Source: Bryopsis sp. KO-2023
Lineage: Eukaryota; Chlorophyta; Ulvophyceae; Bryopsidales; Bryopsidaceae
Reading direction: 5' to 3'
Length of the DNA stretch: 64,000 nt
NCBI GenBank assembly: GCA_030272585.1
Contig: BSYQ01000011.1
Coordinates: 4,216,001-4,280,000, forward strand
In this document: one piece after another, positions 1 through 64,000 of the stretch
Layout: the number at the start of each line of letters is the position of its first letter
How positions within the stretch are numbered: the stretch's first letter is position 1
Position numbers and translations under genes: made by a program
The notes under the pieces: generated by a model
What the model was told of the DNA's origin: nothing
The model's database searches: none
Seen by the model: only the letters and a program-made list of their open reading frames with translations

Positions 1-3000
1 TTGGACACTCCTGGCCACGCTGCGTTTTCTGCTATGAGGGCCAGAGGAGCAAAATGCACTGATCTGGTAAAGCTTTTTTTTCTCTTTCTAAATTTACATT
101 TCCGTCAGCAAATTCTCTATTCCTTTCATCAGCATGATTTTTTCGGGGGAACTTAGCTTTGCTTTTTGTTGGTTTTCTGGGGTTATGACTTTCATCCTTG
201 GTTGGGGATTTGGTCTGTCCTTCTGCTGTAAAATTTTGCTATTCCCCCCCCTCCCCCCCCTTTTAGGGTGCATCAGAATTGGCCCTGGGCTTTACCTTTT
301 TGGGTTTTGTTCAATTTGACTTCAGGTTGTTTTGGTGGTGGCTGCTGATGATGGAGTGATGCCTCAAACAAGAGAGGCCCTCAAACATGCAACAGATGCC
401 GGCTGTCCAATCGTTGTTGCTATTACTAAAGTGGATGTTCCACAGGTATTCTCATTATTTTGCCTCCCCACAGTAAAGTTTTTCAAGAATTGGAGCGGTC
501 AAAAAACCATGTTCTGCTTAGTGATGTGCGTTAGTCATGAGTCCGTGGACCAAGTAGGGGAAAATAGACCGTTTGGGGGGCTGCGTGCATTTGCTGGCTG
601 CTAGGAATGTAGGTTTTAAGAATAAACAATGCATATTGAATGCAATTTGATATGTGTCGCTCACGGAAAAGTGTGTTTTGTCAGGCCAATCCGGAGAAGG
701 TAAAACAGCAGCTGCTGGTGGAGGGTGTCGAGCTGGAAGAGTTTGGAGGAGCAGTGCAAGCCATCGAGGTGGCAGCCACAGCCGGCGTGGGATTAAGGGA
801 ACTAGAAGAAGCTCTTCTTCTGCAAGTAAGTACGAAATTTAAGTTTCGCCCCCCCCCCCCCCCCCCCCCCCCTTTTTCATCCGCAGACACAATTTGAGTT
901 TTTTGTTTTTGGATGGTTTTGCCACCTGGTTAGCAGTCGAATCTGGTAGCCGATGGAATCTGGTGGCAGCTATTTTTTTTTTTTAATGTTGCTGGTTATC
1001 TGGGGCCATTTATTTGTTTTGTATCTATTGACACCTCCATTGTTTTTTCTAAGATGTTGCATTGAGGCAGAAATCCCATCCACTATGCAAACAAGTGATA
1101 TGGGCTTTTTCATTCCCCAGTTCTTTGGGTTTTTTTTTAATTATTTGTTCCTGATTTTAAAGGCTGAGATGATGGATTTGAATGCCAGTCTGGATGGAGC
1201 CGTTGATGCTGTTGTGGTTGAAGCCCACAAAGACAGAGGTTTAGGTCCTGTTGCAACAGTAAGTGCATTCATCTTCTTCATTTTTCTTCCAAGAAAATTC
1301 CTATATAAAATTTCTCTGGAGTGCTGTCTGGCTTTCATGTTTTTCGCAATAAAAAGTACCCCACGTTGGATGATGCTTCTTTTTTGTTTTTCCCGGAAGA
1401 ATTAAAATAAAAATCTCCATTTTGTTTGCCCGTTCAGCTTGGATGGATTCCTTCAAAAAATAGGAACAATAAAAAAATAAAGAATAAGTCCCTATGTATT
1501 TGCCTCGAACTCTTTAATATTTATCATGTAAAATTGAAAAAACTTTTTTTTTTGGTTTCAATATTTTCTCAACAAGCATCATAAAAATGAGGGCTACGGG
1601 TCAGTTTTCCTAAACTGGAAAGATCGTTTAAAAATGGATGTGTCCATTTTCCCCCAACTTCCAGCTCCTCGATCGTTTTTTTCTCATTCGATGCTGCAGG
1701 CTATTGTGAAAAGAGGTACTCTCAAAATTGGTTCAGCTGTCGTCGTCGGGTGTCAATGGGGCAAAGTGCGGTGCATGAAGGTAAGACAATTTACACACCT
1801 TTGTGGTTTTTCATCCAATTCTGTTTTGTGTAAAGCAAAATACTGAGCATGGGGACCCCGAAAATCTGCATCCACATTGAACATTTGGAGTTCATTTTTG
1901 TTTCATTTGAGAGTCTGTTCAGTTAAAAGCTGCTGTAGTGATGGATTGTGAATTTTGATTTTGGGTGCGGTTGCAGAATGCGGAGGGCGTGATGGTGGAT
2001 AATGTCGGACCTGGAAAACCTGCTGAAATATGTGGGCTGAGAGGGGTGCCCCAGGCTGGCGATGAATTAGTGGTACAGATTATATATATTTCCTTTTGTG
2101 GAAGCTTCCTCCCCCCTCGTCCTTAAAAAAAAAACAGAAGAAAAAGATAATAAATTTAAGTGTGTTAGATGTAGTTTGGAAAAGTGTGCATGGAGGTTGT
2201 GCTAGTGATTATTCAATTTTTTGGGGGGAGTATTGCTGTTGATGAATTTTTGGGTCGTCCAATTTTTGTTGCTGCTGTACATTGATGGGGGTGCAAAGAT
2301 CTAAATACTCCTGTCACTATGTTGGGTATTTTCCTGTTCCTCGAATCGTATATTTAATTTTTTTTGACCCATTTTTTGGGCCGACTGTTTTTCCAGGTTG
2401 TTTGCGATGAGGAGCGGGCAAAACGATTGAGTGAAGCACGTGCTTCTCGACAAGAAATAATTCACTGGCAGGTAAAGAGGGGGCAAATAAACTCCCTGCA
2501 TTCCATCTTTTTTTCTTTTTTTTTGGCTTTTCCGCTTCTTTGACAAAGAATGCCCTTCCTGTTTTTTTTCTTTTGGCTTTTTCGTTTCTTCGGCAAAGAA
2601 TAACATTCCTTTTTTTTTTTTTTTGTCAACAGAGCTCAGTACCTACAGAGGCTGCGGTGAATGCTGCCACGCCAAACGGAGAATCCAGGTAACCCTTGAG
2701 ATCAGCTCTTCTGAAATTCGACCTGAAAAACAAAAAAATGCAGCGCATCGATTTTCTACCTCACTGCACAGTTTTCCAACATTTTCAGCATCCACTCTTG
2801 TTCGTAAGCAAACTCCATGAATAATGTGCATTTTCTTTTTCTGTTTTTTTTTTGTCCAACAGTGAACGACCCGTGGTTAATTTGGTGTTGAAGGCAGACA
2901 CCAAGGGAACAGCTGAAGCGGTCAAAGATGCTATCTCCGGACTGGGGGGTGAAGTGGTGAGTAGCCATAGAAATTGACCGAATACATGTTTATGGGCACT

Positions 3001-4162
3001 CATTTCTGAATCCTGATTTTTCGAATGGGCTTCTATCCAGGAGCCCTTGGGTGCTCCATTCAAAAGAAATTCCCGTCAAACTGTGTTGTTATATTAAACA
3101 CAAAACAAAATAGAACAAAATGGATCAGAAGACGAATATTTGATGTTTTTATATGTGTTACTGTCCAAATCGTCAACTTGGATGTTATGCGTGTTAAACA
3201 TTGGTTTTTTTTCCTTCTTTTTTTTCAGGTTGGTGTGAGTGTTTTGCATGCGGGAGTGGGTCCAGTGAGCGAGGCTGATGTGATGTTTGCAGCCGCCACG
3301 GGGTCCTCCGTGATGGCTTTCAACGTGAAATCCAGTGCTGCAGAAGTGCAGCATTTCGCTTCCGAGCAAGAAGTCGCTGTTCGGGCCCATTCCATCATTT
3401 ACAGGCTGCTGGACGATGTGGGGGGACTCATGAGCGATTCCGCCCCGCTGTTCAACGAAGAAGTCATTCAAGGGGAAGCCGGGGTTTTGAAAGTTTTCGA
3501 ACTCAAGGGGAAAAGGTAGCCAGGGGGGTCCAAGATTTCGAAAAGGAGCTTGACCGAATCAAAAAAGGGGAGGAAAAAGGGGTGAATTCTTCTTTGTGGT
3601 GCTGGGCCGGCATCCTGACACTGTTTTGCTTTTCTTGTTGCTAGGAACAAGACTGGGGAAACCGTGGCTGGGTGTAAAGTGTTGGATGGACATCTGGCAA
3701 AGACTGGAGGCAGCATTCGAGTGAAACGGGGCGATGAGGTCGTGCATTCAGGGAGTTTGACCTCTCTCAAGCGACACAAGCTGGATGTGGAAAGAGTGGG
3801 AAAAGGGACAGAATTCGGAGCGATTCTGCAGGGGTTCTCCAGTTTCGAGCAGGTCCGAGGATGATGCTGAACACTGTTGCTAGTGAATAAATGTTCACAG
3901 TATGTATTTTCTGTTTTCCAAAAAACAGGGGAGAAATGCAAGGGAAACGCAGCGAAGGCAGGGACTTGGTTTATTTATTTGTTAGTTTTTCTGTGTGTTT
4001 TTTGGGGGGAGAAAAAGATTGGTGTTGTGTTTGTGTGTGTAGGGTGATGTTTTACAGTTCATTGTGATTGAAAAGCGAAAGCCGAAAACAGAGCCAGTCA
4101 CTGGGGGTGGACTTCGAATTTTACCGGAGCCAATGACGAAAAGAGTGGATGTCCAGAAATGA
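1..4162 (+). CDS. IF2: Organellar translation initiation factor IF-2, 3' portion (12 exons, 5' end outside window)
   Basis: GTPase that brings initiator tRNA to the small subunit of bacterial-type ribosomes; here presumably mitochondrial or plastid. Exons: 1-66, 326-445, 685-825, 1163-1258, 1700-1780, 1977-2072, 2397-2471, 2633-2688, 2863-2956, 3229-3515, 3645-3852, 4043-4162. All junctions are GT-AG and all phases agree, giving 479 residues plus stop. Visible G-domain motifs are DTPGH (G3), the [12 protein letters not shown] segment and TKVD (G4, usually NKxD). Domain II (GPVAT, GTLKIG), the C1 core ([14 protein letters not shown]) and the C2 beta-barrel follow in family order. G1 and the N-terminus, including any targeting peptide, lie to the left. 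Exon 12 ([10 protein letters not shown]) supplies the expected final strand of C2. Without its removal the last intron stops translation at 3862-3864. An AATAAA lies inside that intron at 3886. Family assignment is very sure; the compartment is not determined. Confidence 0.93.
849..872. repeat. Poly-C run (24 C) in IF-2 intron 3
   Basis: An uninterrupted run of about 24 cytosines just after the 5' splice site of intron 3 (donor at 826). Its exact length is prone to sequencing error. Confidence 0.9.
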
Positions 4163-5281
4163 AGAAACGGTGTAAAAAAATCCTTCCCCCCCGGAAAAAA
4201 CAAACAGGGAAAGTGAATGTTCCTTGAGCTTGTCCATGTCAGTCTGGGGATTTGTTTAAAGAAAGGTAAAAAGGAAAAAAAAGAAAAAGGAAGGGGAGGA
4301 AGGGGGGGATTTAGAAAGGGAAAAAAGAGGAAAAAACAAAAAGATTCTTTTTTTTTTTTTTATTCGTGGAATGAAAGAGGGATGAAGTTGAAATTGCTCA
4401 TCTCTGATTTGTTGGAAAAAACCTCTTCGTTGCTTTTTTAGTTTGAGGAGGAAGGGGGGGGGGGAAGTTGTACGAGGGGTTCCAAAGATTTCGTTTGAAA
4501 TATTTCTAGCCGAGGGATTTCATCAGTGTTTTTTGTTTTTTTTTTTTCGAAAGCAAGGGACAGCAGAAATTTGGAATTCGATGGAGACAGGGAATTTAAC
4601 CTGGGTTTGGGCTGAAAGCAAGCTTTTTGTTTTTCATCTTCTGTGTTTCGTTGTGGATGAAAATCCAGGGCGAAAGCAAGAAAAAAAAAATTGCTAAAAA
4701 TAGCCCTGCAAAAAAAAGAACATGCAACTGTCTAAGTGTGTCTATGTGTGTGGACCGTTTGTGGAAGATGTGGATGTTTTCTTTTTGATTCTATTTTTAG
4801 GTTTTACCCTTTCTAGGTTTCGATGTTCGCTGGGTTTTGAGTAGAAGGGGTGAAAAAAAGAGAGAGTCATCGTCACAGTAGGAAGAAATCAAGTCTTGTT
4901 CTTTTGTGGTGGAGTTTTTTTTTCTCCCTTTGAATTTCATAACAAGATATTTAACAATTATGAGGGGAAATTCAAAGGAGGAACAAATCTGCAGCACAGG
5001 AAAGAACCACAAAGAGAAAAAAACATTCACAGAAAGGGGGGTGGGGGTGGGGGGTACAAACAACATGAATACTAGTCGATGGAAATCAAAGTAGTTCGGA
5101 TGTGGAGGAGCAAATGGGCTTTCCTTGACCTCCCCCCCCCTTAAGTTGTTTTTGATTAAGAGAAAAAAATTGTGTGTGTGTGAGTGGTTACAGCATGCAG
5201 TTTTGTTCATTCCAGGTGGTTGGTTTGCTGTCGGTGGACGGTTCGGGAAAGGACGAAAGAATTGGGGTGGGGGGTGGGGGG
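4163..5281. other. Spacer downstream of IF-2, no gene seen
   Basis: AT-rich sequence with many A, T and G runs. Open frames here are low-complexity (Lys-, Phe- or Pro-rich). No conserved domain or consistent exon chain is visible. It probably holds the IF-2 3' UTR and intergenic DNA. Confidence 0.6.
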
Positions 5282-5395
5282 TGGGGGGTTGATTTGTCCG
5301 GGTAGAGAAGGTATATAGGCACACACGCACACGCTGGGGGTGGGGGGTTGATTTGTCCGGGTAGAGAAGGTATATAGGCACACACGCACACGCTG
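5282..5395. repeat. 59-bp tandem duplication
   Basis: Two nearly identical copies (5282-5340 and 5341-5395) of a unit with a G-rich start, GGTATATAGG in the middle and an alternating CACACGCACACGC end. The G-rich start extends left to about 5265 as further GTGGGG units. Confidence 0.9.
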
Positions 5396-5682
5396 ATGAG
5401 ACAGTTTTGATTTTGACCCTATGCCTGGGGAAGGCATTTTTGTCGAAATCTTAGGCACTGATCCAAGCCAGGGGAAGGATAATGGGAAAAAAAAAGATGT
5501 CAGAATAGCATTGGCAAGATGTCACAGGGTGCCCTTATTATTACTTTTTTTTTTCCCTCTGAATGTCTGTCATCTCGTTTCTGAGTTTTCAGAATTGTCA
5601 GAGTAGGAGTGCCTGTGCCAAAAGAAGACCAGGATCGATTCACGTGCATTCACTCTTTTAATCAAGCGTTTTTTTCTTTTTT

Positions 5683-5764
5683 CAATTAGGATCAGAAGAG
5701 CAGTGCAGAAAACCCTTTAAATCTTTATTGGATTTTTCTGCACTGGCTCTTCTAATCTCAATTG
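5683..5764. repeat. Imperfect inverted repeat (about 30-bp arms, 21-nt loop)
   Basis: The left arm 5683-5712 and right arm 5734-5764 are reverse complements apart from about four differences. They share GAAGAG and CAGTGCAGAAAA. The loop holds CTTTAAATC. It could be a foldback remnant of a small transposon or a hairpin RNA. No target duplication was recognised. Confidence 0.75.
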
Positions 5765-6474
5765 AACAAGAAATTAACTCTTGATAACACACATCCCACA
5801 TCTTGCCCAATAATGTATTATTTTTCCTTCCAAAAGGGCAGAGTTTGTAAATTACAACATCCATCTTGTCAGTCCCGCTCCTGTGTTCCATAAAGAAACT
5901 ATTTCGTGGTTTCAAAATTCCATACACATGCAAATGATGCAACTGGACTTCGGAAAGTTCGTTCTTTCTTTCTGATAATAAACTAACAAATAAACACACT
6001 TGTACATTGCAGAGCAGACTGCTCTGCAGACTGCAGTGCTGAGCGCATGTTAGGATTGTACAGCTTTGTTGTGCGGCAGAGAAACTCAAATGTAAATTTG
6101 CTGATTGGCAGAAGAATGCAACACAAAAACATACACAATGATAGTTACATATCCTGGTCAATGTTTACAGTCTTACAAGTTACTAGGCTGCTGATTCTTC
6201 AACTTGCCAACCTGCTTGCCTTGGGTGGCAGTGCAATGTCTTCAAATCACACCCCAAAACATATCATCTAACACACCAAAATAAATGGAAAATTGTAGCA
6301 AGAAGCACCAAACCTCTGCCAGCAAATCCGATAAACTCATTCACACCTTCAAAGAAAGTCAAAATCAGTTTCTTGTTTTATTCTTGTTAACCTAAATGGG
6401 AGAAGCCTCATCCATTCGAAGAATAGACGTCCATCTCCGCAAGCCCATACCCCATAGCTCATTCAATCACTATC

Positions 6475-8283
6475 TTATCTTCCCAATGCATGTTGCATTA
6501 TAATCATTTGATGCTCTGGCCAGACATCATCATCCTCGATATCCTCTTCGTCAGCATCGTTCTCTACAGATCCACCATCTTTTCCCTGCTCATCATTAGC
6601 GCGCTTTTCTTTGGCCCGCTCCCTGCGTTCCCTCCTTTGTCTGACCCTTCTGTTTATCTCAGAAACAAGGGCATCCACGACATCGCCATCCCGAAACCCC
6701 AACAAACCGAAACCGTACACAATGGAGAAAAAGTCTTGGCTATTGAACGCCCGGATCCTGTGCTGCTTGATGATCTCATCAGCCAACACACGCAGCACAG
6801 TTCGTTCTAGGGAAATCCCCCCATCACGATATCTTAGCCCAAGACCATAAACCGTATTCGATAGCCCTTGATTGATGAATGTCTTGACTGTAAGTGTGAT
6901 ATGCTTGCCCAGACGATCAAAAACCACTTGTGAGCCCATGTTCAATTTCCCTAGAGACCACACAATATTGGTGATCGCTTGCTGCTCAAAATCCCTCCCT
7001 TCCAAGCTCCTCTCCAGCAACCAGCAGATTCCATTCACGCTCTTTTTGCACTGCAGATTCGCCAGGCCATGCAGAATGTTGGAGTAATCGATGGGCAAGC
7101 AAGTGGGGTACCTTGCTTTCTTACGGAATTCCAGTCCAAATGCAGCAGCCCAATCTTCGACATCACTGGAGAGGTCTTTCAGCATCAACTCGTGGGGAAA
7201 CTGCAATCCCAGGCCATGGGTTATGCTGGATAAATCTCTGACTGTGCACTTGCTGGGGATGATACCTTGCTGAACGAAATCCTCAAGTAAGGCAGCAGTG
7301 AATTTGCAGCACGTGTTGGTGAAAAAATCGACAGCGGTTTCAGCTGTGGGGGAACCTGACTCTTCCCTCAAATCAAAACAAACAAAAAAGCATAACGTGT
7401 CGATATTTACTGTTGACTGTTGAGATCCCGACAATATCTGTTTCAACCACCACAGACATCATTGTTACCCCCCATCAATCTTGCAGAAAAAAAAATCTGC
7501 CTGCTTCACGAAGGAATGCATCACCATTGTCTGACACATGCTACCCTCACCCATGATTCACCACCACATGCTTATTGAACAGATTTCTTTCTCCCTCCTC
7601 TTCATCCCTTGCATCCCGTGCTAGCATTCCCAACGATTGAACTATCATTGAAATCTGTATGATCGTGAATCGATTGAGTGCATGGTCTCCGAGGATCTTT
7701 GTCACTAAATCCAGCAGCAAGGAGTTGTTGCAGTAACCTCCAGTTTTGCAACGATTGATGATGGCAGCAATTGTCCTGATTTCCAGACGATCGCAGTCGA
7801 TGGCTGTCTGTGCGCAGGCATCCCAAGCCAGTTTTATCGATTCCCACTCAGTCACCCAATCCTCCACCTCCTGAGGCGTTTTCCTTGCGAAAGATTGGTT
7901 TTTGGGGCGGTAGTATTCATGGATGTATGATGGCTTGGATGACAAATGGTCTTTCGTGTATTTTGCCATTTCATCGAACTCCAGCAGCACGTCATCCCCA
8001 TCCAGCACCTTTGCTTCCTCCAAGGGTTCCCCTGCCTTAGAGAATTCAAGGATCGTAACAACAATCATTCCTTGTTTGGTGCTTTGCTTGTAATCAATCA
8101 ATCAAACAAACAAACAAACATCAAATTACATTGTGTAGGAGATGCCGATGCTTGTAATCAGCGGTGTGCTGAGGGAATTTTATTTCTCCTCACAGGGAGA
8201 ATATTGCCAATTCTAGCGTAAATGAACAGGAATTCGATCGTGTAAGGGTCGATTGCGCTGGAATCTTTTGCGAAGGAGTCCAT
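6475..8283 (-). CDS. OPR/HPR-like helical-repeat protein (3 exons), probable organellar RNA-binding protein
   Basis: Exons on the minus strand: 8283-8194 (ATG at 8283-8281), 8035-7551, 7366-6475. Introns are 158 and 184 nt with GTGAGG donors, phases agree, and the product is 488 residues. The C-terminal exon carries five copies of a short helix signature: SITHGLGLQF, NILHGLANLQ, NIVWSLGKLN, NTVYGLGLRY, SIVYGFGLLG. Three successive copies are 37, 37 and 44 residues apart, close to the 37-38-residue units of octatricopeptide/heptatricopeptide repeats. MIVQSLGMLA in exon 2 is a further copy. Proteins of this kind bind organellar transcripts for stability, processing or translation; that function is inferred. 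The tail is charged (RRVRQRRERRERAKEKRA, then an acidic stretch). No RAP or kinase domain is seen. An AATAAA lies on the minus strand at 6382-6377. Exon 1 is the weakest part: an in-frame ATG at 8068 could start translation instead. Confidence 0.7.
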
Positions 8284-10701
8284 TATGCACTTGTCTCTTT
8301 TTGCCGCCGCGTTATTTTCTGAGGAAGCGATTCAGCATCGTATCAGAGGAGGGCTGAGAACGAATCGATATGCGTGAAGCGAATTTGGATTCCTGAAGAA
8401 CGAACACCTGAACGGTGAGACTGGCTGCTTTGAAGTACTGCCCAGCGTCCAAAACATTCCGCCTCTTTCCACAGTGAATCAGACCGCCAGCTGCCAGGCG
8501 TAGCATGAATCCGTGTCTCGAGCCAGGCGCGCTCCTGACAAGCGAAAGGCTTCAGCTAAAAAATGGAAAAAAAAAATGGCATCAGCCCTGACAACTTGGG
8601 TCGACCTCAATATCACACCTGTGTCTGTGAAACGAATTCTCTTCCATGCACAGAAGGGATATATAATACATATCATCAATATATAGCTCAACCTCTATTC
8701 ATGCGTGGGTTGAACACAACGAAGAACGGAAAAAGGAACGGTGCGCGACGTTGAAAACAGCAGACACTAAACGCCGCCACAGGGTCGAAACGCCGCGAGT
8801 TCAGTAGGGCTTCAGCGCATGTGCGAACCCAGGCGCCTGACGTGGGTGAAACAGAATGAGGAATGCGTGCAACACGAAAGCGACTTCCTCCTTCTCGAAA
8901 CGAAGCAGGGGAAAGCCATATCTTCAGGGGGTGGCTTTTGGTTGTCTTGTGGGCTTCTTTCCAACGAGCAGTGCTCGGAAGGATGTGCAGTTGAGGAAGC
9001 ATAGGACGCTGGTTTCTTTTTTTTTTAGATCCCCGGCACGGTTACCAGCTGTGCTGATACGTCCCCACCACCAAGTGGGGACGAAGTCAGTTGGTGGCTT
9101 TACCGAGCGTTGAGATACGTGCGCTCTGTCGCTTTTCTCGTTCTCAGGAGACACGCGCGCATGTGTAATTCTTCGAACCTCATTCAGTGCCCGACCTCTC
9201 GCTTCAGGACAGCACAGTCCCTGCGACACAGCACGGAATGATATCGAAGTAGGACGCAGCTTTCTCACGAAACAAGTTGTAACGAAACGAAAAGGGATAC
9301 CGGGTGCGTCCTAGTTGCAGTGCCCACTTGTTAAATGCAGCGGCCGGCTGGCCTTTTCTGTAAGAGACTCAAGAGCTCAGGACAATTTCAAGCTTAGAAT
9401 GTGCGTTCATCGTTGTGCGAGAAGCGTCACACCACCAACAGAACAGACGAACAAAACCAGTGCGACAGGGAGGAGCCGAACGTATTGGATCTGTACTGTG
9501 TCTTAGTAAACTTCCAGTGAAATTTTCACGTCACTGATGTGAACTGCCTGGCCGTCCTGGACTCCTGACTCTGCACCCAGCTTTTTAAACCTCCCTTCCC
9601 AACTGCACCTACAAAATTTTCGGCCTTCTTTCGGTGCACAGAAAGACCTCTGCTTTCCGGAGACAAGAAGGTGAAAGGGAACAAAGGTAAGCCCTTCACG
9701 TCTGCCTTGGCCGCGATCACACTGCCCGACACGGAAATCAACCACAGCTTCTTTTCTGGACCACAACCTGGCTCAAACCCGCGCAGGTTTGACCTGCGTC
9801 TAGCTTACGCCGTCTTTATCGTTTTGCTTTGCACATTACGGGTGCCCTGACCTCCTAGACGCGCGTAGCCTCCCTGTCTTTTTTGCTTTGATTGGGTGGG
9901 GTCAACCCCTGTTCGCTTTTCCGGTATAGTTTTCTGGTGAGCCTGCCCAAAGCATTTGTCTTCGCATACGAGCGTCAGGGAGGGACCTCCACTCATTCAA
10001 CGTTGTGATAATCCCCGACCGCCACACCTATTCGTTATCACGTGACGACTTGAGCCTGACGCCCGACGCGCGTTTAGAAGAAAACGGACTCCTGGGCTTG
10101 CTTTTTGTCCGACTGTGGCGTAAACTCAATATGGGCTGTTTTGGTTTCGGATGTATGGCTTCAGAAGATGGTTCTTGCACCACTGACGACTCCCGCCCAC
10201 TTCACTGGAAGACGGACTGGACCCCCAGTGAAGGGCCAAGCTGCGCCGCCTTCCCCGACAGCTGCTGCATCTCCTCGGTCGAGGCTGCGTGCTTGGAGGG
10301 GTAATACAGAGACGCTTCTTGTGTTTTTCTTGTGTTGGAGAGTCCTGGACAAAGTGTTCTACGGGTCAAAAGTAACCCGTCTCGTGCATTTGATTCAATT
10401 TCATCGATCGTCATCTGATCGGTTTGCGTGCGCCCGCATTGGATATCGCTGCAGGCTGAGAATTCCTAGTGTTGACTGTTGCATGCTTTTTCCCGCCAGT
10501 TGTGTTTGATTTGTGTGCAACTGATTCAAGAAGATCGAAAATGTTGAATCCTTGTCATGCATGAGAATTACATCGTGTACAATTGATCTGGTGTTTGTTT
10601 TCTTTCCTGTGGTGAATTTCTTTAAAGAATTTATTAGGAATGTTCTATTATACCCAGTGAGATCTTTAGCTACCTCCACACATTAAATTGATGAAGAAAC
10701 T
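8284..10701. other. Spacer between divergent genes, no supportable gene
   Basis: About 2.4 kb between the OPR-like gene (-) and the small membrane-protein gene (+), so it should contain both promoters. It has mixed base composition and short open frames on both strands. One of these, 8506-8312 (-), is basic and presequence-like, but none can be joined into a consistent gene or assigned to a family. Confidence 0.5.
9060..9083. repeat. Perfect 9-bp hairpin
   Basis: CGTCCCCAC at 9060-9068 and GTGGGGACG at 9075-9083 form a perfect stem around a 6-nt loop. Function unknown. Confidence 0.8.
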
Positions 10702-11752
10702 ATGTCTGCAGGGAAGTCTTTCAGTGAGGACTCGACACCCTCCCCTGGTGCCGTCCACAGGTCCATATTCAGCCTTGATCCCAACGAATTGGGTAGGTGT
10801 CTCAATTTTGAAAACCATTTTTTACAATGCTATCTTCTCTGTTTGATTTGACGCAAGATCACCAAACTGAGAAGGACCCCTGCCAAAGCAATGCAAGATG
10901 TTTCTGGTCTGCTAGAGGAAAAGGTGTCTAAAAAAAAGTTTAATTGTGTTGCTCAGCTGCCATGTTCCTCGAGGCCCCAGACCAGAAGCAAAAAGAAGAA
11001 AATAAGGCTGGTCCTCGCAGGCAGGAGGAACCTGTGCTGCCAAACTTCGAGAAGCCATGGGACGAGGTATTGATGACAGGCCAATTCCGTTTGGAAAAGT
11101 CCCTTTGAAAGAGTTTGATGTGCGTGCATGATAACTTTGCTGGTTGATGATGGTGATCATGAAATCACTTGTCTTGTCTGACCGGTTTGCTTTTGCAAGG
11201 GGGTGATCAGTAGACTGAGAACTGTGTCACCTTATTGTGTTCAATTCCTGACTTTGATGTGTGAATCAGGTGTGGGCTGAGGGCTCCCCAAAGGCTGAAG
11301 AAGACCGCTACGTTGTAGTGGATCACCCAGGGTTGGGTGGACAGGCCAGCACTGCTGAAAAGGCCCAGGAGCTGATGGAGGATGGAGACAGGCGTCGTCG
11401 GAGGTAAAAGCTGGCTGCAAAAAGTTCATTGGCTTGATGTTTCTCAAACTGGATGAAAAAGCCCCACCACTTGCCACCCCCTAGGAAGAGATCTAGGGAC
11501 GGTGCAGGAATACCTAAGTAATACCTTCAATGCACCAGATACCAGGTGCAAGTTTTTTTCCTTCTTTTTGTTTTGTTTTCAAGGTAATGTTATCACTGAA
11601 AACACAGCCATGCTTGTAGTCTTCTGATGTTTTTATCGATTGATTTTCCCTTTTCTTAATTCAGGTTGGCTGCAGTTGGTTCGGCAGTTGGTGGGAGCAT
11701 TCTGTTGCTTCTCTTCTGCACCGTGAAGCCGAGAACTGCTGTCTTCACGTAG
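10702..11752 (+). CDS. Small acidic/basic protein with C-terminal membrane anchor (5 exons), family unknown
   Basis: Exons 10702-10792, 10957-11066, 11270-11403, 11485-11517 and 11665-11752 join with matching phases (1, 0, 2, 2) and GT-AG borders into 151 residues, stop at 11750-11752. The start MSAGKSFSEDSTPSPG is Ser/Pro-rich. The middle is charged (PDQKQKEENKAGPRRQEEP, FEKPWDEVWAEG). A basic cluster RRRRRKRSR is followed by one hydrophobic stretch (LAAVGSAVGGSILLLLFC) and a short tail ending TAVFT. A single hydrophobic segment near the C-terminus with no signal peptide suggests a tail-anchored membrane protein, cytosolic side first. The 33-nt fourth exon adds 11 residues and is flanked by same-phase junctions, so it could be skipped without shifting frame. 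I do not recognise the family. A different frame through exons 1-3 hits a stop in exon 4 (at TAG), which favours the model given. Confidence 0.55.
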
Positions 11753-14681
11753 CAGGGAAAAAAAACAGCCACACAAACGAATGCAGCCGTGGCGGGAAAA
11801 AAAATCAGGATTGATTTCGGGTTGGCTTTTCGTAAAAGAAACAAACAAAAAAGAAACAACCCTGAAAAGAAACTTGCGTTTATTGATGTTCATGTTCGAG
11901 AATAGAAGGGGGTGAAAAAAAAAACTGCTGGAAAAAGAAAAAAAATTGTTTGTCGAGTGATTCTCGATGGAAATTAGGAAGACAGAAAAGATTGCAGAAA
12001 GAAAAAGAAAAGAAAAAAACAATACCATTTCGTTTGTCGATTTATTATTGAGAAGATAGAGAAAGCTGAAGAATCTCAGTCGCGTTTATCGTTATTTCTG
12101 GGGGGAAGGCTCGAATGGGGTGAAATTGAATGGAGGTGGATTTACTATTCTTGTCGCGGAAAATTATGCGGGAAAAGACATTTGAAAAGGAGGGTGGGGG
12201 TCATTGAAGGGTTGGAGCTTAGTCAACTGAGAAAAAGCAAAGAAAAAACTGAGAAGATTATTAACTAAGTTCTTTGCAAAAAGAGAGGAAAGAAAGAAAA
12301 AAGAAAGGAAAAAAAAAAGCTGAGAAGATCGACTGCGGTCAGTTTCGAAGCTTCGATTCGATGCTGTTCGTTTTTTTAATTTTAATTTGCTGAGATATTT
12401 GGTTTAGAGAGGGAGCATTTACCCCTTAAGTTTCATTTTATCACCCCATTTTTTTTTATTTTCGACTCATTGCAAAATGTGGGTTATAATGGAGGCTCTG
12501 AAAAGGGGGGAAAAAATGGGCTTTCTCAAAAAAAAAAAGGAAAAAAAGAGCCATCGGAATGAAAAAAAGAAAAAAAAAAGAAAAAATATTGTGAAATTTT
12601 ATAGATTTTTTCTTTACAATATTTCTTCCCAGTCTCTGAATGAAGGAATCAATTTCGGTGTAAGGATTTTTAGACAGGGGTCTTTTATTATTGAAGAGAA
12701 AGGGACTGGGGGAAAAAAGAACCTGTGGGTGAGATCGATGTTGGGACAATGGATGTTTGCAGTTTGCAATGGAAAATTTCTTTGGAATTTCTTTTTTGCA
12801 ATCATCAGCCCATGTGAAGGTTTCAACCACAGAACACAAAAAAACAGGCGTTTTCGAAAACAGGGAAAAAATAAAACAAAAAAGAGCAGTAAGTGGTGGG
12901 GTGTTTATTTAGGTGACGAAAAAGATTCAGAAAAAAGGGTCTGATTGTCTTGTATTTTCTTGATCTGCGCGAATGCATCTTAGTTTTTTTTTTCTAAATA
13001 GTTCCTTTCTAGAGTTTTATCTGGGGGAACGCTAATAGCACGTTACTGGGGACGAACAACGACCCCTTGGGGAACCTGTTTTTTTTTTTTTCAAATTCCA
13101 ATTGACACAGACAGTACGCACCATCTCAAACAGATGAGGTTTTTGTGGGTTTTTTAATCTTTGGGGTTTCTTTTGACCGAAATTTCGTGGTGGCAGTCGA
13201 AAGATGGGTTAGCGAAAACTAACGAAAAAAGAATTGATCTTTTGTCGAATTCCTTTTTCTGAAAGCAATATGGGTGAAAGAAAAGATAAGAAATCAATAC
13301 TCCATTAAGAAATAGAAATGGTGAGAGAAGATTAAAATTATCTGGAGTAGAACGCCATTTGATAGGAAAAAAAAGGGAATGGCTTCTGAAAAAAAAAAAG
13401 AATAATCCTTGTGGAAGGGTCGACTGTCACCGGTAGTTTGGGAGGGGCTGGGCGGTTTTTTGTTTAATTTAAACAACAAACACATGAGTAAAAAAACATT
13501 GTTTATTGTGGTGAAAGGAGGAAGAGAAGCAAATGAGTTTTGATGTGCCGAAAGGATTTCGCAATGAATTTGCTATCTTTTCTTTCTTTTTTTTTTAATG
13601 GAGGGGATGTCTTATCCTGCATCTCGAAATAGAGGCGCTGGTTGGATTAATTGCCTGGTGGGGTTTCATTTGGTTAATGGTTGGAAGGCTCAGGAATTTC
13701 TGATGGTTTCCTTTGCACTTTTTTTTTATAGCAGATTCATTTCTTGTTGAAGAGGGATGTGCTTTGCGAAATATCGGGACGTGTGTTTTCAGGCAATGGC
13801 AGAGAAGAAATTTGCAGTGATTGATCAGTGTGGTTGAATAAAAAAACAAAAAGAAATGGATGTTTTCTTGAGGTTCGAAGGATATGAGAGGAAAATAGAG
13901 TGCCCCTCTAATGTTCATAGAATTTGCAGGGCAAGAAACTGCCATTGCAAATGTTGGCGATGAATCGAAACCCTTTTGAAAAGATGAAAAGGAAAAATTG
14001 GGTGGATGGATAGACATCTTTTCTTTGTTTTTCTATTCAGATAGGGTTTTTTTTCTTTGGGGTTTTCGTTTTTTTTCAAATCGGGGTGCGTTTTTTTGTT
14101 TGTGTTAAAATCGTGGGGATGGTCGTGGATAGGGGCCGACCTGTGTTAGTCTCCGGCCAGGAATCGGACAGAGAAGATAATTTTAAATGGCGGTTCGTGG
14201 ATCACTGTGTAACATCTCATGTCGCCAATCGTTCAGTAAAAGGAAACCAGCTTGTGGAAAAGGCTTGCAAAAATTTCCATTCTGTTTTTTGTTTGTTTGT
14301 CTGAGATGCTTGCTTGACGCACAACATGGGTTGAATTATCATTGAGACAGTTGACCCAAAAAACAAACAAACAAAAAACAATCATGTACTGCTCGACTCT
14401 TTCAATCTGCTTTCATGCCTATAAACAGACATCTTTCGGTTTTGCGCAACACCTCAGCTTTCCCACACAAAGAGCTTTGCTGATGATCAACAATATAATA
14501 GTTTTGGTTCCAATTTTGCTTTCAATGTATGATTATCACACGGTTTAAGAAACGTTTGATGTCTCACGATATCGGCTTTTCACCTCCATCCTGCTCACAC
14601 TCAAACAGGATGATTTGATTTGATAGGTAATCAAAAGACGAAGTCCAACCCCTCTGAACCACAACATGATTTGTTCAATCG
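11753..14681. other. AT-rich spacer before the satellite, no gene seen
   Basis: Almost 3 kb rich in A and T runs and purine tracts, for example the Lys-codon-rich tract around 12515-12590. Apparent open frames are low-complexity and have no recognisable domain. The start probably holds the 3' UTR of the preceding gene. Confidence 0.6.
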
Positions 14682-15786
14682 AAACCCTTGAAACCGCCTC
14701 TTTCCCTCCCTTGCTTTCTGCTTGTAGCAGAGTTTCATACCCTTGAAACCGCCTCTTTCCCTCCCTTGCTTTCTGCCTGTAGCAGAGTTTCATACCCTTG
14801 AAACCGCCTCTTTCCCTCCCTTGCTTTCTGCTTGTAGCAGAGTTTCATACCCTTGAAACCGCCTCTTTCCCTCCCTTGCTTTCTGCTTGTAGCAGAGTTT
14901 CATATCCTTGAAACCGCCTCTTTCCCTCCCTTGCTTTCTGCCTGTAGCAGAGTTTTCATACCCTTGAAACCGCCTCTTTTCCTCCCTTGCTTTCTGCTTG
15001 TAGCAGAGTTTCATACCCTTGAAACCGCCTCTTTTCCTCCCTTGCTTTCTGCCTGTAGCAGAGTTTCATACCCTTGAAACCGCCTCTTTCCCTCCCTTGC
15101 TTTCTGCTTGTAGCAGAGTTTCATACCCTTGAAACCGCCTCTTTTCCTCCCTTGCTTTCTGCCTGTAGCAGAGTTTCATACCCTTGAAACCGCCTCTTTC
15201 CCTCCCTTGCTTTCTGCTTGTAGCAGAGCTTCATACCCATGAAACCGCCTCTTTTCCTCCCTTGCTTTCTGCTTGTAGCAGAGTTTCATACCCTTGAAAC
15301 CGCCTCTTTTCCTCCCTTGCTTTCTGCCTGTAGCAGAGTTTCATACCCTTGAAACCGCCTCTTTCCCTCCCTTGCTTTCTGCTTGTAGCAGAGTTTCATA
15401 CCCTTGAAACCGCCTCTTTTCCTCCCTTGCTTTCTGCCTGTAGCAGAGTTTCATACCCTTGAAACCGCCTCTTTCCCTCCCTTGCTTTCTGCCTGTAGCA
15501 GAGTTTTCATACCCTTGAAACCGCCTCTTTTCCTCCCTTGCTTTCTGCCTGTAGCAGAGTTTCATACCCTTGAAACCGCCTCTTTCCCTCCCTTGCTTTC
15601 TGCCTGTAGCAGAGTTTTCATACCCTTGAAACCGCCTCTTTTCCTCCCTTGCTTTCTGCCTGTAGCAGAGTTTCATACCCTTGAAACCGCCTCTTTCCCT
15701 CCCTTGCTTTCTGCTTGTAGCAGAGCTTCATACCCTTGAAACCGCCTCTTTTCCTCCCTTGCTTTCTGCTTGTAGCAGAGTTTCAT
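14682..15786. repeat. 55-bp satellite array, left part (about 20 units)
   Basis: Head-to-tail units of 55 bp (56 bp where a TTT becomes TTTT). Each unit has the box ACCCTTGAAACCGCCTC, a pyrimidine tract TTTYCCTCCCTTGCTTTCTG and the dyad CTGCTTGTAGCAG (often CTGCC on the left). Units differ by few bases. Element A interrupts the array; it resumes at 50728 at exactly the same place in the unit. Confidence 0.98.
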
Positions 15787-16196
15787 TGATACGAATGTGG
15801 ACTCTGGAACGAGTACACATTCACCCAAGTCGATCCAGTCGGACTGGATCAGCCTGGTCCGGTAATCAGTGCCTGGTTCGGTACCAGAGCCGGTCCAGCA
15901 GTACAGTCCGACTGACCCAAGTGAGAGGTGGACACGGTGGCAGTTACCGTGTCCACACAATCCAACCAACGGTCCTGAGAAGGATTTGGTCTGGATCTGT
16001 CGGTCCAGTGGACGCTGGGTCCGACAGCTCTCAACCGTTCCTTTTGCCAGGTTGTCGGTCCGGCCCCATATTTATTGGATCCGGACCGAGGTAACAATGT
16101 TCTAGAGTAAGCTTGTAAGCAAAGACTCTTATCCGTGTTTCCGTGGTTCTAGACGTAACGTCTACCACTACTCGATACTTTCCCGTGTTTTTATCA
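15787..16196 (+). repeat. Element A 5' LTR (410 bp)
   Basis: Begins TGATAC and ends TTATCA. It matches 50318-50727 throughout by eye. Derived open frames are the same in both copies. Confidence 0.97.
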
Positions 16197-16198
16197 AC

Positions 16199-16210
16199 TG
16201 GTTTCGGAGC
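16199..16210 (+). promoter_or_regulatory. Element A primer-binding site
   Basis: TGGTTTCGGAGC, 2 nt after the LTR. It is complementary to a tRNA 3' end reading GCTCCGAAACCA. It differs at two of 12 positions from the plant initiator-Met site TGGTATCAGAGC, so a tRNA-iMet primer is likely. Confidence 0.9.
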
Positions 16211-16251
16211 GAGTTCCCGGACTCGCGAACCGCATCACCAAGGAGATCTAT

Positions 16252-16677
16252 ATGTACCCTTCGACACCTTCGAACCTGACCGACGCATCCACTGGCTCGG
16301 AGTTCCAAGTGCCAGTGTCCGCAGCACCTACCGTTCCCGCTCCAGCTACCGTCGCGCATTGGAACGCGTTTCAGGTGGACTACCCAACAAGTTATCGTGG
16401 CACACCTCTGACTTTTGTTTCCGGACCCAGCTTGGCCGACATACCTGTACCGCGTGGACCGCGAGACGAAGATTTGGAGAGCGTGGGATCCTGTGACTCC
16501 GTGTTCACGGAGGAACAGAGGAACGACCCCGATTTCCAGGCCTTGTATCTGGAGGTACTCGAGGGTCAACGAGCCAGAGCCGCAGCCAGAGAGACCGCTA
16601 GGCGCCAGGCATGGACCTTATCCCGTACGAGGAAGCCCCAGCCTATCCCGACCATGTGGACGAGGGAGACGAGATGA
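16252..16677 (+). CDS. Element A ORF0, unknown protein upstream of gag (141 aa)
   Basis: ATG-started frame directly after the primer-binding site. It overlaps the gag start at 16611 by 67 nt in another frame. The N-terminal half is Pro/Ser/Thr-rich; the middle is acidic (RDEDLESVGS). The C-terminal third is a basic amphipathic helix (DPDFQALYLEVLEGQRARAA) ending before TRETR. Element C has a same-length frame in the same place whose C-terminal third aligns (DPNCN, IYRNRLRGQQERERREQ, then W). No known family recognised. Because of the overlap, gag would need leaky scanning, reinitiation or a spliced leader. Confidence 0.55.
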   Translation: MYPSTPSNLTDASTGSEFQVPVSAAPTVPAPATVAHWNAFQVDYPTSYRGTPLTFVSGPSLADIPVPRGPRDEDLESVGSCDSVFTEEQRNDPDFQALYLEVLEGQRARAAARETARRQAWTLSRTRKPQPIPTMWTRETR

Positions 16678-17218
16678 GTTTGGGGACCGAAGACGACCCT
16701 CCACCACCGGCCCAAGGACCAATGTTCGTGCAGCAGAACTACCAGCACGTACAGCAGGTTCACGTCGAGAACAACCAAGCCGACGTACGTATGAACCAGC
16801 TGGAGGTGGACGCGGGTCAATGGGCGGACCGGACCGTGGCCAACCTACAGGCGGCCCTCGAAGAGGTCCGGGGCCAGCTGCAACAGCAACAGGAGCACGC
16901 AGCCGCTTTGCTGGACCAGCAAGCCGAAGATCTCGACTACCGTCTCGAGGCCCAGAGGAGAGAAGCCGAAGAACGGCAGGCGGCCCTCGTAGATCAACAG
17001 GTCGCGGGTCTCGCCGAGAGATTGGAGGCACAACGCCAAGAGTATGGACAGCTCACCGCGGAACTGGAGCGCCGTCTCCAACTGAGCCAGGACCGTTTGG
17101 CCGCCAAGGCAGAGGACGATGTCAAGAACCTTGGGGCCAGGACCGAGTATCTCACACATCAGCTCAACGACAACAAGGTCGCAGTAGCTACACTCGACGT
17201 GGTTACCAAGGAGTTGGA
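16611..17218 (+). CDS. gag: Element A gag, part 1 of 3 (N-terminal coiled coil)
   Basis: First 202 codons of Gag before element B interrupts. It starts MDLIPYEEAP, then an acidic segment, then a long heptad-rich Gln/Glu/Arg region (LEAQRREAEERQAALVDQQ) predicted to form a coiled coil. Its N-terminal layout resembles the gag of element D (VQQNYQHVQQVHVE versus YQQINVQNIHNVQQ). The break falls inside the target duplication TTGGA (17214-17218). The frame continues unbroken at 23654. Confidence 0.85.
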
Positions 17219-17527
17219 TGTGACAGATTGTGGATCGAACGGGGGTTTAGTGGCGAGTGTTTAGTGGAGAGTTCATTTATGGATTGGTTTATTGTGGGGC
17301 TAAGTAGATTGGGTGATTTACTTGGTTTGGGCCTACCAATTATGGAGTTTGGGAAGATCAGTTTGGATCGTTGTAACCCTGGGTAGTTGTGTACCGGATT
17401 AGGGAGAAGCGAGTACAAATGGGGTCTTGTCGTTTGAGATACATTCGACTTGGATATTTTGTAAGTTTATTCGATCGTTTCACCGGGCGTGTTGTTCTAC
17501 CATAACCACAACCAAAGTCTCGTCACA
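17219..17527 (+). repeat. Element B 5' LTR (309 bp)
   Basis: TGTGAC...GTCACA termini. Followed after 2 nt by the primer-binding site. Confidence 0.95.
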
Positions 17528-17529
17528 AG

Positions 17530-17541
17530 TGGTTTCGGAGC
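17530..17541 (+). promoter_or_regulatory. Element B primer-binding site
   Basis: TGGTTTCGGAGC, identical to the other four families. Confidence 0.9.
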
Positions 17542-20500
17542 AGGGCTCGACGCATGGGCGCTCGAGTTGCCTGGGGACGTTGGAAAGGGACTGTGGGTAG
17601 TGGCCGAGGAAGAACACACGAGGAAGTGAAGTGTGTGGGCATTTAAAGGTGCCAAGCGTTGTGACTCTAAATGAGACCTGGTCAAACACTGGAGAGAACG
17701 CGTTCGAAGCCTTGGTGGAGTGAGAAAGGTGGAGTTTGAAAAGGGCTGACCAAGTCACGACTGGAAGCAAAGGAGAAGAAGGATGCAAAAGGTCCTAACG
17801 TCTACGAACACTGGTTTGAATGGAAAAGAGATAGAACACGGAGTTACTGTGGAAAAGTCAGGGGAGCTCAGGTTCCAAGCTTCACGGAATCGTCCAACTC
17901 AGTTCCGACTCAGAACCTTTGAGTCCAAAAGAGTGAAGTGCTACGTCAACGAGTCTACAAAGAAGACAAGGGATTGTTGTCGACACAAAAGAATATGCAC
18001 GACCGAAACGTTTGAGGGAGCGATGCAGTGAGAGGTTGACGATGAGCAGTTGAAGGCTGAGGACGTTGGAGTCGCTGTTGGTGCGGCAGAGGAGGAGGTC
18101 GTTTCCCCAAATCGTCACTGGAGGCGTCGTGTAGAGTGCGAACGCGGGAGCAAGTAGCCACCAACGTCAGGGTCGATGGGAAAGTTCTCACATTTGTGAC
18201 AGACAAGGGTTCACAAGTGAAGTGCCGAGGAAACAAGCTCTTAAAGTTGCAACCAGGATTGGAGGAAGACAGAAAGATGGCAGGAAGTGCAGAGTCATAC
18301 CCTTGAAGAACGAAAAGAACAAGGCAAAGAAGGTTGTGATGGTCGACGAATGAGGCGAACAAGTATTCAAGACAAGTTCTAGCTCTGGAAAACTGAAGAG
18401 TGTTGCAGCATCGTGTTTGTGGGACGTGAGTTGAGTGTGAGCGCGACACGCTGGGTGGAGCAAAGACTCAATGGCGGATCACCCAGAATGGTGGAACAGA
18501 TGGTGGGAGTAAAAATTGGAAGCTGGCCACGGATTGTTGTGGGTGGACGCAACGTTTGCCATGGCTAAGTGTGATAAGGAGGTCAAGCTTGGAAGGGACT
18601 TGGAAAAGGCTGAGAGCACGAGCGTGGCTGATATCAAAACGTTATGGCAACAGTCGAGAGTGCACTGGTGTGCAAACCGTTTGGTTTTGAGTGTGAAAAT
18701 TTTGGACTGGGAGTGCAACGGCGAACCAAGGGCATCGAAATCGCCTAGGGAACAAGACGATTCATTCAGTGGAAAGACGACCAGAGGAGTGTGAGCAAGC
18801 GTTTGAACTGGAGTCGATATGGGAGGTTGATTGGACAGGATGCTCTGTATGACGAAATGCGATGGGACCAGTTCTTTCAGAACGTTGAAGACATAGAGTT
18901 GGAATGCTCTGTTGAGGTGGAGAATATGGAGGTCGAGTGGACTGGCGCTTCGAGCGAATATATCAGAATTTCGGAGAGAGCTTCTGGAGAGCGATATGGT
19001 GAAGGCGTGGGAGAACTAGCGCGCAGTGTTCGCTGGGTGCCAAAACTCGAAACAGACATTTGGTGATGAGGTGATTCGACAGGAGGTCTGTGGATTCGTG
19101 ATCAAAACCCAAATTGTGTTGATTTGAAATGCAGGAAGTGAATTTTATTTCTGGTGGAAACTATTGTCCAAAAAAAAGGATTTATTGATGACTTTGATAT
19201 CCAAGGGATTGGGATATCCCTAGAGTTATCATTTATTTTTATTTATTTTTTTTTGATGGAAAATTGGAGAGAGATTCTGATGCATATTTGATGCATCGAG
19301 AACAATTTTGGTCAGGGAAAGGCTTATGGTTTCAGTGGGAACTGGTGGTGTGAAAGAAAACCAAGAAGCAAACGTTCAAAGGAGGAGAAATAACCCTGAT
19401 GAAGCTGTAGCATAGAGTGACCTGGCAGAAGTATGGTGGTCAATATGGGGTTCACTCCAAGGATCCAGTGGAAAAAAAAAAAAAAAAGAGGAAATAATGC
19501 ACTAGTTTGGAGGATATCGGGGTATTTTTTGGGGATACATTCTGCAATGTTGAAGGAGGAAAAGCCAGTGGAGATCATGGAGCTGAAAGTCATGGAAATG
19601 GGTGACACAAACCAACCCAAGGTACAGCTGGAATGGATGTCTTGGGAAAAGAAGAAATGTGTGGTTGCTTAAAGTCCAGAAATGGGGGAGTCTTGCAACA
19701 GTTTGTGGAGACCTTATTGTCAACAAGGACAAATGGTATTGCAAAAAAAAAAAAAAAAAGAAAAAAAAAGTGATAAGCACATGGGCAAGTTAATGGCCAG
19801 CTTCGGGTCTTTGAGGAGGACTTGAGGAGCAGTGGAGAAGTGCTGAAGTATAGGTGGAAAGGAATTGGGCTGAGTAGCATTGCACCTCCATTTACAAAAA
19901 GGACTTGTGATGTGGACTTTCTGGATGCATTAAGCCCATGCACCTGGGCTGTAACTGATTGAGAAGCATAAGGGATGAACCTTGCTGATGATATCATTTT
20001 GAAAAGAGAGGGAATCAGTGGATCTTTAGGGTGGAACCAAAGCGAACATTTGAAAAAAAAAAAAAAAAAAAAAAAGGACCAGAGTTGGGTGTTCAAATGT
20101 GCAACACAAGAGAAGAAAGTCAAGTGGAATTATTCTATTGTTCTTTGAGGCTTGAATGGATTTTGGCAGCTCCCAAGTATAAGAAAGAATAGCTTGAATT
20201 GTGTGGATTTGGGGGAGAAAGAAGTGTTCTTTTTGGCAAGCCTTGTGTCTTGCTCAATAAGGGAGATATATGAGTTTTTGAAGTTCAGAAGAATGGCTTT
20301 GAATTCAAATTTTGCAGTTCAAATCAGAGTAGGAGTTGAAGGGACATGAAGAAAATCAGAATTGACTTATTGTTTGATTGGAAGCTCAGCTCTTGTGAGG
20401 ATATTTCTGAGCTAGGTGTGGTAGAAGAGGAAAGTGATAGTCCAGAAACTATGTGAGTATTATTTTGCTGAAATCCACAGTGGGAAAAATCAGTGAATTC

Positions 20501-23339
20501 TTCTTGGATTTTAAAAGGGAATTAGCATCAGTTTTCTGGACACAAGCAAAAGAAGAAAAAAAAAAAAAAAGTATCAAACTGGTTGGAAGATTAGATGGAA
20601 CAGGGAAATGTTCAGAGTGGGAGTTCACATATGGAACTCAGCTACCCAAAGAAGGGAAGAGGAAAACAGGCTCAAGGAGAGTTTTAAGGCTTCTGATAGG
20701 GGCTGGAATTTACAGAGTTTCTGAAGGATTTTCAGATATGGTGATGGATGACCATGACAGAGTGATGTCAAGCATGGAGCTGGTGGATACATCATGGTCG
20801 GTGGATGCGCTGAAAGTCAGGATTATGGGGGAGGAACTTATTTCCCAATCAGTGGGAGAAACATCAATTGCTGAAATGGTCGAGCCGGAAGTAAATCGCA
20901 AGATATGTGCTTGTGATTGGCTTAAGACTTCCATAAGTCTCCAAAGTTTCAGAAGGGAGTACCTTGGGCAGTAGCCATGGAGTTCCAGAGCCTCTCTCAT
21001 CAAGAGGATCCATGGGGTCGAGAGCCTACGTCGATAAACACGAGGTCTTATGCCGTAAACTGTGGCCAACCATTGGAACAAAACCCTCAAGGAAAATTGC
21101 CCAATCAATTTGGTGGGAATGCATGATTGGTGCAAAAATGCTTTACGAAGTGGAAGGGAAGTCAGCAAACCTATTGATTTGAAATGAACCAGAAAATCAA
21201 TTGATAGCTGAGCTCTTCAATGGAATAATGGTGGCACAGAAGGTCAGATTCGGAGGATGTACAAAACAACAGCCAAGTTGCTTGAGGAGAAGATAAAGAA
21301 TGGAGTGGGAACATGGGTGGCTGATGCATAACGATTAAGCTCGTTTGAGGGAGAAAGGACAATTTAAGAGGCAACTCACATTGTAGGGATGAATGAGTGA
21401 CGGGCAACTGTGGAGGAAACGGTTTCGCGGACCAGCAAAATCTTGGAATGGTGAGCGGAGCATATGTGTTGGATTGAGAGGATGAGAACTCTTAGATGGC
21501 AGCGGACAATGATTATTGGTTTCCCGGTCAATGATGGAGTAGAGCATATGAAAATTTCTGTGGTGGAGAGCAAGGAAGTGGACAGTTGGCACTGTTCCAT
21601 TTGCACACCATGAGAAGATCTCTTCACTACCACAAGAGCTTGGTTCGGTTACGAACAGTTTGTCTTCTCTTCTTTGAGATATTGTGGAGATGCTTGATGA
21701 TCCTTGGAGCTCAAACATGGCAAAGAATATGTCAAGATTGATACATGAAAGGAGAAGACGAAAATCTGAGGCAGCCATGGTACCATGTGCCCTACTTCAA
21801 CACCCAGCAAGGAGACCTACTGTTGCATTCCTTGATAATGGAGCGACAAGCGATGAGTGGTGCCTTCTACATGATTCACAGTTTAGCAAGGTGCACTGTG
21901 AAGGGGGAGAAGTGTAGGCAGCCACAGCAAATGTGGGATTGTCCAAGGTTGAGTGTGGGCTGAAAAATGGCAAACCATTCCAGAAATGAACCATGCACAT
22001 TGGATTGGGCTGGTCATATAAATGAAGATGGCTTGATGATGAATTCTGAAGATTGATTGTGTGGAGTATGCTCAAGGAAAGAGTGCTTTTATAGCACCAC
22101 GATAAAAGGGCAGTCTGGTGGAATTGTTGCAATCAAATCAAGACGAAGCAAAGAAAAATTTCTGGAGGTTTGGGCACATTGGACCCCAACAACAGCAGCA
22201 GCTTGTGAAGGAAACAAGTTCAGTTGTATGGACAGATTTTTATCACCATGAGAAGGTGGTATGGATTGGAGAATGTGGTTCTCCAAATACTCTTTCAAAT
22301 CAGTGGGATGGGGACCTATTGATGGCATCAAGGATCTTGTAGCTGAGGGACCTATAGGACATGGCAGGTGGATGACTTGTGATGTGCCATATGGGATAGC
22401 TTACATGTTTCAAGGAAGGAAGATGGGGACTGGAAATCCTCCTTGAAAGAGAATCCAAGAGCAGAAGGTGTGTCTTGCCTTCAAGGAAAGAGAGGTGCCA
22501 TTTGGGGCACGGTCAATAGGCGATCACAAACGAGGTGAAAAAGAATCTTCTTGGAAGAACTATGACTGAAGGTACCATTCCAAAAAATCAGTGGCAAGAA
22601 CATTTCTGGGCTTTTCATGATGAAAAAAGGGAAGATGTTTCTTGAAAATGGGCTGGAAAAATATTCTGTTGCTAAGACTCGGTTAGGAGAATTTTCTGGA
22701 AGTTGTTCGATGAAAACTATTTTGCTGAAAACTGTTTTCTTGGAAGTATGGGCAGCAGCAGTTTTTGGAAAAGTATTTGGTATTTTCTTCTTGAAATAAG
22801 AAAAGGGAAATCAGTGGAGCTGAAAGTGTTTGAGCAACAAGAATTGCCCGAAAGGAAAAGGTACATGCGCTATATGGATCATCAAGTGATGATCAGAGTC
22901 AGTTCATCTCGGGGGAGAAGGAAGCACGACATATCCATCCGAAAAGAGGGAGAAATCGTTAAGAAAATTCTGGATATTGCGTGATGTTCTCTTGGTGGCG
23001 AGAGGTGTGCTTCTGAACTGAAAAGTGCACTTGATATTCGATCACAATGGATGAGGAGTTACTATTTTACCCAACACGCCGAGGAACTTATGCACAGCAA
23101 GGGTAAAGGCAATAGCGGATCTATGGCAAGCATTGGATATGGGATTTGAACCTCGACAAGGAGCTTAAAGGTCAGTCACCGGTTGTAGGGGCTTCAGGGG
23201 AGTTGGTGTTGGACGGCTGAGTAGCAAATCGCCTGGATTTAAGCTAAGGGGAAATCAATCTCTATCAATCGAGGTGTCGGGATAAAAAGTAAAATGATTC
23301 CGTTAGAGTGGGGACATTTCTAGGAATCAGGGGGAGTCT
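17542..23339 (+). other. Element B interior, non-coding
   Basis: About 5.8 kb, purine-rich on the plus strand, with A runs near 19471, 19743, 20054 and 20559. The longest open frames (such as 20453-20974) contain no protease, RT, integrase or zinc-knuckle motif, and no long frame persists. The interior may matter as RNA (packaging, structure) rather than as protein; that is inference. Confidence 0.7.
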
Positions 23340-23648
23340 TGTGACAGATTGTGGATCGAACGGGGGTTTAGTGGCGAGTGTTTAGTGGAGAGTTCATTTA
23401 CGGATTGGTTTATTGTGGGGCTAAGTAGATTGGGTGATTTACTTGGTTTGGGCCTACCAATTATGGAGTTTGGGAAGATCAGTTTGGATCGTTGTAACCC
23501 TGGGTAGTTGTGTACCGGATTAGGGAGAAGCGAGTACAAATGGGGTCTTGTCGTTTGAGATACATTCGACTTGGATATTTTGTAAGTTTATTCGATCGTT
23601 TCACCGGGCGTGTTGTTCTACCATAACCACAACCAAAGTCTCGTCACA
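23340..23648 (+). repeat. Element B 3' LTR (309 bp)
   Basis: Second LTR copy, preceded by CAGGGGGAGTCT and followed by the TTGGA duplication. Confidence 0.95.
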
Positions 23649-23653
23649 TTGGA

Positions 23654-23939
23654 GAAGGACAAGGACCGACTTTGGCGCGAGACAGAAGCCAAACCCAACG
23701 TGGAAGAGCTCGTCAAGTTATGGTCCAAGCAGGTGCCCACCGGACCGCAACACGTTCCCGTGTACGTTGGAACGCAGACGGTCCAGGCACCAACGGCTCC
23801 ACCTTTGGTACCCGTGGTCACGACAGGGCTGACCGGTGTACCGGCCGTGCCACCAACAGTAGCCACTTCGTCAGGGCAATCTCCAGCACCGCTGGTATCA
23901 CCTATGGACGTCAACGCCGCACCTTTACCTGTGCTCCTA
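23654..23939 (+). CDS. gag: Element A gag, part 2 of 3
   Basis: Continues the gag frame from 17218: a charged stretch (KDKDRLWRETEAKPNVEEL) then a Pro/Thr/Val-rich linker. Element C interrupts at 23939 inside the duplication TCCTA (23935-23939, 32335-32339). The frame resumes at 32340. Confidence 0.8.
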
Positions 23940-24412
23940 TGTAGTAAATCCGCCTGCAGACCGCTATTGTGGGCTGCTGGCTGTGAACTGCAAGCCTGAA
24001 ACGGCTTGGAGGGAAAGAATAGACGACTTGGAAGCGAGACAAAGGGAGTTCAATCCCAAAGTAAGGTTACAAGAACGTTCAAACCCCAAGAACTTATAGA
24101 ATACCCTAGCAGCCTTGATCCTAACTGATCATAGGCTGTAACATCAGTCTGCATCACTGCTGCAAGGCATCAGACCTTGCAGTCCTTTCAATCAGAGCCC
24201 AGCTCAGCCCCACGGCCATTCCTGTGGTGCTGAGCGACCTTCTAGAACATTCTAGCTGCCAGCTCAGTAGTCCACGTACTACTTCACTGCCAGCACACCC
24301 TGACTGACTGTACGCTGCCTCAGGGCAGCCAGCCTCCTACTTAAAGTACTGCAGGACTGTCAGCAAGCCTGCTGACGTACTGCAGGGCTGTCAGAAACCC
24401 TGATTCGCTACA
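23940..24412 (-). repeat. Element C 3' LTR (473 bp)
   Basis: Same sequence as 31862-32334. The adjacent purine tract lies on the minus strand at about 24424-24413. Confidence 0.96.
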
Positions 24413-25044
24413 TTCCTCCCCATCTGAACTGCAGTAGCCCCTTACTGCACTTTGACTGAAATAAATCAACCTTTTAGGGAAATTCCATAGCTCAATAAAG
24501 ATCTGAAAACTCATCATCAAATCAAACCCTACTCCCTTGTAGGTCTAATAAAACATCAACAACCAAAGAACCCTGCTGCACACTTGAACTTATGTTTTCT
24601 GCAACTTCCTACTTCTTTGGCATATAAAAACCTCAATCATTAGAAAACATTAGTCAAATGACTGATCAGCAGTTTTCCAAAATAAACACTGCTCATCAGC
24701 CCACAAAGTTCTAGTAATCAGTAAAAATGTCCCTTCTCAAAGGATACTATTATGCTGCAGCAATAAACCACATTCTGTTGCAGCTATCAAAAATGTATCT
24801 AGTTGGCAGGTTTATTAAGAATCTCTGAAAAATACTCTGCCTGTCCCATAAGCACTCAAGAAAAAGGAACAAAATGATATAACTCCCTCAGAAAATTGTT
24901 CTTTTCCAAATTCCACCAAGTCAAGAAATATACCAAGTTTCATTCAATCAGCCTAATATGTTCTGCCTGAACTGGCAGCTCCCACTGCAAATCACATTTC
25001 AATAAAAACCAAACATTCCTTCAAGTGACCTGCAGCAAACTGCA
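24413..25044 (-). other. Element C non-coding tail between ORF3 and 3' LTR
   Basis: About 630 nt, AT-rich, with no open frame of note. It ends (minus strand) in the purine tract that primes plus-strand synthesis. Confidence 0.7.
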
Positions 25045-25887
25045 CTAGTCACCTGCACCCTGAGAGATCACCTCATCTAGACTTCTCTTTTTTGCTGACC
25101 CAGATTTCTTAGAAGGTATAACCTCCCACTCAACAATCCGGTGTGGTGCTGCATCACGGTTTGTCTGATTTCTTCCTGCAGTGCTCTTAGGCAACTCCAA
25201 TCCTGCAATCCGAAGTGTTGTCATGACTCTTGCTGGAGGGACTGTCAAGCCTGGATGTCTCCTTACCATCCTGCACAATCCACATTCTCCAAACTGAGCA
25301 GGTCCTGGACTTGCTACCTTCAGAGAAATTGGACAGTTCGCCTGCATCCTTCCCTCGGCATCGAGCTGAATAGTGGTATCATAGGCATACCACATCCTCA
25401 TCCAACAAACAGATCTGCAGCAGACCCTGTGCTGACCACAAGGGAATGTGTGCACTGGCCTGTTGCAGGTCTTGAAACACAGAGTGCATCCCATGCTTGA
25501 CTCTGTCAGCCCTTCCACAGGGTTTGGCTGCACTTCTGGCAGTAGCAGTGTCTGATTTGGAAGTATTCTGTCAACAGAATTGCTGTACCACCCTGCTTCT
25601 TCTTCCTTAACATCAGCCACCTTTTCCTTTCCTGCAACTGACTTTCCTTCACACTCCATTACTCTTCCTGAGATCTCATCCGCATCTGCATCTCTGAGCT
25701 GAGTCCCTTGCACCACTTCTGGTATATTCGCTGCCCACTCGCGCCAACGATAATTTTCAGCACGGGCGGCCTGCAACTCAGTTCTTGCTTTCTGTGCGGA
25801 CAGATTTGCTGCTGATGCTGCCCTGGAGCTCAACAACTTGAAAGCTTGTTCCACCTGATCCTCGGTCTCTTGAGCGTGGTCTACCAT
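25045..25887 (-). CDS. Element C ORF3: RING-like zinc-finger protein (280 aa)
   Basis: Third frame, starting 57 nt after the pol stop with its own ATG at 25887. Residues 1-55 are Gln/Ala/Glu-rich and helical. Residues 60-100 are acidic. The Cys/His cluster is C134-x2-C137-x12-C150-x2-H153-x2-C156, then C161 (or C157), and C202-x2-C205. This order and spacing fits a RING-type cross-brace (C-x2-C, C-x-H-x2-C, C-x2-C) with a long last spacer. FPCGQHRVC is close to LPCGYHLVC in element D ORF3. The tail is Lys/Arg-rich. RING proteins are usually E3 ubiquitin ligases, but no function is shown. A CAG preceded by pyrimidines lies directly before the ATG and could be a splice acceptor. Confidence 0.75.
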   Translation of the reverse strand: MVDHAQETEDQVEQAFKLLSSRAASAANLSAQKARTELQAARAENYRWREWAANIPEVVQGTQLRDADADEISGRVMECEGKSVAGKEKVADVKEEEAGWYSNSVDRILPNQTLLLPEVQPNPVEGLTESSMGCTLCFKTCNRPVHTFPCGQHRVCCRSVCWMRMWYAYDTTIQLDAEGRMQANCPISLKVASPGPAQFGECGLCRMVRRHPGLTVPPARVMTTLRIAGLELPKSTAGRNQTNRDAAPHRIVEWEVIPSKKSGSAKKRSLDEVISQGAGD

Positions 25888-25944
25888 TCCTGCTCACGCG
25901 AACGATAAAGAGAAAATAACACTCTCCCTTTTCTTCTTCAGTTT

Positions 25945-28900
25945 TTACTGTGCTTTCCGACTAGGACGTCGCCTCATTGCGGTCCCTTCACTCCTTTGCT
26001 GATAGTCACGTAGTATATCTCGAGCATTCTGCAAATGTTCTGCAGGTTCCCATGTGTCCTCAGATTGATCATATCCCTGCCATCGAACAAGGTACTGCTT
26101 CCTGCCTCTGACAGTCCTGTCTGCCAGAATTCTGTCCACCTGATATTCCTCTTGACCATCCACAAGTTCAGGTTCAGGTTGCCACCTGGGTGCCTCCCTT
26201 GCTGGAAAGCTGCCCACCTGATCTTCAAATGCAGGTTTGAGCTTGGACACATGAAACACATCATGTATCCTCCAATGACCTGGCAGTCTCAACCTGACTG
26301 CAACTTCAGAGAGCTTCTCAGTGACTTCAAATGGTCCACAGTACTTTGCTGACAACTTTCTGCTCAACACTGCAGGTAGGGGTAAGTCTTTTGTGGCCAG
26401 AAAAACTTTTTCGCCTGGCTCAAAGCCCCCTCCCCGCCTGGTTTCGTCCGCCACCTGGCGTTGACGTGCCTGAGCAGCAGCAATATTGTGTCTGCATTTT
26501 TCCAGATCAGATTGCCAAGTAGTCCACCAATCATCCACTGCAGGGCAGGCTGACACAGCCACAGCACTTGCAGGAGTCCTTGGGTTCTGCCCATTCATCA
26601 AATAGAAGGGGGAGAATCCAGTAGTAGCATTGACACTGGAGTTGTAAGCAAACTCAGCAGCTGCCAAGTGCTGATCCCAATCTGTTCCTGCAGGTTCAAC
26701 ATAACTGCGCAGAATTTCCTGCACGGTTCTGTTAGCCCTTTCAGTCTGACCATCTGTCTCAGGATGATAACTGCTTGACATTGCCAATCTTGTTCCAGCC
26801 TTCTTCCAAAGAGACCTCCAAAAATTGCTAGTGAAACGAGTATCCCGATCAGAAACAATTTCTTGAGGTAACCCAAAGAAACGAACCACATTCTGGAAAA
26901 ATAAATCTGCTACCCCTGCAGCAGTAACTGTCTGCTTAGTAGGAATAAGTCTGATCATTTTTGTGAACCTATCCACAACTACCAACAAATAATCTGACCC
27001 AGTTCGAGTTCTAGGTAAAGGCCCTACAAAGTCAAGTGAAACACTGGTCCACCTGCCATCAGGAATAGGCAGGGGCTGCAGCTTACCCAAAGGCCTCTGA
27101 TTAGAAGCCTTATTCCTTTGACATGAAATGCAATTCCGGACATACTTGTGCACTGACTCGGAGATGTGAGGCCAGAAATAATGCAACTGCACCCTGACAA
27201 GGGTCTTCCTTCTGCCCAAATGTCCTGCCAATGGGGACTCATGGCAGTCATGCAGTATTTTCTCCCTGAGCCCATCTGCTTCAGGAATCCACCATTTCCA
27301 AGCATTTCCAATTCTTCTCCAGAGCCTTTGGCCATCCCATTTCACATGTCCAGGTCTGTGTCTTGCAGTGATCAACTGCTGACACAGTGGATCCTTCGAA
27401 TAAGCTGTCTGCACCTGTTGCAGGAATCCTTCTGCAACTTCCAGCCTAGCCTGAGCATTCATTTCAGACTTTGTTTCCTCCACTTGATGTGTGGCCCTGC
27501 TCAGAGCATCTGCCACCACATTGTCTCTGCCTGGTCTGTACTTGATCTCGAACTTGAAAGATTGCAGAGTCTCCATCCATCTTGCTTGCCTCTGCGACAG
27601 GTGAGGCTGAGTATGCAAAAACTTGAGGGGTGCATGATCGGTGTGCACCACAAACTCTTGTGCATCCAAATAGTGTCTCCAGACCTTCAGAGCATGCACA
27701 ACTGCTAGCAACTCCTTTTCATGAGTAGCATAGTTGAGTTCTGCAGGTTGCAGCTTCCTGCTTTCAAATGCCACTGGCTGCTGACCCTGTCCCTTGTCCT
27801 GAGTTAGGACTGCTCCTATTGCATAGTCCGAAGCATCGGTGGTGACTTCAAACTTCAGACTTGGGTCAGGCACCAATAGTACTGGTGCAGACATCAATGC
27901 CTCCTTGATATCCTGCATGGCTGCAGCTTCTGTCTCAGTCCATTTCCACTCTGCATCCTTTTTGAGTAATGCAGTCAAAGGCTTGGCTCTGGCAGAGAAG
28001 TCCTTTATGAACCTCCTGTAGTAGTTTGCCAATCCCAGAAAGGACCTGAGATCCTTCACTGATGTCAAGGGTGGCCAATCTCTGATAACCTGCACCTTGC
28101 TCTGCAACACCTGTACTCCTGCAGCACTTAACTCATGCCCCAGAAACTCAACTTGATCTCTGCAGATCTCACACTTTGAAGCTGATGCATACAACTTCTG
28201 TTCCCTCAACCTCTGCATCACTTTCCGCAAATGAACTTTGTGTTCTGCCCAATCTTTGCTAAAAATCAAAATATCATCCAAGTAAACGATGCAAAAGACG
28301 TCCAGAAAATCATGCAGCACATGATTCATTGTGTTCATAAAAGTGGCAGGGGCATTTGTCAGCCCAAAAGGAAGAACAACATACTCATAAAGGCCATACC
28401 TGGTGCGGAAGGCCGTTTTCTCACAATCTGCAGGATCCAACCGCACCTGATGGTAGCCTGAGCAGAGGTCAATCTTGCTGAAGCAGCGTGCTCCCTGAAT
28501 CTGATCCAGCAACTCCTCTATCCTTGGAATAGGATACCTATTCTTCACCGTTAGTTTGTTAAGTGCCCGAAAATCCACACACATCCTAAGTTTCCCATTT
28601 TTCTTAGGAACAAACAAAACCGGCGAACCCCATGGAGACTTGCTAGGTCTGATAAATCCCTGCTTCAGCAGCTCTGCTAACTGCTTTTTCAGTTCTTCTC
28701 TTTCTGCAAAACTGGCCCTATAAAGCCCCTTTTTTACTGGTTCTGCACCTTCCACCAACTCAATCTTATGATTCACACCCCTGTCAGGAGGTAACTCCTG
28801 CGGCAGTTCCTCTTTGAACAAATCCTGAAACTCCTTTCTGATCTGTTTTTCTAACTCAGCTGCCTCTTTTCCTTCCTCTGACAAGGTTTCTGCAACACTG

Positions 28901-30141
28901 CCTTTTACTGCATCAGTACTTTCCACATTATTAATCAAATGTTCCTCCTGAACTTCCCGAAGATTTACCAAATACATCGGCATACCCTTGCGGGCTGCCC
29001 GAGCAAACTCTTTGGCGGACATCATATCCAAATCTTCAGTACTGCAATCCTCTACTCTACCAGTCTGCATTCTGAGTTTGACTACTCCCTGAGGTGTCTG
29101 CAAAACCAATTTCTTCTTCTGCCAATCTATCATAGGGTTGTGTTTACTCAGCCAAGACATACCTAACACCAGATCATATCTGCCTAGTGTCACTGCATAC
29201 ATCTTTTCCTCTGAAACAAACCTCCCCATCTTGACACTGGCCTGCAGTTCTTTTTCTACCTTCTCTGAAGTCTTGCCATCTGCTAACTGCACTTCAGTAA
29301 CCACCTCAGAAGTCTTTGCCTGAATGTCATTTTCTAGCAACCAATCTTTCGAAACAAAATTGTCGGTTGCACCACTATCTAACAAAATTCTTGCAAAACA
29401 ACCTGCCACAGCCCCTGTGGTCTTCAACAATCCTTGAGTCCCTCCTTGGACTCCTCTCAACTTCAAAACTGGGGGTTCACTTGAACAAACATTCTTGAGG
29501 GAATCTGCACTAAGTTTCCCCTGCTCAAGCTCCTCTCTCACTGAAAAATCTGATGTGTCTGCCCTCAGATCAACATCAGTACCTTTACACTCAATAACAT
29601 TGTGCAGCTCAGGTTCAGGTGGGGCCCCACCTAATCCTGCACTGCCTGACATCACCTGCAGGCTGGGTGTGGCTTCACTTGGCTCATCACCTCCTGCCTC
29701 AGAGACCAGAGTGGTTGTGGCTTTACTCAGCCCACAACCCTCCTTCGTTGTCTCTATATCCTTCACCAAACATTCTGCAAATGTGGCTACACAAGGCCCT
29801 CCACCTGCAAAATTCAACACTGACACTGCAGGATCCCCTTCAGGTATGGCTACACATGGCTCTGTACCTGCAAGGTTCTCCATCATTTTCTTCTTCTTCT
29901 TCTTCTTCTTCTCCTTGGCTGAGGCTACGCATGGCTCTCCAACCTTGGAGTTCTGATTTGAAATTCCTGCTACCCCCCCATTGGTAGCCTCTCTGTGTGG
30001 TGGGCTGCACCGGCCTTCCCACACTCCACTTCTATCCTCCTCCGCCAAGATTTCTCGGCCAGCAGTCTCTCCAGACTCTGGCCTCCTCAGTTTTCCTGAC
30101 AGTCTGCAGCAAAATGTCCTTTCTTGCCGCAGTTGTAACAA
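25945..30141 (-). CDS. pol: Element C pol (protease, RT, RNase H, integrase, chromodomain)
   Basis: About 1,398 codons in the -1 frame relative to gag, overlapping its end (30087-30141). Protease motif [10 protein letters not shown] near residue 255. Reverse transcriptase with [12 protein letters not shown] and YLDDILIFS near residue 620. RNase H ([23 protein letters not shown]). Integrase zinc finger H-H-C-C (CHESPLAGH, then CISCQ) and catalytic segment with [11 protein letters not shown]-terminal chromodomain ([26 protein letters not shown]) near residues 1333-1390, expected to steer integration to modified histones. A poly-Lys tract and a Ser/Gly/Pro linker precede the protease. The frame has no in-frame ATG at its start, so it is expressed by frameshift; no canonical slippery heptamer is visible in the overlap. 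Confidence 0.95.
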
Positions 30142-31268
30142 TCAACATTCGCTGCAGAGTGACCTGCATCCATTCTGCTCCTTCTGGCAGAGATACTCTC
30201 TCCAGATCTCCTGTTCTGCCTCTGTCTGCGAGGACTACCACTGCGTCCTCTGCTTTTACTGCGACTGTCGCTTCGGTTTCTACCAACATCAAAACCCACG
30301 CGGTTACGCTGGAGGCCATCAACCTCCATGCGGTCCCCTAATTGTGGTGTATATTGGTGTGGTGTATACCTATCACGATCTGCGTCAGTTCTGCCACGAC
30401 TAGCACTGCGACCTCGACTCTGCGATCTTCCTCTGCTGTAGGATCGGCCTCTGCTGTAAGATCGGCCTCTGCTCTTTGATCTGTCTCTGCGTGATCCTTC
30501 TTGCCTGCCTCTGGGACTGTGACCTCTGCGTCCCTCTCTGCGGTACGCCTCAAGTGGACCTTCCCAAGTGGCGGCGAGTGCTATCGCACGCTCCAGATCT
30601 GCAGGATCTTCCATTTCAACCTTAGTTCGCAGACGGTCATTCAGGCCCTCTACAAAACGAAACAGCTGCTCTCCAGCGTTGCTGTCATTGATCTGCAGCA
30701 TAAGTCTTCTGAACTGATGCACATACTCAGCAACAGTAGATCGTCCCTGCCTCAGACGAGACCATTCCCGCCTGAAGTCTTTGTTCTCATTCGTTTTACC
30801 AAACTGCTGTCTGAGTGCTGTCACCAAAGCTGGAACGTCCTGTGGCAGATTCAGCTGTCCTGCCATCGCAGCTTCATACCGACCTCTCCACCAAGTGCCT
30901 GCTGCTCCTCTCAAGCATCCTGCAGCCACTAGTACCTGCTGTTCCCTGTCCCTGGTTGCAGTAACATCAAAGTATGTCTGCAACTGGACTTGCCACTCAT
31001 TGAGGGGAACATCATGTGGATCACCATACCACATGTCAGGGCCTTTCGCCCTAGCTCTGCCCAGAGCTGCGGGAGGTTGCTGCTGTGCCATCCTGTTGTG
31101 CACTGCGTTCCGAACTGCGTCGTCCATCTGCACGTTCACGTTGGCTGCTACGTGTCTCAGGTGCTGGACCTCTTCCTGCATGTCCAAGATCATCTGCCTC
31201 AATCCCTGCACGTCGAAGGGATCAGGGGCCGGCATTCCTATCTGCGGCTGCTCGTCCTGTCCAGCCAT
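30087..31268 (-). CDS. gag: Element C gag (capsid, SR-like linker, zinc knuckle; 393 aa)
   Basis: ATG at 31268. The retrotransposon Gag core includes [26 protein letters not shown] and the helix [19 protein letters not shown] long Arg/Ser/Gly linker with repeated RGRSYS units follows, then a canonical CCHC knuckle [14 protein letters not shown] near the end. It makes the virus-like particle and binds element RNA. It lacks the long N-terminal coiled coil and glycine-rich linker of A and D, so C is a more distant lineage. Confidence 0.93.
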
Positions 31269-31647
31269 CTCTGCGCTGCTCTCTGCGTTCTCTTTCCTGC
31301 TGACCTCTTAAGCGATTCCTGTATATATTGCAGTTGGGATCAGTACACTCTGTGTATCTGAAATACCCTGGACCCTGTTCTGCTCTGCGGTGACCGTGAG
31401 GGGGTGCTCTCAGAGCGCCTGGTTCCAACACTGCCAAAGGGTGTCTGACAGGTCCAAGTATATGTACAGGCTGAGCAAAACGAAGAGGAGAAGGTAAACG
31501 AACCACTGTATCAGGAAAACGCAGTGTATGTGGCAGCACCCCTTCTGGGTGGTTCTCTGCTGAGTCCTCTGAATGAATACTCGTCTCAGAGTCAGAAACC
31601 ACTTCAATAACTCTGTCACTACCACCAGAAGGTCTGCCGAAACTCAT
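31222..31647 (-). CDS. Element C ORF0, unknown protein upstream of gag (141 aa)
   Basis: ATG at 31647-31645, stop at 31222, overlapping the gag start by 47 nt in another frame. It begins MSFGRPSGGSDRVIEV, followed by a Ser/Asp/Glu-rich stretch, a Pro/Leu/Arg middle and a basic C-terminal helix. Length equals that of element A ORF0 (both 426 nt including stop) and the last third aligns with it. Not a known family. Confidence 0.55.
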   Translation of the reverse strand: MSFGRPSGGSDRVIEVVSDSETSIHSEDSAENHPEGVLPHTLRFPDTVVRLPSPLRFAQPVHILGPVRHPLAVLEPGALRAPPHGHRRAEQGPGYFRYTECTDPNCNIYRNRLRGQQERERREQRRDGWTGRAAADRNAGP

Positions 31648-31848
31648 ACAACCAAACTCGACGAAACAACAGCTGCGCCTGTGACTTTTCAAGTCTGCTT
31701 CCCTGAACAACGCAAAAACTGCGTCTGTGTGCTGCGCCTGTGCGCTGCTTCTATGTGCTGCTCACAGCACTCTCCAGTTCTATCTCTCCCAAGGCTGTGG
31801 GGCCTTCCAAGGTCCTCCAGCGACCCTGCACAGTCTTGCTGCGCCCCT

Positions 31849-31860
31849 GCTCCGAAACCA
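31849..31860 (-). promoter_or_regulatory. Element C primer-binding site
   Basis: Reads TGGTTTCGGAGC on the minus strand, 1 nt from the 5' LTR. Confidence 0.9.
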
Positions 31861-31861
31861 A

Positions 31862-32334
31862 TGTAGTAAATCCGCCTGCAGACCGCTATTGTGGGCTGCT
31901 GGCTGTGAACTGCAAGCCTGAAACGGCTTGGAGGGAAAGAATAGACGACTTGGAAGCGAGACAAAGGGAGTTCAATCCCAAAGTAAGGTTACAAGAACGT
32001 TCAAACCCCAAGAACTTATAGAATACCCTAGCAGCCTTGATCCTAACTGATCATAGGCTGTAACATCAGTCTGCATCACTGCTGCAAGGCATCAGACCTT
32101 GCAGTCCTTTCAATCAGAGCCCAGCTCAGCCCCACGGCCATTCCTGTGGTGCTGAGCGACCTTCTAGAACATTCTAGCTGCCAGCTCAGTAGTCCACGTA
32201 CTACTTCACTGCCAGCACACCCTGACTGACTGTACGCTGCCTCAGGGCAGCCAGCCTCCTACTTAAAGTACTGCAGGACTGTCAGCAAGCCTGCTGACGT
32301 ACTGCAGGGCTGTCAGAAACCCTGATTCGCTACA
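31862..32334 (-). repeat. Element C 5' LTR (473 bp)
   Basis: Upstream LTR in the element's own orientation. Matches 23940-24412. Confidence 0.96.
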
Positions 32335-32339
32335 TCCTA

Positions 32340-33626
32340 CCTCCCAGAGGAACCGCCGACCCAGGACCCAGGTTGAACCGCAGACCAGGTCCCGTTATTC
32401 GAGACCAAACTACCGACCAAGGCAGACCATGGCCCGCAGCACAAGTGCCACCAGGAGCCATGCAGCAGACGAGTGGTCGGGGAGGGTTCAACTCCGGATC
32501 GGACCCATTCGCTGGGATGGGATCATACGCATCAGTGGGCCAACAAGACCCAACTGGACAGATGAACCGGCGACAAGGAACGCACCCAGCAGGCGGCGGT
32601 GGAGGCGGTGGAGGCGATGACGATGATGATGGACCAGACGGATCGAGGCGACCAGGAGGGCCAGGAGGACCCAATGGACCAGGAGGACCAGGAGGGCCAG
32701 GAGGACCGGGTGGACCAGGTGGACCAGGACCAGGTGGACCAGGCGGACCAGGAGGTCCGGGAGGACCACCAGGACCAGGCGCACCAAACCCACCGGATGG
32801 ACGCAACCCTCTGCGCCACTTGAAGTTGCAGATGCCTAAACCCTACACAGGTGACCACGATGTGTCCGTCACCGAGTGGGTTATGCAAATGGGCAGGTGG
32901 TTGCGGGCCCAAGATGTCCCTGAGGTCCAGTGGATCCGAGTGCTGTCGGCCCACGTTGGAGGAGCGGCCTCGCGTTGGATGAACTTGCAGGAGCTTCGCA
33001 TGGCTGAGGGGAGACGCCAACCCTTCGCTGATTGGCAAGAGTGGGCAACGGAGGCACGACGCCAATTTGAGCCTACGACTTCGACGGAACGGGCCCGGAC
33101 CGAGCTACGTGGCCTCAAGCAGGGAGGGACCGTGCGTGACTACGTGCGCCGGTTCCAGCACATTTGTTTTCGCATCCCGGACATGACGGAGGCAGAAATG
33201 TTTTCGACGTTCGTCGCTGGGTTACGAGACCCTCTTCGCACCACTATCGCTGGATTCGTGCGAGGGGATGTGCAGGAAGCGATTGAAATGGCTGAACGAC
33301 TCGACGGTGTCCGGACCCTACATCCACATTCCGGTGCCAGGGGCCAAGGAGGCAGACCAAGATGGAACCGACGAAGCCGAGTCAACAGCATTGGCGATGG
33401 ACCGCGTGAGGACCGACTTGGAGCCATTGGAGACCGAGGCCGTGGCCGTGGCCGTGGCCGAGGAGGCGGAGGCCGAGGCAGAGGCCGTGGCACTGGAGGC
33501 CGACAAGGCGGAAGAGGGAATCCAGGAGGCGGCGGCAGGGGACAAATGTCGTGTTATCTCTGTGGAGGCAACCATGGAGTGCGATATTGTCCGAAACTGT
33601 CCGACGCCAAGAGATCAGTAAATTGA
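32340..33626 (+). CDS. gag: Element A gag, part 3 of 3 (Gly/Pro linker, capsid, RGG, zinc knuckle)
   Basis: Resumes the gag frame after element C; the three pieces total 726 codons plus stop. Order: Pro/Arg linker; Gly and Asp runs; a collagen-like (G-G-P)n stretch (about 32655-32800); the Gag core ([45 protein letters not shown]); an RGG-rich tract (about 33430-33540); and a zinc knuckle [13 protein letters not shown]. The knuckle has three residues between C2 and H instead of the usual four. Pol overlaps the end in the -1 frame. Confidence 0.92.
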
Positions 33627-36233
33627 AGGTCCGAGGCGCAGGACCACCAGCCTTGGACCAGGAAACGGGTGGTGATGAGGCCAGCGATCCGGGAGATCAA
33701 GGGCAAAGGGAAAAAAGAGTACGCTGGAAAGACCAGCCGGAAGAACCGAAACACAGCTCCAGTCCGCAAGACAGTCCCCAAGATACAGCAGATGTGCGGA
33801 CCGGGTCACCAGGGACGGGACCCTTGAGAGGAGCCACCGACGGTCAAGGGCAAGAACAGCCCGTGGGGCCATCGGACCACTCGGAGCGTGATGCATCACT
33901 TGAACCAGGGAAAGGTCAAGGAGCTACCGAGGTGGATGGGGAAGTGCTAGGGCAGGCACTTAGTCGGACCGGTTCTGCGACGGCCGACAATTTTTCTTTT
34001 TTAGCTAAGACCGGCGGGGCCGGCAAGAATAGTCGTTTTACGGGGTTTGAAATAAGGGTTTTTATTAATGACGTGCCAGTAGTGGCTTATGTCGATTCGG
34101 GCAGTTGGGAAAATTACCTTTCGAAGGAAGTAGTGGAGAAAGTGGGTGTAAAGGTTTTCCCCGAACAACGGACTTTGGTTATGGCAGATGGTTCCAGGAA
34201 ACAGGTTACAGGACGAGCGGACCGGTTACAGTTCCGGTCCGGATCAGTTAATTTTGTGTCCGATTTCCACTTGTTCCCTGGAATGGCATATGAAATGATA
34301 TTGGGAATTCCATGGTTGGTTGCCGAAAACCCCGATTTGTGTTTTCGCACTCGGACCATTAAGGTTCGTCGGGGCCGGAGCCAACTATCATTACCATTAG
34401 CTATTTCAACTCAGCCAAAACCAACTGAAGTCATGAGTATTGGGGGTTTGGAACCGACATCCGCCACCAACGTTTGGCGAGGGATACGAGCCAACGATTG
34501 TGGAGCTTTGATGGTGGTAGTTACGGAAGTGGAGCCAGAAGACGGACATCAGAAGGACGATGTGGAGCGACTGATTCGGGAGGACACCTCTCGAAAGATT
34601 TCGAACCTACTGGAGAGCTATCGGAGAGTATTTGCCTCGGATCTGCCCAAGGGACCACCACCGGTCCGAAACGGGCACGAGTTCGAGATCAAAGTTGAGG
34701 AGGGGACGAAGCCAATCTTTCGTCCCATGTATAAACTATCTCCGGCGGAGCTTCAGGAGGTCCGTAAACAGCTGGACTACATGTTGGACCGGGAGTTGAT
34801 CCGGCCCTCCAAGAGTCCATGGGGCGCACCGGTCCTCTTCGCTAACAAGAAGGACGGTGGCCTTCGCTTTTGCATCGACTACCGCTGGCTCAACCAGAGG
34901 ACCATCAAGAACCGCTATCCACTACCGCTACCCGAGGAGCTATTGGACCGACTACAGGGAGCTAAGGTGTTTAGCCGGTTGGACCTGCGATCCGGCTACT
35001 GGCAGATGCCGATCCGGCCTGAGGACCAGGAGAAGACAGCGTTCCGGACCCGGTACGGACACTACGAGTACAAGGTGGTGCCATTTGGGCTCACAAACGC
35101 CCCTCCGCAGTTTATGGCTATGATAAACGACCTGTTCCGGGATTTCCATGACCGGTTCATGGTCGTGTTCCTCGATGACATCATAGTCTACAGCAAGAAC
35201 GAGGAGGAGCATGCGGAGCACCTACGCTTGGTATTGGACAAGCTAGCGGAGCACAACCTGTACGCGAAGGCATCGAAGTGTTCTATCGCCGTGAAGGAGT
35301 TGGATTTTGTGGGCCATTGGATCTCGGCGAATGGAATCTCGCCGCATCGGTCCAAGGTCCAGGCGATCCGGGATTGGGAGCCGCTGACCTCTGTTCCTGA
35401 GGTCCGAAGTTTTCTGGGGATGGTTTCGTATTACCGTCGCTTCATTCGACAGTTTTCGAAGGTAGCGGCGCCGATCCAGAAGCTTGTGAAGAAGGACCAG
35501 CCATGGGAATGGGGAGCCGAGCAGAAGGCAGCTTTTGAAGCCCTGAAGGCAAGTCTGACGACGGCTCCGGTCCTGCTGATACCGGATCCGGACAAGCCAT
35601 ATGTAGTTGTCACGGATGCTTCGGATTTTGCGCTGGGAGCCACATTGATGCAGGAGGCTGACGATGGACTTCAACCGGTGGCGTTCCTCAGTAGGTCCCT
35701 CAACTCGGCCGAACAGAAGTACTCGGCCTATGAAAGGGAGCTTTTGGGCATTTCCTATGCCCTGGCTCAATGGCGCCATTATCTCGAAGGAGCGCCAAAA
35801 GGGACCACTGTCTACACGGACCACCAGCCCGCTACACATTTCCTCCAGCAACGGGTCCTGTCTCGGACCCAGACCCGCTGGTTGAAAGCGGGATATTTTC
35901 AGTCTATTATGCCGAAGATCGTCTACCTCCCGGGCAGATCCAATGTGGTGGCTGATGCATTGTCACGCAAGCCTCAGCTCAAGTTGAATGCAATTTTGGA
36001 GGCCAAAATTTCGCCCGGGGAGGCGCAGGAATGGACGCAAGCGACCACTGATGACCCTACTTTGAAGCGTATTCTGGACCGGAATGGACGCAAGCGACCA
36101 CTGATGACCCTACTTTGAAGCGTATTCTGGACCAACTGGACCAAGGACGACATGTACCCGGGTATTCTCGGACCGAACCGGGAATGCTTTTATATCAAAC
36201 CGAACCAGGAGTGGACCCAAAACTAGTGGTCCC
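33551..36233 (+). pseudogene. pol: Element A pol, part 1 (protease, RT, RNase H), frame broken by 53-bp duplication and element D
   Basis: Open from the gag overlap, -1 relative to gag. Protease [11 protein letters not shown] near residue 180. RT with [13 protein letters not shown] and [11 protein letters not shown] near residue 540. RNase H ([28 protein letters not shown]). A 53-bp tandem duplication at 36028-36133 shifts the frame and gives a stop at 36116-36118. The original frame can be followed through the second copy up to element D at 36233. The integrase half continues at 46333. Ignoring duplication and insertion, the whole pol is a multiple of three. Confidence 0.9.
36028..36133 (+). 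repeat. 53-bp tandem duplication inside element A pol
   Basis: Two exact copies, 36028-36080 and 36081-36133, each beginning GGAATGGACGCAAGCGACC. 53 is not a multiple of three, so it breaks the frame. Confidence 0.95.
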
Positions 36234-36654
36234 TGTTAGTCTTTTAGCGCTCACGAGGTAGTTTGGGATAGAGCCGAGGGTGGCTGACGCATGTGGGTTC
36301 ACGAGTAAGACAGATTAGACCCAGAGTTTGGGGCATGCGTCAGCGTACTACACTTAGGGGTACTTAAGAGGCCCACTCGTTGTTTTGACATTCATTCACT
36401 TTACTTTGTAAGAACTCGGGATTCGTGGGATTGGTGTGTTCCCGCTTGTGTGTGTGTTTGTGTGTGTGTGTTAAGTGTTTGCCTGACGCAATCACTTCCC
36501 AACCCAAGTGCTCTAGTAGCGTTCACAACCGCGCTAGCTAGAGAGTTGTCTAAACCAACAAACCCCACAAGTATACTTGCGTTAGCCAGCAAGTTATCAC
36601 GAATCCAATCAACACAGCCGACCACTATTGCGTCACCCACAAGCTTCACTATCA
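36234..36654 (+). repeat. Element D 5' LTR (421 bp)
   Basis: Contains four TGACGCA/TGCGTCA heptamers and a (GT)n stretch near 36451-36471. Same sequence as 45907-46327. Confidence 0.97.
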
Positions 36655-36656
36655 AT

Positions 36657-36668
36657 TGGTTTCGGAGC
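36657..36668 (+). promoter_or_regulatory. Element D primer-binding site
   Basis: TGGTTTCGGAGC, 2 nt after the LTR. Confidence 0.9.
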
Positions 36669-36799
36669 GAGGCAAGAACTTTAAGTTCTTGAGATCGAAA
36701 CTTGTGAACGTGGCGCAACAAACGTTCTTGTTTGTTTGTTTGGTAGAGAGAAACTCCAACCGTGGTTGTTGAGTACTCCCAAATAGTGGCTGAGAGACC

Positions 36800-39451
36800 A
36801 TGGCTGACCGTGAACACGCATTGGCAGTGCGCGAGCCTCAAGTTGAAGAGCCAGGGATTGAACCTGAGTTCGATGAGGAATTGCCTGACGCACCCAATGT
36901 GGTGTACCAACAAATAAACGTCCAGAACATCCACAATGTCCAGCAAGCAGCTGTCGACATAGACATGGGAGCTGATGCGGAAGCCTTAAGAGAGGATGTG
37001 GATGCGGTCCATGACCGTGTGGACGATTTAGCCCACGGGCTAAGGGGTCACCTGCAGCAAGTTGACCAGACACTGGGGCAGAGGCTAGCCCATGCTGAGG
37101 CCTCTGTGTCGAACCAACTGGCTGGTGCATCAGAGGTGATCGGGCAGGCGCTGGAAACACAGCACCAGCATGCGCAACAGGTTGAGGCCACACAGCATGC
37201 GGTGGTGTCGCAACAGCAGAAGCTGGATTCAGTAGCGGCTCAACATAGTCGATACGAGCAAAGGCTATTACGCCAAGATATCGACCATAGAAAAGAAAGA
37301 GCCGAGATCAAAGCTTCTGTGGACGCAATAACGAGGAGAATGGATGCCGCAGACATTCTAGCGGACTCTCGTTTTGCTGACCTAAAGGAAGCAACTGAAG
37401 CATCAGCACTTCAGTTAAAACAACTCTCCGAGTTATCCCTTGTTCAAGGGCGGAGAATTGAAGGCTTATTAGGAACTGTTGCGGATTCCAACGAAAAAGT
37501 CGAACGGACTCTAGAATTGTTTCGGGAGTCCTTGCACAAACAAGGTGCTGAGGTGAAGCGTTTGCAGAGCTCCAGAGTAGCAATTCAAAAAGATTTGATT
37601 GCCTTGGAGAAAAAGGCAGCCAAGACCTGGGATCAGCAGCAAGATGCAGCTGATGTGGTTGCCTTAAGATTATCTGGCCTGGAACGAAGCATGGAGGATG
37701 TGAGTGGCGGAAGTCAGAGTGCCCAAAGTGGAAGTGATGCTCGAGCAGTATCACCAGAGCGAGAAGAATCAACTTCTCCTGAGCCTGAGGACTCAGCCTT
37801 TGGGATGCCGCTGCCGAAGAAATCAGTAAAGCAGTTGGCTGCATCATGGCCGCCACTAGACCAGAGCTTCGCGGTAGGAATGGTTGGGGCAGGAACCTCA
37901 ACAATACCGGCTCCTCCAGCAGTACAGGTCGAGGAGGGTGAAATTGTTGCTGCAGAAGCACCACCATGCACTGCAGTGGACAGCGCACCAGACGCTGATT
38001 TCACATTCCCTCAATTGATACCTCCGAGTACAAGAGCTCAGCCTGGAGTACGCATCTCAGAACCCGACTCTGCCGATGGATCACGTAGACCCACACGAAC
38101 TAACCCAAGAGTTCTCTCCTCAGCAGAAGTGTTATATCAAATTGATCTTGAGCGTGCTAAGGCACAGGTCAGAGAAGAGAAAGGAAAAGAACCCATGCAG
38201 ATTCCCACACGTACTGGAAGATTGGGACTTGGGTTAAGTGCATTGGGAGCAAGGGTAGAAAATAATCCCTTTGCTGCACTTGGTTCATATGAGTCTACTG
38301 GTGGACCCAGTCGAGTTCCTCGCATGCGAGGTAACTTTGGAGACCCTGGTGATGACGACCCAGATGATGATGGCGGTGATGATTACCGCGACAGACGAAA
38401 CCGCCCACCTTCCCGCATTCCAGGTGCGCCTGATGGCGGAGGAGGTGGTGGCGGCGGTGGAGATGGTGGAGGCGGTGGACCTCCCGGTGGACCTCCTGAT
38501 GGAGGTGGAGGTGGAGGTGGCGCTGGACCAGCAGGCCCAGGACCTCCTAGGCAAGGACAGTGGTTGCCTAGCACCGTCAAGTTGCAAATGCCTCGCGCAT
38601 TTAACGGAAGTGGAGAACCAAAAGCCCGTAAATGGCAAGTGCTCATGACGCGGTACTTGAGAACCTGCGGAGTGCATGAAGCACAGTGGCAATCGATTAT
38701 GGCCACTAACCTTTATGGGGCTGCCTCGGATTGGTTAACGATGCAAGAGTTGAAAATTCACCGAGGTGAAAGACCACCCTTCCGTGACTGGATGGACTTC
38801 ATGGATGGCTTAGCTACAGCTTTCGAATTCTCTAGTGATCGAGATGAAGCGTGGCGTGACCTCCACAAACTCAAGCAGACTGGAACCGTGAAACAGTTTG
38901 TAAAAGAGTTTCAGCGGTTAGTCTTGAGGATTCCAGACCTCGAAGAGGATCACCAGTATTTGCTCTTCGTGGATGGACTTAAAAGTGAAGTTCAGAAGTT
39001 AGTCGCAGCAACGGTACCTCGAGATGTCGAGGCCGCCATCATATCCGCCGAACGATTGGAAGCCCTTGGAGTTGGAACACAAGGCCAAGGAGGGCAGACC
39101 AATCAGAAAAAGAAAGGAGTCTGGCGTGGTGGAAGAAAGAAGAAAGGCCAGAATCAGGGTCAGCAGCAGCAGAACCCTACACCACCAGCCCAAGCACCAC
39201 CACAAGCTGCCGCAGGAGTGCAACAGCAGCAGCAACAGCAACAAGGACGAGGAGGAGGACGTGGTGGTGGTGGACGTGGACGCGGTGGTGGTAACCGTGG
39301 AAGAGGACAAGCCAATCAGGGAAGACAGAACCCCCAGGGGGGAGGGGGATATCATTGTTATCTTTGTGGAAAGAAGGGTCACCCTGTGAGGCAATGTCCT
39401 AGATTGGAGGAGGTGAAAAACCTCCCCGATGTAAAAAAAATGTTAAACTGA
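36800..39451 (+). CDS. gag: Element D gag (883 aa; coiled coil, Gly linker, capsid, zinc knuckle)
   Basis: ATG in CCATGGCTG context. Roughly the first 300 residues are heptad-rich, suggesting a coiled coil (ALREDVDAVHDRVDDLAHGL). A Ser/Pro/Glu-rich spacer follows, then a poly-Gly/Pro linker near residues 540-580, then the Gag core (KWQVLMTRYLRTCGVHEAQW, AASDWLTMQEL, GTVKQFVKEFQRLV). Next comes a Gln/Gly/Arg-rich tract and the canonical zinc knuckle CYLCGKKGHPVRQC. It is much longer than a typical Ty3/gypsy Gag because of the N-terminal coil. No ORF0 lies in the 131 nt between primer-binding site and ATG. Confidence 0.94.
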   Translation: MADREHALAVREPQVEEPGIEPEFDEELPDAPNVVYQQINVQNIHNVQQAAVDIDMGADAEALREDVDAVHDRVDDLAHGLRGHLQQVDQTLGQRLAHAEASVSNQLAGASEVIGQALETQHQHAQQVEATQHAVVSQQQKLDSVAAQHSRYEQRLLRQDIDHRKERAEIKASVDAITRRMDAADILADSRFADLKEATEASALQLKQLSELSLVQGRRIEGLLGTVADSNEKVERTLELFRESLHKQGAEVKRLQSSRVAIQKDLIALEKKAAKTWDQQQDAADVVALRLSGLERSMEDVSGGSQSAQSGSDARAVSPEREESTSPEPEDSAFGMPLPKKSVKQLAASWPPLDQSFAVGMVGAGTSTIPAPPAVQVEEGEIVAAEAPPCTAVDSAPDADFTFPQLIPPSTRAQPGVRISEPDSADGSRRPTRTNPRVLSSAEVLYQIDLERAKAQVREEKGKEPMQIPTRTGRLGLGLSALGARVENNPFAALGSYESTGGPSRVPRMRGNFGDPGDDDPDDDGGDDYRDRRNRPPSRIPGAPDGGGGGGGGGDGGGGGPPGGPPDGGGGGGGAGPAGPGPPRQGQWLPSTVKLQMPRAFNGSGEPKARKWQVLMTRYLRTCGVHEAQWQSIMATNLYGAASDWLTMQELKIHRGERPPFRDWMDFMDGLATAFEFSSDRDEAWRDLHKLKQTGTVKQFVKEFQRLVLRIPDLEEDHQYLLFVDGLKSEVQKLVAATVPRDVEAAIISAERLEALGVGTQGQGGQTNQKKKGVWRGGRKKKGQNQGQQQQNPTPPAQAPPQAAAGVQQQQQQQQGRGGGRGGGGRGRGGGNRGRGQANQGRQNPQGGGGYHCYLCGKKGHPVRQCPRLEEVKNLPDVKKMLN
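39433..39439 (+). promoter_or_regulatory. Element D -1 ribosomal frameshift site (A AAA AAA)
   Basis: In the gag frame the codons read GTA AAA AAA ATG, giving a canonical X XXY YYZ heptamer nine nt before the gag stop. The -1 frame is open from 39403 into pol. Secondary structure downstream was not assessed. Confidence 0.75.
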
Positions 39452-42400
39452 CTGCCAGGCAGGAAACTGCTTCGTCTGAGCCTGGCCGACGCAAACGTCG
39501 TAAGCGAAACAGAGTTCGTAGGCGGCGTAGGAAGCTAAGATCAAAAGTAGGTGCCTCGAAAAAGGTTTGTACTCACAGCGGAAAACCTGAGGAGCGGACT
39601 AGTACACCGCGTGAAGAGAGAACAGAGACACTCTCCACATCTACCCAATCGGCACATGACAACTGCGATTGGAAAAATGAACAGAAGGAAAGCACACCGG
39701 ATGAGATGGACGCGCCTCATGCGTCATCTGCATCTCTTCCCTCTGTTAGTGAATCTGTGGGCTCATTGGAGTCGCAGAGTAGTCTACAGGAGTCCCTGCC
39801 TGCAGACGTAGACGATAGTGGGTCAGAAACAACCCAGCGGTCTACCACAGAGCGAGTTAATGTGTCAGAAGTTCGATCAACTTCGTCAACCAAGGGTGAC
39901 ACATGCCCTCTGTTAAAAATTCAAGAAGTGCCTGTGAGAGGGTACGAAGTAAAAGCACGGATCAAGACCACGGACCTTTATGCATTCATTGATTGTGGAA
40001 GTACCGCAAATTATATCAATGATAAGGTAGCGCGTGATCTCGGGTTGTCGATTACACCAAGCTCCAAGAGAGCAATGTTGGCAAACGGAGATATTAAAGA
40101 ACTGGCTGGCAGCTGTAACAACCTCCGAGTAAAGATAGGAGGGCTGAAGTGCAAAATGAAAGCGGATCTGTTCCCAGACCTTGGTTATGACCTAATATTG
40201 GGCATGCCTTGGTTGCAGAAAGAAAACCCCCGCATAGACTTTCAGCAGAATGAGATTTCAGTTTGCAAAAACAGCCAAGTGTTTCATCTCCCGTTGCGAC
40301 ATCCAACCCAAGAGAGTATTGAACCTGAACGAAAAGTACAGTCGATACTGCAAGAAGTGCCAGTGACTGAGTGTTCAGCTAAGAGAATGATGCGTCATCT
40401 CAAAACAGAGACAGCATTCATGGTTGTAGTGCAAGAGTCTGAAGAGAAAGCTTTAGGCCAACATGAATTGCCTGACGCAATAGAGCGAACACAGCCATTC
40501 AACACTGAGGATGAGATTGGCAAACTTATTCGTTCAGACACCCCTGCCGAAATTAAAAAGGTGGTAGAAACACACCGTGGTGTGTTCCCTCGTGATTTAC
40601 CCCCAGGGATCCCTCCGAAGAGAAAAGGTCATGAGTTCAAGATAGACCTGGAGGATCCAACACCTATCCATCGTCCAATATACAAGCTTTCACCAGCAGA
40701 GCTGGATGAAGTGAAAGCACAAGTGGACTACCTTCTGGAACAGAAGAAAATCAAACCATCCGAGTCCCCTTGGGGCGCGCCAATCCTATTTGTACCGAAA
40801 AAGGATGGAGGCTTAAGGATGTGTGTGGATTACAGGTGGATCAATAAGGTGACGGTGAAAAACCGGTATCCTTTACCCCTGCCAGAAGAATTGATGGATA
40901 GAGTGTTCAAAGCCAAAGTGTTCTCAAAGTTAGATCTGCGATCAGGCTACTGGCAATTTCCAGTAAGGCCATCTGATACAGATAAAACAGCGTTCCGCAC
41001 GAGATACGGTCACTTTGAGTTTTTGGTAGCGCCTTTTGGGCTAACCAATTGCCCAGCGCAATTCCAAACTCTAGTGCAAGACCTACTCGCAGAGTTTTTA
41101 GATGATTTTGTTGTTGTCTTTATCGATGACATACTCATCTTCTCTGAAAACATGGAACAGCATGTCGAACACTTAGAGAAAGTCCTGTCGCGACTAGCAG
41201 AATATCAGCTTTTTGCTAAGGCAAGTAAAAGTGAGCTGGCTGTCGCAACAGTAGACTATCTTGGCTACCGCATTAGCGGAAGTGGGTTAAAACCACAGGA
41301 ACAAAAAGTGAAGGCAGTGAAGGAGTGGAAGGAACTACAGAGTGTTAGCGATGTACGTAGTTTCCTTGGAATGGTTTCATACTACAGGAAATTCATTCCC
41401 CAGTTTGCACATGTTGCTGGACCACTCCATGACTTAGTGAAAAAAGACCATCCCTGGAGATGGGGACAGGTTGAGCGTGGCGCATTCAATGAACTGAAAA
41501 AGCGTTTAAGTCAAGCTCCCGTCCTTATTTTTCCAGATGCGTCACTGCCTTACACTGTGATCACTGATGCGTCGAATGAGGCCATCGGTGCCGTGTTAAC
41601 ACAGGATCACGGAGAGGGGCTACAGCCAATAGCTTACCTCTCACGTAGATTCAAGCCTGCCGAGCTTAACTATGCACCATACGACAAAGAGTTGTGTGCA
41701 ATATGTTATGCGATGGTGCAGTGGAGACATTATCTAGAAGGTTGTGCGGGTGGAGTAACAGTGTTCACTGACCACCAACCTCTGACGCATATTCTGTCGC
41801 AGAGGAACCTTTCTAGAACCCAAGCAAGATGGCTTGAGGCGGGGTACCTGACTTCGATCAACCCCAAGATCTCCTATATCAAAGGCAAGGCTAATGTGTT
41901 AGCAGATGCTCTCTCCCGCAGTGTTCCTAAGCCCGTGGAAACTGCGATGAACATTTCCACTTGGCAAGTGCATCAAGCAAGCCAAGACGAGTGGAAACAA
42001 GCCCTCCAAGCTGATAACTCCTTGGTGAAGATATTGCGGAAGCTTGAGAGTGGCGAGGAAGTTGAGGGATATTTCCTCAGAGAGGGAATACTCTGGACGG
42101 TCCCAAAGAGAGGATTAGTCGAGAAAGTGGTGGTTCCTAAAGGCCAGCGCAATAAGATTATGAAGGAGTGCCATGAGACACCTTCAGCAGGCCATACAGG
42201 ACCAGCGCGAACAGGAGAAATCCTAGCGCGGCGATATTGGTGGAAGGGGTGGATGAATGAGTTGAAGGCATTTGTGCGCGAATGCCCTGTGTGCCAACAA
42301 ATAAAGGCTGACACACAGAAGCCTATGGGCTTACTTCAACCCCTGCCAATACCTGAGCGGAAGTGGGAGCAGATTACCACTGACTTGGTGACAGATCTAC

Positions 42401-43446
42401 CAGCATCTAATGGGTTTACTGCTGTAGCTGTCTTTGTCGATAGACTTACCAAGTTTGTGCATTTCGCCCCATGTACTAAAGAGATTACCGCTGCAGGATA
42501 CGCCCAACTTTTTATCGAACATGTTTACCGCAACCATGGCCTACCTAAAGTGATTGTGTCTGATAGAGACCCTCGCTTTACCAGCAAGTTCTGGCAGACG
42601 CTTTTTAAAGCTCTGGGTACAGAGATTCGTATGAGTACAGCTTACCACCCTCAGACGGATGGGCAGAGTGAGGTTACCATACGTACTCTGGAAAATTTTC
42701 TAAGGCCATATGCTGAGAGGTATCCCCACAAGTGGGTTGAGTATTTACCTACAGCAGAGTTTGCAGCAAACAATGCAGTGAATGCGAGTACAGGGTTCGC
42801 ACCTGCATACTTGATGTATGGGTACCATCCAGAAACACCAAACATTGGTGGGACGGCAACGCAATTTCAAGTGGAAGCAGTTAAGACTATGGTAGCACGG
42901 ATGGCACAGGACTTAGATACCGCAAAAGCATATTACTCTAGAGCACAACACAGAATGTGTGTGAGTGCAAACAAGAAGAGGAAAGATGTTGCTTTTGAGA
43001 AAGGGGATAAAGTCCTGATAAAAAGCCGTTTTATTCCGTTGGCTGCTTTGAACAAAGTGAGTCCCAAACTGCGCCGTCGATTTGTGGGTCCCTTTGAAAT
43101 TGTGGAGAAAATATCAAAGGTGGCTTACAGAGTTCAACTTCCGGAAACATGGCTCATTCACCCAGTGTTTCATGTTTCTAAGTTCAAGCGTTATCACGCC
43201 TCGAGTGATAACAGCAGGCAGATACAACCTCCAGAAGGAGAGTTGATTGGTAGCGAAGTAGAGTATGAGGTCGAAAATATCCTAAGGGCTAGAGGTAAAC
43301 GCAATCGTGAATACCTAGTGCTGTGGAAAGGATACGATCTACTTGACGCTACTTGGGAACCTGAAGCTAATCTGGTTAACGCACCAGATATACTTCGCGC
43401 ATTTAAAGAGAAAGAAAGAAAAGAGTTGCAGAAAGGAAGAGAATAG
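39439..43446 (+). CDS. pol: Element D pol (protease, RT, RNase H, integrase, chromodomain)
   Basis: -1 frame product after the slippery site; the first in-frame ATG is at 39706. A very basic stretch (RRKRRKRNRVRRRRRKLR) comes first. Counting from 39706: protease AFIDCGSTANYI near residue 96, with Cys in place of the usual Ser/Thr after the catalytic Asp; RT with APFGLTNCPAQF and VVFIDDILIFS near residue 472; RNase H (ITDASNEAIGAV, TDHQPLTH, ADALSRS); integrase HHCC finger (CHETPSAGH, CPVCQ) and VSDRDPRFTS with the later Glu; chromodomain near 1185-1240 (YEVENILRARG, YLVLWKGY, TWEPEANL). Full-length and uninterrupted. Confidence 0.95.
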   Translation, partial: NVKLTARQETASSEPGRRKRRKRNRVRRRRRKLRSKVGASKKVCTHSGKPEERTSTPREERTETLSTSTQSAHDNCDWKNEQKESTPDEMDAPHASSASLPSVSESVGSLESQSSLQESLPADVDDSGSETTQRSTTERVNVSEVRSTSSTKGDTCPLLKIQEVPVRGYEVKARIKTTDLYAFIDCGSTANYINDKVARDLGLSITPSSKRAMLANGDIKELAGSCNNLRVKIGGLKCKMKADLFPDLGYDLILGMPWLQKENPRIDFQQNEISVCKNSQVFHLPLRHPTQESIEPERKVQSILQEVPVTECSAKRMMRHLKTETAFMVVVQESEEKALGQHELPDAIERTQPFNTEDEIGKLIRSDTPAEIKKVVETHRGVFPRDLPPGIPPKRKGHEFKIDLEDPTPIHRPIYKLSPAELDEVKAQVDYLLEQKKIKPSESPWGAPILFVPKKDGGLRMCVDYRWINKVTVKNRYPLPLPEELMDRVFKAKVFSKLDLRSGYWQFPVRPSDTDKTAFRTRYGHFEFLVAPFGLTNCPAQFQTLVQDLLAEFLDDFVVVFIDDILIFSENMEQHVEHLEKVLSRLAEYQLFAKASKSELAVATVDYLGYRISGSGLKPQEQKVKAVKEWKELQSVSDVRSFLGMVSYYRKFIPQFAHVAGPLHDLVKKDHPWRWGQVERGAFNELKKRLSQAPVLIFPDASLPYTVITDASNEAIGAVLTQDHGEGLQPIAYLSRRFKPAELNYAPYDKELCAICYAMVQWRHYLEGCAGGVTVFTDHQPLTHILSQRNLSRTQARWLEAGYLTSINPKISYIKGKANVLADALSRSVPKPVETAMNISTWQVHQASQDEWKQALQADNSLVKILRKLESGEEVEGYFLREGILWTVPKRGLVEKVVVPKGQRNKIMKECHETPSAGHTGPARTGEILARRYWWKGWMNELKAFVRECPVCQQIKADTQKPMGLLQPLPIPERKWEQITTDLVTDLPASNGFTAVAVFVDRLTKFVHFAPCTKEITAAGYAQLFIEHVYRNHGLPKVIVSDRDPRFTSKFWQTLFKALGTEIRMSTAYHPQTDGQSEVTIRTLENFLRPYAERYPHKWVEYLPTAEFAANNAVNASTGFAPAYLMYGYHPETPNIGGTATQFQVEAVKTMVARMAQDLDTAKAYYSRAQHRMCVSANKKRKDVAFEKGDKVLIKSRFIPLAALNKVSPKLRRRFVGPFEIVEKISKVAYRVQLPETWLIHPVFHVSKFKRYHASSDNSRQIQPPEGELIGSEVEYEVENILRARGKRNREYLVLWKGYDLLDATWEPEANLVNAPDILRAFKEKERKELQKGRE

Positions 43447-43896
43447 GGAAGCAGAGTGTTTGATGGCTAAGGTGGAACTCCTTATAGCAAGGGGGCGCGA
43501 AAAAGGATACCTTAGAAAAACTCTGTCGACTTCCAAACCAACTCTTTAACTTTAATGCGTTAGGTGCCTAAGTTATTTGGCTGGCGCAGTAAGTGTAGCT
43601 TCAGTAGTACTTTAGAAACCGGGCAAACGATGTCACATTCGAGATAGTGTGGTTGTTCCGAGAAAACCCCTATCAAGTGACGTGTTGAGGTGGTCTTGAC
43701 GAGACTCCAACCGAGCGAAACGTTGGTGTCTCACCCCAATAACCCAACGAGGAAAGTGTACGAGTCACCCAGCCTTATAAGCGCAGCCCTCGAACCATTT
43801 TGCCCTAGTGTTTGTGTAAACGGAGCGAGCTCCTGAGTGAAAAAGAGTCTAAAGACGCACAAACCGTTGTTTACATCTTTCTTTCCGACAAACAGA
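43447..43896 (+). other. Element D spacer between pol and ORF3
   Basis: 450 nt with no conserved frame. It contains CCTTATAAGC near 43776 (TATA-like), and ends in a pyrimidine-rich stretch (ACATCTTTCTTTCCGAC) then AAACAG directly before the ORF3 ATG. It could hold an internal promoter or a splice acceptor; both are inference. Confidence 0.4.
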
Positions 43897-45711
43897 ATGG
43901 CTGCCGATACACCCGCCGCAATTATTGCGAGGTTGGAAGCGGAGGTAGCTCAAAAAGAAGAGGAGCTGCAGCACTTTGTTACGACCGCAGAGGAAGTGCT
44001 GCAGAACAATGAGGCCTTAACCCGGCAGCTCTCAGAGTTGAGTGACCGGACGAAAGCAGCTGAGGCTGCGAAGGAGGCAGCGGAGAAAGCCAAGGAAAAG
44101 GCAGAGGCGGAAAAGAAAGAAGCGGAGGACAAGACTAAGGTCTTGGAAGAAAAATTGGAAGCCATGAAGCTGAAAAAGCAAAGGTTCCAATCTCACATGA
44201 TGGCTAACCATCGTGAGAATGACCTCCGTAAACAAGCTCTCGGGGGAATGGTGGATCGATTTACCGCGGTAGAGGAAACGTTGCAGCGAGCTGTAGCAAC
44301 CGCGTGGAGTGCAGCAGCCAACAACCTTAAGAAGGAATTGGCAGAACAAGAGCTGCAGATCGATTTGCTGGGAGAGTCCCTCAGAGACGGCTCTGAAAAA
44401 CTTCAAGTGCAGAGCGAAACAACGGACAAGATGCTGCGTTTGAACCCGCCGGTACCAGCACCACGGGTACGCGAAGAACTGGATCGCCAAGTCCAAGTTC
44501 TGTTGTCAAACGCAACACTTGATCTGGAACCGTCCAAGGACGATGATGCGGGAGGCTCAAGCAAGGGCAAGGGGAAAGGGAAAAACAAACGCCCAAGCTC
44601 GCCGTGTAGGGATGAAGATCCACACGGAAAGAGAAGGCGAGAGGACGGTGACGATGAAGGTGGTGAGCCACCGAGGGATCGTATGCCTGGAGATGCAGCA
44701 AGAGCCAACTTGTTACTCAAGTTAAAGGCTGCCGCATTAAAGACTCCAGCACCCTCACAACCAGCACCAACAGTTCAGACTCCCGGAGATGAGGCTACCG
44801 CAATAGCACCGGGGGAGGACTTATTCGACATCAGAGAGGAGGAGCTTTTGGACTTGGATTTTAACGAAGAAATTGACTTCGGCAGTCCACCTCCTAGGCT
44901 CGAAGGTCCTAGTTCTGAACTGGAGGACGGGGAAATAAGGAATGATGAAGGGCCAAGCCAGGTGACAGAGGTTCAGCGTGCGGTCCATCCACCGTTGGAG
45001 TTAGCTCCAACAGAAGCAGCACTTCGGGCTTTCCGAGAAAAGGTTAAGCTCAGAAGACTAAAGGCGGCTGCTCAGGACAAAGTGGATGCTGCACCTAGCG
45101 AAGTGAACCTGTCACGGGAGGATATCGAGGAGGCTTGCAACCCCATCACTGCGTCAGAGAAATGGCCGAAGGTCCAATATACTAACCCCAGGGACCGAGC
45201 CTTGCAAAATTACCGCGGCAACCGGCACTTTCACGAGTTGCCCATGTGCATTTGGTGCGGGAGAAGCCCAATGCAAGCAAGTGCTCAGCGGCTGACGCAG
45301 AAGAAGTATTCCGTCCTTCCTTGTGGGTATCACCTCGTGTGTGATGCTCATTGGTTGGCATACTCGATGCTGGGGCGCATCGTCACGGCGGTCCAAAAAG
45401 TCGCGGAAGTGGACAACAAGTCCATCGCCACCGTCTCCCCATTCTCTCTACCTGCCCATATGTTGAAGCTGACACGCTCGACGTTCGAAGAAATCCCTCC
45501 GTTCCCGGCTGAGCACGAGAAGTTGCCACACTGCAACATGTGTGTGAAGCGGCAGCTCAAGGTGTCCGGCATCACAAGGGATCTGCCATTCCTTAAGTCC
45601 AAGAGGGTGGCTGCCGCATTTGATCCCTGTGTCCGGTATCGTGCAGTGCAGCAAGCGCATGCGCAGGAGCAGCGTGCTAATCAGCAAGCGCAAGCGCCGG
45701 AACAGCGTTAA
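43897..45711 (+). CDS. Element D ORF3: coiled-coil plus RING-like zinc-finger protein (604 aa)
   Basis: ATG at 43897 (AGAATGGCTGCC). N-terminal start MAADTPAAII. Residues about 10-110 are a strong coiled coil (Glu/Lys/Ala heptads). A basic tract with GKGKGKNKRP and KRRR looks like a nuclear signal. An acidic middle follows (EEELLDLDFNEEIDF). The C-terminal cluster is C451-x2-C454-x21-C476-x2-H479-x2-C482-x2-H485, then C546-x2-C549, matching RING-type ligand order with a 60-residue last spacer. LPCGYHLVC is shared with element C ORF3 (FPCGQHRVC). Not homologous to any Ty3/gypsy env or aORF I recognise. Preserved open in a recently inserted element, so probably functional. Confidence 0.8.
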   Translation: MAADTPAAIIARLEAEVAQKEEELQHFVTTAEEVLQNNEALTRQLSELSDRTKAAEAAKEAAEKAKEKAEAEKKEAEDKTKVLEEKLEAMKLKKQRFQSHMMANHRENDLRKQALGGMVDRFTAVEETLQRAVATAWSAAANNLKKELAEQELQIDLLGESLRDGSEKLQVQSETTDKMLRLNPPVPAPRVREELDRQVQVLLSNATLDLEPSKDDDAGGSSKGKGKGKNKRPSSPCRDEDPHGKRRREDGDDEGGEPPRDRMPGDAARANLLLKLKAAALKTPAPSQPAPTVQTPGDEATAIAPGEDLFDIREEELLDLDFNEEIDFGSPPPRLEGPSSELEDGEIRNDEGPSQVTEVQRAVHPPLELAPTEAALRAFREKVKLRRLKAAAQDKVDAAPSEVNLSREDIEEACNPITASEKWPKVQYTNPRDRALQNYRGNRHFHELPMCIWCGRSPMQASAQRLTQKKYSVLPCGYHLVCDAHWLAYSMLGRIVTAVQKVAEVDNKSIATVSPFSLPAHMLKLTRSTFEEIPPFPAEHEKLPHCNMCVKRQLKVSGITRDLPFLKSKRVAAAFDPCVRYRAVQQAHAQEQRANQQAQAPEQR

Positions 45712-45906
45712 GGAGGAGGGAAAAGGAGTTATCGTCGACCAAGTGTGTGCGTGCAGCAGCTGTCAGAGACGTCAGAGCAAGAGACAGGTCCAAGACAGTT
45801 GGGTGTGGGTATGGGAGTGGGTGAGTTTTGTGTTTGTGTTTTTGTGTTTTTGTTTTTCTTTGTGTTTTGGTGTGCGTGGGCGCCCACTTTTTGCGGGGGG
45901 GGCGTA
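45712..45906 (+). other. Element D tail and polypurine tract
   Basis: Short non-coding tail, T/G-rich, ending in GCGGGGGGGGCGTA just before the 3' LTR, the likely plus-strand primer. Confidence 0.7.
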
Positions 45907-46327
45907 TGTTAGTCTTTTAGCGCTCACGAGGTAGTTTGGGATAGAGCCGAGGGTGGCTGACGCATGTGGGTTCACGAGTAAGACAGATTAGACCCAGAGT
46001 TTGGGGCATGCGTCAGCGTACTACACTTAGGGGTACTTAAGAGGCCCACTCGTTGTTTTGACATTCATTCACTTTACTTTGTAAGAACTCGGGATTCGTG
46101 GGATTGGTGTGTTCCCGCTTGTGTGTGTGTTTGTGTGTGTGTGTTAAGTGTTTGCCTGACGCAATCACTTCCCAACCCAAGTGCTCTAGTAGCGTTCACA
46201 ACCGCGCTAGCTAGAGAGTTGTCTAAACCAACAAACCCCACAAGTATACTTGCGTTAGCCAGCAAGTTATCACGAATCCAATCAACACAGCCGACCACTA
46301 TTGCGTCACCCACAAGCTTCACTATCA
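45907..46327 (+). repeat. Element D 3' LTR (421 bp)
   Basis: Same sequence as 36234-36654. The GTCCC duplication follows. Confidence 0.97.
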
Positions 46328-46332
46328 GTCCC

Positions 46333-47638
46333 TACCACAAAACGACAAGTGGTGTTGCACGATCACCACGATGTTCCGATGGCGGGACATCCAGGAGTGG
46401 CCAGGACGGCCGAGCTCGTGAGCCGAAGATATTGGTGGCGCGGTTGGAGACGAACCGTGACCGACTATGTCCGCTCGTGCCCCACATGCCAAGTGATGAA
46501 GACCGAGAACGCGAAGCCCAAAGGATTGCTGAATCCGCTTCCCGTTCCGACATATAAGTGGGAACAGCTGACAACGGACCTTGTGACCGATTTGCCGAAA
46601 TCGAATGGGTATACCGCTGTAGCTGTCTTTGTGGACCGGCTCACAAAAATGTGCAAGTTCGTGCCATGTACCAAGGAGGTATCGGCAAAGGAGTATGCCG
46701 AGTTGTTTCTATCCCAGGTGTTCCCTACCTCAGGGATACCTGAAGTGATCGTTTCGGATCGCGATCCACGGTTCACGAGCCAGTTCTACAAGGAACTGTT
46801 CAGGCTCGTAGGAACGGATCTGCGGATGTCAACAGCTCACCATCCACAGTCGGATGGCCAGAGTGAAGTAACGATCCGAACCCTGGAGAACTTCCTTCGG
46901 CCCTATATTGAGGCCAGGCCGGAGAAGTGGAGCGACTACCTGAGCACGGCAGAATTTGCAGCGAATAACTCGATCAACGCCAGTACCAAGTACACGCCGT
47001 TCTACCTTATGTACGGCCAGCACCCGAAGGGATTGGAGTTGGACCGGCCCAAGAGCAATGTTGAGGCCGCAGAAGCCATGGTGGACCGAATGCGGGACGA
47101 TTTGATGGACGCGAAGAAGAACTACCACGCCGCCCAGGAGCAAATGTGCCAAGTAGCCAACAAGAAAAGGAGGCACGTGGAGTTCCAAGTGGGCCAAGAA
47201 GTGTGCCTACGAAGTGCACATCTTCCGTTGGCCGTGACCAAGCATGTTCCAGCCAAGGTCCGAAGACGGTTCATCGGGCCATTCAAGGTGACCAAAGTGA
47301 TATCACCGGTGGCCTACCGCATTGATCTACCAGAAACATGGCGACTACATCCAACCTTCCACGTCTCCAAACTCAAGGAGTATATACGTTCCGAGGAATT
47401 CAAGAGGGACGATCCTCCAGGACCGGCTCTGGTGGACGAACTAACTGGAGCCGAGGAATTCGAAGTGGAGACGGTTCTACGATCCAAGGGAGCTGGAAAA
47501 AGAAAGAGGTACCTGGTACTATGGAAGGGTTATCCGACCCATGAGGCCACATGGGAACCGGTTGCACATCTGGAACACTGTGCAGAATTGTTAGCTGAGT
47601 TCGAAAGGAAAAACTCAGCCAAACATGGCCATAACTGA
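46333..47638 (+). pseudogene. pol: Element A pol, part 2 (integrase, chromodomain)
   Basis: Resumes A pol after element D. Integrase zinc finger (HHDVPMAGH, CPTCQ), catalytic core with TTDLVTDLP, VSDRDPRFTS and the later Glu region, GPF-like segment (RRRFIGPFKV), and a chromodomain (FEVETVLRSKG, YLVLWKGY, TWEPVAHL) before the stop. The piece itself is undamaged; it is separated from its RT half by element D. An open frame reading from the D LTR into it is an accident of insertion. Confidence 0.92.
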
Positions 47639-47949
47639 GACCGGATCGCATTGGAGCCAGCGATGGGGGAGTTGGATCCAAATGGAGACGGACCGAGAAT
47701 GATCCAACCCCGGCTGGTATGGGACAGCTTTAACGGGGAAACATCATCTCAGTCCTGAGGTAACTCCCAGCTGACTACACGATCCGAGGAAGGCGTGGCT
47801 GTACAGACGTACTGGATCTGGAACCGGGAACGACGATAAAACGAAGCGCGAAGACAAGGAACCGTACACCAAGCGCACTTTGGTTTCTGTTTCCGACTCG
47901 CTACTGCAAACCCCGACAAACAACTACTGTTCCTTCGTTCTCGTTCGAA
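47639..47949 (+). other. Element A spacer between pol and ORF3
   Basis: 311 nt without a frame. It ends pyrimidine-rich (CTGTTCCTTCGTTCTCGTTC) before GAAATGGCTGC. Sequence TTTCCGAC is shared with the equivalent spacer of element D. Confidence 0.4.
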
Positions 47950-49146
47950 ATGGCTGCACCGACTCCTGTCTCCAGCGCCCTTGATGCGTTAAATGCAGCG
48001 TTCACTGAGGAGACAAAGAGGTTACAGGCCACGGTAGCGGCACAAAAAGAAAGGATTCAGCAGCTTGAGAATGAACTAGCCGCTACAAAGGAGGCACTGG
48101 CGAACGCTAGGAAGGAAGCAGAAGGGGACGCGCGAAAATGGGGACGGAACCGTGAGGCGGAAATGGTTACAGGGATAGAGAAGGCAATAGGAGTTCTGGA
48201 AGGAACGTTGAAACAGCTGAGCGTCGCAGACGCAGGGGGAATTGATCAGATGCGCGGAAGGGAAACGGATCGAGCCAAAGAGGCAGAAGGGGGACAGTCA
48301 GAGCAACCATCTGACGAAGAAATGGATGAGCCCCCGAAGTGGAAAACCACCAGACGTCGTAACAAGGTGTTGCGTCGAAGCTCCTTCATACTGGACGAAG
48401 CTACGGAGGTGGATCTGAGTGAGGGAGATATCGGAAGTGAGGAAGGTGCCGTCGAAGAAATGGTGGATACAGATCAAGAGGAATGGGACTCTCTTTACGG
48501 GACTGAAAGTAAGATGGACGTGAACCCCCCTTCGCGACCACCCACTACCGAGTCCGAGCCTGCCATCGTTCCACCTGGTCTCGCACCGTCTCCCAGTATC
48601 CCGACGTCACCAACAGCACCGAGCGTCGTAGCCCCATTCAGTTGCATTGCGTGTGGGGTTACGCGAACGGTCCCACGCCAAACGGACCAGGTCCTATGCC
48701 CCCGCAATCACCTCGTGTGCCGGACCCACCACGCGGGATATCGCATCGCCGTGCGAGCCGCTAAATTCTACGAGCAGGGCCTCACCCCGACAACGGCGCA
48801 ACTGCTAGCCAATTCGGCAGACCCGGTCCAGGGCGCGGTTGAACTTGTGCCGCAATGGGGTAACCCGTTCCCGAGTTGCCCCATGTGCCAAAAAGACGTT
48901 CTCCCGCTCTGGACCGGGAAAAGCAAAAAGCAGCTGCGCGACTGGAACGCGGCTTACCTCAAGGCCGTTGGGGTGGATCCCGTTGGGAATCGACAAGCGA
49001 GAGGAACTTCACAGGGAGCGGTATCAACGGAGCAAACGCAGGAACGGACCCAGGAGCAGCGTGGAGAGCACTCAGGAGGATCTTCGCAGCAAACGCAGGC
49101 GATCCAAGGTCCCAGAACGCGACTTCGCAGTCGTGGCCAGAAATGA
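47950..49146 (+). CDS. Element A ORF3: coiled-coil plus RING-like zinc-finger protein (398 aa)
   Basis: Starts MAAPTPVSSALDAL, alike to element D ORF3 (MAADTPAAII). Residues about 15-65 form a coiled coil (KERIQQLENELAATKEAL). An acidic, Ser/Pro-rich middle follows. The cluster is C232-x2-C235-x14-C250-x3-H254-x2-C257-x2-H260, then C310-x2-C313, again RING-like, with LCPRNHLVC at the centre. A Gln/Arg/Thr-rich tail ends TRLRSRGQK. The frame is intact although A pol is damaged. Confidence 0.78.
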   Translation: MAAPTPVSSALDALNAAFTEETKRLQATVAAQKERIQQLENELAATKEALANARKEAEGDARKWGRNREAEMVTGIEKAIGVLEGTLKQLSVADAGGIDQMRGRETDRAKEAEGGQSEQPSDEEMDEPPKWKTTRRRNKVLRRSSFILDEATEVDLSEGDIGSEEGAVEEMVDTDQEEWDSLYGTESKMDVNPPSRPPTTESEPAIVPPGLAPSPSIPTSPTAPSVVAPFSCIACGVTRTVPRQTDQVLCPRNHLVCRTHHAGYRIAVRAAKFYEQGLTPTTAQLLANSADPVQGAVELVPQWGNPFPSCPMCQKDVLPLWTGKSKKQLRDWNAAYLKAVGVDPVGNRQARGTSQGAVSTEQTQERTQEQRGEHSGGSSQQTQAIQGPRTRLRSRGQK

Positions 49147-50317
49147 GTTACAACAGGTCTAACCTGTTGGGACCAGTGGAGTGATTGGTGTGTTTGTTTT
49201 CTTTTGGTTATAAACTTTCTGGACTGGGACCAGTTTTTGATTCATATTTGCTATACCTGTTTGGATGGACCCAACAGTCAGTTTGGGATTTGTTTTATTT
49301 TGCATACCATCCATTTTCTGTGGAACCATGAGGGAGTTCTGTTTTTGATCTGGTTATGATTTCCTGTTTTATTGAAGTATCAATTTGGGTTATTTGGGTG
49401 TTCAGAATCAAACATTTGAGTGGATCCAGGCTGGGATCCAGAGGTTACCTTACTTTTCTTTCTAAGGTAACAGGGAACTATATCGATTTTGCAGACATTA
49501 TTGGATCCAGGGGTTTCTTTTGTTTTGATTATTGGATCCAGGGGTTTTGTTTGGTTGTTGGATCTCAAGGTAACAGTGGTCAAGGGGACCAGTGTCGGAT
49601 GGACCGATAAGAACCTTGTTTGTTTTTGAACACAAACATTTTTGGCATGTAAAAAGGTTCGGGGTGACTTGGGTTGTGTAAACTGATCTCCTCTCATATA
49701 CGTGGTGCTCGGGACGCGCACTTGATGGGGGGGTGAAACGGATTTGTTTCCTGAGGCTGAATACTTCCAGCCGCCACTTAACCCGTTCTTCACACACGTT
49801 GGGAGACGACCAGAAGTTCTGTAAGAAAGGTCTGAGACACGAGAGTATACAACTGAATCTTATTTCAACAAGCTTGTTCTTTACAACGATCCCCAGCCTT
49901 TTATACTCTCAGCCCAGAGCTTCTAGAGAACTCCCAGCCCATCTCCTAACCTTACAAATACTAGCTATCATCTAGCTCTCCTCAAAACGTCTCTATCATT
50001 TCTCAGCTCAGCCCTTCTAGCCAGAGCTCCGACTAACCCTTTATAACCCTTGATAACCTCTAGACTAAGGACCCAGACTGAAGCTCCTTCCAGTCTGACT
50101 CCCGACTCTCTACCCAAACTCTCAGCCATCTGAGATCTGACACTGAATATACTGAACCTGGTTCGAACTCTTTTCACTACGTTTCAGCCTCTCGTTGAGC
50201 ATCACGTAACTACCCCATTCCAGTCAGTCCGCGACTACCTGGAACTCTCAGACTGTAACCTCTGTTTTCCGCCTAGATCTTCGCCTACTAAGTCAGCCGT
50301 TTCAGGGGGGGAGTGGT
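49147..50317 (+). other. Element A non-coding tail with polypurine tract
   Basis: About 1.17 kb without coding signals. A 20-bp direct repeat ATTATTGGATCCAGGGGTTT occurs at 49497-49516 and 49528-49547 (period 31). The tail ends TTCAGGGGGGGAGTGGT, the likely plus-strand primer, against the 3' LTR. Confidence 0.6.
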
Positions 50318-50727
50318 TGATACGAATGTGGACTCTGGAACGAGTACACATTCACCCAAGTCGATCCAGTCGGACTGGATCAGCCTGGTCCGGTAATCAG
50401 TGCCTGGTTCGGTACCAGAGCCGGTCCAGCAGTACAGTCCGACTGACCCAAGTGAGAGGTGGACACGGTGGCAGTTACCGTGTCCACACAATCCAACCAA
50501 CGGTCCTGAGAAGGATTTGGTCTGGATCTGTCGGTCCAGTGGACGCTGGGTCCGACAGCTCTCAACCGTTCCTTTTGCCAGGTTGTCGGTCCGGCCCCAT
50601 ATTTATTGGATCCGGACCGAGGTAACAATGTTCTAGAGTAAGCTTGTAAGCAAAGACTCTTATCCGTGTTTCCGTGGTTCTAGACGTAACGTCTACCACT
50701 ACTCGATACTTTCCCGTGTTTTTATCA
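50318..50727 (+). repeat. Element A 3' LTR (410 bp)
   Basis: Matches the 5' LTR by eye. The TTCAT duplication and the continuing satellite follow at once. Confidence 0.97.
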
Positions 50728-53700
50728 TTCATACCCTTGAAACCGCCTCTTTTCCTCCCTTGCTTTCTGCCTGTAGCAGAGTTTCATACCCTTGAAACCG
50801 CCTCTTTCCCTCCCTTGCTTTCTGCCTGTAGCAGAGTTTTCATACCCTTGAAACCGCCTCTTTTCCTCCCTTGCTTTCTGCTTGTAGCAGAGTTTCATAC
50901 CCTTGAAACCGCCTCTTTTCCTCCCTTGCTTTCTGCCTGTAGCAGAGTTTCATACCCTTGAAACCGCCTCTTTTCCTCCCTTGCTTTCTGCTTGTAGCAG
51001 AGTTTCATACCCTTGAAACCGCCTCTTTTCCTCCCTTGCTTTCTGCCTGTAGCAGAGTTTCATACCCTTGAAACCGCCTCTTTCCCTCCCTTGCTTTCTG
51101 CTTGTAGCAGAGTTTCATACCCTTGAAACCGCCTCTTTTCCTCCCTTGCTTTCTGCCTGTAGCAGAGTTTCATACCCTTGAAACCGCCTCTTTCCCTCCC
51201 TTGCTTTCTGCCTGTAGCAGAGTTTTCATACCCTTGAAACCGCCTCTTTCCCTCCCTTGCTTTCTGCCTGTAGCAGGATTTTCATACCCTTGAAACCGCC
51301 TCTTTTCCTCCCTTGCTTTCTGCCTGTAGCAGAGTTTCATACCCTTGAAACCGCCTCTTTCCCTCCCTTGCTTTCTGCTTGTAGCAGAGCTTCATACCCT
51401 TGAAACCGCCTCTTTCCCTCCCTTGCTTTCTGCTTGTAGCAGAGTTTCATACCCTTGAAACCGCCTCTTTTCCTCCCTTGCTTTCTGCCTGTAGCAGAGT
51501 TTCATACCCTTGAAACCGCCTCTTTTCCTCCCTTGCTTTCTGCTTGTAGCAGAGTTTCATACCCTTGAAACCGCCTCTTTTCCTCCCTTGCTTTCTGCCT
51601 GTAGCAGAGTTTCATACCCTTGAAACCGCCTCTTTCCCTCCCTTGCTTTCTGCTTGTAGCAGAGTTTCATACCCTTGAAACCGCCTCTTTTCCTCCCTTG
51701 CTTTCTGCTTGTAGCAGAGTTTCATACCCTTGAAACCGCCTCTTTTCCTCCCTTGCTTTCTGCCTGTAGCAGAGTTTCATACCCTTGAAACCGCCTCTTT
51801 CCCTCCCTTGCTTTCTGCTTGTAGCAGAGTTTCATACCCTTGAAACCGCCTCTTTTCCTCCCTTGCTTTCTGCCTGTAGCAGAGTTTCATACCCTTGAAA
51901 CCGCCTCTTTTCCTCCCTTGCTTTCTGCCTGTAGCAGAGTTTTCATACCCTTGAAACCGCCTCTTTTCCTCCCTTGCTTTCTGCCTGTAGCAGAGTTTCA
52001 TACCCTTGAAACCGCCTCTTTTCCTCCCTTGCTTTCTGCCTGTAGCAGAGTTTCATACCCTTGAAACCGCCTCTTTCCCTCCCTTGCTTTCTGCTTGTAG
52101 CAGAGTTTCATACCCTTGAAACCGCCTCTTTTCCTCCCTTGCTTTCTGCCTGTAGCAGAGTTTCATACCCTTGAAACCGCCTCTTTTCCTCCCTTGCTTT
52201 CTGCCTGTAGCAGAGTTTTCATACCCTTGAAACCGCCTCTTTTCCTCCCTTGCTTTCTGCCTGTAGCAGAGTTTCATACCCTTGAAACCGCCTCTTTTCC
52301 TCCCTTGCTTTCTGCCTGTAGCAGAGTTTCATACCCTTGAAACCGCCTCTTTCCCTCCCTTGCTTTCTGCTTGTAGCAGAGTTTCATACCCTTGAAACCG
52401 CCTCTTTTCCTCCCTTGCTTTCTGCCTGTAGCAGAGTTTCATACCCTTGAAACCGCCTCTTTTCCTCCCTTGCTTTCTGCCTGTAGCAGAGTTTCATACC
52501 CTTGAAACCGCCTCTTTTCCTCCCTTGCTTTCTGCTTGTAGCAGAGTTTCATACCCTTGAAACCGCCTCTTTTCCTCCCTTGCTTTCTGCTTGAAGCAGA
52601 GCTTCATACCCTTGAAACCGCCTCTTTTCCTCCCTTGCTTTCTGCTTCTAGCAGAGTTTCATACCCTTGAAACCGCCTCTTTTCCTCCCTTGCTTTCTGC
52701 TTGTAGCAGAGTTTCATACCCTTGAAACCGCCTCTTTTCCTCCCTTGCTTTCTGCTTGTAGCAGAGCTTCATACCCTTGAAACCGCCTCTTTTCCTCCCT
52801 TGCTTTCTGCTTGTAGCAGAGTTTTCATACCCTTGAAACCGCCTCTTTTCCTCCCTTGCTTTCTGCCTGTAGCAGAGTTTTCATACCCTTGAAACCGCCT
52901 CTTTTCCTCCCTTGCTTTCTGCCTGTAGCAGAGTTTCATACCCTTGAAACCGCCTCTTTTCCTCCCTTGCTTTCTGCCTGTAGCAGAGTTTCATACCCTT
53001 GAAACCGCCTCTTTCCCTCCCTTGCTTTCTGCTTGTAGCAGAGCTTCATACCCTTGAAACCGCCTCTTTCCCTCCCTTGCTTTCTGCTTGTAGCAGAGTT
53101 TCATACCCTTGAAACCGCCTCTTTTCCTCCCTTGCTTTCTGCCTGTAGCAGAGTTTCATACCCTTGAAACCGCCTCTTTTCCTCCCTTGCTTTCTGCTTG
53201 TAGCAGAGTTTCATACCCTTGAAACCGCCTCTTTTCCTCCCTTGCTTTCTGCCTGTAGCAGAGTTTCATACCCTTGAAACCGCCTCTTTCCCTCCCTTGC
53301 TTTCTGCTTGTAGCAGAGTTTCATACCCTTGAAACCGCCTCTTTTCCTCCCTTGCTTTCTGCTTGTAGCAGAGTTTCATACCCTTGAAACCGCCTCTTTT
53401 CCTCCCTTGCTTTCTGCCTGTAGCAGAGTTTCATACCCTTGAAACCGCCTCTTTCCCTCCCTTGCTTTCTGCTTGTAGCAGAGTTTCATACCCTTGAAAC
53501 CGCCTCTTTTCCTCCCTTGCTTTCTGCCTGTAGCAGAGTTTCATACCCTTGAAACCGCCTCTTTTCCTCCCTTGCTTTCTGCCTGTAGCAGAGTTTTCAT
53601 ACCCTTGAAACCGCCTCTTTTCCTCCCTTGCTTTCTGCCTGTAGCAGAGTTTCATACCCTTGAAACCGCCTCTTTTCCTCCCTTGCTTTCTGCCTGTAGC

Positions 53701-54541
53701 AGAGTTTCATACCCTTGAAACCGCCTCTTTCCCTCCCTTGCTTTCTGCTTGTAGCAGAGTTTCATACCCTTGAAACCGCCTCTTTTCCTCCCTTGCTTTC
53801 TGCCTGTAGCAGAGTTTCATACCCTTGAAACCGCCTCTTTCCCTCCCTTGCTTTCTGCCTGTAGCAGAGTTTTCATACCCTTGAAACCGCCTCTTTTCCT
53901 CCCTTGCTTTCTGCTTGTAGCAGAGTTTCATACCCTTGAAACCGCCTCTTTTCCTCCCTTGCTTTCTGCCTGTAGCAGAGTTTCATACCCTTGAAACCGC
54001 CTCTTTTCCTCCCTTGCTTTCTGCCTGTAGCAGAGTTTCATACCCTTGAAACCGCCTCTTTTCCTCCCTTGCTTTCTGCTTGTAGCAGAGTTTCATACCC
54101 TTGAAACCGCCTCTTTCCCTCCCTTGCTTTCTGCTTGTAGCAGAGTTTCATACCCTTGAAACCGCCTCTTTCCCTCCCTTGCTTTCTGCTTGTAGCAGAG
54201 TTTCATACCCTTGAAACCGCCTCTTTTCCTCCCTTGCTTTCTGCCTGTAGCAGAGTTTCATACCCTTGAAACCACCTCTTTTCCTCCCTTGCTTTCTGCT
54301 TGTAGCAGAGTTTTCATACCCTTGAAACCGCCTCTTTTCCTCCCTTGCTTTCTGCTTGTAGCAGAGTTTCATACCCTTGAAACCGCCTCTTTCCCTCCCT
54401 TGCTTTCTGCTTGTAGCAGAGTTTCATACCCTTGAAACCGCCTCTTTTCCTCCCTTGCTTTCTGCCTGTAGCAGAGTTTCATACCCTTGAAACCGCCTCT
54501 TTCCCTCCCTTGCTTTCTGCCTGTAGCAGAGTTTTCATACC

Positions 54542-54828
54542 TGTTACGTGTCACTTTTATAGGCTTGATTAGGGACGTTATGGGGACACGTGGTTGGCTT
54601 CTGGGTAGCTCCAGGGCGCCAGTAGGAGTTCCAACACGTGTAGAAAGAGTTCACAGTGTGTCAGTTTCCTTCTAGGTGCAGTTCACAGTGGAACTTCATC
54701 TAGCTGGCGCATAGTTCCTATTGGATTCGAGTACTTAGAGGGCTTGTATTGGGACTATTGTAACTTTCTCACAAGGGCAACGATTCCGTCGCGTGACAAT
54801 TGGTTTCGGAGCATTCCGTCGCGTGACA
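54542..54828 (+). mobile_element. Element E solo LTR with extra primer-site tail
   Basis: A 257-bp LTR (54542-54798), then ATTGGTTTCGGAGC (54799-54812) and a second copy of the last 16 bp of the LTR (54813-54828). Flanked by ATACC (54537-54541, 54829-54833). It equals what LTR-LTR recombination would leave from the element at 56325-58036. Confidence 0.9.
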
Positions 54829-56324
54829 ATACCCTTGAAACCGCCTCTTTTCCTCCCTTGCTTTCTGCTTGTAGCAGAGTTTCATACCCTTGAAACCGCC
54901 TCTTTTCCTCCCTTGCTTTCTGCCTGTAGCAGAGTTTCATACCCTTGAAACCGCCTCTTTTCCTCCCTTGCTTTCTGCCTGTAGCAGAGTTTCATACCCT
55001 TGAAACCGCCTCTTTTCCTCCCTTGCTTTCTGCCTGTAGCAGAGTTTCATACCCTTGAAACCGCCTCTTTCCCTCCCTTGCTTTCTGCTTGTAGCAGAGT
55101 TTCATACCCTTGAAACCGCCTCTTTTCCTCCCTTGCTTTCTGCCTGTAGCAGAGTTTCATACCCTTGAAACCGCCTCTTTCCCTCCCTTGCTTTCTGCCT
55201 GTAGCAGAGTTTTCATACCCTTGAAACCGCCTCTTTTCCTCCCTTGCTTTCTGCTTGTAGCAGAGTTTCATACCCTTGAAACCGCCTCTTTTCCTCCCTT
55301 GCTTTCTGCCTGTAGCAGAGTTTCATACCCTTGAAACCGCCTCTTTTCCTCCCTTGCTTTCTGCCTGTAGCAGAGTTTCATACCCTTGAAACCGCCTCTT
55401 TTCCTCCCTTGCTTTCTGCTTGTAGCAGAGTTTCATACCCTTGAAACCGCCTCTTTTCCTCCCTTGCTTTCTGCTTGAAGCAGAGCTTCATACCCTTGAA
55501 ACCGCCTCTTTTCCTCCCTTGCTTTCTGCTTCTAGCAGAGTTTCATACCCCTGAAACCGCCTCTTTTCCTCCCTTGCTTTCTGCTTGTAGCAGAGTTTCA
55601 TACCCTTGAAACCGCCTCTTTTCCTCCCTTGCTTTCTGCTTGTAGCAGAGCTTCATACCCTTGAAACCGCCTCTTTTCCTCCCTTGCTTTCTGCTTGTAG
55701 CAGAGTTTTCATACCCTTGAAACCGCCTCTTTTCCTCCCTTGCTTTCTGCCTGTAGCAGAGTTTTCATACCCTTGAAACCGCCTCTTTTCCTCCCTTGCT
55801 TTCTGCCTGTAGCAGAGTTTCATACCCTTGAAACCGCCTCTTTTCCTCCCTTGCTTTCTGCTTGTAGCAGAGTTTTCATACCCTTGAAACCGCCTCTTTC
55901 CCTCCCTTGCTTTCTGCTTGTAGCAGAGTTTCATACCCTTGAAACCGCCTCTTTTCCTCCCTTGCTTTCTGCCTGTAGCAGAGTTTCATACCCTTGAAAC
56001 CGCCTCTTTTCCTCCCTTGCTTTCTGCTTGTAGCAGAGTTTTCATACCCTTGAAACCGCCTCTTTTCCTCCCTTGCTTTCTGCTTGTAGCAGAGTTTCAT
56101 ACCCTTGAAACCGCCTCTTTTCCTCCCTTGCTTTCTGCCTGTAGCAGAGTTTCATACCCTTGAAACCGCCTCTTTCCCTCCCTTGCTTTCTGCTTGTAGC
56201 AGAGTTTCATACCCTTGAAACCGCCTCTTTTCCTCCCTTGCTTTCTGCCTGTAGCAGAGTTTCATACCCTTGAAACCGCCTCTTTCCCTCCCTTGCTTTC
56301 TGCCTGTAGCAGAGTTTTCATACC

Positions 56325-56581
56325 TGTTACGTGTCACTTTTATAGGCTTGATTAGGGACGTTATGGGGACACGTGGTTGGCTTCTGGGTAGCTCCAGGGC
56401 GCCAGTAGGAGTTCCAACACGTGTAGAAAGAGTTCACAGTGTGTCAGTTTCCTTCTAGGTGCAGTTCACAGTGGAACTTCATCTAGCTGGCGCATAGTTC
56501 CTATTGGATTCGAGTACTTAGAGGGCTTGTATTGGGACTATTGTAACTTTCTCACAAGGGCAACGATTCCGTCGCGTGACA
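56325..56581 (+). repeat. Element E left LTR (257 bp)
   Basis: First LTR copy, followed by AT and the shared primer-binding site. Confidence 0.92.
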
Positions 56582-56583
56582 AT

Positions 56584-56595
56584 TGGTTTCGGAGC
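56584..56595 (+). promoter_or_regulatory. Element E primer-binding site
   Basis: TGGTTTCGGAGC, as in A-D. Confidence 0.88.
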
Positions 56596-57749
56596 GGTCG
56601 ATCCTTTGGACGACGTCCTCGGCGGACTCTTCCTTAAAGAGATGGTGGAAGGAGATGGGAGATGAGCGCTGGGAGGAAAAGTGCGATAACGTCGTTAATA
56701 CGTCACAGAATGAAGCGTTTGAGGTGGCTAACGGCAAGAGGAGAAAATTCCGCGTTCAACGCATCGTGTTTGGAGTTCATCGGAGAAGTAGGCGGAAAGT
56801 TACAGCTGTTTGAAGGTGCAGCTATTTTTCTGGAAGTGATACTCCGTGGCGGAAGCTCGAGAAAGTTCGGCGTTGCGCTCGTGTTGTGTGTATGAGGATG
56901 AGTCAGAGGTGTTATGGGGCACCTAAGCAACGTTTGTGTCGTGTGCCTTGGACGACAGAAGAAAAGAAATTGGGAAAAGAGCAGTGTATGGTACAGTGTG
57001 TGCGCATGCTGTGTAGTGCAGTGAGGCGAAACGTTATTGGTTGTTTTGGTTGTTTTGGTTGTTTGGTTGTTTGGAATGTTTGATGTTATTGTGGTCGTGG
57101 GCCTAGAGCGACATTAAAGAAATCGGGAAGAAGCCGTATGTGCAGAGACGGTTGGTTGTATTTGACGCAGTAAGACGCGAGAGGCGCAGTAAGACGAGTG
57201 GTTGTTTGATATTATTGTAGTCGTGGACCTGGGGCGACGATGGATAAATAAGCCGGGACGAACATGCGAAATTTTGATTGTTTTAATATAGTTCTGTGAG
57301 AGATGCGTGCAAGGAATGAACCTAAAGAGAGAAGTGGTAAGCACTACAAGTGCAACGGAATCCCAAGGAGAGATTGAGTGGGTTGGTTGTTATACAGTGC
57401 TACCAAGGGATGGAAGGTTTGGTGACATGCTATGGTGCATAGTCGGAACCACGGATCCCTGTTACTATGTGAATTGAGTGGAGGACGATGAGAACCGACT
57501 TGGTAGGTCCTACGGCGGGACCTGATCAAAAAGAAGGCCTGTAACTGAGTGGTTTTTCATGGTTTTCTATGGTTTTTTCTAACTGGTAATATTTGTCTTG
57601 TTCGATTGTTTCCTTGATTTGGTTTGAACTATGAAAGAGAGAGAGTATAGTGGTTGTGAAAGAAAAGTGGTGGTTTTATTTTATTTTGGTGAAAGGATTG
57701 GCAGGAAGCCTTAGAAATTTGAGGACAAATTTCTATAAGAGAAGGGAAT

Positions 57750-58006
57750 TGTTACGTGTCACTTTTATAGGCTTGATTAGGGACGTTATGGGGACACGTG
57801 GTTGGCTTCTGGGTAGCTCCAGGGCGCCAGTAGGAGTTCCAACACGTGTAGAAAGAGTTCACAGTGTGTCAGTTTCCTTCTAGGTGCAGTTCACAGTGGA
57901 ACTTCATCTAGCTGGCGCATAGTTCCTATTGGATTCGAGTACTTAGAGGGCTTGTATTGGGACTATTGTAACTTTCTCACAAGGGCAACGATTCCGTCGC
58001 GTGACA
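57750..58006 (+). repeat. Element E right LTR (257 bp)
   Basis: Second LTR copy. The 30-bp primer-site plus LTR-end extension follows at 58007-58036. Confidence 0.92.
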
Positions 58007-59346
58007 ATTGGTTTCGGAGCATTCCGTCGCGTGACAATACCCTTGAAACCGCCTCTTTTCCTCCCTTGCTTTCTGCTTGTAGCAGAGTTTCATACCCTTG
58101 AAACCGCCTCTTTTCCTCCCTTGCTTTCTGCCTGTAGCAGAGTTTCATACCCTTGAAACCGCCTCTTTTCCTCCCTTGCTTTCTGCCTGTAGCAGAGTTT
58201 CATACCCTTGAAACCGCCTCTTTTCCTCCCTTGCTTTCTGCTTGTAGCAGAGTTTCATACCCTTGAAACCGCCTCTTTTCCTCCCTTGCTTTCTGCTTGT
58301 AGCAGAGCTTCATACCCTTGAAACCGCCTCTTTTCCTCCCTTGCTTTCTGCTTCTAGCAGAGTTTCATACCCTTGAAACCGCCTCTTTTCCTCCCTTGCT
58401 TTCTGCTTGTAGCAGAGTTTCATACCCTTGAAACCGCCTCTTTTCCTCCCTTGCTTTCTGCTTGTAGCAGAGCTTCATACCCTTGAAACCGCCTCTTTTC
58501 CTCCCTTGCTTTCTGCTTGTAGCAGAGTTTTCATACCCTTGAAACCGCCTCTTTTCCTCCCTTGCTTTCTGCCTGTAGCAGAGTTTTCATACCCTTGAAA
58601 CCGCCTCTTTTCCTCCCTTGCTTTCTGCCTGTAGCAGAGTTTCATACCCTTGAAACCGCCTCTTTTCCTCCCTTGCTTTCTGCTTGTAGCAGAGTTTCAT
58701 ACCCTTGAAACCGCCTCTTTTCCTCCCTTGCTTTCTGCTTGTAGCAGAGTTTCATACCCTTGAAACCGCCTCTTTTCCTCCCTTGCTTTCTGCCTGTAGC
58801 AGAGTTTCATACCCTTGAAACCGCCTCTTTTCCTCCCTTGCTTTCTGCTTGTAGCAGAGTTTTCATACCCTTGAAACCGCCTCTTTTCCTCCCTTGCTTT
58901 CTGCTTGTAGCAGAGTTTCATACCCTTGAAACCGCCTCTTTTCCTCCCTTGCTTTCTGCCTGTAGCAGAGTTTCATACCCTTGAAACCGCCTCTTTCCCT
59001 CCCTTGCTTTCTGCTTGTAGCAGAGTTTCATACCCTTGAAACCGCCTCTTTTCCTCCCTTGCTTTCTGCTTGTAGCAGAGCTTCATACCCTTGAAACCGC
59101 CTCTTTTCCTCCCTTGCTTTCTGCTTGTAGCAGAGTTTTCATACCCTTGAAACCGCCTCTTTTCCTCCCTTGCTTTCTGCTTGTAGCAGAGTTTTCATAC
59201 CCTTGAAACCGCCTCTTTTCCTCCCTTGCTTTCTGCTTGTAGCAGAGTTTTCATACCCTTGAAACCGCCTCTTTTCCTCCCTTGCTTTCTGCTTGTAGCA
59301 GAGTTTTCATACCCTTGAAACCGCCTCTTTTCCTCCCTTGCTTTCC

Positions 59347-62338
59347 GCAGCCAGATCAATGAGCAGAATTTTTAGGCCATAAATCCTCCCTCAAGCTTTT
59401 TACGGCCGTTTTTTTTCGCAGCCCAGCAGCTAATCGGCTCGTCACATTTTTTTGGCCTGTAGACATTGAGCTGTTGGTAGGCTCTCTGTGAACCATAGGT
59501 GTTGTCTTTTCGTCGGCGACGTCTGGAAGTGAAAACGGAATGTTGGCAAAGGGAACTGTGAGCTGTGCTAGTCAGCCTGGGACTCTCGATGGTTGAGAAA
59601 CGCTTCGTAAAGTCGCACATTTGCACGCTGCAATTGGTTCCACAAGGACTCGGTCTTGATGCGAGAGCTTTAGCTGCTTCGGCAACCGTGAATGGGCTCG
59701 AAGCTCTCCCCCCAGAGTTTCCGGATTCCGTCCCCGCGTTCCCTCGTGTCGAGTCTGAAGTAGCTTTTGCAGAAGGGCGCTTCCGAATGTCGGGTACTGA
59801 AGAGGAAAACAAGGTTTTACACTAGAAAGACTTGATCAAGAAAACGACGCTGGTCGGTGTCATTCGCCATACCTAGACTTCTACGTAGGTTTCTCTCTTT
59901 TGTGGCGATCAGTGTCCTTGTAAAGTCGACGACCAGTAGGTGTGCAGCCTTCACAAACACACACATATTTTCGATCGACTCAACGATTCCCAGCCAAGGA
60001 ACTGAGCACAACGAACTGCTGTCACGACGTTTCTCACCCGAAATATCAAATACGAACACAAGATTGGTGGAGAATGGTGAACCAATTCATTTCAAAGGTA
60101 CTCAAAAATCTGGATACCAGGTCAATGGACGGTTAGCTCAACACAAGTCACAGGGTTGCCAGGAAAGGCGAAAGGAATGCGTTCGCAGTAGTCTTGACCC
60201 CACGATAGCCCGTGTCGCTCTCACCTGTCGTCACTGGGACTGGGGAAGTACAAAGGTGGAAGAGTGGTTGTGGGTGAATGGGACCTGTGCAGGAGAATAA
60301 ATACTGAAATATGCTGAAGAATGAACGGTCAGGGTTGGTTGCGAAGTCGCAAAACGATGTGCACCGTTGGTTTTTGGTGCCAGAAATGGTGGTTCCAGAA
60401 ACTAGCGGTGAGATGACCACAGTCGCTCGTTGCAAATTAAATATGACATCTGAAAAAACCAACCGCGATAAAATGACGATACAGTAGCGTCACCGATTCT
60501 TTCACGAGGTGTCAGCGTCTTTTTGTGGGCGGTATCTCACGCTGTGCAAGCGCTTGCGTCAAACAACACCAAGTTATCGCCAAATCACACACGCGAACTT
60601 GACGCAAGAACACGCTGAGGGCTCGCGCGTCTGTTTGACGCAGAAGTATACGTATCGATCATGTGACGTGCATTGAAGTGACGGTGGAATCACGTGCGTG
60701 AAATCGACACACAAATACCGCGAAAAACACACTCAGTACACCCCACACTCACTTCTCCTTGTTTCCGTGAACTTTTTGTTCTAGTTTTCACGGACCCACA
60801 AACACGTGACAAAGACGATGTGACTTCCCATGGGTTTGGAAACATTTTCGCTTGTCCTGTTGGCCTTCGACTTCTTGTGGGCCTGTTGACATTTTTTCGA
60901 TTTCCGATAGGTTTCCGCCGACCGATAAGCGACTCTGACTTGCATTTTGTGCATTCACACCAGTCCCTCGCTTGATGAATGTGACTATTGTAGAAGGTTG
61001 CAGGCTGGAATGAGCACAGAAGATATCCACAAAAAGAAGCTAGAGAATCTTCATGCCAAAAACATTTTAAAGCTGTCTCGACCTTGAAATCAGGGTGATT
61101 TCAACTTTGAAATCAGGGTGATTTCGACTTTGAAATCACCCTGATGATGAAAACATAAGTTGTTGAACGTATCTCTGTGGTTGTATTCATGGATAACTCA
61201 ATCCCAACGGATCAACAATGGTGGTGGCGATCGACTATAAGAGGAAAAGCAAACGAGAAGTAAGTTTGCAGTAAGTTTGATGTCACGGTGTCCTCCATCA
61301 CAAATTTGTGATAGGATTTGAGTGCGGTGCTGACCTCTTTTATTTTTTCTCTTTTTTTTCCTTCTCAATGTCGATATGTAAAGTATGTATTTGCCGTTTG
61401 TATCCGTTTTTCCACGGGGGGCGGGTGGGCATTTTGGTAGGATTAAGAAAACCAGCAAACTGTGTTTTTTTTTTTGCTGGGTACCCATCCCTCCCATCCC
61501 TAGATTGAGTTTTTCTTTATCATAGTTGCAGCGTTTTTTATTTTTCTTGAGAAGAAAGGGCAGGGATGGGAAAAAAAAGACATCTCTGGGTCTGTTATGG
61601 GATCTGGGAATTCGGGGACTGTGAAAAGAAAAACTTAACGAAAAAAAGAAAAAAAAATGAGGGCATGTCGCATCATGTCCCCATTTTGAAAAAGAAAACA
61701 AAAAGAGAGACGATATGACAGGGAGGAAATGGATGCGGTGGTGGGATTTGCCCTGATTGAATTTTGCTGTCGTGGTACCACCGGTGGTATTGGACCTGTC
61801 ATATTTATGTGTACGAAATTTGGGTTGAATTTCGTTGCTTCGATTGGATTACAATAATATGGAATTTGTTAAAAATAAATAAAAATTGATGTGGCGTCTG
61901 CTTCTTTTGTTTTCCCTGGGGTTAGCTTCCCTTTTTCCGACTGCTGATTTTGCAGTGCATGGGTGTGTGTGTTAGATGGCTCGAAGGCTGATGCGTTCCA
62001 AAGCGAGAAAGATGCAACTAATAGAGGGTTCAAGGCCGACTTCTAGGCTGCCTGAGCGAAGAGTGGTGATGGAAGACAAATGAGGGTAGAATTCCTTGTG
62101 TATGGATCACATATTACAAAAATTGAGTGACCTCAGTGAACATCAAGCATGATGCCAGATTTCTCACTTCAGGGTTGACACATGTCCTTAAAATTAAGTT
62201 TGAAGGAATTGAGTGGAATCCCTGTTGGCCCCCTCCAGGGGATTGGGTTCTATTCCCAAAAGGTTCCTATTATTAGATCTATCGCATCATTCACTGATAA
62301 TTCACCCGTCTTTAGATGTCGTACAACAGCGTGACACC
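59347..62338. other. Spacer between satellites, no firm gene
   Basis: About 3 kb of mixed sequence. The frame with ATG at 59589 (to 59825) has a plausible residue mix, and a minus-strand frame covers 59812-59372, but neither shows a domain or a consistent exon chain. From 61320 to 61700 the sequence is homopolymer-rich. A 23-bp repeat and hairpin lie at 61086-61145. Confidence 0.5.
61086..61145. repeat. 23-bp repeat forming nested hairpins
   Basis: GAAATCAGGGTGATTTC occurs at 61086-61102 and 61109-61125 and is itself a 6-bp dyad. The second copy's ATCAGGGTGATTTC pairs perfectly (14 bp, 6-nt loop) with GAAATCACCCTGAT at 61132-61145. Confidence 0.9.
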
Positions 62339-62539
62339 ACGTCAAAATATCGCTGACGCTCTCTGAGCGTGGAAGTAACACAACCGCAACGAGCGACGTG
62401 AAACTACGTCAAATTGTCGCTGACGTTCCCTCAGCGTGGAATTAACGCAACCGCAACAAGCAACGTGAAACAACGTCAAATTACTGGTGGCGCTGTTTCA
62501 CGCTGGATTGACACAGTCGCAACAAGCACGCAATTTTAT
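62339..62539. repeat. Three diverged 67-bp tandem repeats with internal dyad
   Basis: Units start ACGTCAAA at 62339, 62406 and 62473. Each continues with a short dyad around CGCTGACG/CAGCGTG, then AACACAACCGCAAC-like sequence. Copies are clearly diverged, so the repeat is old. Confidence 0.8.
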
Positions 62540-62652
62540 GGGCGTTATTTTTGCGCTAATCATCGTCAGCGGTATCCGAATTCGATAAAGAGGCGTAAGC
62601 GATAAAACAACGCCAGTTCTCGTCATTTTAACGCGGTTGGTTTTTTCAGATG

Positions 62653-64000
62653 CATGTCTTCCCTTTCAGACTGCTGTTAGCAGACTTTTCAAAACCCTTG
62701 AAACCGCCTCATATCCTTCCTTTCAGACTGCCGTTAGCAGACTTTTCAAAACCCTTGAAACCGCCTCATGTCTTCCCTTTCAGACTGCTGTTAGCAGACT
62801 TTTCAAAACCCTTGAAACCGCCTCATATCCTCCCTTTCAGACTGCCGTTAGCAGACTTTTCAAAACCCTTGAAACCGCCTCATATCCTTCCTTTCAGACT
62901 GCCGTTAGCAGACTTTTCAAAACCCTTGAAACCGCCTCATGTCTTCCCTTTCAGACTGCTGTTAGCAGACTTTTCAAAACCCTTGAAACCGCCTCATGTC
63001 TTCCCTTTCAGACTGCTGTTAGCAGACTTTTCAAAACCCTTGAAACCGCCTCATGTCTTCCCTTTCAGACTGCTGTTAGCAGACTTTTCAAAACCCTTGA
63101 AACCGCCTCATGTCTTCCCTTTCAGACTGCTGTTAGCAGACTTTTCAAAACCCTTGAAACCGCCTCATGTCTTCCCTTTCAGACTGCTGTTAGCAGACTT
63201 TTCAAAACCCTTGAAACCGCCTCATGTCTTCCCTTTCAGACTGCCGTTAGCAGACTTTTCAAAACCCTTGAAACCGCCTCATGTCTTCCCTTTCAGACTG
63301 CCGTTAGCAGACTTTTCAAAACCCTTGAAACCGCCTCATGTCTTCCCTTTCAGACTGCTGTTAGCAGACTTTTCAAAACCCTTGAAACCGCCTCATGTCT
63401 TCCCTTTCAGACTGCTGTTAGCAGACTTTTCAAAACCCTTGAAACCGCCTCATGTCTTCCCTTTCAGACTGCTGTTAGCAGACTTTTCAAAACCCTTGAA
63501 ACCGCCTCATGTCTTCCCTTTCAGACTGCTGTTAGCAGACTTTTCAAAACCCTTGAAACCGCCTCATGTCTTCCCTTTCAGACTGCCGTTAGCAGACTTT
63601 TCAAAACCCTTGAAACCGCCTCATGTCTTCCCTTTCAGACTGCCGTTAGCAGACTTTTCAAAACCCTTGAAACCGCCTTATGTCTTCCCTTTCAGACTGC
63701 TGTTAGCAGACTTTTCAAAACCCTTGAAACCGCCTCATGTCTTCCCTTTCAGACTGCCGTTAGCAGACTTTTCAAAACCCTTGAAACCGCCTCATATCCT
63801 CCCTTTCAGACTGCTGTTAGCAGACTTTTCAAAACCCTTGAAACCGCCTCATGTCTTCCCTTTCAGACTGCTGTTAGCAGACTTTTCAAAACCCTTGAAA
63901 CCGCCTCATGTCTTCCCTTTCAGACTGCTGTTAGCAGACTTTTCAAAACCCTTGAAACCGCCTCATGTCTTCCCTTTCAGACTGCTGTTAGCAGACTTTT
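62653..64000. repeat. 57-bp satellite array (about 23 units, runs off the window)
   Basis: Unit has the box AACCCTTGAAACCGCCTC, a pyrimidine stretch CATGTCTTCCCTTTCAG, and the dyad CTGCTGTTAGCAG (sometimes CTGCC on the left), then ACTTTTCAAA. Box and dyad are shared with the 55-bp family; the rest differs. Confidence 0.97.

Follow-up and report, generated by a model that had tools for sequence, protein, structure and literature searches.

The locus described here raises the question of why three different retrotransposons should each carry an additional open reading frame downstream of pol, and what its product does. The window (the whole stretch of DNA analysed, 64,000 nucleotides, G000:C11:4216001-4280000; the Bryopsis sp. 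KO-2023 genome behind all counts given below comprises 91 Mb in 28 contigs) contains elements that we call A, C and D, in each of which a first-pass annotation had noted an ATG-started frame, here named ORF3, that ends in a Cys/His cluster with the ligand order of a RING finger. All three frames are indeed open, start with ATG and have the lengths claimed, and each is a separate sense frame 3' of a chromodomain-containing pol, starting 450 (D), 311 (A) and 57 (C) nt past the pol stop (Table 1).

Table 1. Features of elements A, C and D, in window coordinates.
Feature	Position	Strand	Basis or remark
ORF3 of D (P0001), 604 aa	43897..45711	+	ATG-started open frame
ORF3 of A (P0002), 398 aa	47950..49146	+	ATG-started open frame
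ORF3 of C (P0003), 280 aa	25045..25887	-	ATG-started open frame
Zinc-ligand cluster, D ORF3 residues 451-549	45247..45543	+	motif
Zinc-ligand cluster, A ORF3 residues 232-313	48643..48888	+	motif; residues 226-358 used for model
Zinc-ligand cluster, C ORF3 residues 134-205	25273..25488	-	motif and model
pol of D: protease, RT, RNase H, integrase, chromodomain	39706..43446	+	Pfam
gag of D, N-terminal part long	36800..39451	+	Pfam Retrotrans_gag, 1.2e-10
5' LTR of D, 421 bp	36234..36654	+	identical to 45907-46327; GTCCC flanks
3' LTR of D	45907..46327	+	identical to 5' LTR of D
pol of A, part 1: RT, RNase H	34181..36118	+	Pfam; D insertion splits pol
pol of A, part 2: integrase, chromodomain	46379..47638	+	Pfam
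3' end of A, common to 11/11 compared copies	50305..50727	+	probably 3' LTR (inferred)
pol of C, chromodomain included	25945..29886	-	Pfam
gag of C	30087..31268	-	Pfam
5' LTR of C (minus-strand element)	31858..32335	-	99.8% identity to 23936-24413
3' LTR of C	23936..24413	-	99.8% identity to 5' LTR of C

Elements C and D are Ty3/gypsy chromoviruses, with RT, RNase H, integrase and chromodomain between LTRs, and A was counted as one too, its LTR evidence being the shared 3' end alone. Element C is complete; its 478-bp LTRs differ by one mismatch, and a 5-bp duplication, TCCTA, flanks it if the LTR is taken to run from TG to CA. Element D lies inserted within A, with a 5-bp duplication (GTCCC) and identical LTRs. 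Also present in the window are a 55-bp satellite array that starts where A ends, at ~50727 (50728 to about 59339), and is found again at 14568-15915, a further array with a period of 57 bp at 62653-64000, and element B (17219-23648; 309-bp LTRs, TTGGA duplication), which is without a long internal ORF and apparently non-autonomous.

The cluster reads CIWC..CGYHLVC-x2-H..CNMC in D, CIAC..CPRNHLVC-x2-H..CPMC in A and CTLC..CGQHRVC-x4-C..CGLC in C, as had been described. We compared 31 ORF3 sequences, three from the window and 28 fetched from the same genome (23 families at 70% identity; L039, with a broken ORF3 frame, and the truncated or close copies L051, L058 and L060 were left out, and L096 and L100, added later, also stand outside the set). 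The RING ligand order C-C-C-H-C-[C/H]-C-C was confirmed in 31/31, with the consensus C-x2-C-x(8-21)-C-x(2-3)-H-x2-C-x(2-4)-[H/C]-x(38-60)-C-x2-C, a count that is partly the result of selection since most sequences were fetched because they matched. The pattern occurred in none of 200,000 whole-protein shuffles for each of D, A and C, and all six cysteines of A ORF3 are cluster ligands. We infer that the eight ligands would bind two zincs. The protein as a whole would consist of an N-terminal coiled coil, a middle part rich in acidic residues or proline and, at the C terminus, a RING-like domain with eight ligands; its coiled-coil character was assessed by visual inspection, together with weak matches to PDB profiles obtained with the A-type alignment (best E 0.0037).

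A second sample was made up of ten loci chosen by chromodomain match alone, at places without a noted ORF3 match, so that any bias it has is against ORF3. Four of them (L075, L077, L092, L093) contained an ORF3 with the cluster, the tenth (L076) is interrupted by a D insertion, and in the remaining five (L073, L074, L078, L079, L080; L073 and L080 belong to one family) no ORF3 was found among sense ORFs of at least 110 aa over the roughly 2.4 kb scanned. ORF3 belongs to a large gene family in this genome.

The sequences fall into types. In type A the sixth ligand is H after x2 and CPxCxK is present in 15/15, while in type C the sixth ligand is C after x4 and all 12 members have a hydrophobic residue at C1+2 and W at C6+5; type D comprises D and L092, and type A2 comprises L075 and L077. 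We searched the type profiles against 1534 ORFs, from all collected loci and the window. The A profile reached the A2 member L075 at 9.1e-6 and L077 at 0.046 only, the A2 profile reached A at 2.1e-6, and the four best outside matches of the D profile, although weak (0.0045-0.032), were all of type A or A2. With the C profile no A, A2 or D ORF3 scored better than 1.9, and HHalign gave only 1.3% for A against C; nor did any type profile reach a host RING locus better than 1.1. On these scores A and A2 form one family, which D probably joins, and C stands apart, sharing architecture and ligand order with A and D at a level short of proven homology. The annotation's statement that ORF3 is shared by A, C and D therefore holds for the architecture, but the profile link between A and D is weak and C has none. 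One A-type gene of 208 aa (L056, G000:C8:2548700-2550200) is without a chromodomain match in the upstream pieces fetched, and could be a stand-alone host gene.

The retention of the cluster had been taken to imply selection, and we found purifying selection on ORF3 with ratios well below 1 both among relatives (0.13-0.28) and among copies (0.11-0.29). A ratio near 1, which the annotation had named as the refuting outcome, was not observed. Nei-Gojobori dN/dS for the eight pairs with measurable dS was 0.13, 0.15, 0.28, 0.19, 0.15, 0.27, 0.25 and 0.13, where L043 enters two pairs, L041/L042 rests on 9 changes and L049/L050 on 10; three more pairs (L037/L057, L038/L057, L036/L037) were saturated in dS and gave no ratio. 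In the three comparable pairs the pol tail was always below ORF3 (0.02 vs 0.13; 0.13 vs 0.27 and 0.25). Among copies, pN/pS of ORF3 was 0.12 for D (8 copies), 0.11 for A (12) and 0.29 for C (12), compared with 0.07, 0.02 and 0.34 for the 3' pol part of the same loci. ORF3 is thus constrained, mostly less than pol.

ORF3 type follows the pol clade. In a tree of 24 integrase/chromodomain rows the rows of each type group together as a clade (73/79 for A; starred for C, D and A2), and ORF3 changes between presence and absence three times. This tree omits 8 near copies or partial rows and includes two nearly identical rows (L081, L088) and two long branches (L093, L086), and its row L084 is labelled 'none', yet the downstream piece, L076, is the one broken by a D copy. 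Within this inheritance there are signs, from sequence comparison, that ORF3 has been exchanged as a cassette between closely related elements. L033 is 98.7% identical to A over 1172 nt (window 46656-47827), covering pol and about 190 nt beyond, and beyond this breakpoint no DNA alignment is obtained for the N-terminal half of ORF3, whereas identity over the zinc domain and 3' end is 78%. For L037/L038 dS is 0.515 in ORF3 vs 0.084 in pol, and for L043/L044 the reverse is seen (0.064 vs 0.84), as it is for the C copies.

Judging from profile searches, ORF3 homologues are not confined to chromoviruses, a result that lies outside the claims of the annotation. A C profile built from chromoviruses only reached L100 (5.9e-11), L054 (2.4e-9), L053 (1.5e-8) and L096 (5.7e-7), the next match being at 0.47, and the corresponding A profile reached L041 and L042 at about 3.5e-25. 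L053 and L054, both C-type, lie on contig C4 in the same direction with starts 14 kb apart, and the interval contains a frame of 1386 aa with matches to Helitron_like_N (1.6e-42) and PIF1 (1.6e-51), both above cut-off. The genome contains five such pairs, four with a spacing of about 14-15 kb and one with 23-24 kb. The Helitron frame itself was read in one of these five pairs, and the two genes would belong to a Helitron. The A-type gene L041 and the C-type gene L096 lie side by side in divergent orientation, and two adjacent frames beside L041 match CxC5 (2.6e-4) and KDZ (0.018), both sub-threshold. Across the genome the CxC5 frame occurs six times in full and once as a fragment, and 6/6 full copies adjoin an L041-type and an L096-type gene; of seven L096-type rows, one, on C8, is without a KDZ neighbour. 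This arrangement suggests that the A-type and C-type genes of the KDZ-like element may work as a pair. Both kinds of DNA transposon are represented among the eight dN/dS pairs, the Helitron-linked L053/L054 at 0.28 and the KDZ-linked L041/L042 at 0.15. Tandem repeats of ~186 bp (L096:1662-2701, L041:1-384) and ~166 bp (L099:1-1890) occur in or beside the KDZ-like element. L100 (G000:C4:7148600-7151300) is a C-type gene that follows a 187-aa ORF and a tail judged by eye to be integrase-like, for which Pfam gave no name and no chromodomain; about 29 rows in the genome resemble it, one of which was read.

Some copies of A have lost the domain. In four copies on C4 (595032, 604390, 1714486, 3969918) residues 1-94 or 1-102 are joined to 319-397 or 398, and in one on C10 (2832794/2833013) residues 1-75 and 322-397 are kept, so that the zinc domain is gone from all of them; at least five such copies each have a 1358-aa pol frame directly upstream. 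Since the four C4 copies share a like deletion, copies without the zinc domain seem to have spread, and because they did so with an open pol, their sequences indicate that the domain is not needed in cis. Supply in trans from intact copies would permit this, and a dispensable ORF equally would.

We conclude that ORF3 is almost certainly a conserved accessory family of transposons. LTR elements move by reverse transcription, Helitrons by rolling circle and KDZ-like elements by cut-and-paste; since carriers with three transposition modes share little but the host, ORF3 is best read as a host-directed protein that would act in trans on something common to all of them. Silencing is an obstacle common to all carriers and hence the likeliest target, most simply the host silencing of transposon chromatin or transcripts. 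The N-terminal coiled coil may serve self-association, and the zinc domain may contact a partner in the ubiquitin pathway or in chromatin. To this explanation as a whole, a trans-acting accessory protein with a RING-like zinc domain that counters silencing, we give an even chance; the counter-silencing role taken by itself, read from sequence, we hold tentatively, at a little under even.

Whether the domain is a RING was asked of both structure and profiles. The predicted models of A (mean pLDDT 88.7) and C (74.4) show a knuckle, beta-beta-alpha, an insert and then C-x2-C with a helix, a RING-like topology, but Foldseek at E<=0.001 returned no match in PDB for either model or in BFVD for A and so did not confirm a RING fold, and VIA returned none for A. 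RING fingers (PF13923, PF13920, PF24921, PF14447) have the same eight ligands in the same order and, by the two models, beta-beta-alpha ahead of the last C-x2-C; ORF3 differs from them in the 38-60 residues before the last pair, in a sixth ligand that is His in 19/31, and in its C-x2-H or C-x3-H followed by x2-C, where ten host RINGs have C-x1-H-x3-C (8/10) or C-x1-H-x2-C (2/10). No Pfam match was above cut-off in any ORF3 scanned. For C-type domains all three Pfam families matched were RING (the sources being L047 and two nearly identical copies, L049 and L050), the best, that of L049/L050, having E 0.002 and 18.6 bits vs 50 required and covering positions 1-24 of 57. For A-type domains RING accounted for two of eight families (best 0.044) and was outscored by Zn_Tnp_IS91, a transposase zinc domain (0.011), and DUF2752 (0.018), all sub-threshold. 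The weak RING matches were to PF13923, PF24921 and PF14447, and Pfam gave none for L044, L048, L053, L056 and the D domain; HHalign against the ten host RINGs gave 1.5 and 2.8%. Because no significant profile match was found, we do not assign the ORF3 family to RING, although a RING-like cross-brace, favoured by the ligand order, the predicted topology and some sub-threshold Pfam matches, is somewhat more likely than not.

These data bear directly on the possibility that ORF3 could act as a true RING E3 ubiquitin ligase and would mark host silencing or restriction proteins for destruction. The herpesvirus protein ICP0 is a viral RING protein of such a type. Consistent with a ligase are the ligand order, the E3 RING match of L049, the A-type and C-type pair of the KDZ-like element, which would suit a heterodimeric E3, and the conserved C1+2 and C6+5 residues of type C, positions that we take to be those contacting E2 in RING E3s (Cbl has its W at C6+4). 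Given, however, the lack of a significant profile or fold match with any RING, the long C6-C7 insert and the Ala, Cys, Gly or Ser found at C1+2 in 14/15 A-type rows, a true ligase seems somewhat unlikely. A fuller version, in which a RING-like coiled-coil protein of two types able to pair has been traded as a cassette within one siphonous alga, between its LTR retrotransposons, Helitrons and KDZ transposons, and would disable a single host defence through the ubiquitin pathway, we regard as improbable.

ORF3 could instead be an RNA- or DNA-binding zinc protein, either a nucleic-acid chaperone or a silencing suppressor independent of ubiquitin; some plant RNA viruses use cysteine-rich coiled-coil proteins as silencing suppressors. 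The Cys/His cluster, the basic stretches of several members and the matches to zinc-ribbon and transposase zinc-domain families (E 0.011-0.49) that accompany the RING ones point this way. But a role in the retrotransposon particle does not fit the Helitron and KDZ-like homologues, and the gag proteins of C and, weakly, of D already include a CCHC knuckle (Pfam), so that we consider this reading unlikely.

A further proposal, made by analogy, is that ORF3 is a sequence-specific anti-silencing protein like VANC, its diverging part recognising non-coding sequence of its own element. The abrupt change between A and L033, with the zinc domain conserved beyond an unalignable N-terminal half, would agree with this, as would the ~186-bp repeats that separate the two divergent genes in the KDZ-like element, since VANC targets often form tandem repeats, according to the part of PMC5735166 available to us. 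Near the ORF3 of A, C and D, on the other hand, there are short tandem arrays only (e.g. 5 x 8 bp ahead of D's 3' LTR), and this version appears quite improbable. Finally, that ORF3 plays no part in transposition and is a passenger or an env-like frame, as the chromovirus loci lacking it and the spread of zinc-domain-deleted A copies might suggest, is very hard to believe in view of dN/dS well below 1, the single ORF3 type kept by each pol clade and the homologues that adjoin DNA-transposon genes.

A trans-acting, host-directed accessory protein would have counterparts elsewhere. As described in the part of PMC12730594 available to us, TET/JBP dioxygenases form one accessory family carried by fungal DNA transposons of unrelated superfamilies, KDZ and Helitron among them, and are thought to counter silencing; they resemble ORF3 in this distribution, but they are a known enzyme family of fungal DNA transposons, whereas ORF3 is a zinc-cluster protein found also in LTR retrotransposons, and in a green alga. 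VANC of the VANDAL elements, as the available part of PMC5735166 presents it, is likewise element-coded and fast-diverging, with a function comparable to the possible counter-silencing of ORF3, but it belongs to Arabidopsis DNA transposons and is likened to ORF3 by description, not by sequence. The extra ORFs of plant and bdelloid LTR elements can share the position of ORF3, in sense between pol and the 3' LTR, but are env-like, antisense or of captured function in what is available of PMC7264820 and PMC5408684, the main texts of which do not contain the word RING. Database searches gave no fitting Pfam family, solved structure or named protein for ORF3, and in the portion of the literature accessible to our search we found no report of such a zinc-cluster transposon ORF. 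Helpers coded by transposons are already known; what is new is a zinc-cluster family that extends, in a green alga, over both LTR and DNA transposons. Few cases of countermeasures coded by transposons are known (VANC, TET/JBP), and a zinc-cluster family kept across elements that move differently would point at a common host defence.

The copies in the genome make this question testable, since the C-terminal part of D ORF3 is present at least 150 times in nearly identical form within 91 Mb, all 150 scored copies being stop-free (275 candidates). The whole D ORF3 was stop-free in 73/73 scored matches (298 candidates), the 21 near-full matches of A ORF3, with identity of at least 93%, were all stop-free (partial and deleted copies occur besides), and 32 of the 33 C ORF3 matches over residues 1-280, among the matches listed, were also stop-free. 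As these copies are young, their intact frames are by themselves weak evidence. The three proteins matched in public databases are all 'hypothetical', and in two of them pieces of pol are fused on, so genes of this kind may go unnoticed elsewhere; D ORF3 itself is 98% identical, over 29% of its length, to a hypothetical protein of Bryopsis sp. KO-2023. When the public gene models P0004 and P0005 are compared with D of the window, they stitch pieces of pol and ORF3 together across many gaps and are probably annotation artefacts. Many of the stop-bearing ORF3 fragments, among the matches listed, lie on contig C2 at about 0.1-6.4 Mb, a region that possibly retains old transposons, for example as low-recombination DNA. 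At G000:C9:272881-314515, five D ORF3 copies follow each other with an exact spacing of 10,264 bp, forming a tandem array of a D-derived unit.
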